Shown here piece by piece: positions 1-64,000 of a stretch of 64,000 bases of DNA. Position 1 is the first letter of the stretch; the number at the start of each line of letters is the position of its first letter. The stretch lies in the NCBI GenBank assembly GCA_015143295.1, contig CM026567.1, positions 9,690,416 to 9,754,415 on the forward strand, read 5' to 3'. The stretch comes from Tetracentron sinense (lineage: Eukaryota; Streptophyta; Magnoliopsida; Trochodendrales; Trochodendraceae). A program made the position numbers and the translations under genes. The notes beneath the pieces were generated by a model. That model was not told where the DNA came from and searched no databases. It saw only the letters and a program-made list of their open reading frames with translations.

Positions 1-160
1 CTCTTCTTCATCCCTTGGTTTCGGGCTCCTAGGCTTGCCTGGGTTGATAGTTCATTTTTTCCATCATCTTGACAAATGGCAAAATCTGCTGTTTGTTTTG
101 TGCTTCTATCTGGGCAATAGAATTGACTTGCTCAAATTGGTACGACATGAAGGCGGTACC

Positions 161-691
161 TTACCCAAGCTCCTGGATGTTCCCGAAGGAAATCACCAAC
201 TCTTCTGACGGTATTACGACCAGGTGGTCGTCTTGGATGAATTTGATTCTCTGGTGTAGAGATGAGGGAATGGCTCCGGTCACGTGGATCCACGGCCTCT
301 CAAGGAGCAAGGTAAATGAGGCAGGCACATTTACAACTTGAAAGTTTGTAGTGAATTGAGCAGGTCCGACTTTGATAGCCAGATCTATGTTGCCCAGATT
401 TTGCCCTGTTGAGTTGTCGAAAGCTCTGATTGTCATTAGTCTCTTCTCCACCTGACTGAGGCTCATACCCAAGCTTTGCAGCGTCGACAGTGTCCAGACG
501 TTCAGGCCGGAGCTGTTATTGATGAGCATTGAGGAGAGGATTCTGTCCATATAATGTATTGCTATGTCAAGGGCCTGGGTATGGTCCCAATCACCGTCTG
601 GTATCTCTTCTTCTGTAAAGGAGATAACTCTTGGTTCTAGCACTTGTCCCGCCATATGCCCTAGCTTTTCGGGCGTAATATCTGGTGTCAC
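161..691 (-). CDS. Aspartic protease domain of the Ogre/Tat element (fossil)
   Basis: An open stretch of 176 codons resembling the retropepsin region of Tat-lineage Gypsy elements. Recognisable pieces are NNSSGLNVWTLSTL near residue 58, IDLAIKVGPAQF near 103, LLLERPWIHVTGAIPSSLHQ near 129 and the tail HLVVIPSEE, all typical of the part that follows gag in Ogre/Tat polyproteins. In a live element the enzyme would cut the Gag-Pol polyprotein inside virus-like particles. It lies in order behind the gag pieces on the same strand. Part of a broken element, not a host gene. Confidence 0.75.
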   Translation of the reverse strand: MTPDITPEKLGHMAGQVLEPRVISFTEEEIPDGDWDHTQALDIAIHYMDRILSSMLINNSSGLNVWTLSTLQSLGMSLSQVEKRLMTIRAFDNSTGQNLGNIDLAIKVGPAQFTTNFQVVNVPASFTLLLERPWIHVTGAIPSSLHQRIKFIQDDHLVVIPSEELVISFGNIQELG

Positions 692-1392
692 GTGGGCATT
701 GTTAAATATTCAGAGGAGTTTCTTCCGGTGATGCTCGGAAGTTAGAAGAAGTCCCAAGATTGAGATCTGAGCTGGTGTCTTACTCAACTACTGAGTTATG
801 TTGAATTCTTCCACTTTCTCTAAATTTTTTAGCAGAACTGCAGAGTCTGCTGATTCTTTTTTAGGGTCTGGTACCTTCACTTTTTCTGTTTCTTTATCTT
901 TCCCTTTCCCTTTTGCCTTCGCAGCACAGCAGCTTGGTACACCTGGCCAAAACGGGTGAGATTGGCTATACTCTTGCTCTCAATGATGAGAGAGTGGAGA
1001 GTGGGTATGTGATTGAGGCTGAAAGGCTGAAGGGGAATATGAGGAATTCGGACTGGGCCGGTAGAAGTGGAGGCTTAGGCTGGAGCCATGGGCGAATTGG
1101 CAGGACAGAGAATTGTATAGATAATTTGATCTTTGTCAGATTCAAGAGCGAGGATTTGTATTGGGGCCTGGATGGCCTGTATATTTGACAAAGGGAGGGG
1201 GATAATGACTGGAGGTCTATAAGAAGGCCTGATGATGCCATCATCGACTACGAGTGCGCTGGGTCTAGGCTGCCCTACCCCGGGCTCTTCCCACTGTATG
1301 AAATTGACCTGATTGTTGTGTGGGGGCAGTGGTGCCTAGTTGATGCTGGTGTTGCTTGGAGCCAGCTCAACTTTACCTTCATCCAGAAGATC

Positions 1393-1587
1393 CTAGATGG
1401 CGCACTTTAGGCTGATGCAGAAGTTAGTAACATGGCCTGAGCCTTGGTGAAAGGCGCAGTGTTGATTGACATTATAGTTTTTGTTTATCTTTTCTAGGGG
1501 TAAGAGGGGAGTAGGGCCTCTTAAAGCAAGAAGAACCTGTTTGATTAAGAACACTAGCAATTGGCTGAGAGTGTAGGGGAGAGGAGT
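1393..1587 (-). other. Gag tail with CCHC-like zinc knuckle, Ogre/Tat element (fossil)
   Basis: The minus strand encodes CAFHQGSGHVTNFCISLK, which has the C-x2-H-x4-H-x4-C form of the nucleic-acid-binding knuckle at the end of Tat-lineage Gag. It ends exactly where the solo LTR at 1,588 is inserted and continues the element whose gag lies at 3,884-4,983. Bases 692-1,392 between it and the protease show weak low-complexity coding only. Confidence 0.6.
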
Positions 1588-1796
1588 TGTAGAGCCCCGA
1601 ACTTTTGACATTTATGCATGACCCTTTCGTAGCCATTTTGCCTTTAAAGTAGTGCAATTAATAAATAAGGAAGAAATTGAAAATTTCAGAACGTCAGAAA
1701 TGTTCCTTTTCGAAGTACGAACCCAACGCAAGTTGAATCGTCAAAATCGGACGAACGAGTCAAAAGTTATGGCCAAAACAGTCTGGACCTGCAGGC

Positions 1797-1981
1797 CACC
1801 GATCGCTCGGTCCATGGAGCGATCGATCGGTCCAAAACCGATCGCTCGGAGGCTATCGACTGGTCAAGATTTTTGTATGGGGAAATTTTCCAGAGAGTGA
1901 AATTTTAACCGATCGCTCGGTTATGAAACCGATCGATCGGTAGGTAACCGATCGATCGGTCATTAACACCGATCGCTCGGT
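1797..1981 (+). repeat. Palindrome module (ACCGATCGATCGGT type) in LTR
   Basis: Seven near copies of the 14-bp word ACCGATC(G/G)(A/C)TCGGT, mostly self-complementary, arranged around the spacer ctatcgactggtcaagattt..ttccagagag (1,851-1,898). The same arrangement, including the spacer, recurs at 5,338, 17,843, 42,781, 48,629, 58,606 and 60,906. Confidence 0.85.
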
Positions 1982-2894
1982 ACTCGCGTTTTTGCAGAAA
2001 ATTTAGTAAGGGTGTTTTAGTCTTTTGGGCGGTTTACTCTTACCTTAAGAGTCTTGCCCGAGCCTTTAGGGCTTATTTACAATACTTAGAAGATTGAGAG
2101 CTAAGGAAAGGAGAAGAAGGCGATCCCTAACCTAGGGTTTGATTTTTGGAGGGGAAATCAAAGGGTTGTGAACCCACACTCACCTCAAGTCCATTTTCTT
2201 CAAGATCTCGGCTCAAGTTCGTGTGGGGCACTCTCCTCAAGCTAGGGCAGCAACTCACGGTCGTTTTGGAAAGGGGGATTTCTTCCTCACTTGATCAAGG
2301 TCGGTACTTCTTGCTACCCTCCTAGTTATAGTTCTCCTTTCCCTTTATTTTCTTTGTGTTCCTTTATACATCCATGTATTATGAGATGGGTTGTGAATGG
2401 TGAATGGTGAATGGTAAACGATGAATGGAGATGAATGTGGGCGATTGGATGCCGTGTGTATTGATGTGATGGATGAACGGGGAGGGCATTGTACCCATAA
2501 TAAGCATACATATGTGATGTGAGTAAAACCCACCTAGAAAAGCATGTTGTAGGTTTAATAAATAATGAATGCACCATGTTTGATGAAATGCCAAGGTGAA
2601 TAAAATGAATAATAAATTAAGAAAATGCATGTTTAAGGTTTATGGAAATTGCTAGGGTCATGATAGTGTGATTGTTCGCTTTCCCTAAATGATATCAATA
2701 TTAAATTGCCCAAATTATTGATGTTATGTGTTATGAATTACTCAAATGCCATATTTAATTCCAAATGCAAGTATGCTCACGACCTCACGAGCACGCATAC
2801 ATGACATGATTTACCGAGGTTTTCAAGAATGGGATTTAGAGGTGGGGCATATCCGACGATATGTTTTACCTCGCTTTTGGCAAGGACAAGACAA

Positions 2895-3150
2895 TCATGC
2901 ATTTTCATAAGAAGGGTCTCCCTTCCCTCGCAAGTGCATACATATCATAAGAAGGGTCTCTCTTCCCTCGCAAGTGCATCTCACAAGGACATCTCACAAG
3001 TGAATCTCACAAGTGAAAGGACAAGCATGAGCATTCTAGGAAGAAGGGTCTCCCTTCCCTCTCAAGTAGTTTACTTTTCCAAGCAAGCATGACAAGACAT
3101 GGCATGACAAGCATAATCATTCTAGGAAGAAGGGTCTCCCTTCCCTCACA
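2895..3150 (+). repeat. Tandem repeat, gaagggtctcccttccctc units
   Basis: About five imperfect units of roughly 30-80 bp, each containing gaagggtctcccttccctc followed by (g/a)caagt. The unit is itself partly self-complementary (GGAAGGGAGACCCTTC). The same array occurs in the solo LTRs at 10,562-10,700, 15,914-16,060 (reversed) and 21,800-21,990. Confidence 0.8.
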
Positions 3151-3453
3151 AGTAGTTTACTTTCCAAGCAAGCATGACATGGCATGACACGCATGATATG
3201 ACAAGATAAGACAAACATGACAAGTTTCAAGCACGGAAATGGTATTTCCAATCAAGTCAAGTGCACAAGGTTTTCAAGGGTTTTATCGGTTTTTCTGAAT
3301 GCAAGCATGATTACAAACTACTTTACTTCCTTGTATGATATGAACTGTTCCTATTTTATATATATATATATATGTGTGCATTGCTATCGCATGCTATGAC
3401 TATTGGTTAGTATTTAGTACCCGCTGAGTATTCCATGCTCAGCCGTGCTTCTT

Positions 3454-3573
3454 ATGTTGCCAGGTTCTGAGGGAGCTGCTGCTCCATTTGATGTTTGTGC
3501 TCCTAGCCCTTGGGTGGAGGAGGAGTACGTCGAGGAACCTTTGGAGGAACCTCCCGTAGAGGGTTATCAGTAG
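3454..3573 (+). CDS. Conserved LTR micro-ORF, family A copy 1
   Basis: Open frame of 39 codons plus stop in the 3' part of the solo LTR. The product is acidic, with the core SPWVEEEYVEEPLEEPPVEG and a C-terminal GYQ. It starts at the ATG that follows the conserved hairpin (stem GCTGAG/CTCAGC), about 300 bp before the LTR end. Function unknown: no domain is recognised. Ten copies in this window, from four LTR families, keep the frame and the PWVEEEY core. As part of a dead solo LTR this copy may not be expressed. The start could also be a non-AUG or an upstream exon. Confidence 0.55.
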   Translation: MLPGSEGAAAPFDVCAPSPWVEEEYVEEPLEEPPVEGYQ

Positions 3574-3883
3574 GTGGTGTTAGATTCCGAGTGGATTAGC
3601 TGTGGGTGAGCATGAGTGATTATATCCATGTATTTTGGCGGGCATGTCCGCACTTTCTTTGTTTTGTTTTCTTTTGTATTAACTTGGACCATGTGTATAT
3701 ACTTAGAGGTTTGTTAGACATCCGCTGTGTTTTATAGTTATGCTTCCGCTGTTATCCTCTATTGTATATGTTCTGTGAGTTGAGTTTTGCAGGTTGGTTC
3801 GTCAAGCAAGTCATGTAAGTCATGATTAAGTCGTCCAAGATTCACTCTAACTCCTAGGGTGGGTTTTGGGTCGCGACAGGAGT

Positions 3884-4983
3884 AAAGTTCCTGGGGGGCT
3901 TGTTCTACTGGTTTTGCCCTTGGTTAGGCCGGGCTGGCCGAGTGTTTCTGGTAGCCGGCTGAGCTGGAGCTAGTAATTTGATGGGTGCTATGGAAGCCAC
4001 AATATGTACACTTTCTTTCTTTTTCTGGTCCCGAGGACCGCTGTTCCTGCTGGTTGAGGCTGTAGCTTTCGAAGGGTTAAACCCTAGACTGGAGTGGATG
4101 GCCCCACTCTTGATGGTGGTCTCTATGTGGGCGTCAGTCTTGACGATGGTGCCGAAGTCCACTACGGGCAAAGTGACCATCAGGGTCGAGTTGGGCTGCT
4201 TCAGTGTGCCAATGAACATGTTTGCCCGTTCCTCCTGAGGGATAGGAGTAGAGATTTTAGCTGCCATCTCCCTCCACTGGGTGGTATATTCTAAGAAAGA
4301 TTCGTTATTGCGCTGACTCATTTGTTCGAGTTGGTTCCGCTGAGGCCGAAGCTCCTGATTAAAGGAATACTGTTCCACAAAGCAGTATATAGCATCCTGC
4401 CAAGTCTTTATCCTCTGTTTGTCCACCGACATCCACCACATCAGGGCTATCCCTTTCAAGCTCTTCTGAAATTACTGTATGAAGAGGGGTTTGTTCTTCT
4501 GGTGCAGGAGCATGTCCTCCAGGTATAGCTGTAGATGCTGCTTTGGACAGCCTGAGCCGTCATATTTATCAAAGTCTGGCACTTTGAAACCTATGGGAAT
4601 TACATCCCCTGAAGAGAAAGTCAAGTCCTCCAGAGACAGACTGGTGTTGGCAGATGCATCCTTCATCTTTCTCATATCTTCTTTTGTCTGTGTGATCTCT
4701 TTGTGTTGATCACGGAGAGATGGTGTGGGATCGGAAGACGATGGTCTGTCCTGATTAATGTGAGAGGCCTTAGGTCTGCCCCCGCAAAGTGCTCATACTC
4801 CATGTCTCCTCCACCTGTAGTGGGTCCAGGGTTAGGGATGATGATCGGGTTATGGTGAGGCTCAGGGATAGTTTGCTCGGATGATTCGCCAGTGGGGATC
4901 CAAGGAGAGGGTTCATTGATTCGGGTTCCAATTAGAATCTTCAGAGATTTCAGAACACTATCGAGTTTTTCTTGCATGGCCAC
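3884..4983 (-). CDS. Gag region of the Ogre/Tat element (fossil)
   Basis: Three adjoining open stretches on the minus strand encode Tat-lineage Gag: an N-terminal polar region (MAMQEKLDSVLKSLK..), the block VPDFDKYDGSGCPKQHLQLYL, which is the usual start of the retrotransposon gag capsid domain, and the block ALMWWMSVDKQRIKTWQDAI followed by FVEQYSFNQELRPQRNQLEQM and the arm ESFLEYTTQWREMAAKI. In a live element this protein forms the particle shell. It is broken and is separated from its 5' part by Tekay-1 and from its tail by the solo LTR at 1,588-3,878. Confidence 0.8.
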
Positions 4984-5337
4984 AATGTCCTTGTCGTGAA
5001 CTTGCAGGATCTCACTGTTCCTTTGTTGCTAATCCACTGGTTCTACCATTGTATCTAAACTGCTTTCTAATGCAGCTTGGATGGACACCTGTTCTGAGAC
5101 CGGTACTTCCGTAAGGACTGCATCTGTAGAGCCCCAGACTTTTTCATATTTAATGCATGACACTTTCGTTGCCATTTTGCCTTTAAAGAGGTATAATTAA
5201 TAAATAAGGAAGAAATTGGAAATTCTGAAACATCAGAAATGTTCGTTTTCGAAGTACGAACCCAACGCAAGTTGAATCATCAAAATCGGACAAACGAGTC
5301 AAAAGTTATGGCCAAAACAGTTTGGACCTGCAGACCA

Positions 5338-5501
5338 CCGATCGCTCGGTCCATGGAGCGATCGATCGGTCCAAAACCGATCGCTCGGAGGCTATCGACT
5401 GGTCAAGATTTTTGTATGGGAAAATTTTCTAGAGAGTGAAATTTTAACCGATCGCTCGGTTATGAAACCGATCGATCGGTCATTAACACCGATCGCTCGG
5501 T
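5338..5501 (+). repeat. Palindrome module in Tekay-1 5' LTR
   Basis: Same words and same spacer (ctatcgactggtcaag.. ) as at 1,797-1,981, with one palindrome fewer than in the 3' LTR copy at 17,843-18,026. The two LTRs of one element therefore differ in repeat number. Confidence 0.85.
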
Positions 5502-6535
5502 ACTTGCGTTTTTGCAGAAATTTCAGTAAGGGTATTATGGTCTTTTGGTCGGTTCACTCTTACCTTAAGAGTTTAACCCGAGCCTCTATGGGCTTCATTT
5601 CGACACTTAGAGAGATTGGGAGATAAGAAGAGAGGAGAGGGCGATTCCTAAACCTAGGGTTTCCATTTTGGAGAGAAATCAAGGGGTTTGTGAACCCACA
5701 CTCAACTTAAGCCCATTTTTCTTCAAGATCAAGGCACAAGCTCATGAGGAGCATCTCCTCAAGCTAGGGCAGCAACTCACGGTCGTTTTTGGAAGGGGAT
5801 TTCTTCCTCACTTGATCAAGGTCGGTACTTCTTGCTACCCTCCTAGTTATAGTTCCTCTTTTCCCTTAATTTTCTTTATTTTCCTTTATTTACACATGTG
5901 CTATGAGATGGATGGTTGTGAATGGTGAATGGAGATGGAATGGGCGATTGGATGCCAATGGTTGTGTTGTGATGATTAAAATGGGGAGGGCATTGTTCCA
6001 ATAATGAACATACATGCATGATTTGAGTAAAACCCATCTAGAAAAGCATGTTGTAGGGTAAATCAATAATGAACACACCATGTTTGATGAAATGCCAAGA
6101 TGAATGAAATGAATAATAAATAAAGAAATTGCATGCTTAAACATTCATGGAAATTGCTAGGGTTATGGTAGTGTGTTTTCGCGCTTTCCCTAAATTGTTT
6201 AATTTATTACTTGTATATATGGTGATGTGCAATGTATTGTGAATTCCCCAAAATGTCATATTAAATTTCCATTACAAGTGTGTACACGATTACACGAGCA
6301 CGGCATGAAACGACGTGATTTACCGATGTTTTCAACGACGAGATGTAGAGGTGGGGCATATCCTACGATATGTTTCACTTCACTTTTGTCAAGGACAAGA
6401 TGATCATGCATTGCATAGGGAAGGGTCTCCCATCCCATCGCATTACACGCATGGCATGGCATCGCATTACACGCATGGCATAGTATCGCATGACACGCAT
6501 AGCATAGTATTTCATGACACTCATGACATGACATG

Positions 6536-6802
6536 ACACGCATGGATGCTAGTTGCGACGGACTATGAACGGCAACTAGGCATACCCATCTGCATATAGG
6601 GTACTAGTTGCGACGGACTATGAACGAAAACTAGGCATATCATTCCGCATGGATGCTAGTTGCGACGGGCTATGAACGGCAACTAGGCACGTCATTCCGC
6701 ATATAAGGTACTGGTTGCGACGGACTATGAACAGCAACTAGGCATGTCATTCCGCACATAGGGTACTAGTTGCGACGGACTATGAACGACAGCTAGGCAT
6801 GT
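6536..6802 (+). repeat. Tandem array of five hairpin-forming units
   Basis: Five units of about 60 bp. Each has CTAGTTGC, then gacggactatgaacg, then GCAACTAG, so each can fold into an 8-bp stem. The matching array in the 3' LTR is at 19,060-19,325. The solo LTRs of the same group have the gaagggtctcccttccctc array here instead. Confidence 0.85.
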
Positions 6803-7029
6803 AAACATGTTTAAATTCCAAATAAGCAAGCATGATACACGCATGACATGGCACGCATGATACAAGCATGACAAGCATGACACGGTAAATAAGTTCCAAA
6901 TTATGCGAAGGGTATTTTAAGTCAAGTCAAGTGCATGGTGTTTTTCAAGGATTTTATCGGCTTTTCATGAACTGCAAGCATGATTATGAATTTCCTTATT
7001 TCTTTGTATGATATTAATTGTTCCTGATT

Positions 7030-7037
7030 CATATATA
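7030..7037 (+). promoter_or_regulatory. TATA-like stretch of the LTR promoter
   Basis: ATATATAT about 100 bp upstream of the micro-ORF and about 510 bp before the LTR end, where an LTR promoter is expected. If used, the transcript start would lie near 7,060 and the micro-ORF would be in the RNA leader. No start-site data. Confidence 0.35.
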
Positions 7038-7103
7038 TCTATATTGTTTCCTGGGTATGCATTGCTATCTCTTGCTATAACTGTTGGTTAGTATTTAGTA
7101 CCC

Positions 7104-7124
7104 GCTGAGTATTCCATGCTCAGC
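7104..7124 (+). promoter_or_regulatory. Conserved hairpin upstream of the micro-ORF
   Basis: Stem GCTGAG / CTCAGC with a 9-base loop TATTCCATG. The same stem, with nearly the same loop, precedes the micro-ORF in families A, C and E; family D keeps a degenerate form. The loop holds an ATG. Confidence 0.6.
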
Positions 7125-7134
7125 CGTACTTCTT

Positions 7135-7254
7135 ATGTCGGCAGGTTCTGAGGGAGCTGCTGCTCTATTTGATCTTTGTGCTCCTGGTCCATGGGTGGAG
7201 GAGGAGTACGTCGAGGAGCCTTTGGAGGAACCTCCCGTAGAGGGTTATCAGTAG
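7135..7254 (+). CDS. Conserved LTR micro-ORF, Tekay-1 5' LTR
   Basis: 39 codons plus stop. The N-terminus is MSAGSEGAAA, then the core GPWVEEEYVEEPLEEPPVEG, then YQ. It is acidic, with no signal peptide or membrane segment. This is the copy that would sit in the leader of genomic RNA, upstream of the primer site and of gag (ATG at 7,907). A shorter overlapping frame starts at the ATG in the hairpin loop (7,116) and closes inside it, in another frame. Role unknown: it could be a regulatory upstream ORF or a real small protein. Evidence is conservation of frame, length and core across diverged LTRs. Confidence 0.6.
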   Translation: MSAGSEGAAALFDLCAPGPWVEEEYVEEPLEEPPVEGYQ

Positions 7255-7549
7255 GTGGTGTTAGATTCTGAGTGGATTAGCTGTGGGTGAGCATGAGTGA
7301 TTATATCCATGTATTTTGGCGGGCATGTCCGCTTTCTTTGTTTTGATTTCTTTGTATTAAAACTTGGACCATGTGTATGTACTTAGAGGTTTGTTAGACT
7401 TCCGCTGTGTCTTATGGTTATGCTTCCGCTGTTATCCTCTATTGTATATGCTCTGTGGGTGTTTTGCAGGTGGTTTGTCAAGCAAGTCATGATTTAGTCA
7501 TCCACGATTCACTCTAACTCCTAGGGTGGGTTTTGGGTCGCGACAGAAG

Positions 7550-7561
7550 TGGTATCAGAGC
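7550..7561 (+). other. Primer binding site of Tekay-1
   Basis: TGGTATCAGAGC, complementary to the 3' end of initiator methionine tRNA, the usual primer for plant Gypsy and Copia elements, four bases after the LTR. Bases 7,562-7,906 are the untranslated leader, with no gene seen. Confidence 0.9.
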
Positions 7562-7906
7562 TTAGGCTTTAGGTCTTTAGGGTCATTTAGAATCTTATAC
7601 CACGGCTTGACAAGAGCATATGTTAGGAAACAAGTTAGGAAGGAAGTAAGTCGGGAGCGAGTCTGGTTCCAAGTGTAAGACTAAACTTTAGTCTTAGTCT
7701 AAAATGGTTGCTTTAACCAAGTACGGGTCCTAGGTACGCTAGAACACTAAAGTATAAGTATAATGTGATGAATACTCTGATGACTTGATGTGATGTATAT
7801 TAGTATTATACAACTAATACAAATTGAATTATTGTGAAATGGGATTGAAATAAACTGTGGTTTCAAGTTAGACTCATGTGGTGTTATTATTCTTAGGACT
7901 TTAGTC

Positions 7907-9056
7907 ATGAGACGGAACACACGGGGTCGTGGGCCACATACCAGAGCTTCCTCTTCTTCACGTGATGAGGATGAGCAGCCCGACCTCTCTCAGGTCTTAG
8001 GCTCTATTGCTGAGACACTCACCATCCTGGCGGCTCGGCAAACTATACCGGCATCAGCGACACCTTCTCCACCGCCTGGAGCTCCAGTACATCGTACAGC
8101 TGGAGTTGAGGCATTTCGGAGATTGAGGCCTCCATCCTTCCATGCGAGTGTGGACCCTCTTGCTGCGGAGGCTTGGATCCTCCAGGTTGAGAAGATATTT
8201 GCGGTGCTCTCTCCTACAGAGGAAGAGAAAGTAGCATGGGCAGTTTTCATGCTAGAAGGTGAAGCCCACCATTGGTGGTTGTCCGCATTGAGGACACGGG
8301 ACTTGACCATGCAAGGTCAACCGTGGACTTGGGAGGAGTTTAAGGATACGTTCTATAAGAAGTATTTCCCGGTTGGAGCTCGGGAAAAGATAGAGAGAGA
8401 ATTCATCAACCTTGAGCAAGGTTCGATGTCTGTGGCCGCTTATGAGGCTAAGTTCTCAGAGCTATCACGCTTCGCGACACATATGATTGCCACCGAGGCA
8501 ATGAAGGTGAGGAGGTTTGAGCAAGGACTCAAGGATGTCATCATGGAGAAAGTATCGGTCTTTAGGCACGCCACTTACGCTCAAGTGGTGGATAAAGCCT
8601 TGTTGGTTGAGACCAACTCTGAGGCGGTGTCCAAGAAGAGGGAATTGACGAGAGGCCAATCCAGTAGTTCAACACCTCTAGAGAGGCGGGCTCGTACCGG
8701 CCCTTATCAGTATACATGGCCAGCACCACAGATGAGGCCGACTTATGCGCCTCCAGCACCACGGCAGTACGTGCCACAGGCACCTCGACCTCAGGCTCTC
8801 CCGGCCCCACGGCCAGTTGCACCTCAGGTGGTGAGATACGCTCCACCTCAGGCCCCTCCTACCCGCACGCACGAGGTCTGCACTTCATGCGGCCGAAGGC
8901 ACCCGGCAGGGGATTGCCTAAGAGCATCAGGTGGATGTTTTCACTGTGGTCACCAGGGCCACGTGATCAGGGATTTCCCTACCCAAAATTTTCCAGGCCA
9001 ATCACAGGCTATTAGGCCCCCAGCATGCCCAGCAGGATCATATCAGGCGTCATCCC
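7907..9056 (+). CDS. Tekay-1 Gag (fossil)
   Basis: About 383 codons, open up to the nested solo LTR at 9,057. A basic N-terminus (MRRNTRGRGPHTRASSSS) is followed by a short helix (LSQVLGSIAETLTILAARQ), a proline-rich linker and the capsid-like gag domain from about residue 70 (RRLRPPSFHASVDPLAAEAW.. WTWEEFKDTFYKKYFPVGAR) to about 240. After a proline-rich stretch come cysteine/histidine clusters (CTSCGRRHPAGDC, CFHCGHQGHV) of the nucleocapsid type. This is the Tekay/Del form of Gag. The start is the first in-frame ATG after the leader and gives the conserved N-terminus also seen in Tekay-2 at 61,487. Confidence 0.9.
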
Positions 9057-9269
9057 TGTAGAGCCCCAAACTTTTTCATGCTTAATACATGACCCTTTCG
9101 TTGTCATTTTGCCTTTTTAAGAGGTATAATTAATAAATAAGGAAGAAATTGGAAATTTCAAAATGTCAGAAATGTTCCTTTTCGAAGTACGAACCCAACG
9201 CAAGTTGAATCGTCAAAATCGGACGAGCGAGTCAAAAGATATGGCCAAAACAGTCTGGACCTACAGGCA

Positions 9270-9650
9270 ATCGTAACTCGGAAGGCGCTAAGGACGTAGC
9301 TCGGTTATGCGCTAAGGACGTAGCTCGGTTATGCGCTGAGGACGTAGCTCGGAATGCGCTAAGGACGTGCTCAGACAATGTACTCCGATAACATATATGC
9401 TGTGCGTCCGTTGTACAGCTCACAATGAGTACGTTGTACAGCTCACAACGGGTACGTTGTACAGCACCACGGGCACGTTGTACATAAGACAACGTGACAA
9501 CGAGTTGGCACTATTCACAGCACAACGAGTTGGCACTATTCATAGCACAACGAGTTGTCACTATTCACAGCACAATGTGTTCAGCACTGTTCACAGCACA
9601 ACGTGTTCAGCACTGTTCACAGCACAACGTGTTCAGCACTATTCACGGTC
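9270..9650 (+). repeat. Subfamily-B LTR module: two short tandem arrays
   Basis: First about four units of gcgctaaggacgtagctcgg(ttat) (9,270-9,365), then a tract rich in gtacgttgtacagc words (9,370-9,490), then about six units near 25 bp of the form cacaacgagttggcactatt cacag. It occupies exactly the place held by the palindrome module in subfamily A, between the flanks aacagtctggacct and tttacagaaattccag. Confidence 0.85.
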
Positions 9651-11034
9651 CTTGCGTCTTTACAGAAATTCCAGTAAGGGTATTAAGGTCTTTTGGTCGG
9701 TTCACTCTTACCTTAAGAGTTTAACCCGAGCCTTTAGGGCATCATTCGACACTTAGAGAGATTGGGAGACAAGAAGAGAGGAGAGGGCGATTCCAAACCT
9801 AGGGTTTCTATTTTGGAGAGAAATCAAAGGGTTTTGAGACCCTAGATCACTTCCAGTCCGGTTTTTCTTCAAGATCTCGGCTCAAGCTCGTGCGAAGCTC
9901 GTGTTCTAAGCTAGGACAGCAACTCACAGTCGTGTGGAAGAGGGATTTCTTCCTCATCTCTTCAAGGTCGGTACTTCTTACTACCCTCCTAGTTATAGAT
10001 CCTCTTTTCCCCTCATTTCTCTATATTTTCTTTATCTTACACATGTGCTATGAGATGGATGGTTGTGAATGGTGAATGGAGATGGAATGGGCGACTGGAT
10101 GCCAATGGTTGTGTGTGATGAACAAATGGGGAAGGGCATTGTTCCAAATAATGAACATACGTGTATGATTTGAGTAAAACCCACCTAGAAAAGCATGTTG
10201 TAGGGTAAATCCATAATGAACACACCATGTTTGATGGAATGCCAAGGTGAATAAAGTGAGCTGTAAATTAGTAAATGCATGCCTAATAAATTCTGAACAT
10301 TGCTAGGGCCTATGATAGTGTGTTTCCTGCTTTCCCTAAATGATATGAATATTACATTGCTCAATCATTGATGCTATATGTGTTGTGAAATTACCCAAAT
10401 GTCATCTTTAAATTTAAATGCAAGTATGTACACGGTTCCCACGAGCACGGCATGCATGGCATGATTTATCGAGGTTTTTAAAGAACATGGTTAGAGGTGG
10501 GATATATCCTACGATATGTTTTACCTCGCTTTTCACAAGAAAACAAGAACCAACACTCCACGAGGGGTCTCCCCTCACTCACAAGTGCATATCATGAAGA
10601 AGGGCCTCCCTTCCCTCGCAAGTACATAAATATCATGAAGAAGGGTCTCCCTTCCCTCGCAAGTGCATTGCATAAAGAAGGGTTTTCCTTCCCTCTCAAG
10701 GCATCTCACAAGTGTATCTCACAAGTTACATGATCACAAGCAAGCATGCATGACATGACACGACATACAAGAATCAAGAAAGATAGACCAGACAAGCTTT
10801 CAAGTACGAAAAGATATTTCAAGTCAAGTCAAGTGCACGATGTTTTCAAGAGGATTTATCGGCTTTCCACGAAATGCAAGCATGATTATTAATTGCTTTA
10901 CTTCCTTGTATGATATAAATTGTTTCTGTCTAACATATATGAATTGCTCCTGCTTTATGTATGCTATCCGTATGCTATGACTGTTGGTTAGTGCTTAGTA
11001 CCCGCTGAGTATTCCATGCTCAGCCGTACTTCTT

Positions 11035-11154
11035 ATGTCGGCAGGTTCTGAGGAAGCTGCTGCTCCATTTGATGTTTGTGCTCCTGGTCCATGGGTGGAA
11101 GAGGAGTACATCGAGGAGCCTTTGGAGGAACCTCCCGTAGAGGGTTATCAGTAG
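11035..11154 (+). CDS. Conserved LTR micro-ORF, subfamily B copy
   Basis: 39 codons plus stop, same start context (hairpin, then ATGTCGGCAGGT) and same length as in Tekay-1, with the core GPWVEEEYIEEPLEEPPVEG. This LTR differs strongly from Tekay-1 in its front module and middle repeats but keeps this frame intact. Confidence 0.55.
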   Translation: MSAGSEEAAAPFDVCAPGPWVEEEYIEEPLEEPPVEGYQ

Positions 11155-11533
11155 GTGGTGTTAGATTCTGAGTGGATTAGCTGTGGGTGAGATGAGAGTT
11201 AGATTTATGTATTTTGGCGGGTATGTCCGCACTTTCTTATGGTCACCTTTTGTATAAACTTGGATTTGCGTATGTATATACATAGGGGTTTGGTAGACTT
11301 CCGCTGTGTTATGTTAGAGTATGTTTCTGCTGTTTATATCCTCTATTGTATATGCTTTGTGGGTTTTGCAGGTTAGTTGTCAAGAAAGTCATGATTAGTC
11401 GTCTAAAGTTCACTCTAACTCCTAGGGTGGGTTTTGGGTCGCGACAATCCCAGACTACCCGGTCTACACCTCAGTCTCGCCAGGCAAACCAGGGGCGAGT
11501 TTTTGCCTTAACAGAGGGTGATGCACTTGCAAG

Positions 11534-11691
11534 GTACGCAGTTGTAGCTTATTTAATTATCCGTAAATTAAACTGTTAAATATTATTTGATTGTGTACGT
11601 ACTTGGCATGTTATATATGTATATATACCTACATGTATACACTGTTGATGCATGGATTAACTCCGCTAGTTAAAATTTCAGGAACCCTACT
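11534..11691 (+). other. Intron-like AT-rich segment between gag and protease of Tekay-1
   Basis: 158 bp beginning GTACGC and ending TTAAAATTTCAG, markedly AT-rich, with ggattaac near its end as a possible branch site. It separates the gag tail (..FALTEGDALA) from the protease start. Tekay-2 has a segment with the same borders at the same place (46,617-46,760). Splicing is known for Ogre elements; I do not know of it at this place in Tekay. Inference from sequence only. Confidence 0.45.
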
Positions 11692-12049
11692 AGTCAATGA
11701 GTATTTGGCTCGAGTGTTGATTGATACCGGGTCTACTCATTCATTTGTCTCACCGAGTTTTTCAGAAGGCTTTTCTGTAGAGCCAAGTCAGCTAGAACCG
11801 GAGTTAGCCATTTCGACTCCTCTCGGCAAAACAGTATTGGCAGATAAAATGTATAGAAATAGTGTGGTCCAAGTTGGAAGCCACGAGTTGGCGGTTGATC
11901 TCATCGTCCTGGGATTCCAAGACTATGATGTTATATTGGGAATGGATTGGTTAGCGGCACATCATGGGCATGTAGCTTGCTTTGAGAAAATGGTACTCTT
12001 CGAGCCGGTAGAAGGAAAACCATTTCACTTTTGGGGGTTTAAAAAGTAG
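11692..12049 (+). CDS. Tekay-1 aspartic protease (fossil)
   Basis: Encodes the retropepsin domain, with the active-site motif [14 protein letters not shown] near the start and the second conserved block [13 protein letters not shown]. In the family this enzyme releases Gag, reverse transcriptase and integrase from the polyprotein. It sits between gag and the polymerase on the same strand, as in all Gypsy elements. Confidence 0.85.
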
Positions 12050-12071
12050 AGATATCGCTCGTTTTGCGGCA

Positions 12072-15008
12072 TTGAGCTTAGCGAACCTCGAGGCAAAGGA
12101 CTCTTCGACTATTCCGGTCGTGAGTGAATTCCTGGATGTATTTCCAGAGGTGTTGCTAGGAATACCTCCAGACAGGGAGATTGAGTTTGTGATCGAGCTT
12201 GCACTAGGCACAGTTCCCATCTTTCGGGATCCGTATAGAATGGCCCCGGTTGAACTTAAGGAGTTGAAGACCCAGTTGGAGGAATTGCAAGACCTTGGCT
12301 TCATTCGACCAAGTGTCTCACCGTGGGGTGCCCCGGTGTTGTTTGTTAAGAAGAAAGATGGCTCGATGCGGATGTGTGTCGATTACCGGCAATTGAACAA
12401 AGTCACTATAAAGAATAGGTATCCCTTGCCTAGAATTGATGATTTGTTCGATCAGTTGAAGGGAGCGAGATTTTTCTCAAAGATAGACCTTCGATCGGGT
12501 TATCACCAGTTGAAGATTAAGGTGGAAGATGTTCCCAAAACTGCTTTCAGGACTCGGTATGGACACTACGAGTTCTTGGTGATGCCTTTTGGACTCACAA
12601 ACGCGCCGGCAGCCTTTATGGATTTGATGAACCGGGTGTTCTGGCCATATCTTGATAGGTGCATGATTGTATTTGTTGATGACATTTTGGTCTATTCCCA
12701 GACACGGGAAGATCACACACGCGACCTACGCCTTGCTTTGGAAATGCTAAGAGAGCACAAGATATATGCCAAACTTAGCAAGTGTGAGTTTTGGCTCGAA
12801 GAGGTGGCATTTCTAGGCCATGTTGTTTCTGCGGAAGGCATATCGGTAGATCCAAAGAAGATAGAGGCTGTTATGAGTTGGGCAAGGCCCAAGAGTGTCA
12901 CAGAGATACGCAGTTTTCTTGGACTGGCAGGCTACTACAGGAGATTCGTAGAGGGTTTCTCCAGCCTTGTAGCACCGCTCACTTACCTGACAAGGAAGAA
13001 CGCCAAGTTTGTATGGAGTGATAAGTGCGAGATCAGTTTCATGGAACTGAAGAAGAGGCTTACTACAGCCCCTGTCCTTACTGTGCCATCTGGACCTTAT
13101 GGGTATGAGGTGTATAGTGATGCCTCACACGTTGGACTTGGGTGTGTACTCATGCAGGACAAGAAGGTCATTGCCTATGCATCAAGGCAATTGAAGGAGC
13201 ACGAGAAGAATTACCCCACGCAAGACTTAGAGCTTGCCGCAGTCGTGTTCGCACTTAAGATTTGGCGACATTATCTTTACGGGGTAGAATTCTATGTGTA
13301 TACGGATCACAAGAGCCTCAAGTACCTCTTTTCCCAAAAGGAATTGAATCTAAGGCAAAGGCGTTGGATGGAATTTTTGAAAGACTATGATTGTACCATT
13401 CAATACCACCCGGGTAAAGCGAATGTAGTGGCCGATGCTTTGAGTAGAAGACCTCTGGGGTTATTAGCACACATGTTGGTGCAGGAATGGAAGCTACTAG
13501 AAGATTTGGCCAATTTGGACATCAGTGTGAATGACTCTGTCCATGGTCCTACCTTGGCAAATGTTACGGTTCGGCCGTACATTATAGATTTGATCCAAGA
13601 ATATCAAGCCATGGATGCGGAATTGTTGGCTTTCCGGGACAAGGAAGTTGCCAAGGGTAGTGAAGACTTTTCTCTCACTAGCCGGGGTGCTATCACATTC
13701 AAGGGAAGGCTGTGTGTCCCAGCCAATGCAGATCTTCGAAGAGAGATTTTGGATGAAGAACACCGTTTGAAGTACACAGTGCATCCAGGGAGTACAAAGA
13801 TGTACCGAAACCTCAAGAGTCACTTTTGGTGGCGGAATATGAAGAGGGAGGTTGCGGAATATGTAGCACAGTGCTTAGTGTACCAACAGGTGAAAGCAGA
13901 ACACATGCGACCCGCCGGTTTATTGCATTCTCTTCCTATTCCCGAGTGGAAATGGGAGAACATATCCATGGATTTCATAGTTGGCTTGCCAAAAACGGCA
14001 AGGGGCTCAGATGCGATTTGGGTTGTAGTGGATCGTCTGACAAAGTCCGCACATTTCTTACCCTATCGAACTACTTTCAACTCTAGTCAGTTAGCCGCTT
14101 TGTACATCAAGGAAGTGGTGAGGTTGCATGGAGTGCCCGTCAGTATTGTGTCGGATCGGGATCCAAGATTCACGTCAAGATTTTGGAAAAGTTTCCAAGA
14201 GGCTATGGGTTCCCGACTTGATTTCAGCACCGCTTTTCATCCACAGACGGATGGACAAACCGAGAGAGTGAACCAAGTCATTGAAGACATGCTTCGGGCT
14301 TGTATGTTGGATTTCAGAGGCAGTTGGGAAGAGCACTTGCCTTTGGTTGAATTCGCCTATAATAACAGCTATCAGGCGAGTATCCAAATGGCACCATTTG
14401 AGGCCTTGTATGGGCGAAGTTGTAGGTCTCCTCTCTATTGGGATGAGGTAGGAGAAAGGAAAGTACTTGGTCCAGAGTTGATTGAGCAAACTGCAAACAC
14501 AGTTAAGATCATTCGGGATCGATTGAAAGCCGCTCAAGATCGCCAGAAAAGTTACGCTGACATGCGCCGTAGGGACTTGGGATTTCAAGTAGGGGATCAA
14601 GTTTTTGTGAAAGTATCTCCTAGCAAAGGGATCATGAGATTTGGCAAGCGAGGTAAGCTCAGTCCTCGGTATGTTGGGCCTTTTGAGATTATCACACGAG
14701 TTGGTGAGGTTGCTTACAGAGTAGCTCTCCCACCTCCCATGACCGCAGTTCACAACGTTTTCCATGTGTCTATGCTTCGGAAGTACATTGCGGATCCTTC
14801 GCATGTCATAGACTTGGAACCGTTGGAGATTCGAGAGGACCTCACCTTGATTGAAAAGCCGGTTCAGATTTTGGATCGAAGAGATCAAGTGCTTCGCAAC
14901 AAGACAATCCCTTTGGTTCTTGTGCAATGGCAACACCATGCTCAGGAAGAAGCTACAAGGGAGAGTGAAGCCGAAGTCAAAGCGAAGTACCTAGAATTAT
15001 TTGAATGA
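12072..15008 (+). CDS. Tekay-1 polymerase: reverse transcriptase, RNase H, integrase, chromodomain-like tail
   Basis: One open frame of 978 codons. Reverse transcriptase fills about residues 55-235, with [23 protein letters not shown] and the catalytic FVDD at 201-204. RNase H follows, about 335-460 ([32 protein letters not shown]). Integrase has an N-terminal zinc-binding region near 560-610 and the catalytic triad D634, D695 and E731 (spacing 60 and 35), then a C-terminal domain ([20 protein letters not shown]). The tail from about 930 ([18 protein letters not shown].. LELFE) is the chromodomain-like part that defines chromoviruses. The order RT-RH-INT is the Gypsy order. Fossil element: no claim of activity. 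Confidence 0.95.
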
Positions 15009-15096
15009 GTTGTTGCATAAGTTTGTATATGACTTGTAATTTTATTTTTGGTTTGTAATGCAAGTAGCGTCTAAATTTCGAGGACGAAATTTTTGT

Positions 15097-15109
15097 AAGG
15101 GGGGGAGGA
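15097..15109 (+). other. Polypurine tract of Tekay-1
   Basis: AAGGGGGGGAGGA directly before the 3' LTR, primer for plus-strand DNA in this family. It is preceded by the palindromic ATTTCGAGGACGAAAT (15,075-15,090), a marker often seen at this place in plant chromoviruses. Confidence 0.9.
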
Positions 15110-15440
15110 TGTAGAGCCCCGGGCTTTTTCATATTTAATGTGTCGCGACCCAAGACCCACCCTAGGAGTTAGAGTGAACTTTGGACAACTAATCATGGCT
15201 TACATGACTTGCTTGACAAACCAACCTGCAAAAACCCACAGAGCATATACGATAGAGGACATAAACAGCGGAAACATACTCTAACATAGCACAGCGGAAG
15301 TCTAAACAAACCTCTATGTATACACGAATCCAAGTTTATACAAAAAGTATCCAACAAAAAGTGCGGACAGACCCGCCAAAATACATGAATGTATAACTCT
15401 CATCTCGCCCACAGCTAATCCACTCAGAATCTAACACCAC

Positions 15441-15560
15441 CTATTGATAACCCTCTACAGGAGGTTCCTCCAAAGGCTCCTCGACGTACTCCTCTTCCAC
15501 CCATGGACCGGGAGCACAAACATCAAATGGAGCAACAGCTCCCTCAAAACCTGCCGACAT
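15441..15560 (-). CDS. Conserved LTR micro-ORF, reversed solo LTR
   Basis: 39 codons plus stop on the minus strand, MSAGFEGAVAPFDVCAPG then PWVEEEYVEEPLEEPPVEG and YQ. Several third positions differ from the other copies without changing the product (for example the codons for P, P and Q near the end). Confidence 0.55.
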   Translation of the reverse strand: MSAGFEGAVAPFDVCAPGPWVEEEYVEEPLEEPPVEGYQ

Positions 15561-16964
15561 AAGAAGTACGGCTGAGCATGGAATACTCAGCGGGTACCAA
15601 GTACTAACCAACAGTCATAGCATACAGATAGCAATACATAGAGCAAGAACAATTCATATATGTTAGACAGAAACAATTTATATCATACAAGGAAGTAAAG
15701 CAATTCATAATCATGCTTGTAATTCATAGAAAGCCGATAAATCCTCTTGAAAACATTGTGCACTTGACTTGACTTGAAATATCTTTTCGTACTTGAAAGC
15801 TTGTCTTGTCTATCTTGCTTGATTCTTGTATGTCGTGTCATGTCATGCATGTCATGCGTGCTTGCTTGTGATCATGTAACTTGTGAGATACACTTGTGAG
15901 ATATCCTTGTGAGATGCACTTGAGAGGGAAGGGAGACCCTTCTTTATGCAATGCACTTGCGAGGGAAGGGAGACCCTTCTTCGTGATATGTATGTACTTG
16001 TGAGGGAAGGGTGGCCCTTCTTCATGATATGCACTTGTGAGAGAGGGGAGACCCCTCGTGGAATGTTGGTTCTTGTTTTCTTGTGAAAAGCGAGGTAAAA
16101 CATATCGTAGGATATGTCCCACCTCTAATCATGTTCTTGAAAACCTCGATAAATCATGTCATGCATGCCGTGCTCGTGGGAATCGTGTACATACTTGCAT
16201 TTAAATTTAAATATGACATTTGTGTAATTACACAACACACATAACATCAATGATTTAATAATGTAATATTCAAATCAGTTAGGGAAAGCAAGAAACACAC
16301 TATCATGGTCCCTAGCAATATTCATAATTTATTGGGCATGCATTTCCGAATTTACAACTCACTTTATTCACTTTGGCATTTCATCAAACATGGTGTGTTC
16401 TTTATGGATTTACCCTACAACATGCTTTTCTAGGTGGGTTTTACTCAAATCATACATGTATGTTCATTATTTGGAACAATGCCCTTCCCCATTTATTCAT
16501 CACACACAACCATTGGCATCCAGTCGCCCATTCCATCTCCATTCACCATTCACAACCATCCATCTCATAGCACATTTGTAAATGAAAGAAAATCTGAAGA
16601 AAAGAAGGGAAAGGAGGATCTATAACTAGGAGGGTAGCAAGAAGTACCGACTTTGAAGAGATGAGGAAGAAATCTCTCTTCCAAACGACTGTGAGTCGCT
16701 GCCCTAGTTTGGAACACAAGCTTCGCACGAGCTTGAGCCGAGATCTTGAAGAAAAACCGGGCTGGGAGTGATCTAGGGTCTCAAAACCCTTTGATTTCTC
16801 TCCAAACTGGAAACCCTAGGTTTAGGAATCGCCTTCTCCTCTCTTCTTATCTCCCAATCTCTCTAAGTATCGAATGATGCCCTAAAGGTTCGGGTTAAAC
16901 TCTTAAGGTAAGAGTGAACCGACCAAAAGACCATAATACCCTTACTGAATTTCTGTAAAAACAC

Positions 16965-17440
16965 GAGTACCAAACTCGTTGTGCTGTGAACAGTGCCAAC
17001 TCGTTGTGCTGTGAACAGTGCCAACTCGTTGTGCTGTGAACAGTGCCAACTCGTTGTGCTGTGAACAGTGCCAACTCGTTGTACTGTGAACAGTGCCAAC
17101 TCGTTGTGCTGTGAATAGTACCAAACACGTTGTCCGTTGTGAAGGGTGCCTAACCCGTTGTCACGTTGTGTTGTGCATAGTGCTGAGCTCATTGTCCGTT
17201 GTCTTATGTACAACGTGCCCGTTGTGCTGTACAATGTACACGTTGTCTGCTGCACAACGCACCCGTTGTCTGTTGCACAACGAATGCACAACGTATACGT
17301 TATCAGAGTACGTTGTCTATGCGTTGTCTGCGCCTTCCGAGCTACATCCTTAGCGCCTAACCGAGCTACGTCCTTAGTGCCTAACCGAGCTACGTCTTTA
17401 GCGCATAACCGAGCTACGTCCTTAGCGCCTTCCGATCTGC
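16965..17440 (-). repeat. Subfamily-B LTR module in the reversed solo LTR
   Basis: About six 25-bp units of the gttgtgctgtgaacagtgcc form (16,965-17,110), then words built on cgttgt and gtacaacg (17,130-17,320), then four ctacgtccttagcgc units (17,330-17,430). It mirrors the module at 9,270-9,650. Confidence 0.8.
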
Positions 17441-17842
17441 GATTGCCTGCAGGTCCAGACTGTTTTGGCCATATCTTTTGACTCGTTCGTCCGATTTTGA
17501 CGATTCAACTTGCGTTGTGTTCGTATTTCGAAAAGAAACATTTCTGACATTTTGAAATTTCTAATTTCTTCCTTATTTATTAATTATACCTCTTAAAAAG
17601 GCAGAATGACAACGAAAGTGTCATGTATTAAGCATGAAAAAGTCTGGGGCTCTACATAATGCATGACACTTTCGTTGCCATTTTGCCTTTAAAGAGGTAT
17701 AATTAATAAATAAGGAAGAAATTAGAAATTCTGAAACATCAGAAATGTTCATTTTCAAAGTACGAACCCAACGTAAGTTGAATCGTCAAAATCGGACAAA
17801 CGAGTCAAAAGCTATGGCCAAAACAGTTTGGACCTGCAGACC

Positions 17843-18026
17843 ACCGATAGCTCGGTCCATGGAGCGATCGATCGGTCCAAAACTGATCGCTCGGAGGCTA
17901 TCGACTGGTCAAGATTTTTGTATGGGAAAATTTTCCAGAGAGTGAAATTTTAACCGATCGCTCGGTTATGAAACCGATCGATCGGTAGGCAACCAATCGA
18001 TCGGTCATTAACACCGATCGCTCGGT
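17843..18026 (+). repeat. Palindrome module in Tekay-1 3' LTR
   Basis: Same module as 1,797-1,981, with ACCGATCGATCGGT words on both sides of the spacer ctatcgactggtcaagattt. It has one more palindrome (gtaggcaaccaatcgatcgg) than the 5' LTR of the same element. Confidence 0.85.
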
Positions 18027-19059
18027 ACTCGCGTTTTTGCAGAAATTTCAGTAAGGGTATTATGGTCTTTTGGTCGGTTCACTCTTACCTTAAGAGTTTA
18101 ACCCGAGCCTTTAAGGCTTCATTTCGACACTTAGAGAGATTGGGAGATAAGAAGAGAGGAGAGGGCGATTCCTAAACCTAGGGTTTCCATTTTGGAGAGA
18201 AATCAAGGGGTTTGTGAACCCACACTCAACTCAAGCCCATTTTTCTTCAAGATCAAGGCACAAGCTCGTGAGGAGCATCTCCTCAAGCTAGGGCAGCAAC
18301 TCACGGTCGTTTTTGGAAGGGGATTTCTTCCTCACTTGATCAAGGTCGGTACTTCTTGCTACCCTCCTAGTTATAGTTCCTCTTTTCCCTTTATTTCTCT
18401 TTATTTTCCTTTATTTACACATGTGCTATGAGATGGATGGTTGTGAATGGTGAATGGAGATGGAATGGGCGATTGGATGCCAATGGTTGTGTTGTGATGA
18501 TTAAAATGGGGAGGGCATTGTTCCAATAATGAACATACATGCATGATTTGAGTAAAACCCATCTAGAAAAGCATGTTGTAGGGTAAATCAATAATGAACA
18601 CACCATGTTTGATGAAATGCCAAGATGAATGAAATGAATAATAAATAAAGAAATTGCATGCTTAAACATTCATGGAAATTGCTAGGGTTATGGTAGTGTG
18701 TTTTCGCGCTTTCCCTAAATTGTTTAATTTATTACTTGTATATATGGTGATGTGCAATGTATTGTGAATTCCCCAAAATGTCATATCAAATTTCCATTAC
18801 AAGTGTGTACACGATTACACGAGCACGGCATGAAACGACGTGATTTACCGATGTTTTCAAGGACGAGATGTAGAGGTGGGGCATATCCTACGATATGTTT
18901 CACTTCACTTTTGTCAAGGACAAGATGATCATGCATTGCATAGGGAAGGGTCTCCCATCCCATCGCATTACACGCATAGCATGGCATCGCATTACACGCA
19001 TGACATAGTATCGCATGACACGCATAGCATAGTATTTCATGACACTCATGGCATGACAC

Positions 19060-19325
19060 GACACGCATGGATGCTAGTTGCGATGGACTATGAACGGAAA
19101 CTAGGCATACCCATCTGCATATACGGTACTAGTTACGACGGACTATGAACGGCAATTAGGCATATCATTCCGTATGGATGCTAGTTGCGACGGGCTATGA
19201 ACGGCAACTAGGCACGTCATTCCGCATATGAGGTACTGGTTGCGACGGACTATGAACGGCAACTAGGCATGTCATTCCGCACATAGGGTACTAGTTGCGA
19301 CGGACTATGAACGGCAGCTAGGCAT
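19060..19325 (+). repeat. Tandem hairpin array in Tekay-1 3' LTR
   Basis: Five units of about 60 bp with CTAGTTGC .. GCAACTAG stems, the partner of the array at 6,536-6,802. Confidence 0.85.
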
Positions 19326-19672
19326 GTGAACATGTTTAAATTCCGAATAAGCAAGCATGATACACACATGACACGCATAGCATGACATGGCACGCATGAT
19401 ACAAGCATGACAAGCATGACACGGTAAATAAGTTCCAAATTACGCGAAGGGTATTTTAGTCAAGTCAAGTGCATGGTGTTTTTCAAGGATTTTATCGGCT
19501 TTTCATGAACTGCAAGCATGATTATGAATTTCCTTATTTCTTTGTATGATATTAACTGTTCCTGATTCATATATATCTATATTGTTTCCTGGGTATGCAT
19601 TGCTATCTCTTGCTATAACTGTTGGTTAGTATTTAGTACCCGCTGAGTATTCCATGCTCAGCCGTACTTCTT

Positions 19673-19792
19673 ATGTCGGCAGGTTCTGAGGGAGCTGCTG
19701 CTCCATTTGATGTTTGTGCTCCTGGTCCATGGGTGGAGGAGGAGTACGTCGAGGAGCCTTTGGAGGAACCTCCCGTAGAGGGTTATCAGTAG
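19673..19792 (+). CDS. Conserved LTR micro-ORF, Tekay-1 3' LTR
   Basis: 39 codons plus stop, MSAGSEGAAAPFDVCAPG then PWVEEEYVEEPLEEPPVEG and YQ. It differs from the 5' LTR copy at two codons in the middle (PFDV here). Confidence 0.55.
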   Translation: MSAGSEGAAAPFDVCAPGPWVEEEYVEEPLEEPPVEGYQ

Positions 19793-20379
19793 GTGGTGTT
19801 AGATTCTGAGTGGATTAGCTGTGGGTGAGCATGAGTGATCCATGTATTTTGGCGGGCATGTCCGCTTTCTTTGTTTTGATTTCTTTGTATTAAAACTTGG
19901 ACCATGTGTATATACTTAGAGGTTTGTTAGACTTCCGCTGTGTCTTATAGTTATTCTTCCGCTGTTATCCTCTATTGTATATGCTCTGTGGGTGTTTTGC
20001 AGGTGGTTTGTCAAGCAAGTCATGATTTAGTCGTCCACGATTTACTCTAACTCCTAGGGTGGGTTTTGGGTCGCGACAGCATCTGCTACTTTTGTGAGAA
20101 TTGCAGTCATAAAGCGAGTCATGGGTCAGCTCATGCAACTGAAAATAATGCAATAGGTTAATCACGATTGTAGAGCCCCGGACCTTTTTACAGTTAATGA
20201 ATGACAGTCTCGTTGTCATTTTGCCCTTAAAGAGGTATAATCAATAAATAAGGAAGAAATTAGAAATTTCTGAAACGTCAGGAATGTTCCTTTTCGAATT
20301 ACGAGCACAACGCAAGTTGAATCGTCAAAATCGGACGAACGAGTCAAAAGATATGGCCAAAACAGTCTGGACTTGTAGG

Positions 20380-20900
20380 AAATCGTAGCTCGGTTAGGCG
20401 CTAAGGATGTAGCTTGGAAGGCGCTAAGGACGTAGCTCGGAAGGCGCTAAGGACGTAGCTCTAGCTCTGATAACGTATACGTTGTGTATCCGTTGTGCAA
20501 CAGACAACGGTACGTTGTACAGCTCACAACGGGTACGTTGTACAGCACAACGGGCACGTTGTACATAAGACAACGGACTACGGGCTCAGCACTATGCACG
20601 ACTCAACGTGACAATGGGTTCGGCACCCTTCACAATGGACAACGAGTTGGTACTATTCACAGTACAACGAGTTGGCACTATTCACAGCACAACGAGTTGG
20701 TACTATTCACAGTACAACGAGTTGACACTATTCACAGCACAACGAGTTGGTACTATTCACAGTACAACGAGTTGGCACTATTCACAGCACAACGAGTTGG
20801 CACTATTCACAGCACAACGAGTTGGTACTATTCACAGTACAACGAGTTGGCACTATTCACAGCACAACGAGTGGGCACTATTCACAGCACAACGTGTTCA
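20380..20900 (+). repeat. Subfamily-B module with a ten-unit 25-bp array
   Basis: Three to four gctaaggacgtagctcgg units (20,395-20,465), then gtacgttgtacagc words, then ten tandem units of 25 bp (caacgagttggcactattca + cagca) from 20,641 to 20,890. Alternate units carry t/c changes (ggtacta/ggcacta, cagta/cagca), which suggests growth by a two-unit or larger step. Confidence 0.88.
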
Positions 20901-22333
20901 ACACTCATGTTTTTACAGAAATTCCAGTAAGGGTATTATGGTCCTTGGTCGGTTGCTCGTACCTTAAGAGTCCTACCCGAGCCTTTAGGGCATCATTCGA
21001 CACTTAGAGAGTTTGAGAGAATAGAAGAAAGGGGAGAAGCCGATCCTAAACCTAGGGTTTCCAGTTTGGAGAGAAATCAAAGGGTTTTGAGACCCTAGAT
21101 CACTCCCAGTCCGGTTTTCTTCAAGATCTCGGCCCAAGCTCGTGCGAAGCTCGTGTTCCAAGCTAGGACAGCAACTCACAGTCGTTTGGAAGAGGGATTT
21201 CTTCCTCATCTCTTCAAGGTCAGTACTTCTTGCTACCCTCCTAGTTATAGTTCCTCTTTTCCCTTCTTTTCTCTTTATTTTCCCTTATTTACACATGTGC
21301 TATGAGATGGATGTGAATGGTGAATGGAGATGGAATGGGCGATTGGATGCCAATGGTTGTGTGGTGCTGATGAAAATGGGGAGGGCCTTGTTCCAATAAT
21401 GAACGTACATGTATGATTTGAGTAAACCCATCTAGAAAAGCATGTTGTAGGGTAAATCCATAATGAACACACCATGTTTGATGAAATGCCAAAGTGAATA
21501 AAGTGAGTTGTAAATTAGTAAATGCATGCCTAATAAATTCTGAATATTGCTAGGGCCCATGATAGTGTGTTTCCTGCTTTCCCTAAATGATATGAATATT
21601 ACATTGCTCAATCATTGATGCTATATGTGTTGTGAAATTACCCAAATGTCATATTTAAATTTAAATGTAAGTATGTACACGGTTTCCACGAGCACGGCAT
21701 GCATGACATGATTTATCGAGGTTTCCAAGAACATGGTTAGAGGTGGGACATATCCTACGATATGTTTTGCCTCTTTTTTCACAAGAAGACAAGAACCAAC
21801 ATTCCACGAGGGGTCTCCTCTCACTCACAAGTGTATATCATGAAGAAGGGCCTCCCTTCCCTCGCAAGTACATACATATCATGAAGAAGGGTCTCCCTTC
21901 CCTCTCAAGTACATACATATCATGAAGAAGGGTCTCCCTTCCCTCGCAAGTGCATTGCATAAAGAAGGGTCTCCCTTCCCTCTCAAGGCATCTCTCAAGG
22001 CATCTCACAAGTGTATCTCACAAGTTACATGATCACAAGCAAGCATGCATGACATGACACGACATACAAGAATCAAGCAAGATAGACAAGACAAGCTTTC
22101 AAGTACGAAAAGATATTTCAAGTCAAGTCAAGTGTACGATGTTTTCAAGAGGATTTATCAGCTTTCTACGAAATGCAAGCATGATTATGAATTGCTTTAC
22201 TTCCTTGTATGATATAAATTATTTCTGTCTAACATATATGAATTGCTCCTGCCTTATGTATGCTATCCGTATGCTATGACTGTTGGTTAGTGCTTAGTAC
22301 CCGCTGAGTATTCCATGCTCAGCCGTACTTCTT

Positions 22334-22453
22334 ATGTCGGCAGGTTCTGAGGGAGCTGCTGCTCCATTTGATGTTTGTGCTCCTGGTCCATGGGTGGAGG
22401 AGGAGTACGTCGAGGAACCTTTGGAGGAACCTCCAGTTGAGGGATACCATTAG
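22334..22453 (+). CDS. Conserved LTR micro-ORF, subfamily B copy at 22.3 kb
   Basis: 39 codons plus stop, MSAGSEGAAAPFDVCAPG then PWVEEEYVEEPLEEPPVEG and YH. Against the Tekay-1 5' LTR copy I count eight differing codons, five of them silent. Confidence 0.55.
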   Translation: MSAGSEGAAAPFDVCAPGPWVEEEYVEEPLEEPPVEGYH

Positions 22454-22736
22454 GTGGTTGTAGGTTCTGAGTGGATTAGCCGTGGGTGAGATAAGAGATA
22501 TACATTTATGTATTTTGGCGGGTCTGTCCGCACTTCTTTTTGTATAAACTTGGATTCGTATATACATAGAGGTTTGTTTAGACTTCCGCTGTGCTATGTT
22601 AGAGTATGTTTCCGCTGTTTATATCCTCTATTGTATATGCTCTGTGGGTTTTGCAGGTTGGTTGTCAAGCAAGTCATGATTAGTCGTCCAAAGTTCACTC
22701 TAACTCCTAGGGTGAGTTTTGGGTCGCGACAACGAT

Positions 22737-24372
22737 TATGCATAATGAGACAGAATGTAGGAAAAGATTTTCATTGAATGCATGATTGAGTGTGTGATTA
22801 CAGGACAGTAACTCAAGAAAAGAAAAAGACTCAACCCTAAGTAGGTCCATCAAGGATGGTAAAGTCAAGCTGCCGGGGCATGCCTTCAAGGTCCATGATC
22901 TGCTGTTGGAGGGATGTGATTTCAACCTCCATGTGTTCAATTGTTTCCGTGGCATTGAACATGTGGGATCCAAACTGTCGGATCCGACTGGCCATCTCAA
23001 CCTTTGCACTGTCAAGCTACTCTTGATAAAAGTGCAGTTGGGCCCTGATGACGGCGGTTTCTTTGGCATCTCCCCTGCGTCTCTTCTGAAGAGATCAGAT
23101 TGTATACTCGAGCTGCTCCACCTGTTCCTGCATGGATAGGAGTTCGTGGTTCTACTCTACTTCCTATTGACTGAATGCTCGTTGGGTATTCCGTTGCCTC
23201 TTCTCTACCTCCTGGATCTTTAACTGCCTTTCCAAGAAGATGTCTATCTAGGGAACCACCATGTCGGTGATGGGTATGGTTCCTCGTGATGGAGCAGAAA
23301 CTGGTGTCGGTACTTCCCTGGGTGCGGGCATACCAAATGGAATGTCAAGATTTTTCACTCATAGTCGATATGCAGAATCAGTTAGTGGTCCTGTTGTAAC
23401 TACAAAGTTGGGCCATTGATCTCTCTGGGAGCTTCGTCAATATGCTTGGAATTGGCGGGTGAGGCGTTCACACTGCACTGTGAAGTTGGCGAAGTCATTT
23501 TCTAGGTTGTCTATCACTGGGATGTATTGAGGGAGTCCAAACTGGCGGATGACTCGGAGTGGTATGTAGGCTACTGAGCCGGTGAGACCTGCTAGGACCA
23601 TGCATCTCTTTCCTGCTATGACAACACGTGGTAGCTGTCTGCGAACCAGTTACACGCATTCTCATGTAATTTGCTCCTCTGTCAGGTTCTGGAGAAGCTG
23701 ATAGAGAGTTTTGACGTCGGTAATCACTATCTGGCCCTGATTCTGAGAAATCTTCTTGGGCAGGCTGTATGCATCTCGAGGGATGTTGGGCACTGGTAGG
23801 ATGGTAGGCAGGTGTGATACCAGCCACAAGTGTAGTAGCGGCGCACTGGCATGAAAGATGCCCTTTCTGCGTTCTGTTGCTTGGTTGAGAGTCCTGAGAA
23901 GCTTTGCAAGGATGACTAGGATGACCGTCTTGGAGTCGTGCATGTCTTCAATGATCCTCACCAATATTGAGTCGGCGAGCGTGCGGCATTTCGGGAACAT
24001 CAGCTGAGACATGATGATCAGTGCAAAGGCATTGAGACCCGGAAGTTCAGTTGTGTTCTACCAGGGCTAGTACTGCTGCTCAAGAAAATTTATAGACACC
24101 CGTTCGTAAGTGCCGGTAGGATTGTGCTGCATGGAGGTAGGCTTGATTTATAAAAACCTTGAGAGGTTTGCTTGGAAGTTTACCCTGTAGTGCGGTACTC
24201 TGGCATCGCCTTTCATGGTTAGGCCAAGAATGCACTGTATTTCCTCCAGTGTTGGACCTAGCTTGTTCTTATCAAAATGAAACTCTATGTAGGATGTGTT
24301 CCAACACTGGATTGCAGCATTTAAGAGGCGCCAGTCTGGCTCAACCATGGACAGGTCTAGGGTGTTACTCAT
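22737..24372 (-). CDS. Extra ORF upstream of gag, Ogre/Tat element (fossil)
   Basis: Ogre elements carry a first ORF of unknown function between leader and gag. Here the start (24,372) reads MSNTLDLSMVEPDWRLLNAA, followed by CWNTSYIEFHFDKNKLGPTL and EEIQCILGL, which resembles the plant-transposon domain of unknown function found in this ORF (DUF7745-like, from memory). Later parts (MSQLMFPKCRTLADSI.. at about 24,012; LPKKISQNQGQIVITD..) and a glutamine/leucine-rich, coiled-coil-like tail near 22,830-23,140 follow on the same strand. Broken in several places. Confidence 0.65.
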
Positions 24373-25380
24373 TCGGTAGTACTGAGCTCAAGCGAGATGT
24401 TGATCCCAAGTTAGGGCCTCAATTGTTTTCTGGAGGGTTTTATCACATGCCCCCTAAGAGAGGAGGTGTACAAGCCACGAAGGCTGACTATTTGACAGAA
24501 CAATCCTTGACGGACCTGCCATCTACCTGGACAAATATATAGACTCTGTGTGAGTGTACTGTGTATGCAAGATGCAGGGATGATGCAAGTAATGATGATG
24601 TATTTTTTTTATTTTTTGATTGGGTGCGACAAGGCACATGTGATCTGATAGGGCAATCGGATAGAGATCCGGTATGCTTTACTCAGGTTTTTGGGAACCG
24701 GGGCCCTATTAGGTCAAGGCAGAGGATAAGTCTAATGAAAACCTATTTGTCTGGGATTTGAACCCCATGTGCTATGTCAAGATGTGGGGAAAGATGTGTT
24801 TTATTACAAGCACAAGTTTGGCTCATCACATGCCCTTGAGTGGGTGCTTATCCGGGTAGGATGTGCCCAGGTAGTCAACTATGATTGGGGATAAGTATAG
24901 GGTGCAAGCAGGTTAGGGTTTAGAGTATCCCTCCAGGTGGGCTGCTTGTAGACTATACCCTGACCTATGCTACATGTATACATGCTGGGGTGATGTAACT
25001 GTGTTCCTAAGGATGGGGGGGATCACTTAACACCATATATACGATTCCCTTGAAAATGGACGATTGGTGTAAGCGAGAGCGTTCAGAATCATTTCCTGAG
25101 GGTAATTACCCAGTAGGAGTAACTTCGCGGACCTCCAAGACTTTTAAGCCCCTGTCACTGAGGATAATCATCCAGCAGCCGTAAGTGTATTAAACCTGTC
25201 TAATGGGATTTAAGGTTGTCACATTACTATGCTATGTATGGGATGCACAGTACAAAATACACTTCAAAGATATAAAGAATTAGTATTAGACTAAATTCTA
25301 AAGTATTTGAGTAATGTTGATGTTAATTTGGTTTAGACCTAAGTTCCGGGTTGAACCTTGAGGTATGACAAAAGACATCA
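24373..25380 (-). other. Untranslated leader of the Ogre/Tat element
   Basis: About 1 kb between primer site and first ORF, with no coding region I can support. It contains plain mixed sequence and a short T-rich run at 24,600. Confidence 0.6.
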
Positions 25381-25398
25381 TCCCCAGCAGAGTTGCCA
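25381..25398 (-). other. Primer binding site of the Ogre/Tat element
   Basis: On the minus strand TGGCAACTCTGCTGGGGA, close to the tRNA-Arg-type primer site typical of Ogre elements, four bases from the LTR end. Confidence 0.75.
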
Positions 25399-25861
25399 GA
25401 GCTGTGAGCATGGATTTCGGTTACTCACATTTGTGCTATGTTCAGAGTCGCCACTTATTGATTCGGTAGGGGTAAGTATCAGGTAATGGATAAGGTATTA
25501 AGTTTGATTAGAGTTTGAGTAAGAGGTTCGGTTAAGCCCGGTGAAGGTATTAGGCACCCCGGTTCTTCCGTTTTACAACGGTTCCCTACTTATTAGGTTT
25601 AAGCCAAATTAATGTCAATGTTTAGTCAAATATCTAAGGTTTAGTTTATACTAATCCAAGAAAGAAAAAACTAAACTAGGGTCGAACCCGAGTTGGGTTG
25701 CCTACGTACTCACATTGGGGTGAGATCAGATCGAGCGTAGTTCTGACACATGAGCCTATGTTGAGGCTAGGGGGAGTGTTGTGTGTGCACCAAGAGTGGC
25801 TTAGGATCTAACCGGGAGGCTAGGGGTTGTTGACCGGGTTGGTCAAGTGCTTGGTTATGTT

Positions 25862-26130
25862 GATTGGGCCCGGTAGGCCAAAGGGTAGTCCGGTAGACTA
25901 GAGTTTGAGCCCGATAGGCCAAGGGTGAGCCCGGTAGACTAGGGTTTAGTTTGGTAGACTAAGAGTTGGGCCTGGTAGGCCAAGATTAGGCCTAGTAGGC
26001 CTAGGGTAAGCGCGGTAGGCTTTGAGTTGGGCCCGGTAGGCCAAGGGTAAGCCGGGTAGGCTTTGGATCAGGCCCGATAGGCAAAGGGTGAGCCCGGTAG
26101 GCTTAAGGTTAGGCCTAGTAGGCCTAGGGG
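25862..26130. repeat. Tandem array, gcccggtaggccaagggt units
   Basis: About fourteen imperfect units near 20 bp (gcccggtaggccaagggt, with variants ending aggcttt or agactag) inside the Ogre LTR. Confidence 0.85.
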
Positions 26131-26248
26131 TTTAAACGTGGTTAGGATTGCTAACTGGGGTTGAGTAAGGTCCAAGATATGTTTATGGTCCTTAAGTGAA
26201 TTGATTATGATTTTTAGGAGTTTTTCCCAAACTTCCCCAAAGTTAAAT

Positions 26249-27128
26249 GGGGCTAACCATGGTTAAGACATGGATTTAACCATGGTTAGTCCGATTAACC
26301 AAGGTTAGGCAGTGTGCAAAGCCAAATTTGGAATTATACTACCATTTTAGATTTTTTATGATTTTTTGGCATTTTTCAAGGTTTAAATGGGTTTAACCAT
26401 GGTTAAACCATGGTTAGGCCTGAGCACATAATCCAAAAGTGATGTTTCCTGTTGTTTCAGAATATTTTAGATTCTTAAGGATTTTTCAAAGGGGTTTGGT
26501 CAACTAACCATGGTTAATTCTTAATCATGATTGAGTTAACTACAGTTAAGGCAAGGGCATGGTCTGGGCATGCTTGGGATGGCCCTTAGGTCTGGTGGAG
26601 GGCCCACATGGGCTACTGTAAAGCCTAAAAAAGCATAAGGTTGGAATTAGCGGTAATGCATTTACCGCCAATTCGGATTCTTCACAGATCCATATTTGCG
26701 GTGAATGTTTTACCGCCAATAAAGGCATTTTTAACCATAATTAAACCCCCTTTTACTCGGATTAGGTGTTAACCCAGGGAGGTTTGAGAGCATGGAGTTG
26801 AAGAGGGGAGTCTGGGGAATAGTTTGAGCCTATGGTGGGCCCCAGGGATGGCCTGGAGTGGGCCCCACAACGCACCAAAGAGGCAACGTTCACCTTTTAC
26901 ATAAAATATTAAATGGCGGTAGATGGTCTACCACCATTTAGCATAGTCCTGCTTTTTTGATTGGTAACCATGGTTACGGTTAACCCTCAAACCTGGGAGG
27001 GCCAAGGTGAGTTAGTGGAAGGTCTGGGGATCCAACCCAGGCTTTGGAGTGATCCAAGGGGCTCAGGTGGGGGCCACAAGCTCTGAGGCAGGAAATACCA
27101 TGGATGTCGGTACTGTGTTTACCGACAC
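26249..27128. repeat. Scattered short palindromes and hairpins in the Ogre LTR
   Basis: AACCATGGTT-type perfect palindromes near 26,251, 26,279, 26,394, 26,404, 26,505 and 26,963 (again at 28,023), and four hairpins of a second kind: agcggtaatgcatttaccgc (26,649), gcggtgaatgttttaccgc (26,698), ggcggtagatggtctaccacc (26,917, written here as stem GGTAGA/TCTACC) and tgtcggta..taccgaca (27,106). The stems vary in sequence but stay paired. Confidence 0.7.
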
Positions 27129-27779
27129 CCTGCAATTTTCTCTAAAAATGAAAATCGCCTTATGGGCTGCTGCAGTGGTGGAACCAGGGGTTTCCTCATG
27201 GATTGAGGGACCCCCAGAAGTTCCTGAGGATGCTGGACATGCATTGTGCCCGTGAGGGGCTCCCTACACCTATGGATGAGGTGGGGAAGACCCCTGTTAT
27301 GGGTTTTCTGCAAAAATCAACAAAAATAGTCCCCTGGAAGGACCAGGGGCTCACAATGAGTTTAAAATGGAAATAAATAGGCGTAGGGAGAAGCCCAACC
27401 CTACTGCAACTCTGGTGGATGTGTTGGAGATGTTTGGCAGGGGCGGTGGAGCACGGTGGTGCTGTGGTGGTGGCCGGGAAGTTATACATAGACCAGAAGG
27501 GAGCTAGGGGTTGCTGAAAGTGCCTAGGGGAAGGCTTGGGCTTGTGAGACAAACAGGGGTTCGAGTTTCAGCTTGTGGAGTGTCCTCACGGCCATGGGGG
27601 GTGTTCCATCTATAGGGAGGACCTGAGGACCCAAAGGGGATTAAGGGAGAAGGCTACTGTGGAGGGGAGTGGGCTTTGGAGGAGGCATGATGCAAGAGGT
27701 ACCCGGGGGGGGGTGGGGTTTGAATTTTTTTGGGCCTAGGCCTGGGCTTGGGCCCAGGCCGAGAGGCTTGACTCTTAGG

Positions 27780-28010
27780 TTTCTTGGGTTTTTGGGCTTA
27801 AGCCCTAAGGGCTAGGCCTTAGGTAGGGCTAGACTAGGGTTCATCTAGGGTTAGGGCTAAGCTAGGGCTAGGCTAGGGCTAGGTTAGGGCTAGGCTATGG
27901 CCAGGGTTTACCTAGGGTTTAAGTGAAGTTAGGGGTAACTAGGGTTAAAACCTAGGGTCTACTAGGGTTATACCTAGGGTTAAAGGGATTCGACTAGGGG
28001 TTTAACCATG
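27780..28010. repeat. CTAGGG-rich simple repeats at the Ogre LTR edge
   Basis: Irregular ctagggctagg and ctagggttt units. They resemble the plant telomere word TTTAGGG only loosely and lie wholly inside the LTR. Confidence 0.7.
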
Positions 28011-28062
28011 ATTAAGAACCCTTAACCATGGTTAGGAGGGGTGTAAAAATTGAGTGCTTACA

Positions 28063-28641
28063 TAAGGTTTATTTACATGATATAAATTTCCTTCCTTAAT
28101 TATGCCAAAAAAAATCAAGTGTCGAAATTAGTCATATTTGTGTTTGCCTTACTATCATCTATTCTATTTATTTCTTTTACTTTACTTTTTCTTAAGTGAT
28201 GTATTTAAAATAATGTACATTTGGGTCTATCACATGTTATCCTTTTTCGAAGATATTTTTTTCTTTCATTTGTGCCTTCGGGATGATTTTTGTTTCATTT
28301 TCCTTCTTTCTTTTCTATCTGGTGCATTACACGGGTTTTGAGCTAGTATATACATACTTGCACATTTGTACATACAATGTTCCTACGTGTTTGTATTCAT
28401 GCATGTACGATGTATATGTTAAATTAAGTTCTTAATTGCAAGGTGCAGCCTGGATAAAAGTCGTCGATTCTGTATCACAGTTTTTCATTAACCCTACTTA
28501 AGACAGGCCTGTTTGGAGTGATTGCTTGGACTTACCCTTATGGCACCTTAGCGGCTACCTTAGGTTTGTTGTGTGTGTTAGTTACATAATATCATTTCAA
28601 CTCCAAAGAAAAGAAAAAAAAAAAAGAGTAGACTGTACATA
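28063..28641. other. Intergenic, with a possible Helitron 3' end at 28,346
   Basis: AT-rich, T-rich in places, no gene seen. Near 28,321-28,346 the plus strand reads ggtgcattacacgggttttg then agctag followed by t. This is like the worn end of a plant Helitron (hairpin about 10 bases before CTAG). No matching TC start could be placed. Confidence 0.3.
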
Positions 28642-29140
28642 TCTCTACTATTATAATGAGAGAAGCGAGGTTAAAAAGTTGGTTATTTTTTCTAATATTC
28701 CTATTGAGTCCCAATTTTATGGTATCTTAGAGTTAGTAAGGGTGAAAATTTTATATTTTTCTTATTTTGTCCATAGCTCCATATAAAAAAATTAAGATAT
28801 TATGTTATCTAATTTTACACGAGAAAAGTTAGTAGGGGTTTTTAAGTAATATCAACTACAACTAATAATAATCCCTCTATATCTCCACGATCCCCTCAAA
28901 TCCTTATCTTTACATTCTCTCATACTCCCTCCTTGGTCTCTCTCAATAAAGAGGCACACCCTCTCAATTTTTCTCTATTTTGTAACTACTTTTCAAGAGA
29001 AAAAGTAGGGACACGAGGTGGTTTCAACCCACTATTTCATCTTTTTAAGTTAAAATTTTAAAATTTTCTCACTAGAGTCACTCTTCCTACTCTCTCCCCT
29101 TCCCCTCCCTCTCACGTGCGATGCACGTGCTGCTCACTAG
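28642..29140 (+). mobile_element. Non-autonomous Helitron
   Basis: 499 bp beginning TCTCTACTATTATAATGAGA and ending CTAG, inserted between A (28,641) and T (29,141), the Helitron target. Eleven bases before the end is a hairpin with stem CACGTGC / GCACGTG and loop GAT (29,113-29,129), as the family requires. No target duplication, no terminal inverted repeats, and no coding sequence for the Rep/helicase, so it would depend on another element. Confidence 0.85.
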
Positions 29141-29206
29141 TGCTCTATAAAGAACATAACTCTAAATGTTGATACATGCATCCATTTCATTTCGCCCGCT
29201 AAGAAG

Positions 29207-29344
29207 ATGGCTCTCTCAAGTCTCATCCATTACATCTCTCTCATTATATTTTTAGCAGAAGATTTTGCTTGCCCCACTCTCCTCTATTACACTCCTTTTT
29301 GTTCAAGTACACAAGGATTTTGTTGCGGGCCATATTTGTCTTAG
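29207..29344 (+). CDS. Possible small cysteine-containing peptide (weak)
   Basis: 45 codons plus stop just after the Helitron. The first 20 residues (MALSSLIHYISLIIFLAEDF) are hydrophobic and could be a signal peptide; the rest (ACPTLLYYTPFCSSTQGFCC..) has four cysteines. No family recognised and no second copy to test. Short ORFs of this kind arise by chance, so this is a candidate only. Confidence 0.15.
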   Translation: MALSSLIHYISLIIFLAEDFACPTLLYYTPFCSSTQGFCCGPYLS

Positions 29345-29797
29345 CTCAAAATCCTTGTCTCCTTACTACTCCCACAGTTCAAGGAGGAAAGTGGGGTAGC
29401 CCCAAAAGAGAATGATTGAGTCGAGTGAATAATTTCAGTCAAAAAGTGGGGTAGGAAATATTAAAAAAAGTCCAAAGGTGGCTAATTTGATCATCCAATC
29501 AGGTCTATCACTGGAAGGTGGATCTCCATCTCCCACTCCCAACTTTTTCTGCCACTACATTTTCCGTCCAAGACCATCTCTTCCTTATTTTATATTTTTT
29601 CGATAGAAAAATTCGTTATTTTTGTCCTGTGCCATTATTGCAATCAATAGGAGGAAAGCTTAGACTATGTCCAAATTCAAAGCCAACCAGGTGTGATTTT
29701 AAAAGGAGGGAGAATAAAGTAGTTGAATATACCCGTTGCAAAAATACCGGTAAAAGCAACTAAACCTGTGACTTTTCTATGGAGTGTGAATATTTAA
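29345..29797. other. Intergenic, nothing recognised
   Basis: Mixed AT-rich sequence between the small ORF and the MITE. No repeat or gene that I can support. Confidence 0.5.
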
Positions 29798-29807
29798 TTT
29801 GGAGAAT

Positions 29808-30093
29808 GAGGAGTGCTAGCCCTACTCTCATGCTTATTTCAGTGTCTGTCTCAACCAACCAAGTATAGGCAAATGGAAATCATGGAATCGTTGATTCATA
29901 AGCTCTGAAACAAGCGATAGATGTCATTGAAGAAAATAATATCGAAACATTTCATGTGTGTTTTTCCCTTATTTTGTTTTCATTTCTTTTTTCTAAATAC
30001 GATGAATATTTTTCGATTATGTGATGATACAGGTCATGTTGAGAAGCAGATTTCGAGAATAGAAAAAGCCTGAGAGTAGGGCTGGCACTCGTC
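29808..30093. mobile_element. Mutator-type MITE
   Basis: 286 bp with terminal inverted repeats of about 26 bp: left GAGGAGTGCTAGCCCTACTC, right (reversed) GACGAGTGCCAGCCCTACTC, about three mismatches. Flanked by the 10-bp direct repeat tttggagaat (29,798-29,807 and 30,094-30,103), the length expected of Mutator-like elements. No transposase. A further gggctggcattcctc piece right after it (30,106-30,120) suggests an older related copy. Confidence 0.8.
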
Positions 30094-30205
30094 TTTGGAG
30101 AATAGGGGCTGGCATTCCTCATAGTCGAAGTCCTTAAGACAGACTAATTTCCTTCCATTTTTTGCTGAAAACCGACCTAGAACTTTGAATGAAAGAGAGC
30201 GTTTC

Positions 30206-30211
30206 TTTATT
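30206..30211 (-). terminator. Possible polyadenylation signal of the dioxygenase gene
   Basis: AATAAA on the minus strand, about 170 bases after the stop codon at 30,383. No transcript data. Confidence 0.3.
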
Positions 30212-30382
30212 TAAATTAGAAAGTTCTTCACTAATACATCATCTGAAAAGTAGGAGTCGAGACACTTGCCTCATTTATTCGGACCTAATGGTTGGAACGA
30301 TGAGGTCATGGTTCATACAAGCTTTACTGATAACCAGAAACAAGAAATAACTCAATAGAGAGACAAAAGAAACTGCTCAGAA

Positions 30383-31849
30383 TCAAGGAGCAGTTTTCTG
30401 AGCAAAATCGAGAGACTTTTTCCCTTCATGAGCCTTTCCAAAGAAGTTGTTCATGTACTCCCCGAACAAGAATTCTCGGTAATGAGCCACCCCGTCCTTC
30501 TCAACCACTTGTGGCAGTGGCCCAATCTTGTCTGTCTGCCGTGGTGTCACAAATATTGGGATCGACACTCTCGATTGCGTGCTTGTAGTACGCACTCGGT
30601 GTTCCGCACTCTTGTATTTTCCATTACTTAGTATCTGAAAAATCGATTTAAAGACAAAGTTACAAAACTAGTGAGGAATTTGGATTAGATTAAACAGAAT
30701 CATATGAAACAAGTACTAACCTGTAAGGTGTCACCTATGTTGATAACCAGAGCACTGGGGATGGGTGGAATCTCTATCCACTCTCCTTTGCTTCCGGTGT
30801 CGCAGTCATCTTCCACTTTCACGTATAAACCACCAATCCCATCTTGTAGCAATACTGTTAGGGTTCCCATGTCGGAGTGGCGACCTACACCAACTGTTAG
30901 CTCTGGATTAGGACATGTCGGGTAGAAGTTCATGTTCAACATCCTTGCACCGGTATAGGTATCGGCCATCGAGTCGTCAAGTGTTACGCCAAGCTTCCCA
31001 AGTAACACTTCTAGTATCCTTCCTACCATCTTTGTTGATGTCTTTAGGAACTCGAGAGCTGGTTCCCTAAATACAAATTTCACCGTTTGATTAGGATGAA
31101 TTGGCGATAATAGAAAATTATACGAAAAAGCTTCTGAGACCACCAAAACCTGGGAATTTAGGGTTTTGGTGGAAAAATTTTTTTTAAGGCAATATTTTTA
31201 ACCAAAACCCGAGATTTTAGGGTTTGGTGAATGTAAAAAAAAACTACGGCATATGATTCTACCAAAACCCTAAAATCCGGGTTTTTTGTTTTTTTTGTTA
31301 GAATAAAATCCCGGGTTTTGGTGTGCAGTCTCGGGTATATGAAGCTTACTTGCACTTTTCAGGCCAGTATTTTATAGCCTCTTCGTCGCTGGTGTAGACC
31401 ATGCTCACATAGTCCTTCCACTCTAATGCCTTCTCCTTCTCAGGCACAAAGCTAGTCCCATACTTCACAAAGGGGCTTGGACTAACCCCTTTGAGATAAA
31501 CCGCTTTCTTTTCAGGAGGCTGGTTAAAGAACTGGTGTGCTGCGTCCTTGACCCGCTCCAACAATTCAACAGGTACACCATGGTTCACTACTTGGAAGAA
31601 CCCAAGGGTCTCTGAAGCCTTTACAAGAGCCTCAACCACTTGATCATGGTTCGGCCCATCGAGCTGGGACAGGTCAATCGGTGTTAGTACGTGTGGGTTG
31701 CTGTCTAGCTTGCTGATTCTCTCATGGGGGGGCTGGATATATTGATCAGGTACCTCCGATAGGCCGGAGTCCACCATGCCTTTCACGCCGTTACCGTCTT
31801 TGACGACAAAGTCGAAAAGCGGGCTCTGGTTGTCGAAACTCGGAGCCAT
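30383..31849 (-). CDS. S8H: 2-oxoglutarate/Fe(II)-dependent dioxygenase, scopoletin 8-hydroxylase / feruloyl-CoA 6'-hydroxylase type
   Basis: Three exons: 31,849-31,350, 31,066-30,721 and 30,634-30,383, with introns of 283 and 86 bp that have GT-AG borders and keep the frame; 365 residues, the usual length (about 360) for this group. The N-terminal DIOX_N domain covers about 56-165 (PIDLSQLDG, ETLGFFQVVNHGVPVELLE). The catalytic double-stranded beta-helix follows, with Fe ligands H230, D232 (GVGRHSDMGTLTVLLQD) and H294 (YKSAEHRV), and R304-x-S306, which binds 2-oxoglutarate. Pieces such as GNGVKGMVDSGLS, VKYGTSFVPEKEKALEWKDY and ILSNGKYKSAEHRVRTT look closer, from memory, to Arabidopsis S8H (scopoletin to fraxetin, used in iron uptake) than to F6'H1. 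Both act in cytosolic coumarin synthesis. Intact host gene, the only one here. The exact substrate cannot be settled by reading. Confidence 0.9.
31140..31320. repeat. Inverted ACCAAAACC motifs in intron 1 of the dioxygenase gene
   Basis: Within the 283-bp first intron, ACCAAAACC and its complement GGTTTTGGT recur around 31,142, 31,163, 31,200, 31,220, 31,260 and 31,312, each separated by 10-15 bases resembling cctgggaattta or cccgagatttta. Each block is nearly self-complementary, so this looks like tandem copies of a short palindrome or a decayed foldback element. Confidence 0.65.
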
Positions 31850-31936
31850 TTGTGTGTGAAGCTTCTATAGGATGCGAGTGAGGAAATGTTGTTGTGATCG
31901 GAGGTAGTAGTGCAATAGCCTTGGGTCGAGTCTCAA

Positions 31937-31943
31937 ATTTATA
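31937..31943 (-). promoter_or_regulatory. TATA box of the dioxygenase gene
   Basis: TATAAAT on the minus strand, 88 bases upstream of the ATG, a normal plant distance for a short 5' leader. The 5' leader has no upstream ATG between about 31,910 and 31,850 that I noticed. Confidence 0.5.
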
Positions 31944-32033
31944 ATGAAGTTTCGTTGACATTTTTGTAATTATTTTATTTTATAGAAGACTTTTGAGTTG
32001 GAAGGGAAGCAAAGAAAATGCAGCCTGATGATC

Positions 32034-33305
32034 TTATAGATCGTCGATACAGACAAGCTGGTTTTTATTCGAAATATGACGACAACCTGATCATGAAAGT
32101 AATCACCTCGTTTTCTTTGGAAAAGGATCATGGATTTGCTCTTTTTCCAAGGATTTGCTGCAAGAGGTAGTTCCAATCCTACCATATTTTCAGGTGTCAT
32201 TTCAGTAATTTTTAAAATTGTAGGAGAGTCAAATTTGGCAACAACGATCGTTGGAGCACAGAACTGCAACCGACTGAAATTCCAGACTCAGATCAAATCA
32301 CAGCCAATTGCAGTTGAACTTGGGGAGAGTTCAATTGCACCCACAGGTCGATACGTGTCTATTTTAACCCCTATTAATCATGGTTAAGATTCCCTAACCC
32401 TTAGGCTTCAACAATCTAACCTTGATTTTTAGAATTTTTTTATAAAAATAACCTCAGGTTAAAATTTCTTAAAGTTGGGGTAAAATTTTTTATAATTTTT
32501 TTTTTTTCTAAAAACTAATGTTAGATTGTTGAATACTGATGATTAGTGAATCTTAACTAGGGTTAAAATGGACACAAGTTGACTTGTGGCTGTGATTGAA
32601 CTATTCAATTGCAAATTCGTAATTGGTTGTGCTGTGAGTCGATCTCTACCAGACTTGTCAAGGACGGTCGTTGGAGCACCGGGTTCAGATGGGCAACTGC
32701 GCGACTAAAAATCGCAATTGGCTGTGCTGTAATTCGATCTCTACCAGGGTTATGGATCGTCGATACAGACAAACTGGTTTTATTCGAAATATGACGACAA
32801 CATGATCATGAAAGTAATCACCTCGTACTTTTGGAAAAGGAACAAGAATTTGCTGAATCCTACCAAAATTTTCAGGTGTCAATTCAGTAATTTTTAAAAT
32901 GATAAGAGAGTCAAATTTGGCAACAACGGTCGTTGGAGCACAGGACCGACTAAAATTCCAGACTCGGATTGAATCACAGCCAATTGCGATTGAACTTGGG
33001 TAGAGTTCAATTGCACCAAAGGTCAATACGTGTCATTAACCTTTGGTTAAAATTTCATAACCCTAGAGTTAAATTCTTAGAAATATTTCTTTCATAAATT
33101 TAAAGTTAGATTGTTGAACTCTAAGGATTAGTGAATTTTAACCATAATTAATAATAGGAATTAAAAGGGACACGTGTTGACCTGTGGGTGTAATTTGAAC
33201 TCACCCTCAGAACAATCGCAATTGGCTGTGATTCGATATCTACTAGATTTGGCATGGACGGGCGTTGGAGCACCCGAACGCAACCGCGCGACTAAAATCC
33301 CAGGA
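32034..33305. repeat. Diverged tandem duplication upstream of the dioxygenase gene
   Basis: Unit 1 is about 32,034-32,749 and unit 2 about 32,750-33,305. Both open with gatcgtcgatacagacaa and cgaaatatgacgacaac, share the middle piece gagttcaattgcacc, and end with blocks of the form attggctgtg .. ttggagcacc .. gcgcgactaaaa (near 32,664-32,710 and 33,228-33,300). Unit 2 is shorter. Starts about 185 bp upstream of the gene's ATG, so it lies in the promoter region. No gene seen. Confidence 0.75.
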
Positions 33306-33517
33306 TTCTTTTGGAGCGGTGTGCACAATTTTCTGATTTAGCAGACCATCGGTCCATTGATAATGTCAAAGTTTTAGTCCATAAGTCATGGGAATACCGT
33401 GTTGAAGTGAATAATATTTTCTTTTTGTTTGAAATTCTAATCACTTAATCCACTCACACACACGGTTAGGCCAACACACAGGGCCCAATGACGGTTAGGC
33501 GGACCCAATGAGACTAA

Positions 33518-33738
33518 GGTGGTGTTTAGTATCACTAATCTAAGAGTAGAGCTTATTTAAAAATAATGACTTTAGATTGTTAAGTTGAAGGTTAATTGCA
33601 TGTTTACATCTTAGATTTTTAGGGGTAAGGTTGAGACATACAATTAACCTTCAACTTAACAATCTAAAGTCAAACTATAAAACTAGTATAATTTTTAAAT
33701 AAGCTCTACTTTTTAGATTAGTGTTACCAAACACCACC
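33518..33738. mobile_element. Tourist-like (PIF/Harbinger) MITE, near-perfect foldback
   Basis: 221 bp. Left end GGTGGTGTTTAGTATCACTA, right end reversed GGTGGTGTTTGGTAACACTA; the inverted repeat runs on almost to the centre (gattgttaagttgaaggtta on both arms). Target duplication TAA (33,515-33,517 and 33,739-33,741), as in Harbinger-type elements. No coding sequence. Confidence 0.85.
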
Positions 33739-33741
33739 TAA

Positions 33742-34139
33742 GCCCAAAATGTACCAATGCGGTCTGCTTAATGTTCTTTAGAAAAATAACGGAAGGGTGG
33801 CATGGGAAATGTCTCAACTGTAGATTTATAAAGAATTTTAATGAAAATTGTGCCCCTTAAAATTATTCGAAATCACATACAAGTCCTGTAAACAAACTTT
33901 TGAACAAATATGCTTGAATATGTGTATATAATTGTTGGCTAGAATTCTAGTTTGTGTCGGACGTGTTAGTACCACGTGACACAATAAGACAAAAACCATT
34001 AGACCTCGGACACCGAGTCAAACAGAGTGACCGAGAGCGTATTCGCTTTGGCCGTCTGATTAGTTCGCTGAATGAATCGATCGGGCAATTTAGAGAAGGA
34101 GCTTCATCCTTCTTGTTAGTCTTTAGGTTTTTGGCCTAA
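33742..34139. other. Intergenic, nothing recognised
   Basis: Mixed sequence with short cgctttggccg- and ccgagtcaaacagag-like GC-richer words near 33,960-34,080. No gene or known repeat that I can support. Confidence 0.4.
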
Positions 34140-35390
34140 AGTAACATCTTTGATTTTGATGATAACACAATAATAAAATGACATTTGTGTGACTAATGTT
34201 CTATTGAGTTTAAGTGTAATTCAGCTTATGAAGAGTACTAGCACATCATCCAGGGCAAAAAAATGAAAATAGCAACCAAATTATAAAAGCGATTCTTCAT
34301 CAAGCTATAAGAAAGCATTTAGATCAAGTTGAGCATATTGAAGATCGTGTCCAAAGTCCAAGTCGGATCTTAAAGCTAAATTCAAATCTACTCAAGATCA
34401 AGATTGAAGATTGATGACTCTCAAGAAGGTTTTATAGTTCATTATTTAATCTTTGAGAGCACTTAGGATTAATGTGGAAATCCTCAAAGTTTGGTCGGTT
34501 GAATTACTCAATACTTCGATTGATCATATGTGCCTTAAGACCTAATTGAATATCAATCTAAGGACCTAAAACATGATAGATATCTTGTTAAAGATAAATG
34601 AATAGACCTTGGAAATCATGCATATCATATTGGTTAAGCAAATATGAGATTACAAAAAAATCAGGGTAATCTCAACAACGGAATTGAATTGGGAATTTAA
34701 TCTCGTTGATGAATCTGACCATAGAGCCCCTATTTTCATTTTTGTTTCATTCTCGTCGACGAATTCAAAGTGATCACCAATTTCGTCGACGAATTCAGGG
34801 TAGACAGAGATTCCTGAACTCTGTAACGGCTAATTTTTAGCGGTCATATTTCCCAATGAGCCTCAAACGGCTATATCATTACAAGGGCTATAAATAAGAA
34901 TAAATTATGAATGAAATTAAGAACTTTTATCATTTTAATCACTCATTCAATCACTCAAAAGCTTAAAATTCCAAATCTGTTGAGTTTACCTTAGAAATCC
35001 CAATACCGAGTTCTTGAGCTATTCAACTCCTATCTTTGAGGGATTCATAAAGGATCTTAATTGTAATCTATCAGCTCATTCTAGGAGCAATTCAAGATTG
35101 TAAACACTTATTCAAAGTGTGTTGAAATCAAGTGGTCCATGGAACACTTGTCCGTGAAACCGGAAGTTTTGTAAGGTGTGATCTTTACCCAAGAAGAGAT
35201 TGTAATGGTTTGATCTCCACCTGAAAGAAGGTTGTGCGATTGGGTATACATCGTGGTGAATTCTCTAATGGGTATAACTTGAGGCAGGAACGTAGGCAAG
35301 TTGCCGAAACTTCGTGGGTCAACGTATTTGCATTCTCTCTAACTATTTTATTGATTTTGTTCTTGCGGATTATGAAATTATTGATATGCG
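34140..35390 (+). repeat. Copia-type LTR remnant, probably SIRE-like
   Basis: Begins near taacatctttgattttgatg and ends near cattctctctaac. Typical pieces in LTR order: gagcctcaaacggctatat and gggctataaataag (a TATA region near 34,900), then gtgaaaccggaagttttgta and aatggtttgatctccacc close to the end (35,150-35,225). These resemble SIRE/Maximus-type LTR tails known to me. No internal region beside it, so a solo or cut-down LTR; borders are approximate and no target duplication was found. Confidence 0.5.
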
Positions 35391-35486
35391 CTATGATAAA
35401 ATCATTATGGATTATGGGAAGAAAAAAAAAGATCTCTTATTAGATTAAAATATAAATTGTTAAAAAGGTATAAAACTTTAAAATTT

Positions 35487-35770
35487 TTTTAAATACTTAT
35501 TATTAAATTCTTAATAAGTATACTTTCTTGTATATGAGAAATTATAGAAAACATAATTATAACAAATTTTATGTACAACAAAAATGCATTTTTATTATTG
35601 TGTAGATTGAAACCACAACTTGAAGAAAAAATTTTACTTTTTCAAATTTGTTAAATACTTATTATTAAATTATTAATAAGTTTACTTTCTTGTATATGAG
35701 AAATTTTAGAAGAAATAATTATAACAGATTTTACATGCAAGACACATGCATTTTTACTAGTGTGTAAGAA
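35487..35770. repeat. AT-rich direct duplication
   Basis: Two copies of about 125 bp (35,487-35,610 and 35,645-35,770), each with aatacttattattaaatt, tttcttgtatatgagaaatt and a tail with aatgcatttttat or catgcatttttac. Confidence 0.75.
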
Positions 35771-35832
35771 AATAAAGACTAGTTTTTGAAATAAAGTTTT
35801 ATCTATGATAAAAAATAATAATAATAAATTAA

Positions 35833-36516
35833 AGCCCCGTTTAGTTGCAATTCCTTTTCCTGTTTTCTGTTTTTAAAAACAAAAATTAGAAAATTTTTAC
35901 ATAAAACATGCTTGGAGAATATGTTTTTGCCTTGTGTTTTTAAAATTAGTAACAATATTTTTGAAAATCATGGTAACATAAAATTTCTGTAACTTCTGTT
36001 TTTGATAACAAAAAACAAAAATGAAAAATGGACCCACCACCATCCAACCACCCACCCACACACTACCAACACCCACAATCACCACCACACCACCACGACA
36101 CCACCACCACCACGACACCACCACCACCCACAACCACAATACCACCACCACCACCATCCACCATGACACCACCACCACCCACCAACATCACTACCCACCA
36201 CCTTCACCACTACCACAATAATACCACCACCACCCACCCACCACCACCACCACCACCACCACCACCACACAACCACCCACTATGCACCTCCACACCACCA
36301 CCACACTACACCACCACCACCACCATCACCACCACCATCACACAACACCCACCACCACCACCACCACCACCCGCGTTTTTTTGTTTTCCTTTCTTTAAAA
36401 CTAGTAACAATTAGTAATGCCAAACTTGTTTCCTACTTTGAAATTTTGAAAACAAAAAGTTATTTCTAATTTTTAAAAATAAAAACAGAAAAACGGAACT
36501 GTGTCCAAACGGCCCG
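35833..36516. mobile_element. MITE with a CCA-rich microsatellite inside
   Basis: 684 bp. Left arm agccccgtttagttgcaatt, right arm reversed cgggccgtttggacacagtt. Both continue with ..ttctgtttttaaaaa and ttagaaa. TAA on each side (35,830-35,832 and 36,517-36,519) fits a PIF/Harbinger-type insertion. The inverted arms are diverged and the centre is filled by the repeat at 36,035-36,375. Confidence 0.6.
36035..36375 (+). repeat. CCA/CCAC microsatellite
   Basis: About 340 bp made almost only of C and A on the plus strand, mainly (CCA)n with CCACCCA and CCACACCA variants. Strong strand asymmetry: the minus strand is (TGG)n. Open frames across it are threonine/proline or tryptophan/valine runs and are not genes. 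Confidence 0.95.
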
Positions 36517-36519
36517 TAA

Positions 36520-37163
36520 GTTTTATCCTCCGCTTATAAAATGTGAAACAAAGGCTTTCTTACAAAGGAACGATGTCCAGATATTTCAAAAAACGTAGGC
36601 AGCATGAATGGGGACTGTCCAATCCGATTGGAGATGATATTTAATTGACCGACTGAAACTAGCACTCCCCATCAACCGTCCACTAGTAAAATAAAGATAT
36701 TGGAGCATGAAACAAGACTCTCCCAAGTACTATACATAGAAATATCACTGGGAGTACCTTCATATTCAATTCTAAGTTCTAACCAACCAATAGGTGAGCC
36801 GCACCATGAGACGACCTACCCTAAATTCAGCCCCACTACCACCCCACGCTACCGCGTGACAATGATGTTTTGAATCGAACCAGAAAGAAAATAGGTGACG
36901 GCATCACACCTCAACATGACCTAAGAGAATGGAGAGTCGTCGAGATAGATAGAGTAGGACTTGAGGTTTGATTTATATTTGGACCCGTTTAAGAAGATAA
37001 TAGAGACTGTACTAAGTCAAGTTTTTTCCACTGATAGTGTGGGTGCAACACGTGGTATTGTCTTTTTTTGGGAGGGTAACACGTGGTATTATTACCCGGG
37101 CTAACATTTGTTGCCACCAACTGTGCTTGGGGAAGACGACTGGGGCTTGTATTTTTATGAAAA
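36520..37163. other. Intergenic, nothing recognised
   Basis: Mixed sequence without a gene. A short repeat of acacgtggtattrtt occurs at 37,049 and 37,079. Confidence 0.4.
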
Positions 37164-37611
37164 CTAAGGGGTTGTTTGGCATCGTTTCAATGGAATAATT
37201 TTTCTTATCCCAGGAGTAGAAACAGTCTAAACGTGTTTGACAAGTCATTTTTACGAAACGATTTTAAGAATCATCCTGCTTTAGGCACAGTTTTTAGAAA
37301 ACAAAAAAGAGTTATTTTTCATAATAAATTTTGAAAAACACGCTTATAACAAACGAGATAAGCATCAAAATTGATGAGATAAATGAGACATAATAAAAGA
37401 AATTGATATTTTATGATACTTATATATGTGTTGATGATATAACTATATTTAATACCTAAAACAAATTTTTTTTTTTTTTCATTCAAACGTAATTCTGTTA
37501 TTTCTTTTTTTTCATAATTGATCCTCATTGGCAATTACCAAATGCATTCAAAGTACAAAATTGATTATAAGAATCAAAACTTATAAGAATTAATACCAAA
37601 CGGCCCCTTAG
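37164..37611. mobile_element. MITE-like foldback element
   Basis: About 448 bp with inverted ends CTAAGGGGTTGTTTGGCAT (left) and, reversed, CTAAGGGGCCGTTTGGTAT (right). The inside is AT-rich with a T run at 37,467. Target duplication not resolved. The ends resemble those of Tourist-like elements in plants. Confidence 0.6.
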
Positions 37612-37914
37612 CTACTTGGAATCCGAGGTTGAGATAGTTGGAAAATTTATACTTGAACTCATGATGACAGAATGTAAGAATTTCTATAATTGTAAATTAC
37701 TGCAGGTGAAATGAATTAGTCTGTGCCTAACAAGCAATTTCTCAAGGGTATTACCCAGACAGATAGGTTGGGTCTTTTTTTAGGGGTGCTAGGATTTATG
37801 CCCCCTTGTGTAATTCGCTTTTATATAATTAATAAACAAGTAGGGGTCCCACCATACCTGTTATACTCAAGATTCCAAAAACTATATAAACAGATAAATA
37901 GAGAAGGAGACAAG

Positions 37915-39311
37915 TGAAAATGCTTCAAGGCACGAAGAAAATCTACTTTCCTTAAAACTTTGAAGCCTAACTGTTGTTCATTTACGTCTTGTAATAATGT
38001 TCAAGACCAACCCCGAACTCCTTCAACAATGGTCGAATATATTAGAAATCACTTGAACGTTTAAAATTTCTTAAAAAAATAATAGGCGTCTATATATATT
38101 AAAATCAAACCAGAATTTATAGACCTACATACACCCTTTAGGGTTCTTACTTCTTCTTAGATACATTTATTTACCCAATAGGTCTTAAAGGGGTTACAAA
38201 ATAATAACGGTCAAAAGTCTTGCAACTACTCTTGAGTAACGGTCAAACAATTGTTTTATTAGAAATATGGCAGCACTTTTGATAACGGTCAGAAAACTAT
38301 TTTATTTGAAAACAGTAACGACAAAGGCCAAAGCAAGTATTAGGTATAGCATGGTGCAGCATATTGCACTGCTCCATATACTAACAGAATGCAAATATCC
38401 GAAAGTCACTCACAAGATGTGGGACTCGGCCCACTAAAAAATGTATAATAAGATAGGTTTTAATAAAACTCATTATAACACTTTTTCACTAATAATAATT
38501 TTGATTTAAATATTGAAAATATCCAACAATCCCCCTCTATTTTCAAAATACTTTAGATCTAATAGTCCCTCACTATTTTCAAAATAACTTATTAAATATT
38601 TAATATATATATTAAACCAGAAAATTCATACATATATGTAAGTATCTTTTGGACTGAACTTACACTTAGTGTAAATATATTAAAGCTCTGTCGAGGTCCA
38701 AAGTAGCTGTGATTTTGAACTAAGTACCTCATTTCAAAAAGCCGGACACATCATACATACTAGTTTTCAAATGTTCAAAGAGTTTAGTAAAAGCCGGCGC
38801 ATTTACAGCCTTGCACCTATGCCCTGATTTTCTCATGAGTCACTTAGAGACAAGCCCAAGTCTCTAACCAGGAAGCGGCCCCACTTCCTCAACTCACTAG
38901 GTGAACATATAATAGTACTCATGTAACACAAGTACCCCTAATAGAAACATTTCTGTGTATAGGTTCATTAAGAGTATTTCACTCATCCTTCCATTTTCCA
39001 TTACAAGTCAAAGTACTATAATCCCGAGGGATATTTAAACGTTATTCCATAGTGCTTATCCAATCACTAATAATGATATACTTTACTCATTGAACTCAAA
39101 TCTTGGGTTACAAGTATTGAGTCAAGTTTCTATCATAGGCGATTTATTCAATGGGCTTTAACCCCATCCCTTGATTAGTCTTACTGACTAAATCCCTTGC
39201 AAGTCCCTTTGTTAAAGGATCAGCCAAGTTCTGAATTGACCTTATAAAATCAACTGTAATTACTCCATCTCCAAGTAATTGTTTCACATAGCTATGCCTC
39301 AGACTAATATG
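37915..39311 (-). mobile_element. 3' end of an old Copia element, cut by Tekay-2
   Basis: The minus strand from 39,311 to about 39,140 encodes the end of a Copia RNase H (HISLRHSYVKQLLGDGVITV, then NLADPLTKGLARDL, ending GMGLKPIE). Downstream is a purine-rich tract (minus strand, 38,529-38,545: gaaaatagagggggatt) and an LTR start TGTTGGATATTTTC (plus-strand end 38,528). The LTR's far border is not fixed; 37,915 is a guess. The rest of the element should lie right of Tekay-2, outside the window. Bases 37,612-37,914 hold no gene I can support. Confidence 0.6.
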
Positions 39312-39669
39312 TGTCACGACCCAAAATACCCCTAGGAGTTAGGGATACTTTGACTCGTGACCGCCGTATCATACCTCTAATATGATACATAAGGCATGCA
39401 TAGAAACCTGTCAGAGTACACAATCATTCATAGCGAAAACGATTTCAAAAATATAGCGGAAGAAAAATGAAACTAGCATAGCAGAAGCCAAAATACATAA
39501 CTAAATACTCCTATTACTCGGTCCAAGTCTGAACCAACAAAATATACTCATGTATAAGGATCCAAAATGTGGAGTGGACAAGTCCCATTCTCACTTAACA
39601 AAATATCGAGTCTATCTAAGTCCATCAACAGAAGTCAAAGTCGTGATGCCTATCTAGCGGGTCATCATC

Positions 39670-39789
39670 CTAATAGTGGTGCATAGAAGGCTCCGGGTCG
39701 AAGTGCTCTTCCTCTACCCAAGGCTCCGTACCACATAAGTCGAATGGAACCCGAGCACCTGCTGATGATAAAAAATATCGGCTGAGCAT
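39670..39789 (-). CDS. Conserved LTR micro-ORF, family E (Tekay-2)
   Basis: 39 codons plus stop, starting at the ATG in the hairpin loop (MLSRYFLSSAG), then VPFDLCGTEPWVEEEHF and a different tail ending HHY. It shares PFD(V/L)C and PWVEEE with family A although the surrounding LTRs are hard to align. Here the hairpin ATG is in frame with the core, unlike in family A. Confidence 0.55.
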   Translation of the reverse strand: MLSRYFLSSAGARVPFDLCGTEPWVEEEHFDPEPSMHHY

Positions 39790-40195
39790 ATGAAATACTC
39801 AGCGTATATAAGCTACTAACAATAAAGCAATAATAGCATAGAGCATACGAATGATGGAGAATGAAATCCTTAAAACATATCAGAGCCTGCAAACCATGAT
39901 TAGTACATATGATGAAATCCGAAACCAAAACCATGTAAGTCATGCGATAATCATAGCCCTATGTGTAGCGCCTTGGAACTTTCCGTACCTAATGAACATT
40001 GTCTTCGTAGCCTCTTGGCTTTTCACGTAGTATAATTAATAAATGAAGAAGAATTTGGAAATTCTAAAATCCCAAGAATGTTCCTCTTCGAATAACGAAT
40101 CCAATGCAAGTTCAATCGTCAAAATCCGACGAACGAGTCAAAAGTTATGATCGAAACACGAAAGAATGAAAATCTGGAAATTTTCTACAAGTTAC

Positions 40196-40395
40196 GAATA
40201 ATCATACAGACCCTACGAACGATCGTAGGTGAGCTACGATCGATTGTAGAAATTTATGATCAATCGTAGAATCTCAGAAATGGACAAAAATCTCGGTAAC
40301 GTTTACGATTGATCGTGGAAACTTACTACCAATCGTAAAATATTTACAATCGATCGTAGATATGCTACGACTGATCGTAGATCGTGAACCCAAAA
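40196..40395. repeat. Palindrome zone of family D LTR (TACGATCGATCGTA type)
   Basis: About eight near copies of TACGAT(C/T)GATCGTA in the position where other families have ACCGATCGATCGGT words. The frame of short self-complementary words around GATCGATC is kept while the outer bases differ. Confidence 0.75.
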
Positions 40396-41045
40396 TTTTA
40401 TTTCGGGATTTTTAGGATTCTACCTTTGGCCTATAAATAAGGGGGCCTCTTGGGGGGTTATGGTTTACCCAAAAACCTAAAGGAGACTAATAGAGATTGA
40501 GAGAGAAGGGAGAGAGGAGATCCTAGAGAAATCCAAGAGGGGTTTTGGAGCAAGATTAAGTGAGAGTTTGATGTTTGATATAATGTATGTTGAAAAACAC
40601 ATGGGTGAAATCTAGAATACACCCATGTGTTTGATGAATTGTGTGAATAAGAAAATATGAAATGAAAAAATATAACAAGATATTGAATGCCACATGTTTG
40701 AGAAAATGCATGAATGAATTAAAAAGCCTAAGATTAAGGAATATGAATAAGGGGTTGAATATTGCATGCAACATGTTTGATATAATGTATGTGCAAAATG
40801 TGGAATAAAAACTATGAGATATGAATTAAGGACTTTTCTCCAAATGTTCGTAAAAATAATGCTATGCCTTATGAATTTTCCAATGCCTATCATGTGCCTG
40901 TAATTGCTCAAATGCTATATGTTATCCTCAATCTTTCCATCCCATTATTATGTTCATGAATCACAACCACAAGCACGCATGTATGCATGAACCGGGTTTT
41001 TCAAGAGCATTTGTACATGATAAATTAAACAAGAAAACAAGCATA

Positions 41046-41300
41046 TGTCAAGGAGGTTGGTAGCCCAAGTGAAGGGTACTAGCCTCTGGCTCACAAGAAA
41101 ATGAAATAATTACATGTCAAGGAGGTTGATGACCCAATTGAAGGGTGCTAGCCTCTGGCTCACAAGTGAAAGGAACTAAGTACATGTCAAGGAGGTTGGT
41201 AGCCCAATTGAAGGGTGCTAGCCTTTGGCTCACAAGTAAAGGAAATATCAAGGAGGTTGGTAGCCCAGGGATGTGCGGGTTCTAGCCTTTGGCTCACAAG
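41046..41300. repeat. Tandem repeat, tcaaggaggttggtagccca units
   Basis: Four units of about 60-65 bp (tcaaggaggttggtagccca .. gctagcctttggctcacaagt). The same unit forms the arrays in the family C LTRs (57,317-57,614 and 63,018-63,400). Confidence 0.85.
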
Positions 41301-41533
41301 TACACACGTCAAGAACAAGTCAAGACATGAAATACAACACAAGATAGAACTGCATGCATGATTTTCATAAGCAAGACCGAGGCATGAAAAAGGTTTCTGA
41401 ACACGAGTTTTACTGGGGTTTTCGCATTCATGCATGTATGTCAAGATAATCATATTGCTTAGTGTTAAATGCTATTTATCTTATGTTGCTAGTATTGCTT
41501 TAAATCAATATTTGCATTGTGTTCACTGTTGTT

Positions 41534-41641
41534 ATGCTCAATCGTACTTTTATGTTAGCAGGTTCCGTGGATGTCCTCGACCCGGAGTTTTGGGTCGAGG
41601 AAGAGTACGTAGAGGAGAGGGAGCCACCTATCCCGTTGTAG
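41534..41641 (+). CDS. Conserved LTR micro-ORF, family D
   Basis: 35 codons plus stop from the ATG at the hairpin site (MLNRTFMLAGSVD), then the core LDPEFWVEEEYVEEREPPIP. A second in-frame ATG at 41,552 matches the family A start. Product closest to family C, but ends earlier. Confidence 0.5.
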   Translation: MLNRTFMLAGSVDVLDPEFWVEEEYVEEREPPIPL

Positions 41642-42780
41642 TCTCAGGAGGATAGGGATGTGGATGTGTGGCCATATCTCGACTACTGTTGAGAGGAGAG
41701 GAGTGTTATAGAGTTCTTTTGTATTTTGTCAGGTGGGCATGTCCACCTTTACTCTAATTATGTTTTGTATATGGTAACTTGGAATACTAATTTGGAGTTA
41801 TAGAAGAAAAGAAAAAGTTAGTTCCCGTTTCCGCATTCATGATATAGTCCCGCACTCTGATTATTATTGTATTATATCTGTTTAGCCTTATTCGTTACAG
41901 GATGATTTGGCAGGTATGTACAATCACCTCTAAAGTATCCCTTAACTCCTAGGGGCTATTTTGGGGCGCGAAAAGTCCTTGGAGTTCATAGAGTTCCTTA
42001 GAGTCGTTTATGATCCTTTTGAGACATAGTGCAATACTATAGAGCAAATACCATAGAGCCAATACCATAGAGATCTTAGAGCAATTTCATTTATGATCCT
42101 TTTGAGCTTGTGAGACAATCTTAGACATTACCATAGAGTTCTCGTGAGTGTATCATGATCCTTTTGAGCTTGTGAACTGATCATAGACAAATCATGGAGT
42201 TGCTTAGAATCATCATTAAGTCACTTATTTGAAAACCCTTTTCGTACTTTGAGAAAACCCATGGAAAACATCGGTTCATGTGAGACATGCGAACATATGA
42301 GCCATGCGAACATATGAGCATATGAGAATGATAACATGTTTTAACACCCAAAAAAACCCTTAGAGGCATTTACACAAACACATCTAGTGATAGCTTACAT
42401 CAAAGTATAAAAACAACCTTTTACAACATAACAAATCAAGATACATATATAGTACAGAATAAGAAGAACAACACAAGGTAACTAGTAGTATCACTAGATT
42501 GGTAGTAGAGTGTATCTACCTTGGTGAAATCAGTGATTTTGATTCCAAAAGCTTGGAACACTTGAAAACCTCAAGTTCTTTACTAAGAAACACCAAAGGA
42601 AGGAAGGATCTTGATTTCCCTTCAAGCTTGAGCTACACCTCCCCTTCTTCTCCCTCTCAAAATATCTCAAAATAGTGGACAGAGGGTTTATGAAACCCTA
42701 AGGCACGAACCTAGCCCTTATATAGGCAAAGGGTAGTGGTTAAAGACTTAAAAACCCTTAATGAAGAAATCTACGTATAA

Positions 42781-42968
42781 CTGATCGATCGGTGGTACAG
42801 ACCAAGCGATCGGTGACTGACCGATCGGTCGGTGGTTTTAATCGAGTGATCGATTGAAAACACCCTCTCTAGAATTTTTCCCCATACAAATTAGTTAACC
42901 AGTCAATAGCTACTGATCGATCGGTATAAGACCGGTCGATCGGAGGTTATCACCGAGCGATCGGTGGT
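42781..42968 (-). repeat. Palindrome module in Tekay-2 LTR
   Basis: ACCGATCGGTCGGT-type words on both sides of the spacer, here read on the minus strand as ctattgactggttaac .. tttgtatggggaaaaattct. Same order and orientation, relative to the element, as in Tekay-1. Confidence 0.8.
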
Positions 42969-43203
42969 CCCCGGCCTGTTTGCTTCAAAACCCTGTTTTC
43001 ACTACTTGAATCTTCTCCAATCCCATTTATAACACCTTTAATGCTTATAACACACTCCTTAAGGATATGTTGACCTATTAGAACATGCACGCCAAATATC
43101 CAAACCTTTCCATTAGTATAAAACCCACTAGTTTACAAGACTACCTTGAACACTATTCACACACTATTCACCACTTACTGAAACAAGGATTCAGGGTTCT
43201 ACA

Positions 43204-43216
43204 TCCCTCCCCCCTT
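43204..43216 (-). other. Polypurine tract of Tekay-2
   Basis: On the minus strand TAAGGGGGGAGGGA directly before TGTAGAACCC, with the usual caaggatgaaattcttg stretch upstream. Confidence 0.8.
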
Positions 43217-43342
43217 ACAAGAATTTCATCCTTGAAATTAGAACGACACCAAATGCATAACAAGAACAAAATACATACAATCCAACGAAGAAAACTACTC
43301 AAACAAGTGAGGGTACTTTTCCTTCAGTTCCGCTTCTCGCTC

Positions 43343-46296
43343 CTATGTAGCCTCTTTCTTGGAATGATGCTGCCACTTTACAAGGAGTAAAGGGATAGTC
43401 TTGGTGTGCAAGACTTGATCTCGACAATCCAAGATCTGAGCTGGTTGTTCAACCAAAGTGAGATCCTCTCGAATCTCCATAGGATCAAGAGCAATGACGT
43501 GAGACGGACCCGGAATGTATTTCCTGAGCATAGAAACGTGAAATACATTATGGACCATTGCCATGTGAGGCGGTAGTGCTATCCTGTAAGCAACCTCACC
43601 AACCCTAGTGATGATCTCAAACTGCCCCACGTACCTAGGGCTGAGCTTTCCTTTCTTCTTGAACCTTATGATTCCCCAACTTAGTGAAATCTTCACAAAG
43701 ACCCGATCCCCAACCTGGAATTCCAAATCTCTGCAGCGAGTGTCCGTATAGCTTTTCTGCCTATCCTGAGCAGTTTTCAATCGCTCCCTGATGACTTTGA
43801 CCCTTTCTACGGTCCGCTCAATCAATTCAAGACCAAGTACCTTTCTCTCACCAACTTCATCCCAATATAACGGTGATCTACATCTCCGACCATATAGAGC
43901 TTCAAAAGGTGCCATTTGGATGCTTGCCTGGTAACTGTTGTTCTAGGTAAACTCAACCAACAGCAATTGTTCCTTCCAACTGCCCTGAAAGTCCAACATA
44001 CAAGCTCGGAGCATATCCTCTACAACTTGATTTACCAGTTCAGTCTACCCATCGGTTTGAGGATGGAAAATGGTGCTGAAATCTAAACGAGAACCCATAG
44101 CACTCTGAAAAGTTTTCCAGAATCTGGAAGTAAACCTAGGATCTCGATCAGACACAATGGAAACCGGCACACCTTGCAACTGAACCACCTCTTTAACATA
44201 CAAAGCCACCAACTGATTTGAATTGAAGGTAGTCCAATACGGAAGAAAATGTGCAGACTTAGTCAATCTGTCTACTATCACCCAAATAGCATCGAAGCCC
44301 TTCGCTGTCTGTGGCAAACCCACGATGAAATCCATCGAGATATTCTCCCATTTCCATTTCGGAATAGGGAGGGACTATAACAGACCTACCGGCCTCTGAT
44401 GCTTGGCCTTCACTTGTTGGCGCACCAAACATCTAGAAACATACTCGGTGACTTCCCTTTTCATGTTTCGCCACCAGAAGTGCCTCTTGAGATTCTGATA
44501 TATTTTGGTACCTCCCGGATGTACCGTGTACTTGGATCGATGAGCCTCGTCCAAGATCTCACCCCTTAACACTGTGTCGGTGGGAACACACAACCTGCCT
44601 TTGAATGTGATAGCACCATCACCATTTAAAGCAAACTCCTAACTACCACTACTAACCGACTTGTCTCGGTAAACAAGCAACTCAGCATCCGAATTCTGCA
44701 GCTCCTTAATCCGGTTCAAGATATGCGGCCTAACCGAGATGTTTGACATCACCGGCCCATAGGTAACATGCCTGAGAGTAGTGTCTAGGTTACATATATC
44801 ATGCAATAACTTCCACTCTTGTAATCTCAAATGAGCCATAATCCCGTAGGGCTTCCTACTAAGAGCATCGGCTACCACGTTAGCCTTACCCGGATGGTAT
44901 TGAATTGAACAATCGTAGTCCATCATGAACTCTATCCATCGACGCTGCCTCATATTCAGTTCTTTCTACAAGAAGAGATACTTCAAGTTCTTGTGGTCCG
45001 TGAACACCATGAACTCTTCCCCATAGAGGTAATGATGCCAAATTTTCAGTGCAAAGACGACTACTACAAGGTTTAAGTCGTGTATGGGGTAGTTTTGCTC
45101 ATGCTCCTTCAACTGACGGGAAGCATAGGCAACCACCTGTTTATGTTGCATAAGAAGACATCCAAGTCCGACTAGTAAGCATCACTATAGACTTCAAAAC
45201 CACCGCTCCCAGACGGAACTGTGAGAATAGGGGCTGTGGTAAGCCTCTTCTTCAACTCCAAGAAACTTGCCTCACACATTTCACTACAAGTGAACTTAGT
45301 GTTCTTCCGTGTGAGGTAGGTAAGCGGAGCTGCTAAGTTGGAAAATCCCTCCACAAACCTCCTATAGTATCCTGCCAGGCTGAGAAAACTACGAATCTTG
45401 GTAACACTCTTCGGCCTCTCCCAATTCATCATTACCTCGATCTTTGTAGGATCGACTGAGATACCTTCGACAGACACCACATGACCAAGGAAAGACACCT
45501 TGTCTAGCCAAAACTCGCACTTGCTCAACTTAGCATTCAAACTATGCTCTCGAAGAGTCTGCAATACAAGGTGGAGATCTCTCGTGTGATCATCCTATGA
45601 CTATGAATACATAAGGATATCATCTACAAATACGATCACACACTGATCGAGAGACGATCTAAACACCCTGTTCATCAGATCCATAAATGCAGCCGGCACG
45701 TTAGTCAGTCCAAAAGATAACCAAAAACTCGTAGTGATCATACCGAGTTCTGAATGCCTTCTTCGGAATGTCTTCTGTCTTGATCTTCAACTTATGATAA
45801 CCAGATCGAAGGTCAATCTTTGAGAAGAACCTTGCACCCTTCAACTGGTCAAACAAGTCATCTATCCGAGGCAATGGATAACGATTCTTGATCGTGACTT
45901 TGTTCAATTGTCTATAGTCAATGCACATACGCATCGACCCATCTTTCTTCTTCACGAAGAGCATCAGAGCTCCCCAAGGTGAGACACTTGGCCGGATGAA
46001 GCCAAGGCCTTGCAATTCTGCCAACTGGTCCTTTAACTCCTTAAGCTCAATAGGGGCCATCCTATATAGAGCTCTAGAAATCGGAGCTGTGCCTGGAGCT
46101 AGCTCAATTTGATAACTCGATTGCCCGATCAGGAGGTAATCCCGGTAAGGTCTCCGAAAAAATATCCATATACTCACATACCACTGGAATGGATGTAGAG
46201 TCTCGTACTTCTACATTCTCGAGACTAAGAGCTGCCAAACGAGCGATATCTCTCTTCTGAAGTCCCTTAAAATGAAACGGCTTCAACCCAGCAAGT
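43343..46296 (-). CDS. Tekay-2 polymerase region (fossil, broken)
   Basis: Separate open pieces in Gypsy order from right to left: reverse transcriptase (46,177-45,701: [23 protein letters not shown]), the RT thumb and RNase H region (45,564-44,966: [27 protein letters not shown]-like end), the spacer and integrase N-terminus (44,953-44,375), the integrase core (44,335-44,045: [38 protein letters not shown]) and the integrase C-terminus with chromodomain-like tail (43,915-43,343: [31 protein letters not shown]). Clearly homologous to the Tekay-1 polymerase. Pseudogenised. Confidence 0.9.
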
Positions 46297-46616
46297 TTAA
46301 AGTTCACCACCTTCTCGAAACACACTACGTGTCCATGGTGAGCTGAGAGTCAATCCATACCTAGGATAATGTCGAAATTCCAATCCCAGAATGATCAGGT
46401 TGACTGGTAACTCATGCTGCATGACTTGCACAACACTGCCCAGATACACTTTACCTGTCTCAATAGACTTGCCCAATGGATTCGAAATGGACAACTCTCG
46501 AGGCAGCTTACTCGGCTCGAACATAAAGTTTTTGGCAAAACTAGGTGAGACGAATGAATGAGTGGATCCCGTGTCAATCAACACCCGTGCCAAACATTCA
46601 TATACTAGCAACGAAC
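46297..46616 (-). CDS. Tekay-2 aspartic protease (fossil)
   Basis: Begins [20 protein letters not shown], the retropepsin active-site region, matching Tekay-1 at 11,692. It directly follows the intron-like segment 46,617-46,760. Confidence 0.8.
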
Positions 46617-46760
46617 CTGAGAATTTTAACTACCCAAGTTATAACATAAACTACATAGCTAATACATATAGATACGAGCATAGCAAAACACCACATAGGA
46701 TATATACACATAATATATCATGACAACTCTAGAACTTTAACAATATCAACTCGCGCGTAC
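46617..46760 (-). other. Intron-like AT-rich segment between gag and protease of Tekay-2
   Basis: 144 bp on the minus strand, beginning GTACGCGCGAG and ending TTAAAATTCTCAG. Same borders, similar length and same place as in Tekay-1 (11,534-11,691), though most of the inside has diverged. Confidence 0.45.
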
Positions 46761-47895
46761 CTTGCATAACATCATCAGATGCCTGTGCGTCTCTATCAGT
46801 CATGGCAAATACCTTGCCTTGATTAGCCTGACGAAGCTACTGGGTGGGTGGCAAGGATCTGGATACCTGAGATGAAGACCCCTGAAGTGAAGTCTGCCTG
46901 CCTGGAGGTCGGACTCCGTGTGGCCCAGTCTGTGATTGCTTGCGTGGGCAGTCTCGTATCACGTGGCCAACCTCACCACAGTGGAAGCATCCACCTGAAA
47001 ATCTTCGGTAATCTCCAGTCTTGTGCCGATGGCCACATACGTCGCACTCCTCAAAAGCCTGTGATGTGGAGGAAGCCAGAGGCGTAACCCTCGTAGCCTG
47101 TGATGTCGTAGGACGTGGTGCCTGAGGTGCAAAAGAAGGCTTCTAAATCGACATCGGCTGAGAGAATTGATATGGTGCAGTCTTGGTCCTCTTCTCGGAC
47201 TATGAAGAACCACTAGATTGACCCCGCGACATGCTCCTCTCGAAGCCACTATCTCTTCTCCTCATAAACTCTTCCGCATTCTTCTCGGCGATCTTCGCCT
47301 TTCCCACTATCTCCCTCAATGATTCTACTTAGAGGATGGACACCCTATCTCGGATGAACGCCTTCAAACCCATCTCAAACTTTCTAACCTATAGGTCTTC
47401 AGTCGCAACCAAATGCGGAGCAAATCTAGACAACTCGGTGAACTTAGCCTCATACTCAGCCACGTTCATCGTTCCCTATTCTAGAAACATAAAATCCCTT
47501 GCCTTCTGTTCTCGAATGAATTCGGAAAAATATTGATTATGGAAGGTTTCTAGAAACTCCGCCCATGTCCAGGGTTCCCCTGCTTTCGCAACATCTCTTT
47601 GCCTTTGGGCAGCTCCCCACTAATGTTCGGCTTCACCTTCCATCACAAAGGAAGCCCATTCAACTCGTTATTCCTCAGTACATCGGAGAGCCCGAAAGGT
47701 CTTCTCCAGCTGCATAATCAAGGCCTTTGCCACCATTGGGTCCAGAGTACCATAGAAAGTAGGAGGCCATAGTCTCCGGAAGGCTTCAAGTCCCGCGGTG
47801 TGATGCACCGGCGGAGGCACAGGAGTAGTCGGTGGGGTAGGAGTAGGTCTGGCTGCCAACAAAGCCAAAGTCTCAGCTATAGAATCCATAGCGAT
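46761..47895 (-). CDS. Tekay-2 Gag, main part (fossil, broken)
   Basis: From the SIRE insertion leftward: MDSIAETLALLAARPT and the proline-rich linker (47,889-47,800), the gag domain start (GLEAFRRLWPPTFYGTLDPM), later capsid pieces, and a CCHC knuckle (CFHCGEVGHVIRDC) near 46,930-46,990. The N-terminus is on the other side of the SIRE element at 61,401-61,487. Pseudogenised. Confidence 0.8.
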
Positions 47896-49116
47896 TGAAA
47901 TTTATCCAGATCAATGATCTCTAAGACCTACAGGGGGGGTGAATAGGTCTATCTAATAATTTCTAACCAATTTTAATTTTTCAATTAATATGTTTAGAAA
48001 TCAATGAACAATTCACTCAGACAATCCACACAAATCAAACACAGAAGATTTTTACGTGGAAAACCCTAACGGAAAAAAACCATGGGACCTCGTCCAGCAA
48101 CAAACTTCACTATGAAAAGATTTCAAGTACAAGACAAGACCTTACCAAAAATGAAACGACGTTCCTAGGTATAGACTCTTACTCTTGATTTCCACGAACC
48201 AGCAGGTTCGATCTCCGCGGTAGCAGCTTCGGTTCCACACCGACCAAATCTTCTCAAGCTACTTCAAAACCACGATCACACACGATCGATCTCCTTCCAC
48301 GAAGGCTCCGGATCAAACTCCGGACACACTCACAAGGTGTAGGATTGTGAATCAATTTAGGAAGTTTCAAACCCTAGAGGGATCTCATATAGATCTGAAA
48401 TCACACAATGCAAGTCAAAGGTTTAGATCTATACTTGCATTCTCTAGGATCAAAGAAAGAGGAGGGATCAACAAAGATCTAAAAGAACAAGAGGAAAAAC
48501 CCTAGAAGAGTTTCTCAGACTTCTACTCTTTCAAAAAATAAACAAAGATACGAATTAGGTCTTCAAAAAGTTGTTTATATAGGGTTTAAAAAAAGAACCT
48601 AGAAAAATAAAAATTCTTTTTACGGGGACCGTTCGAGCGGTGCACATTACCGATCGCTCGGTCCAAAACGGATCGCTCGATGCTCATAACCGATCGATCG
48701 GTTAAAAATCACCTCTCTGGAAAAATACCCCATACAAATTTTTTGTCCAGTCGATAGCCACCGATCGCTCGGTAGGCCATCGATCGATCGGTTTCAACAC
48801 CGAGCGATCGGTTGAGACAAAATTTTTTCCAAACCATTTTTCTTTTCATGTTTATTTGATTCAACTAAGATCAAACAACTTTGTTAGGTTTAAAACTATC
48901 CTACTAGGTATGTTTAGAGTTATCTAAGTCAAATCCAACCTAGGTAGGGGTCTCTAAGTCCATTACCTTTCTAGATCCAGAGTAGGAGCTTTTTCTTCAC
49001 TTTCTTCAATCTTCTTGATGCTTTAGCTCTTCTCTTCTGACAAGTTGAATACGACTCGACTCACATGACCTATCTAATGATCACGGAATTTGTCAACACC
49101 TACTTAGGGATTTACA
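47896..49116 (-). repeat. SIRE 3' LTR
   Basis: 1,221 bp, on its own strand TGTAAATCCCTAAGTAGG to ..GATAAATTTCA. Holds a palindrome module at 48,629-48,815 and pyrimidine-rich runs. Confidence 0.93.
48629..48815 (-). repeat. Palindrome module in a Copia LTR
   Basis: ACCGATCGATCGGT, ACCGAGCGATCGGT and related words around a spacer that reads, on the element's strand, ggctatcgactggacaaa .. tttgtatggggtatttttcc then agagag. Nearly the same as the Gypsy LTR module at 1,797-1,981. Confidence 0.85.
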
Positions 49117-49128
49117 ATCTCCCCCTTT
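49117..49128 (-). other. Polypurine tract of the SIRE element
   Basis: AAAGGGGGAGAT on the minus strand, directly before the 3' LTR. Bases 49,129-49,922 to its right are untranslated, with no ORF I can support. Confidence 0.8.
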
Positions 49129-49922
49129 GGCAATTCCGGGACAAAACAAGACTAACTCATATACTAGGTTCAAATTTTCCCAAATGATTCAAAAATGGAA
49201 AATTGACCTTTACATGACTCAAAAAATAATTACATGACATTTGACATTTTAACTTGTCATGATTCACCAAACTTAGAACCTGTTTGCCTGCACATGCTAA
49301 ATCAAAAACCTGTGAAGCATGGGAAATAAAATATGGGAAGAAGTAAAACATGTATAACATCCACAATTCCACAATACTATATCCATAACAAGTTAATCAT
49401 GTTTCCATAACATCATCCACAAAATCACAAAATCATCATCCACAATATTATATGCATATCATGCACTCTCCCCCTTTTTGGCTTGAAATGCCAAAGGCGG
49501 ACTATAAACAATAAAATTAATGCATAAACATCAAATGAGATGAGATATAAGAGAATGAGAATAAACCATCCAAATTCATACATCCATAACCAAGTCAATA
49601 ACATCCAAAAAGGTTTGTACTGAGTACAACCAAGTCAAAATACATCTAAGTCTCAAACTAATACTAGGTCTAAGGTAAACTCCAAAATATACACATGAAC
49701 CATAAGGAGTATCTATCCTAGTGCATCAATCTAACTATCACTCCTGCTCATCATCAGAAGTGAGATGGGACTCATAATAAGCTCGAAAATCACGAACATC
49801 TCTCTGTATGCCCAGCACTGCTGCATCGAGTGATCCAAGTCTTCCACGAATCTCTATGGTGAACTCCTGGTGGGATGAAATATGCGTTGAGAGATCCATC
49901 TGCATCTCTCTCATCATTCTGG

Positions 49923-50849
49923 CTAGATCATCAATCGTGGCCGGAGGTGGATGAGAGGATCCTGTACCAAAATCAGCTTCCTCCTCAATATCTCGAACTG
50001 AGCATGAGAGAAACTCTGAGCAATGGTCTTTTTGTTGATTGGACCTTTCAGATTACTGGTAGGAACTCCAGGAGGAGCAATAATCCCTTGAGAACCAAGG
50101 AGTTTAGTAATCAGGGATCCAAACGGAAGAGCTCCAACCACAGTTTGAGTTTGATGGGCTTGAATCATCAAATCAATTATGTGTGCTGCAAGGTCAATAT
50201 CATGTCCACGAAGGAGACTGAATAAAAATCGAGCTCTATCTTCCCTAAGGTCTACAGTATGAACCTTTGGGTGGATATTGGCACTCATTACTAGGTTTAC
50301 AAGTCTGGCATCCCTAGTGAGTTTTGTTACTTCTATTAAGGAACCAACCCAAAGTGTAGGAGCACCACACAGAAAGGTGACTACATTGTTCATAGATTCT
50401 TTATCCTCATCTTTCTTGTATTTATAAGGATAATAGGCATTTGGAACTCGAGGACAAACAAGAAATTTAGCAATGACATTTGGATTTATCAAAACTGATT
50501 GTTCTAAAGAACGAGATTTAAAAGACCAGGTTTTAAAATTGATTTCAGAGAAATTTGAGTAAAATTCCTGGACTAACTGAATAGGAGCAGGACCGGATAA
50601 AGTGAGAAGACATTCCCAGTTACGATCGGTAATGAGTTTAGAAATGCAATAATCACCAAAATCTGAAATTCTAATGCTCCTTTCAACCATAACACCCTTT
50701 TTACTAAAATACTCTCTATAAAGCTGAGCAGCACTAGGGCTAATGAAGGGACCCAATAGAACATTTGAAGATGAACTAGCTTTTCCCTTTTGTTTTCGGG
50801 TTTTATCTGCCAAAGAATTTTGGCGATTTTCAGTAGTAGAATCCACCAT
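49923..50849 (-). CDS. Extra ORF after the polymerase of the SIRE element (plant transposon protein domain)
   Basis: 308 codons in one open frame. A basic, serine-rich start (DKTRKQKGKASSSS) is followed by a domain with LVQEFYSNFSEINFKTWSF, VCPRVPNAYYPYKYKK, VTFLCGAPTLWVGSLIEVTK and RARFLFSLLRGHDIDLAAHI. It resembles what Pfam calls a putative plant transposon protein (PF20167, from memory). SIRE elements often have an ORF here, sometimes called envelope-like, but I see no clear signal peptide or membrane anchor in this one. Function unknown. The ATG at 50,849 gives the longest frame. Confidence 0.7.
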   Translation of the reverse strand: MVDSTTENRQNSLADKTRKQKGKASSSSNVLLGPFISPSAAQLYREYFSKKGVMVERSIRISDFGDYCISKLITDRNWECLLTLSGPAPIQLVQEFYSNFSEINFKTWSFKSRSLEQSVLINPNVIAKFLVCPRVPNAYYPYKYKKDEDKESMNNVVTFLCGAPTLWVGSLIEVTKLTRDARLVNLVMSANIHPKVHTVDLREDRARFLFSLLRGHDIDLAAHIIDLMIQAHQTQTVVGALPFGSLITKLLGSQGIIAPPGVPTSNLKGPINKKTIAQSFSHAQFEILRRKLILVQDPLIHLRPRLMI

Positions 50850-52533
50850 TCTATGGATTGGTCGATCCCCTATTGAAATCCCATGTCCTATTGGTGTGAA
50901 GGAAAAGGGCTCTTGGTTTTGCTCATCTTCAGGAGGGTCCTCTTGGTTGTTGGGACCAACCTTCGGCGTTTGGGAACGCCAGACATGAGATAGGCTAGAA
51001 GGATTAAGGATAAAATGAAAGCCATGGATGAACAGTCGATGCCCTAGATGAGAAATTCAACCTATACGCAAGAAAACGTACAAGGCTTACCTTTTTGATC
51101 TTGGGAAACCCTTAGAGTCGAATGGAATGACCGTAGGAAGGATTTGGATTAGAGGTAACCGAGAGATCGCTCTGGAGTTCGGAGAAGAAGTGAACAGAAA
51201 GAAAAAAAATGAGGGTTTTATAACCCTGTTCACGAAAGACCGACCGATCGGTCTTTAACACCGAGTGATCGGTGGTCTAAAAAAATTTCAAAAATTTTAC
51301 ATTTAAAACCATTTCTCCCCCTCAACCAATGGTACAGTAAAAACTCATTTTCACCTCAAAATAACCAATTCACCAAAAAATTTGCAATAATTGATTTCAT
51401 TAAAATCATAAAGAATAATCACCCAAGAATTTATATATCAAGTACAGTCATAAATAAGGATTATGTAAACAATAATTGATTTTCACAGGTGATTAATTAT
51501 GGTATTTGCATCAAATTCACAATCAGAGTCAAGAAACAATTAGAAGTAAAGTTAGTGTGAAATCAAAATTCATTACTTGACTCTTTGAATTGGTTTCCTT
51601 CCTTAAGCTAGATTTTGACATTATAGCTCAAATGAGACTCTAAAATTTTCAAAAACTAGTTTTGAAACCAATAAACATCCATACTTATATGATGAACAAT
51701 TTTTACCCCAAATTTGACCAAAAAATTTATTTCATTTTTTTTTCAGTCAAATTGTACTCATTGTGAAAATTCTTTTTGGAGTACACATATATAGTTTTTA
51801 GCATACTGGTGACTTTCACAAAAGTGAGAAGGTAGCTCTTTCTAATGGCAGTGGGGGCTTTCACACTAGCAATCCATATAGATACCTACTGGTTGTCTAG
51901 GTAGCCATTACTCACTGTTTGCATTCACTAGTAGCTATCACACAAACTCACTGGTAGTCCTCTCCATGTCAACTATTTTTATAACTAGGGGGCTCACCTT
52001 ATGGAATTTTTTATCACATTGGTTATACTAGATCTGATTAATCTAGGGAACCATATGGTATAATATCAGAACCTTTAAATAGGAACTAATACCATCTAAA
52101 GAATCAGTCAGAGTGCATGTGCAACACATAACATCTTTGTTTACTTAACTCTAACTGAGATTAGTTAGCATGACCAAATTCAATCACAAGATCGAACCAA
52201 CAGTTGACCTATCCAAATTTATCCAATCCTATGAAATATTTATCCTTGGATTATATGTTCAAATATGATTTCAAGGAAATAAATGATGTTTTTGGATCTA
52301 AAAAAATAAAAATAACAAAAAATAGCTCTATGACATGAATAGAACATGAAGAACACATAGGCTATGAAACAAGTACACCTTTACTCAACTCCGCACAAAC
52401 CTATGGATTTCCTAAGGAGTTCAAACCTAAGGGAATCTAAGGGTTTTGTAAGAATGTCCGCAAATTGATTCTCTGTTTGGACATACTCTATAGACACAAT
52501 CTTTTGCTCAACAAGATCACGGATGAAGTGATG
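50850..52533 (-). other. SIRE internal region between extra ORF and polymerase
   Basis: No ORF I can support. A 45-bp piece at 51,240-51,283 has two ACCGATCGGT-type words (gaccgatcggtctttaacac and accgagtgatcggt), a stray fragment of the LTR palindrome module. Confidence 0.5.
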
Positions 52534-55353
52534 TCAAATGTCTATGTGTTTTGTGTGAGAATGTTGAACGGGATTTTTGGCAATATTGATAGCACTTGAA
52601 TTATCACAATACACAGTCATAGTGCTTTGTTCAATCCCGTAATCATTCAACATCTGCTTCATCCACAAAAGTTGAGTGCAACAACTGCCAGCTGCTATGT
52701 ACTCAGCTTCTGCAGTGGACAATGAAATTGAATTATGCTTTTTCCTAAGCCAAGCAACTAAGCAGTTTCCAATATAGAAACATCCTCCTGAGGTGCTCTT
52801 CCTATCATCAGCATTTCCGGCCCAATCGGCATCGGAATATCCAACTATCGTGGCATTTGTATCAAAAGAATACAAGAGGCCAAATGATAGAGTTCCACTC
52901 ACATATCGAATGATACGCTTAACTGCAAGCAAGTGAGACTCTTTTGGGCTCGCTTGATAGCGGGCACATGCACCAACACTAAAGGCTATGTCTAGTCTAG
53001 TAGCAGTTAGGTAGAGTAAACTACCAATCATGCTTCTATAAGAAGTTTGATCAACATCTTTGCTTGAAGCATCTTTACTAAGTTTTGTAGTAGAACTCAT
53101 AGGAGTCCTTACATGCTTAGCAGAGCTCATGCCAAATTTCTTCACTAGATTTTTAGCATATTTGATTTGAGATACTGAGATCCCAGAATCCAATTGCTTG
53201 ATCTGAAGACCAAGGAAGAAACTTAGCTCACCAACCATGCTCATTTCAAATTCATTTTTCATTTGTTCAGCATATGAAAGAGCATGTAAGTCTAATGTGG
53301 AACCAAACACTATGTCATCAACATATATCTGGGCGATGACAATATCACCTTTCACATTCTTTATGAAAAGGGTTCTGTCTACTCCCCCTCTCGAAAATCC
53401 GTTTTCCAAGAGATAAGTAGTCAGCCTCTCATACCAAGCTTTTGGAGCTTGCTTTAAACCATAGAGGGCCCTTTTTAACCGATAGACTTGATCAAGGTGA
53501 TGTGGATCTTCAAACCCTTTTGGTTGTTCCACATAGACTTCCTCCTGTAGAATGCCATTCAGAAAGGCACTCTTAACATCCATTTGAAAAAGTTTGAATT
53601 TCATATGGCAAGCCACAGCTAGAAGAATTCTTATTGATTCTAGCCTGGCTACAGGAGCAAAGGTTTCATCGAAGTCAATACCTTCAATTTGGGTGTATCC
53701 TTGTGCAACTAACCTAGCCTTATTTCTTATGATAGTACCTTTTTCATCAGATTTGGTCTTGAAAATCCATTTGGTACCTATCACATTTGTATTGTTAGGC
53801 CTAGGTACTAAATACCAAACATCATTCCTAGTAAACTGAAGTAACTCTTCTTGCATTGCATTTATCCAATTATCATCTGCAAGAGCTTCAGCTACATTCT
53901 TGGGTTCAAAAGATGAAGTATAGCAAATGTAGCTAACTTCATTTTCAATTTGTTTCCTCGTTCTCACTCCACTTTCAAGATCACCAATTATATCAGTGGG
54001 GGTGTGAGGACTCATGACCCTAGAATGTGTAGGTTTTGACGGAGATGATTGCTTATTAATAAGTGGAGTTAAAACAGTTTCAACATTTTCATTTTCAGCA
54101 CTTTCATCATCCTCAAGTTGCACATATTCAACATCGGAGTCATCCACAACTACATTTATGGACTCCATAATCGTAGAGGTTCTCAAGTTGTACACTCGAT
54201 AAGCTCTACTGTTGGTGGAATATCCAAGAAATATCCCTTCATCACTCCGGGATTCAAATTTGCCCAGTTGCTCTCTATCCTTAAGGATATAGCATTTACT
54301 TCCGAATTCTCGAAAGTACTTGACACTGGGTTTCTTGTTATTCCACAACTCATATGGGGTTTTCCTTGTTCCAGGTCTTACAAAAACTCTATTAACTATA
54401 TAGCAAGCAGTGTTAACTGCCTCAGCCCAGAAATGAGAAGCTAGATTGTTGCTATGAAGCATTACTCTAGCCATCTCTTGGAGAACCCTGTTCTTCCTCT
54501 CTACTACACCATTCTGCTGAGGTGTAATAGGTGCAGAAAATTCATATTTGATACCCGACTCATCACAAAAGTCGTTGTACTTAGAGTTTTTAAACTCTTT
54601 TCCATGATCACTTTGAATTCGAGTGATTGAGCATCTTTTCTCATTTTGAATTTTCAAGCAAATACTTTTGAAATTGTCAAAAGCATCAGATTTCTCTCTT
54701 ATAAATGCCACCCATGACATTCTTGAGAAATCATCAACCATGACTAGGATGTATCGCTTTCCACCTAGGCTTTCAGTTCTTGTAGGACCCATAAGATCCA
54801 TATGAATTAATTTCAGTGGATATGAAGTAGCAATACTTGAAGTCTTCTTATGTGGGGTTCTAATTTGTTTACCAATTTGGCATGGCCCACACACAGCAGT
54901 AGAAGGCTTTCCTAGTTTGGGAACACCTCTTACAAGCTCTTGCTTAGAGATTTTACATAGGTCTTTGAAGTTCATGTGACCTAGTCTTCGGTGCCACAAA
55001 TCAACCTCCTCAATTTTAGTCTTATAACAGACATTTGAGGGATTAGGACTAGGAATTAAGCCGTAGCAATTGTCAGTGGTTCTCAACCCTTCTAGAACAC
55101 ACTTACCTTTACCATTAATGACTAAGCATTTATTTTGGGTAAAGTGCACAGCATGGTTATCATCACATAGTTGACTTATGCTAATTAAATTAGCTTTCAG
55201 TCCTTCAACAAACAAGGCATCTTTCAATTTTGGTATGCCTGGTGAATCGATGATACCCTTCCTTTTGACTAGAGACTTGCTTCCATCACCAAATGTAACA
55301 GTCCCATCTGGACAGTCCTCAAATTTAGTAAATAAGGACTTGTTACCTGTCAT
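52534..55353 (-). CDS. SIRE polymerase: integrase, reverse transcriptase, RNase H
   Basis: One open frame of 939 codons in Copia order. It begins within the protease/pre-integrase region (WHRRLGHMNFKDL near residue 120, then CGPCQIGKQ of the integrase zinc finger). The integrase core is at about 180-350 (HMDLMGPTRTESLGGKRYIL, FSAPITPQQNGVVERKNR). Reverse transcriptase is at about 505-750 (FKLFQMDVKSAFLNG, YGLKQAPKAWYERL, and the catalytic YVDD in IYVDDIVFG). RNase H is at about 830-939 (GYSDADWAGNADDRKSTSGG, STAEAEYIA, and HSHTKHIDI at the end). Related to SIRE/Maximus. Fossil: activity not claimed. Confidence 0.93.
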   Translation of the reverse strand: MTGNKSLFTKFEDCPDGTVTFGDGSKSLVKRKGIIDSPGIPKLKDALFVEGLKANLISISQLCDDNHAVHFTQNKCLVINGKGKCVLEGLRTTDNCYGLIPSPNPSNVCYKTKIEEVDLWHRRLGHMNFKDLCKISKQELVRGVPKLGKPSTAVCGPCQIGKQIRTPHKKTSSIATSYPLKLIHMDLMGPTRTESLGGKRYILVMVDDFSRMSWVAFIREKSDAFDNFKSICLKIQNEKRCSITRIQSDHGKEFKNSKYNDFCDESGIKYEFSAPITPQQNGVVERKNRVLQEMARVMLHSNNLASHFWAEAVNTACYIVNRVFVRPGTRKTPYELWNNKKPSVKYFREFGSKCYILKDREQLGKFESRSDEGIFLGYSTNSRAYRVYNLRTSTIMESINVVVDDSDVEYVQLEDDESAENENVETVLTPLINKQSSPSKPTHSRVMSPHTPTDIIGDLESGVRTRKQIENEVSYICYTSSFEPKNVAEALADDNWINAMQEELLQFTRNDVWYLVPRPNNTNVIGTKWIFKTKSDEKGTIIRNKARLVAQGYTQIEGIDFDETFAPVARLESIRILLAVACHMKFKLFQMDVKSAFLNGILQEEVYVEQPKGFEDPHHLDQVYRLKRALYGLKQAPKAWYERLTTYLLENGFSRGGVDRTLFIKNVKGDIVIAQIYVDDIVFGSTLDLHALSYAEQMKNEFEMSMVGELSFFLGLQIKQLDSGISVSQIKYAKNLVKKFGMSSAKHVRTPMSSTTKLSKDASSKDVDQTSYRSMIGSLLYLTATRLDIAFSVGACARYQASPKESHLLAVKRIIRYVSGTLSFGLLYSFDTNATIVGYSDADWAGNADDRKSTSGGCFYIGNCLVAWLRKKHNSISLSTAEAEYIAAGSCCTQLLWMKQMLNDYGIEQSTMTVYCDNSSAINIAKNPVQHSHTKHIDI

Positions 55354-56596
55354 ATGCCGAGAACACCCACTATCGAAGTATCACATTTCTGTGTTTTGGG
55401 CTTTCAAGGCAGTGTGAATGACGAAGCACTTAAGGTCATCCTTTCTTACATACACAGTCTTTAAACTTTGTTTAGATCTTTGATCATTAAACTGTGTATT
55501 AGAAACTTTTTTCCTTTTTGTCCTCCTTGACCTTTTCCTGTTTTGTTCAGTTCTAGCTTTTTGATTAGTCAAATTCTTTCCTCTTGAATAATCATTTGGA
55601 ATAAATTGACAAGTTCTTGTCATAGAGATTTAAGCAATTCTATTAACATCTTCGCTCAATATTCTAGACTTTTCAGCCAGAACCTGAATCTGCCTTTGAA
55701 GAGTCCCTTGTCTTTGATTTTGGTTCCATGAACCATTTTGGGGAACTCTCCTAAAAGCATTACAATTTGGTCGAATGTGACCTCTCACACCACAAAAGTG
55801 ACATGTGGGTATGAATCTTGGGAGAGGAGGAGGATTTCTTCTAAAAGGAATTTGATTCCTCATAGCATTCACTCTAGGAGCTGTATTTCTAGGCTTTACA
55901 AAATTTGTATAAGCCTTAGTACTTGATGTAGAAGGTAGATTCACTTTAGGATCAGAATGTATTGGCTCAAACACTGCACTAGCCATTGTACCAACAGCTA
56001 AAGGACCAGCTGGTGTGTCAGCATGTCCTATCCCAGATCTACTCCAATTTGACCAATATTTTCTAACTAATTCATCTAGGCAGCTAGTGTTACCAAACAT
56101 TCTTACTTCTTTTTCAAGAGTATAGACCTTCTGAATCAAGTCAGTCTTGTCTTTAAGGGTAATTTGATGTTCTTTTTCAAGAAATTTCACCTTATCAACA
56201 ATTGAGTCTTTAAAAGTTTCCAGCTCCATTTGCAGAGTTCTTAACTCTTCAATTTCTTTCATGGAAGTGTCTCTTTCAACTTCTAATTTTCTGACCACAT
56301 TAGTCAATGAGACATTCTCTTCCAAAAGACATTGAACTTTCATAACAAATCTTCTTTTTCATTTTCCAACTGACTAACTAGAGCACTCTTCTCTTCTGCT
56401 ACTAGTTTACAAGTATCTCTTTCATTTTGAATGATTTTTAGTTTTTTGCTCAAAGAGATTTTTGTTTTAGTCAGTTTCAAACTTTCAGCATACAACTTAT
56501 CATAAGTTGTTTTCAAATCTTCATCACTTTCAGAGTTAGTTTGACTCTTCTGTATGTCATCACTAGACTCAGTATGAACACTATCATCACTTCTAT
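55354..56596 (-). CDS. SIRE Gag, C-terminal part (fossil)
   Basis: Two open stretches. From 56,596 a glutamate/lysine-rich coiled coil (LKTTYDKLYAESLKLTKTK.. and the next stretch EVERDTSMKEIEELRTLQME), then a basic region with a second CCHC-like motif (CHFCGVRGHIRPNCNAFRR near 55,800). The stretch 55,623-55,354 continues toward the polymerase. Long coiled-coil Gag tails are known in SIRE elements. Separated from its N-terminal part by the solo LTR. Confidence 0.8.
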
Positions 56597-56881
56597 TGTC
56601 ACGCCCCAAAAACCCCCTACGAGTTTAGAGATATTTTAGGCGTGACTATACGTACCTGCCAAACCATCCTGTCATGAACAAGATAATTAAAGTACTAAAC
56701 AATGCTAATCAGAGCGCGGAAGCTAAACATAAATGCGGAAGCGTAACTAACTTTTTTTTTTCTTCTAAGATTTCCAAAATAGTATTCCAAGTTAACATAT
56801 ATACAACCTGTCTAAGTCTAAGGTGGACAGGCTCACCTATCAAAATATCAAAATGCATAAGCACCCTCTCGTACTCTCCCC

Positions 56882-57040
56882 TCAACAGTAGTCGAGGTAC
56901 GGCCACACGTCAAGGTCTCGGTCCGCCTGAGACTGCAGTGGGATAGACGGCTCTCTCTCCTCGATATACTCTTCCTCGACCCAAGGCTCTGGGTCAAGGG
57001 CTCCCTCAGTACCTGCCGACATGAAAGTACGGCTGAGCAT
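56882..57040 (-). CDS. Conserved LTR micro-ORF, family C copy 1
   Basis: 52 codons plus stop from the ATG in the hairpin loop (MLSRTFMSAGTEG), then LDPEPWVEEEYIEEREPSIP and a longer tail ending VWPYLDYC. The second in-frame ATG (57,022) matches the family A start. Against the family C copy at 62,590-62,748 ten codons of the 46 after the second ATG differ, eight silently. Confidence 0.6.
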   Translation of the reverse strand: MLSRTFMSAGTEGALDPEPWVEEEYIEEREPSIPLQSQADRDLDVWPYLDYC

Positions 57041-57316
57041 GGAATACTCAGCGAGTACAAGCTACTAGCTATCCGTAACAATAATAAACACGCCAGGAGT
57101 AGTACAATACCAATCATCAATTCCAGGCAATAGTAAAATCATAGAATTAAACAATATTAAACATGGAGCAATATTATCATCTTGATGTGCATGAATGCAA
57201 AAACGCCGATAAAACTCATGCTTGAAAACCTGTTTCCATGTCTCGGTATGCCTTGCGGAAATCATGTATGCGTGCATGCATGAATGCCTTGTCATCATCT
57301 TATAAACTTGCATCTT

Positions 57317-57614
57317 ATAACTTGTGAGCCAGAGGCTAGCACCCGAACCTCCTTGATATGCAATGCACTTGTGAGCCAGAGGTTAGTACCCGAATGTCCC
57401 TGGGCTACCAACCCCCTTGATATGCAATGTTTTCTTGTGAGCCAGAGGCTAGCACCCGAATCCCCCTGGGCTACCAACCTCCTTGATATGCAATGCACTT
57501 GTGAGCCAGAGGTTAGTACCCGAATGTCCCAGGGCTACCAACCTCCTTGATATGAAATGTTTCCTTGTGAGCCAGAGGCTAGCACCCGAATCCCCCTGGG
57601 CTGCCAACCTCCTT
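57317..57614. repeat. Tandem repeat of family C LTR, about 60-bp units
   Basis: Five units of cttgtgagccagaggctagc .. ccgaatgtcccagggctacc .. aacctccttgatatg. Same unit as 41,046-41,300 and 63,018-63,400. Confidence 0.9.
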
Positions 57615-58605
57615 GATAGGCATGTTTTCTTGTTGTTATTACATGCATATGCAATTGAAATTGCGGTTCATGCTGACATGCGTGCTCGTGTATGTGTTAA
57701 TAGTGACCATCGTGGAATGAGGATAGCAAGAGAGATATGGCATCATAATTCGATTCATAATATAAGCATAGGAGCACTTAAGAAATTCGCACATTACTTG
57801 ATCAATTCATCATTCATAAGAGTACATGCAGAAGGCCTATTTCCATTTTCTTCATTCAAGTCATTATTTGGTAGTTTAGGTATTTTGTCAAACACTTAGC
57901 ATGCAAGTTTTCTCATGGTTCAATTTCTCCTTTTTAGTGCATAGTTTACATTCAATCACACAAAGGTAAGTTTATTATTTGTGTAATGCCCATCCTCCAT
58001 TTTCCAATCCACAACCCACACATACCATACATCACCCATTCGGCATCCAATCGCCACATCCAACTTCCATCCAAGCATCCGTACCATTTCTTTATCTTTT
58101 TTATATTTATTAGGGATGATACATTTCACAAGAAAGCAAACATAATAGCCTAAATCACATTTCATAAAGAAAACCTAGATTTATTGCTAGGGTAAGTTAG
58201 TAGGGTGTACTAACCTTAGATCAAGGCTTGATCTTGGTAGGAACCTTGATTTGAGCTCCAACTTGAAAGGAGGAACCTTTCCTTGAGGGAGACTTGGCTT
58301 GGGAAAGAAAACCCTCTTGAAATACCTTGGAGAATGCTTGCCCTAGCTTGAGAATGAGATCCCCCACGAGCTTGAGCATTGAACTTGAAGCAATCCAAGT
58401 TGAGGATGATCTAGGGTTCTTAAACCCCTTTGATTCCTTCTTAAAATCAAAACCCTAGGTTAGAGTCTCTTCTCCTCTCTCCCTAACTCTCAAAAGCTTC
58501 TAAGTGTTGTAAATAATCCCTAAGGCTCGGACCCAGCCTTATAAGAAAGGGTTTAACACCCAAAAGACAAAAATGCCCTTACAAAAATTTCTGCAAAAAC
58601 ACGGG

Positions 58606-58795
58606 GACCGAGCGATCGGTAGTTATGACCGATCGATCGGTTGCCTACCGAGCGATCGGTACTCTGACCGAGCGACCGGTCAAAAAAATACTCTCTGGAA
58701 AATTTCCCCATACAAAATCTTTGACCGTGCGATAGCTACCGATCGATCGGTTTTGGACCGATCGATCGCTGACTGGACCGAGCGATCGGTGCTCT
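58606..58795 (-). repeat. Palindrome module in family C LTR
   Basis: ACCGAGCGATCGGT and ACCGATCGATCGGT words on both sides of the spacer ctctctggaaaatttcccca .. gcgatagct (plus-strand reading). Same layout as in families A and E and in the SIRE LTR. Confidence 0.85.
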
Positions 58796-59007
58796 GTAGG
58801 TTTGGACTGTTTTGACCATATCTTTTGACTCGCTCGTCGGATTTCGACGATTCAACTTGCGTTGGGTTCATCTTTCAAAAATACACATTTCTGACATTTC
58901 AGAATTTCCGATTTCTCTCTTATTTATTAATTACACTATGAGGAAAGCCAATTAGCTACGAAAACGGTATTCATTAAGTATAGAAAAGTCCGGGGTGCTA
59001 CATCTAT

Positions 59008-60112
59008 CCTTTTCATCAACCACAGAGGTAGTCTCAAGAATCACAGAAAGGGAAACAGTGAAAGCTATATGATTTCCAGTATCTTCACTTGAAGAGGAAC
59101 TGTCCGATTCTTCATTCTCGGAATCACTGTCATCCCAACAGGCATTCATCACCTTGCCCTTACTCTTCTTCTTGTTAGGGCAGTTAGGTGAAATATGACC
59201 GAAGCCATGGCATTCATAACATTGAACACCTTGGGATTTCTTGTCGCCACTCTTGGAATTTTTCTTGTTTTCCCAGGGCTTAGACTTTGACTTCTCAAAA
59301 GATTTTCCTCCCTGTTTGGGATTTAACCTCTTTTTCGTTCTAAAAAATTTTCGAAATTTTTTAACGAAGAGAGCCATTTCTTCCTCATTCATATCTCCAT
59401 CACTGTCATCCTCATCCAAAGATTCCTTGATAGATTTCAAGGCTAAAGATTTGTTCTTCTTGGATGGACGGAGATTGAGTTCATAGGTTTGGAGTGAACC
59501 AACCAATTCCTCAATCTTCAGAGAGTCAACATTTTTACTCTCTTCGATTGCAGTGACTTTGGGTTGAAATATCTCAGGGAGAGATCTAAGGACTTTTCTA
59601 ACTATTTTGGACTCAGATATTTTTTCACCTAAATTGAAACTAGCGTTGACAATGTCACTAAGTTTTGCATAGAATTCATCAAAAGTGTCATTGTCATCCA
59701 TGTTTAAATGTTCAAATTTGGTGGTTAACATTTGGAGTTTTGAGATTTTAACAGTGGTAGTACCCTCATGGGTAATTTCAAGAATGTCCCAAGCCTCCTT
59801 TGCTGTTTCACATGAAGAAATTCGTCTGAATTCCTCAGCAGTGACTGCAGTAAAGATAACATTGAGACCTTTAGTGTTCCATCCACTTGACTCAAGCACT
59901 TCTCTGGTCCATTCATTAGAATATTTGACGACAGTCAAATCACCTAAAGTTTTTATGGGCGTAGTCCACCCATTCTGTATAGACATCCAAATTCTCTCGT
60001 CAATTGATTTGAGAAAGGCTCTCATTCTAGCTTTCCAGTATGCATAATTATTCCCATCAAAAAGTGGGGGACGAGAGACGGATCCACCTTCTCTTAGAGT
60101 ACTCATGATCAC
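59008..60112 (-). CDS. SIRE Gag, N-terminal part (fossil)
   Basis: About 368 codons, open from ATG 60,112 up to the solo LTR. N-terminus RPPLFDGNNYAYWKARMRAF, the Copia gag start, then a UBN2-type gag domain to about residue 200 (ETAKEAWDILEITHEG, KLQMLTTKFEHLNMDDNDTF), a lysine-rich stretch and a CCHC zinc knuckle (CYECHGFGHISPNCPNKKK, about 300-318), then an acidic serine-rich part. Typical of SIRE-type Gag. Confidence 0.9.
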
Positions 60113-60160
60113 GGATAATACAGGATCACACTTAAGGGATTAGCCTTATTAGTGAACTAA

Positions 60161-60172
60161 CTCTGATACCAA
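60161..60172 (-). other. Primer binding site of the SIRE element
   Basis: TTGGTATCAGAG on the minus strand, one base from the LTR end, complementary to initiator methionine tRNA. Confidence 0.88.
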
Positions 60173-60173
60173 T

Positions 60174-61395
60174 TGAAATTTATCCAGATCAATGATCTCT
60201 AAGACCTAGAGGGGGGGTGAATAGGTCTATCTAATAATTTCTAACCAATTTTAATTTTTCAATTAATATGTTTAGAAATCAATGAAAAATTCACTCAGAT
60301 AATCCACACAAATCAAACACAGAAGATTTTTACGTGGAAAACCCTAACGGGAAAAAACCACGGGACCTCGTCCAGCATCAAACTTCACTATAAAAAGATT
60401 TCAAGTACAAGACAAGACCTTACCAAAACAGAAACGACGTTTCTAGGTATAGACTCTTACTCTTGATTTCCACGAACCAGCAGGTTCGATCTCCGCGGTA
60501 GCAGCTTCGGTTCCACACCGACCAAATCTTCTCAAGCTACTTCAAAACCACGATCACACACAATCGATCTCCTTCCACGAAGGCTCCGGATCAAACACCG
60601 GACACACTCACAAGGTGTAGGATTGTGAATCAATTTAGGAAGTTTCAAACCCTAGAGGGATCTCATATAGATCTGAGATCACACAATGCAAGATCAAAGG
60701 TTTAGATCTATACTTGCATTCTCTAGGATCAAAGAAAGAGGAGGGATCAACAAAGATCTAAAAGAACAAGAGGAAAAACCCTAGAAGATTTTCTCAGACC
60801 TCTACTCTTTCAAAAAATAAACAAAGATACAAATTAGGTCTCCAAAAAGTTGTTTATATAGGGTTTAAAAAAATAATCCAGAAAAATAAAAATTCTTTTT
60901 ACAGGGACCGATCGAGCGGTGCACATTACCGATCGCTCGGTCCAAAACGGATCGCTCGATGCTCATAACCGATCGATCGGTTAAAAATCACCTCTCTGGA
61001 AAAATACCCCATACAAATTTTTTGTCCAGTCATAGCCACCGATCGCTCGGTAGGCCACCGATCGATCGGTTTCAACACCGAGCGATCGGTTGAGACAGAA
61101 TTTTTTTCCAAACCATTTTTCTTTTCATGTTTATTTGATTCAACTAAGATCAAACAACTTTGTTAGGTTTAAAACTATCCTACTAGGTATGTTTAGAGTT
61201 ATCTAAGTCAAATCCAACCTAGGTAGGGGTCTCTAAGTCCATTACCTTTCTAGATCCAGAGTAGGAGCTTTTTCTTCACTTTCTTCAATCTTCTTGATGC
61301 TTTAGCTGTTCTCTTCTGACAAGTTGAACACGACTCGACTCACATGACCTATCTAATGATCACGGAATTTGCCAACACCTACTTAGGGATTTACA
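60174..61395 (-). repeat. SIRE 5' LTR
   Basis: 1,222 bp, same ends as the 3' LTR and about 97.5% alike by my count. Confidence 0.93.
60906..61092 (-). repeat. Palindrome module in SIRE 5' LTR
   Basis: Partner of 48,629-48,815, starting about 300 bp into the LTR on its own strand. Confidence 0.85.
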
Positions 61396-61400
61396 GCGTT

Positions 61401-61487
61401 CATAAAGTAAAGCAGCTCTTCCTCTCTCGGAACCTCACCCTCGGATCTCCGGGTATGGTAACCACGACCCCGATTACCGCGTCTCAT
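61401..61487 (-). CDS. Tekay-2 Gag N-terminus (fossil)
   Basis: From ATG 61,487: MRRGNRGRGYHTRRSEGE, which matches MRRNTRGRGPHTRA of Tekay-1 Gag. It stops at the SIRE insertion. The leader between here and the primer site (61,488-61,949) has no gene. Confidence 0.75.
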
Positions 61488-61949
61488 GATGTAACATCCT
61501 GAGATCAATTGGAAAAACATGAGTCTAACTTGGATACCAACCTCACATAACATATAGCAATTCAATCATCATGAAATGCTAATACCCGTATACAGTATAC
61601 ATCGAAGTATACACATAATCATACAATTATAACTTAGTTTTCTAGCATAGCTAAGATCCTTGTATTGGGCATCTACCCTTTCTGGGATGAGACTAAGAAC
61701 ATAGCCTAACTAGAACCTAGAATAGGATCCTAGACTGACCTAAGGATTCGCTTGATACTCATGTCGTGGTAATAAGCCTAACACAACCAAGTCCATTTGA
61801 ATTCTAAGTTCAACTCAGAGAACTGACTTCCGCTTAGCCCAAGGGACACTAATCCCTAGAGCTCTGATACCAAGTCTGGTATCAGACCTACAGTAGAATA
61901 ACTCTAGTTCCAACTTAAAAGACACTAGCCTATGTGACCTAATGCCTTA

Positions 61950-61961
61950 GCTCTGATACTT
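61950..61961 (-). other. Primer binding site of Tekay-2 (worn)
   Basis: AAGTATCAGAGC on the minus strand, close to the usual TGGTATCAGAGC, four bases inside the 5' LTR end at 61,966. Confidence 0.7.
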
Positions 61962-62589
61962 GGTCTGTCGCGACCAAATATACCCCCTACGAGTTAGGGA
62001 TACTTTGACTCATGACCGCCGTATCATACCTCTAATATGATACATAAGGCATGCATAGAAACCTATCAGAGTACACAATCATTCATAGTGGAAACGATTT
62101 CAAAAATATAGCAGAAGCAAAATGCAACTAGCATAGCGGAAGCCAAAATACAAAACCCAATACTCCTATTACTCGGTCCAACTCTGAACCAACAAAATAT
62201 ACTCATGTATAAGGATCCAAAATGTGGAGTGGACAAGTCCCACTCTCACTTAACAAAATATCGAGTCTATCTAAGTCCATCAACGGAAGTCAAAGTCGTG
62301 ACGCCTGTAACGCCCTGAAATACCCCCTAGGAGTTTAGGGATATTTTAGGTGTCACACTACGTACCTATCAAACCATCCTGTAATGCACAAGATAAAATA
62401 CAGTACTAACAACGATAATCAGAGTGCGGAAGCTAACATATATGCGGAAGCGTAAACAAATTTTCATTTCTTCTGATGATCCAAAATAGTATTCCAAGTT
62501 AACATAAATACAAGACAAGTCTAAGTCTAAGGTGGACAGGCCCACCTATCAAAATATCAAAATACACAAGACCCTCTCATACTCTCCCC

Positions 62590-62748
62590 TCAACAGTAGT
62601 CGAGGTATGGCCACACATCGAGGTCTCGGTCCGCCTGAGACTGTAATGGAATAGCCGGCTCTCTCTCCTCTATATACTCTTCCTCGACCCAAGGCTCCGG
62701 GTCGAGGGCTTCCTCAGTACCTGCCGACATGAAAGTACGGCTGAGCAT
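62590..62748 (-). CDS. Conserved LTR micro-ORF, family C copy 2
   Basis: 52 codons plus stop, MLSRTFMSAGTEE, then LDPEPWVEEEYIEEREPAIP and the tail VWPYLDYC. Frame and length are the same as in copy 1. Confidence 0.6.
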   Translation of the reverse strand: MLSRTFMSAGTEEALDPEPWVEEEYIEEREPAIPLQSQADRDLDVWPYLDYC

Positions 62749-63017
62749 GGAATACTCAGCGAGTACAAGCTACTAGCAGACCATAACAATAATAAAACAC
62801 ACAATAGTAATATCATACAAGCAGTAATAGAAACATCACAAAGGAAACAGTATAAGGCATGACACAATACAAGCATCCTGACGTGCGTACATGAATGCGA
62901 AAACGCCGATAAAACTCATGCTTGAAAACCCCTGTCATGTCCCGATATGCCTCGTGGAAATCATGTATACTTGCATGCATTAAGGCATGATCATCATCTT
63001 GTAAACTTCCATCTCGT

Positions 63018-63400
63018 AACTTGTGAGCCAGAGGCTAGCACCCGAATCTCCCTGGGCTGCCAACCTCCTTGATGTGCAATGCATTTGTGAGCCAGAGGTT
63101 AGTACCCGAATGTCCCTGGGCTACCAACCTCCTTGTTAGGAAATGCATGGTTTTCTTGTGAGCCAGAGGCTAGCACCCGAATCTCCCTGGGCTGCCAACC
63201 TCCTTGTTATGCAATGCACTTGTGAGCCAGAGGTTAGTACCCGAATGTCCCTGGGCTGCCAACCTCCTTGTTATGTAATGCACTTGTGAGCCAGAGGTTA
63301 GTACCCGAATGTCCTTGGGCTACCAACCTCCTTGATATGCAATGCACTTGTGAGCCAGAGGTTAGTCCCCGAATGTCCCTGGGCTACCAACCTCCTTGAT
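63018..63400. repeat. Tandem repeat of family C LTR, about 60-bp units
   Basis: Six to seven units of cttgtgagccagaggttagt .. ccgaatgtccctgggctacc .. aacctccttg, one or two more than in the copy at 57,317. Confidence 0.9.
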
Positions 63401-64000
63401 ATGTAATATTTTCTTATTGTTTATTATATGCACATGCTCTTGAAATCTCGGTTCATGCTATCATGCGTGCTCTTGTGCGTGCCAATAATAACAATCGTGG
63501 GAATGCACTTAACAAAAGAGATATAGCATTACAATTCAATTCATAATATTAGCATAGGTAACTTAAGTAATTCACATGACATTGGATCAATTCATCATCT
63601 ATAAGAACACATGCATAAAACCTATTTCCATTTTCTCTATCTAAGTCGTTTATTCATAGTTTAGGCATTTTGTCAAACACAACACATGCACTGTTTCTTA
63701 ATATTTCATCTTGTTCTTTTTAGCGCATATTTTCCATCCAAACATCAAGGTAAGTTCATTATTGGTAAAATACCCATCTACCATTTCCATCGCACACATC
63801 ACACAACATACATCTCGGCATCCAATCGCCACATCCAACATTCCATCTACACATCCACACCTTTTCCATTATCTTGTTTATATTTAATGGGGGATAACAG
63901 ATTTCGTAAAAAGGAAAACATAATATAAAGAATCAAGTTTTTATATAGAAAACCTAGGTTTTTGCTAGGGAAAGTTAGTAGGGTGTACTAACCTTAGATC

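Follow-up and report, generated by a model that had tools for sequence, protein, structure and literature searches.

Many plant genomes contain elements of the Tekay/Del group in abundance, and classification, dating and masking all take their LTRs to be non-coding. Coding sequence beyond gag-pol has been described in plant Ty3/gypsy elements in the form of additional ORFs (aORFs), which are placed between the LTRs, on either the 5' or the 3' side of gag-pol, and which include a 5' aORF of approximately 400 amino acids in the Tekay elements of sunflower (PMC7264820; PMC11728184). Among the papers surveyed, the nearest LTR-encoded gene is MMTV sag, which has been called LTR-encoded and under selection (PMC11998498). 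Among plant chromoviruses, the gag-pol frame of Bingo of Beta vulgaris runs into the 3' LTR (PMC3605345), and the LTRs of grass Del elements possess a conserved 3' CpG island that is given as a feature of base composition (PMC4029996).

In this report we describe a short conserved frame inside the LTRs of a chromovirus group, as seen in a 64-kb window (the whole stretch of DNA that was analysed) and, beyond it, in the 1.16 Gb genome of the host plant. Like the aORFs, it appears to be conserved coding sequence additional to gag-pol, carried by a Tekay-like chromovirus, is kept in most copies and has no known domain. Unlike the internally located aORFs, it measures only 36-50 codons and lies wholly in the LTR (ORF 7135-7254 within LTR 5151-7546), such that each full-length element carries it twice. 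With MMTV sag it shares the placement of a protein gene in an LTR and a frame that is, on sequence evidence in our case, under selection; sag, by contrast, belongs to an animal retrovirus and encodes a superantigen that is a type II membrane protein, and no similarity is claimed. Bingo likewise has coding sequence in the LTR of a plant chromovirus, but there it is the tail of a polyprotein, whereas the LTR ORF is a separate frame about 300-420 bp from the LTR end. The grass Del island resembles it in being conserved, rich in GC and close to the 3' end of a Del LTR, but is described as base composition, with no mention of an ORF, hairpin or palindrome in the text of that paper (PMC4029996). The available portions of PMC3605345, PMC6317226, PMC4029996 and PMC11656987 contain no such LTR ORF, and a search of the open-access literature returned no report of a conserved ORF inside plant LTRs. 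The reading that we somewhat favor is that a genuine small gene of roughly 36-50 codons resides in the LTRs of a large Tekay/Del-like chromovirus group; it would be translated, and its product would serve an accessory role by binding a partner.

The element that carries the ORF at 7135-7254 is bounded by two family A LTRs (Table 1) and encodes gag and RT-RNase H-integrase in Ty3/gypsy order, as judged from Pfam matches. Its primer binding site is presumably of the initiator tRNA-Met type. The C-terminus of pol matches Pfam Chromo at E=0.017, which is under the cut-off of that model, and we take the sequence to resemble a Tekay-type chromodomain; we read the carrier as a probable member of the Tekay/Del-like chromovirus group. 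Three further family A LTRs have no evident partner and are solo-like; two of these are nested in the same element, and one of the three is inverted. The window also holds a repeat pair (97.4% identical) around copia-type gag/pol frames, which probably bounds a Ty1/copia element, and a frame with Transposase_32 (PF20167), a domain known from an Athila ORF (PMC11728184).

Table 1. Coordinates of the LTR ORFs, the carrier element and its neighbours within the window.
Feature	Positions	Strand	Remarks
LTR ORF, family A	3454..3573	+	
5' LTR of family A element	5151..7546	+	extent from alignment to partner LTR, 96.5% identical
Short repeated units in that LTR, 5' of ORF	6600..6800		GGTACTAGTTGCGACGGACTATGAACG...
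Hairpin 1, just 5' of ORF	7104..7124	+	GCTGAGTAT..ATGCTCAGC, lower stem AGTAC/GTACT
LTR ORF, family A	7135..7254	+	39 aa, MSAGSEG...PWVEEEYVEE...EGYQ; coding signal
Hairpin 2, 3' of ORF	7318..7333	+	GGCGG GCATGT CCGCT
LTR end block	7505..7546		TAACTCCTAGGG..TTTTGGGTC; common to diverged families
Primer binding site	7550..7561	+	TGGTATCAGAGC
gag frame from ATG 7907	7907..9061	+	interrupted downstream by solo-like LTR
Family A LTR, solo-like	9057..11447		
LTR ORF, family A	11035..11154	+	
pol frame	12012..15008	+	RT, RNase H, integrase, chromodomain-like C-terminus
Family A LTR, solo-like	15141..17656		
LTR ORF, family A	15441..15560	-	
3' LTR of family A element	17657..20079	+	carries its own ORF copy
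LTR ORF, family A	19673..19792	+	within 3' LTR 17657-20079
Family A LTR, solo-like	20169..22732		
LTR ORF, family A	22334..22453	+	
LTR ORF, family B	39670..39789	-	shortened (see text)
LTR ORF, family C	41534..41641	+	shortened (see text)
Repeat pair, first member	47888..49116		
Frame with Transposase_32	49923..51056	-	
copia-type gag/pol frame	52534..55380	-	
LTR ORF, family D	56882..57040	-	52 aa counted from hairpin ATG
copia-type gag/pol frame	58952..60139	-	
Repeat pair, second member	60166..61395		
LTR ORF, family D	62590..62748	-	52 aa counted from hairpin ATG

All ten of the frames that a previous sequence-only reading had located in LTRs of this window were found at its positions, six of them in family A, one in B, one in C and two in D. 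The conserved hairpin that it placed just 5' of the ORF accompanies each of the ten, although that of the C copy (41534) has largely decayed. Its claim that the frame is open in every copy holds for a stretch of 35-52 codons, but the B (39670) and C copies are shortened by a premature in-frame TAG relative to their relatives, and the former frame is still traceable past the TAG (DDDPLDRHHDFDFC in B, SQEDRDVDVWPYLDYC in C). Conservation of a protein-like frame across diverged LTR families is likewise upheld; the number of four families was too low, with at least eight peptide families and thousands of copies now apparent.

These families, A to H, were grouped by eye, without a tree, and a second sample of LTRs adds further variants. 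Their peptides read PFDVCAPGPWVEEEYVEEP...EGYQ in A, PFDLCGTEPWVEEEYFDPEPSMDHY...DFDFC in B, DPEPWVEEEY..EEREP...DVWPYLDYC in C and D, PFDIAPEPWVEEEYYEPEPTMDH...DRWPYLDYC in E, PWIEAGRGEQE in F, PWIEEDYGKEEPYE...WPHGGDY in G and SNPEPWVEEEYEEERDPP...WAHLDYY in H. A Gly codon (GGT) serves as the anchor of the frame and usually follows a conserved inverted repeat (hairpin 1) by 16-19 bases; the peptide that the frame specifies is small and acidic, with a near-invariant W core in an acidic setting and C-termini that are kept at family level. AlphaFold2 gave no confident fold for the D form (pLDDT 66.6 and pTM 0.18, from an alignment of ten sequences), and no Pfam domain matched at E<=1. No homologue was recovered from the protein collection, plasmids, GTDB genome contigs or viral contigs, collections that are mainly viral and prokaryotic and say little about other plants; a pattern search of the viral contigs gave one contig match. 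On the same two grounds, namely no Pfam match at E<=1 and nothing in the protein collection, no homology to a known accessory protein was found. An accessory protein that binds a partner is our best inference as to what such a peptide would be.

Two DNA patterns were used to sample the frame beyond the window. For the hairpin pattern CTGAGTATTN{2,6}GCTCAGCCG the genome yields 17,184 exact matches, and for its reversed control none; the LTR-end pattern has 10,864, again with none for the control. Both anchored samples were drawn from one contig (C1), and the conservation comparison covers one genome. The first comprises 80 copies picked by an 18-base hairpin DNA pattern, representing the first 83 of 100 listed places minus three that were skipped, two of which are intact family D matches in the protein search. 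A core ([PQLH]W[VIM][EK]) that is in frame and not preceded by a stop occurs in 76 of the 80; the four misses are L090, L102, L119 and L125, the last being an otherwise open frame with W replaced by L. Counted from the anchor Gly, at least 26 codons are open in frame 0 in 73/80 copies, as against 43/80 in frame 1 and 15/80 in frame 2. The second sample consists of 20 of 100 places listed for the LTR-end pattern, the first whose LTR is absent from the hairpin sample, and leans toward decayed hairpins since LTRs already sampled were passed over. The core is recognisable in 18 of these 20. Fourteen were found by a regular expression that tolerates stops, two of which (L183 and L189) have a stop ahead of the core, and four by eye (L171, W to stop; L173, W to L; L179, core present with the frame shifted ahead of it; L181, V to E). 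Of the two failures, L170 is too decayed and L172 shows nothing. Almost every LTR sampled has the frame, and the group numbers thousands of copies. Searches by protein scored the best 150 of 22,009 first-look candidates for B and the best 150 of 28,539 for D; being biased to intact frames, they were kept out of the evidence on openness.

The pattern of substitution within the frame carries most of the argument. Ten lineage pairs were picked by hand from the 80 copies, and four (L077-L097, L089-L099, L110-L128 and L086-L127) were dropped for gaps or shared lineage. In the six gapless pairs that remain, differences at the first, second and third codon positions number 33, 28 and 73 (chi-square p=1.2e-6), and none of 20,000 random placements reached 73 third-position differences of 134; with all ten pairs, gapped ones included, the counts are 76/67/144. 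NG86 dN/dS over the six pairs is 0.24 in frame (0.13-0.45 per pair); the two other sense frames give 1.14 and 1.35, and the antisense frames 1.40, 0.44 and 1.74. The antisense frame with the value of 0.44 has the same third positions as the sense frame and contains 16 stop codons; among the six frames, the sense frame alone is free of stops in these pairs. The 100 bases 3' of the frame show no periodicity (47/46/52, p=0.81), a control that, for the pairs L088-L070 and L126-L140, which were cut to 37 and 27 codons respectively, starts a few codons before the stop of the longer partner. Within families, 37 A-type copies gave a dN/dS of 0.25 over 666 non-independent pairs, a value conditioned on the frame by the way the copies were picked (by translation, with a stop at codon 37). 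Seventeen copies of family E, also picked by translation, gave 0.30 when all pairs were counted; the value for eight disjoint nearest pairs was 0.43, with a weaker third-position excess (38/22/43). The E copies come from a search in which the best 40 of 2575 candidates were scored; of the 21 rows that follow the query, 20 were fetched.

Because of the third-position substitutions and the retention of the core in 76/80 and 18/20 sampled copies, the frame is more than a product of chance. The comparisons between lineages demonstrate, as far as sequence can, purifying selection on its amino acids, which extends along the whole frame and includes the C-terminus, and we have little doubt that the frame is coding. 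Two outcomes that the sequence-only reading had named as telling against it, a frame closed in most copies elsewhere in the genome and a dN/dS near 1, were both checked for; both DNA-anchored samples keep the frame, and the in-frame ratio of the six pairs is the opposite of the latter. The abundance of near-identical copies (113 of the 150 listed family D matches are identical to the 52-aa query, in a search biased to intact frames) might suggest that nothing but the recent common origin of young copies keeps the frame, which would then have no present function. We give this explanation very little credence, as it appears contradicted by the dN/dS between lineages: those compared differ at 15-43% of bases inside the frame yet keep the codon pattern, and samples anchored on DNA keep the frame as well.

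A further explanation would place the constraint on the DNA or RNA itself, as a promoter, packaging or structure signal, with the open frame as a by-product. The hairpins on either side of the ORF lend themselves to this. The inner stem of hairpin 1 is strongly conserved at base level, and 53 other distinct hairpin 1 stretches show mostly single-base decay. The stems of hairpin 2 vary across families (GGTGG/CCACC, GGCGG/CCGC, GAGCGA/TCGCTC and AAGTGG/CCACTT), and TATTTTG lies 5' of it in most copies seen. In 15 hand-cut hairpin 2 stems, 80% of cells are paired and two-sided changes occur in four of six pairs; the two-sided cells number nine, against a shuffled mean of 3.9 (matched in 1 of 500 shuffles) and 0-4 in slid versions, while further pair types show no excess (seven against 6.7 shuffled). 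This scoring excluded families B and F, which have other loops, and related sequences can exceed shuffles even where there is no structure. At gathering thresholds, Rfam models matched nothing in the window. For the two hairpins, constraint on nucleic acid may well stand. As an account of the ORF it is very improbable and to our reading largely refuted, given the third-position excess, a low dN/dS in one frame only and a flank devoid of periodicity. Conservation of hairpin 2 also argues that the stretch is transcribed, which would be compatible with the ORF residing either in the leader or in U3.

How translation of the frame would begin is a more difficult matter. AGG at the anchor was found in 75 of the 80 hairpin-anchored copies and is absent in five; three of the 75 look mis-picked, and in the other 72 the anchor Gly follows the end of hairpin 1 by 16, 17, 18 or 19 bases. 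All of these spacings occur, covering every residue modulo 3, so the distance from hairpin to Gly ignores the frame; the distance from Gly to core keeps one phase. An ATG three codons ahead of Gly, reading MSAG, is present in 69/80 copies and missing from the B/E clade. The hairpin has an ATG of its own, in frame in B, C and D and out of frame in A, which has the MSAG ATG instead. In family B, for which a protein search supplied 28 copies, the hairpin codon is ATG in 12, ACG in 11, ACA in four and ACT in one. In family E, the stretch from the nearest upstream stop to Gly lacks an in-frame ATG in 19 of 24 copies; the other five have one at scattered places (L153 and L156 at -14, L160 at -22, L158 and L097 at -23). 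Family E keeps the codon pattern although most of its copies lack an in-frame AUG, and the seven codons ahead of Gly differ by 142/122/300 over all pairs of E copies (dN/dS 0.41, from few independent changes).

These observations raise the prospect that the ORF is a U3 gene whose expression relies on the 3' LTR and on splicing, with the ORF as the terminal exon of a subgenomic RNA, in the manner of retroviral accessory genes; the constant (G)CAG/GT just 5' of the frame (slash, junction) would be the acceptor, and the AUG would reside in an upstream exon. The AGG that stands at this place in 75/80 copies in a single phase to the frame, with an upstream spacing that is indifferent to it, is what such an exon boundary would produce, and the 19 of 24 E copies without an in-frame AUG would obtain one from elsewhere. 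A strong donor-like site, TGGCAG/GTACGTAT (GTATGTAT in one), is present in U5 of the four D leaders examined, and family D has a TATA-like site downstream of the ORF in 24 of the 30 copies. Against this, the junction from the U5 donor of family D to the ORF has no exact match in the 1.16 Gb genome and one with a single mismatch, inspection of A and D leaders revealed no AUG exon in the right phase, the MSAG AUG of 69/80 copies would be removed by splicing, and the E codons 5' of Gly show third-position excess, as if coding began upstream. Moreover, four of the 20 fetched E copies (L154, L159, L161 and L162, apparently of different subgroups) share the same G-to-T change of GGT to TGT at the anchor Gly, whereby AT replaces AG while the frames stay open; the shared change is either recurrent or an old polymorphism. 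With AG so lost and no exact junction found, the constant phase of CAG/GT was downgraded as proof of an exon boundary. We regard expression as a spliced U3 exon as unlikely, if still worthy of serious attention.

Acceptor-like sequences (TTCTCAG, TTCTTAG or GATCTCAG), preceded by a T-rich stretch, also lie roughly 10 bases ahead of the gag ATG in A (about 7880-7910), B and D, and a leader intron for gag is possible.

The location of the transcription start bears on the same question. A rough scan with a TATA matrix placed sites downstream of the ORF in D, as above, and upstream of it in A (6/14 copies in each of two adjacent bins, which possibly overlap); in B no bin reached 30% of copies. The matrix thus detected no core-promoter site common to the families, and the scan was weighed for neither the leader nor the U3 model. 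In the family A element, 18 ATGs lie in the interval from the ORF to gag, so simple scanning of the leader fits badly. We slightly favor a place for the ORF in the 5' leader rather than in U3 of the 3' LTR. The suggestion of the sequence-only reading that, with a start at the upstream TATA region, it would be the first substantial ORF of the RNA leader may hold, TATA-like sites being upstream in part of family A.

An ORF in the leader could be a regulatory uORF that tunes gag through its translation, or through stalling, on the gag-pol RNA; its peptide would matter via the ribosome alone. It sits before gag in the 5' LTR, its AUG contexts are weak by the plant consensus, conserved hairpins stand on both sides, and the amino-acid constraint expected of a conserved-peptide uORF was found. 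In peptide-sensing uORFs the constraint is usually at the stop-proximal end, whereas here it spans the frame, with C-termini conserved at family level, and the in-frame AUG is absent from most E copies. The pararetrovirus shunt leader, in which a short ORF ends just ahead of a stable stem, differs as well, since the stable hairpin 1 precedes the LTR ORF and hairpin 2 begins about 64 bases past its stop in the A copy at 7135. A purely regulatory uORF becomes less likely because the whole frame is constrained and because E keeps the frame though 19/24 copies have no in-frame AUG, and we judge it improbable. Of the two roles suggested by the sequence-only reading, a regulatory uORF or a small acidic protein, the amino-acid constraint that either might entail is borne out, and a merely regulatory uORF is disfavored by constraint reaching the C-terminus and by the mostly AUG-less state of E.

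Returning to the small accessory gene, we propose that the transcript of the element itself would be the template for translation of the ORF. Initiation would occur in most families at the AUG of MSAG, three codons ahead of Gly and in weak context, and in the B/E clade, which lacks this AUG, at some codon other than AUG close to the hairpin. The resulting peptide would be small, acidic and unstructured, and would act as an accessory protein by binding a partner of the host or of the element. More tentatively, with confidence just short of even, we envisage an ancient LTR accessory microprotein gene, present twice per element and selected through at least eight families, in one AUG-less clade of which translation may start at a non-AUG codon near the hairpin or draw on a spliced exon.

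A selected frame in the LTR would add one protein to the life cycle of the element, and would bias the dating of LTR pairs under neutrality only slightly. If our reading is true, it would constitute a plant counterpart of the LTR-encoded genes of animal retroviruses, and a coding function of plant LTRs would have been overlooked by current annotation.
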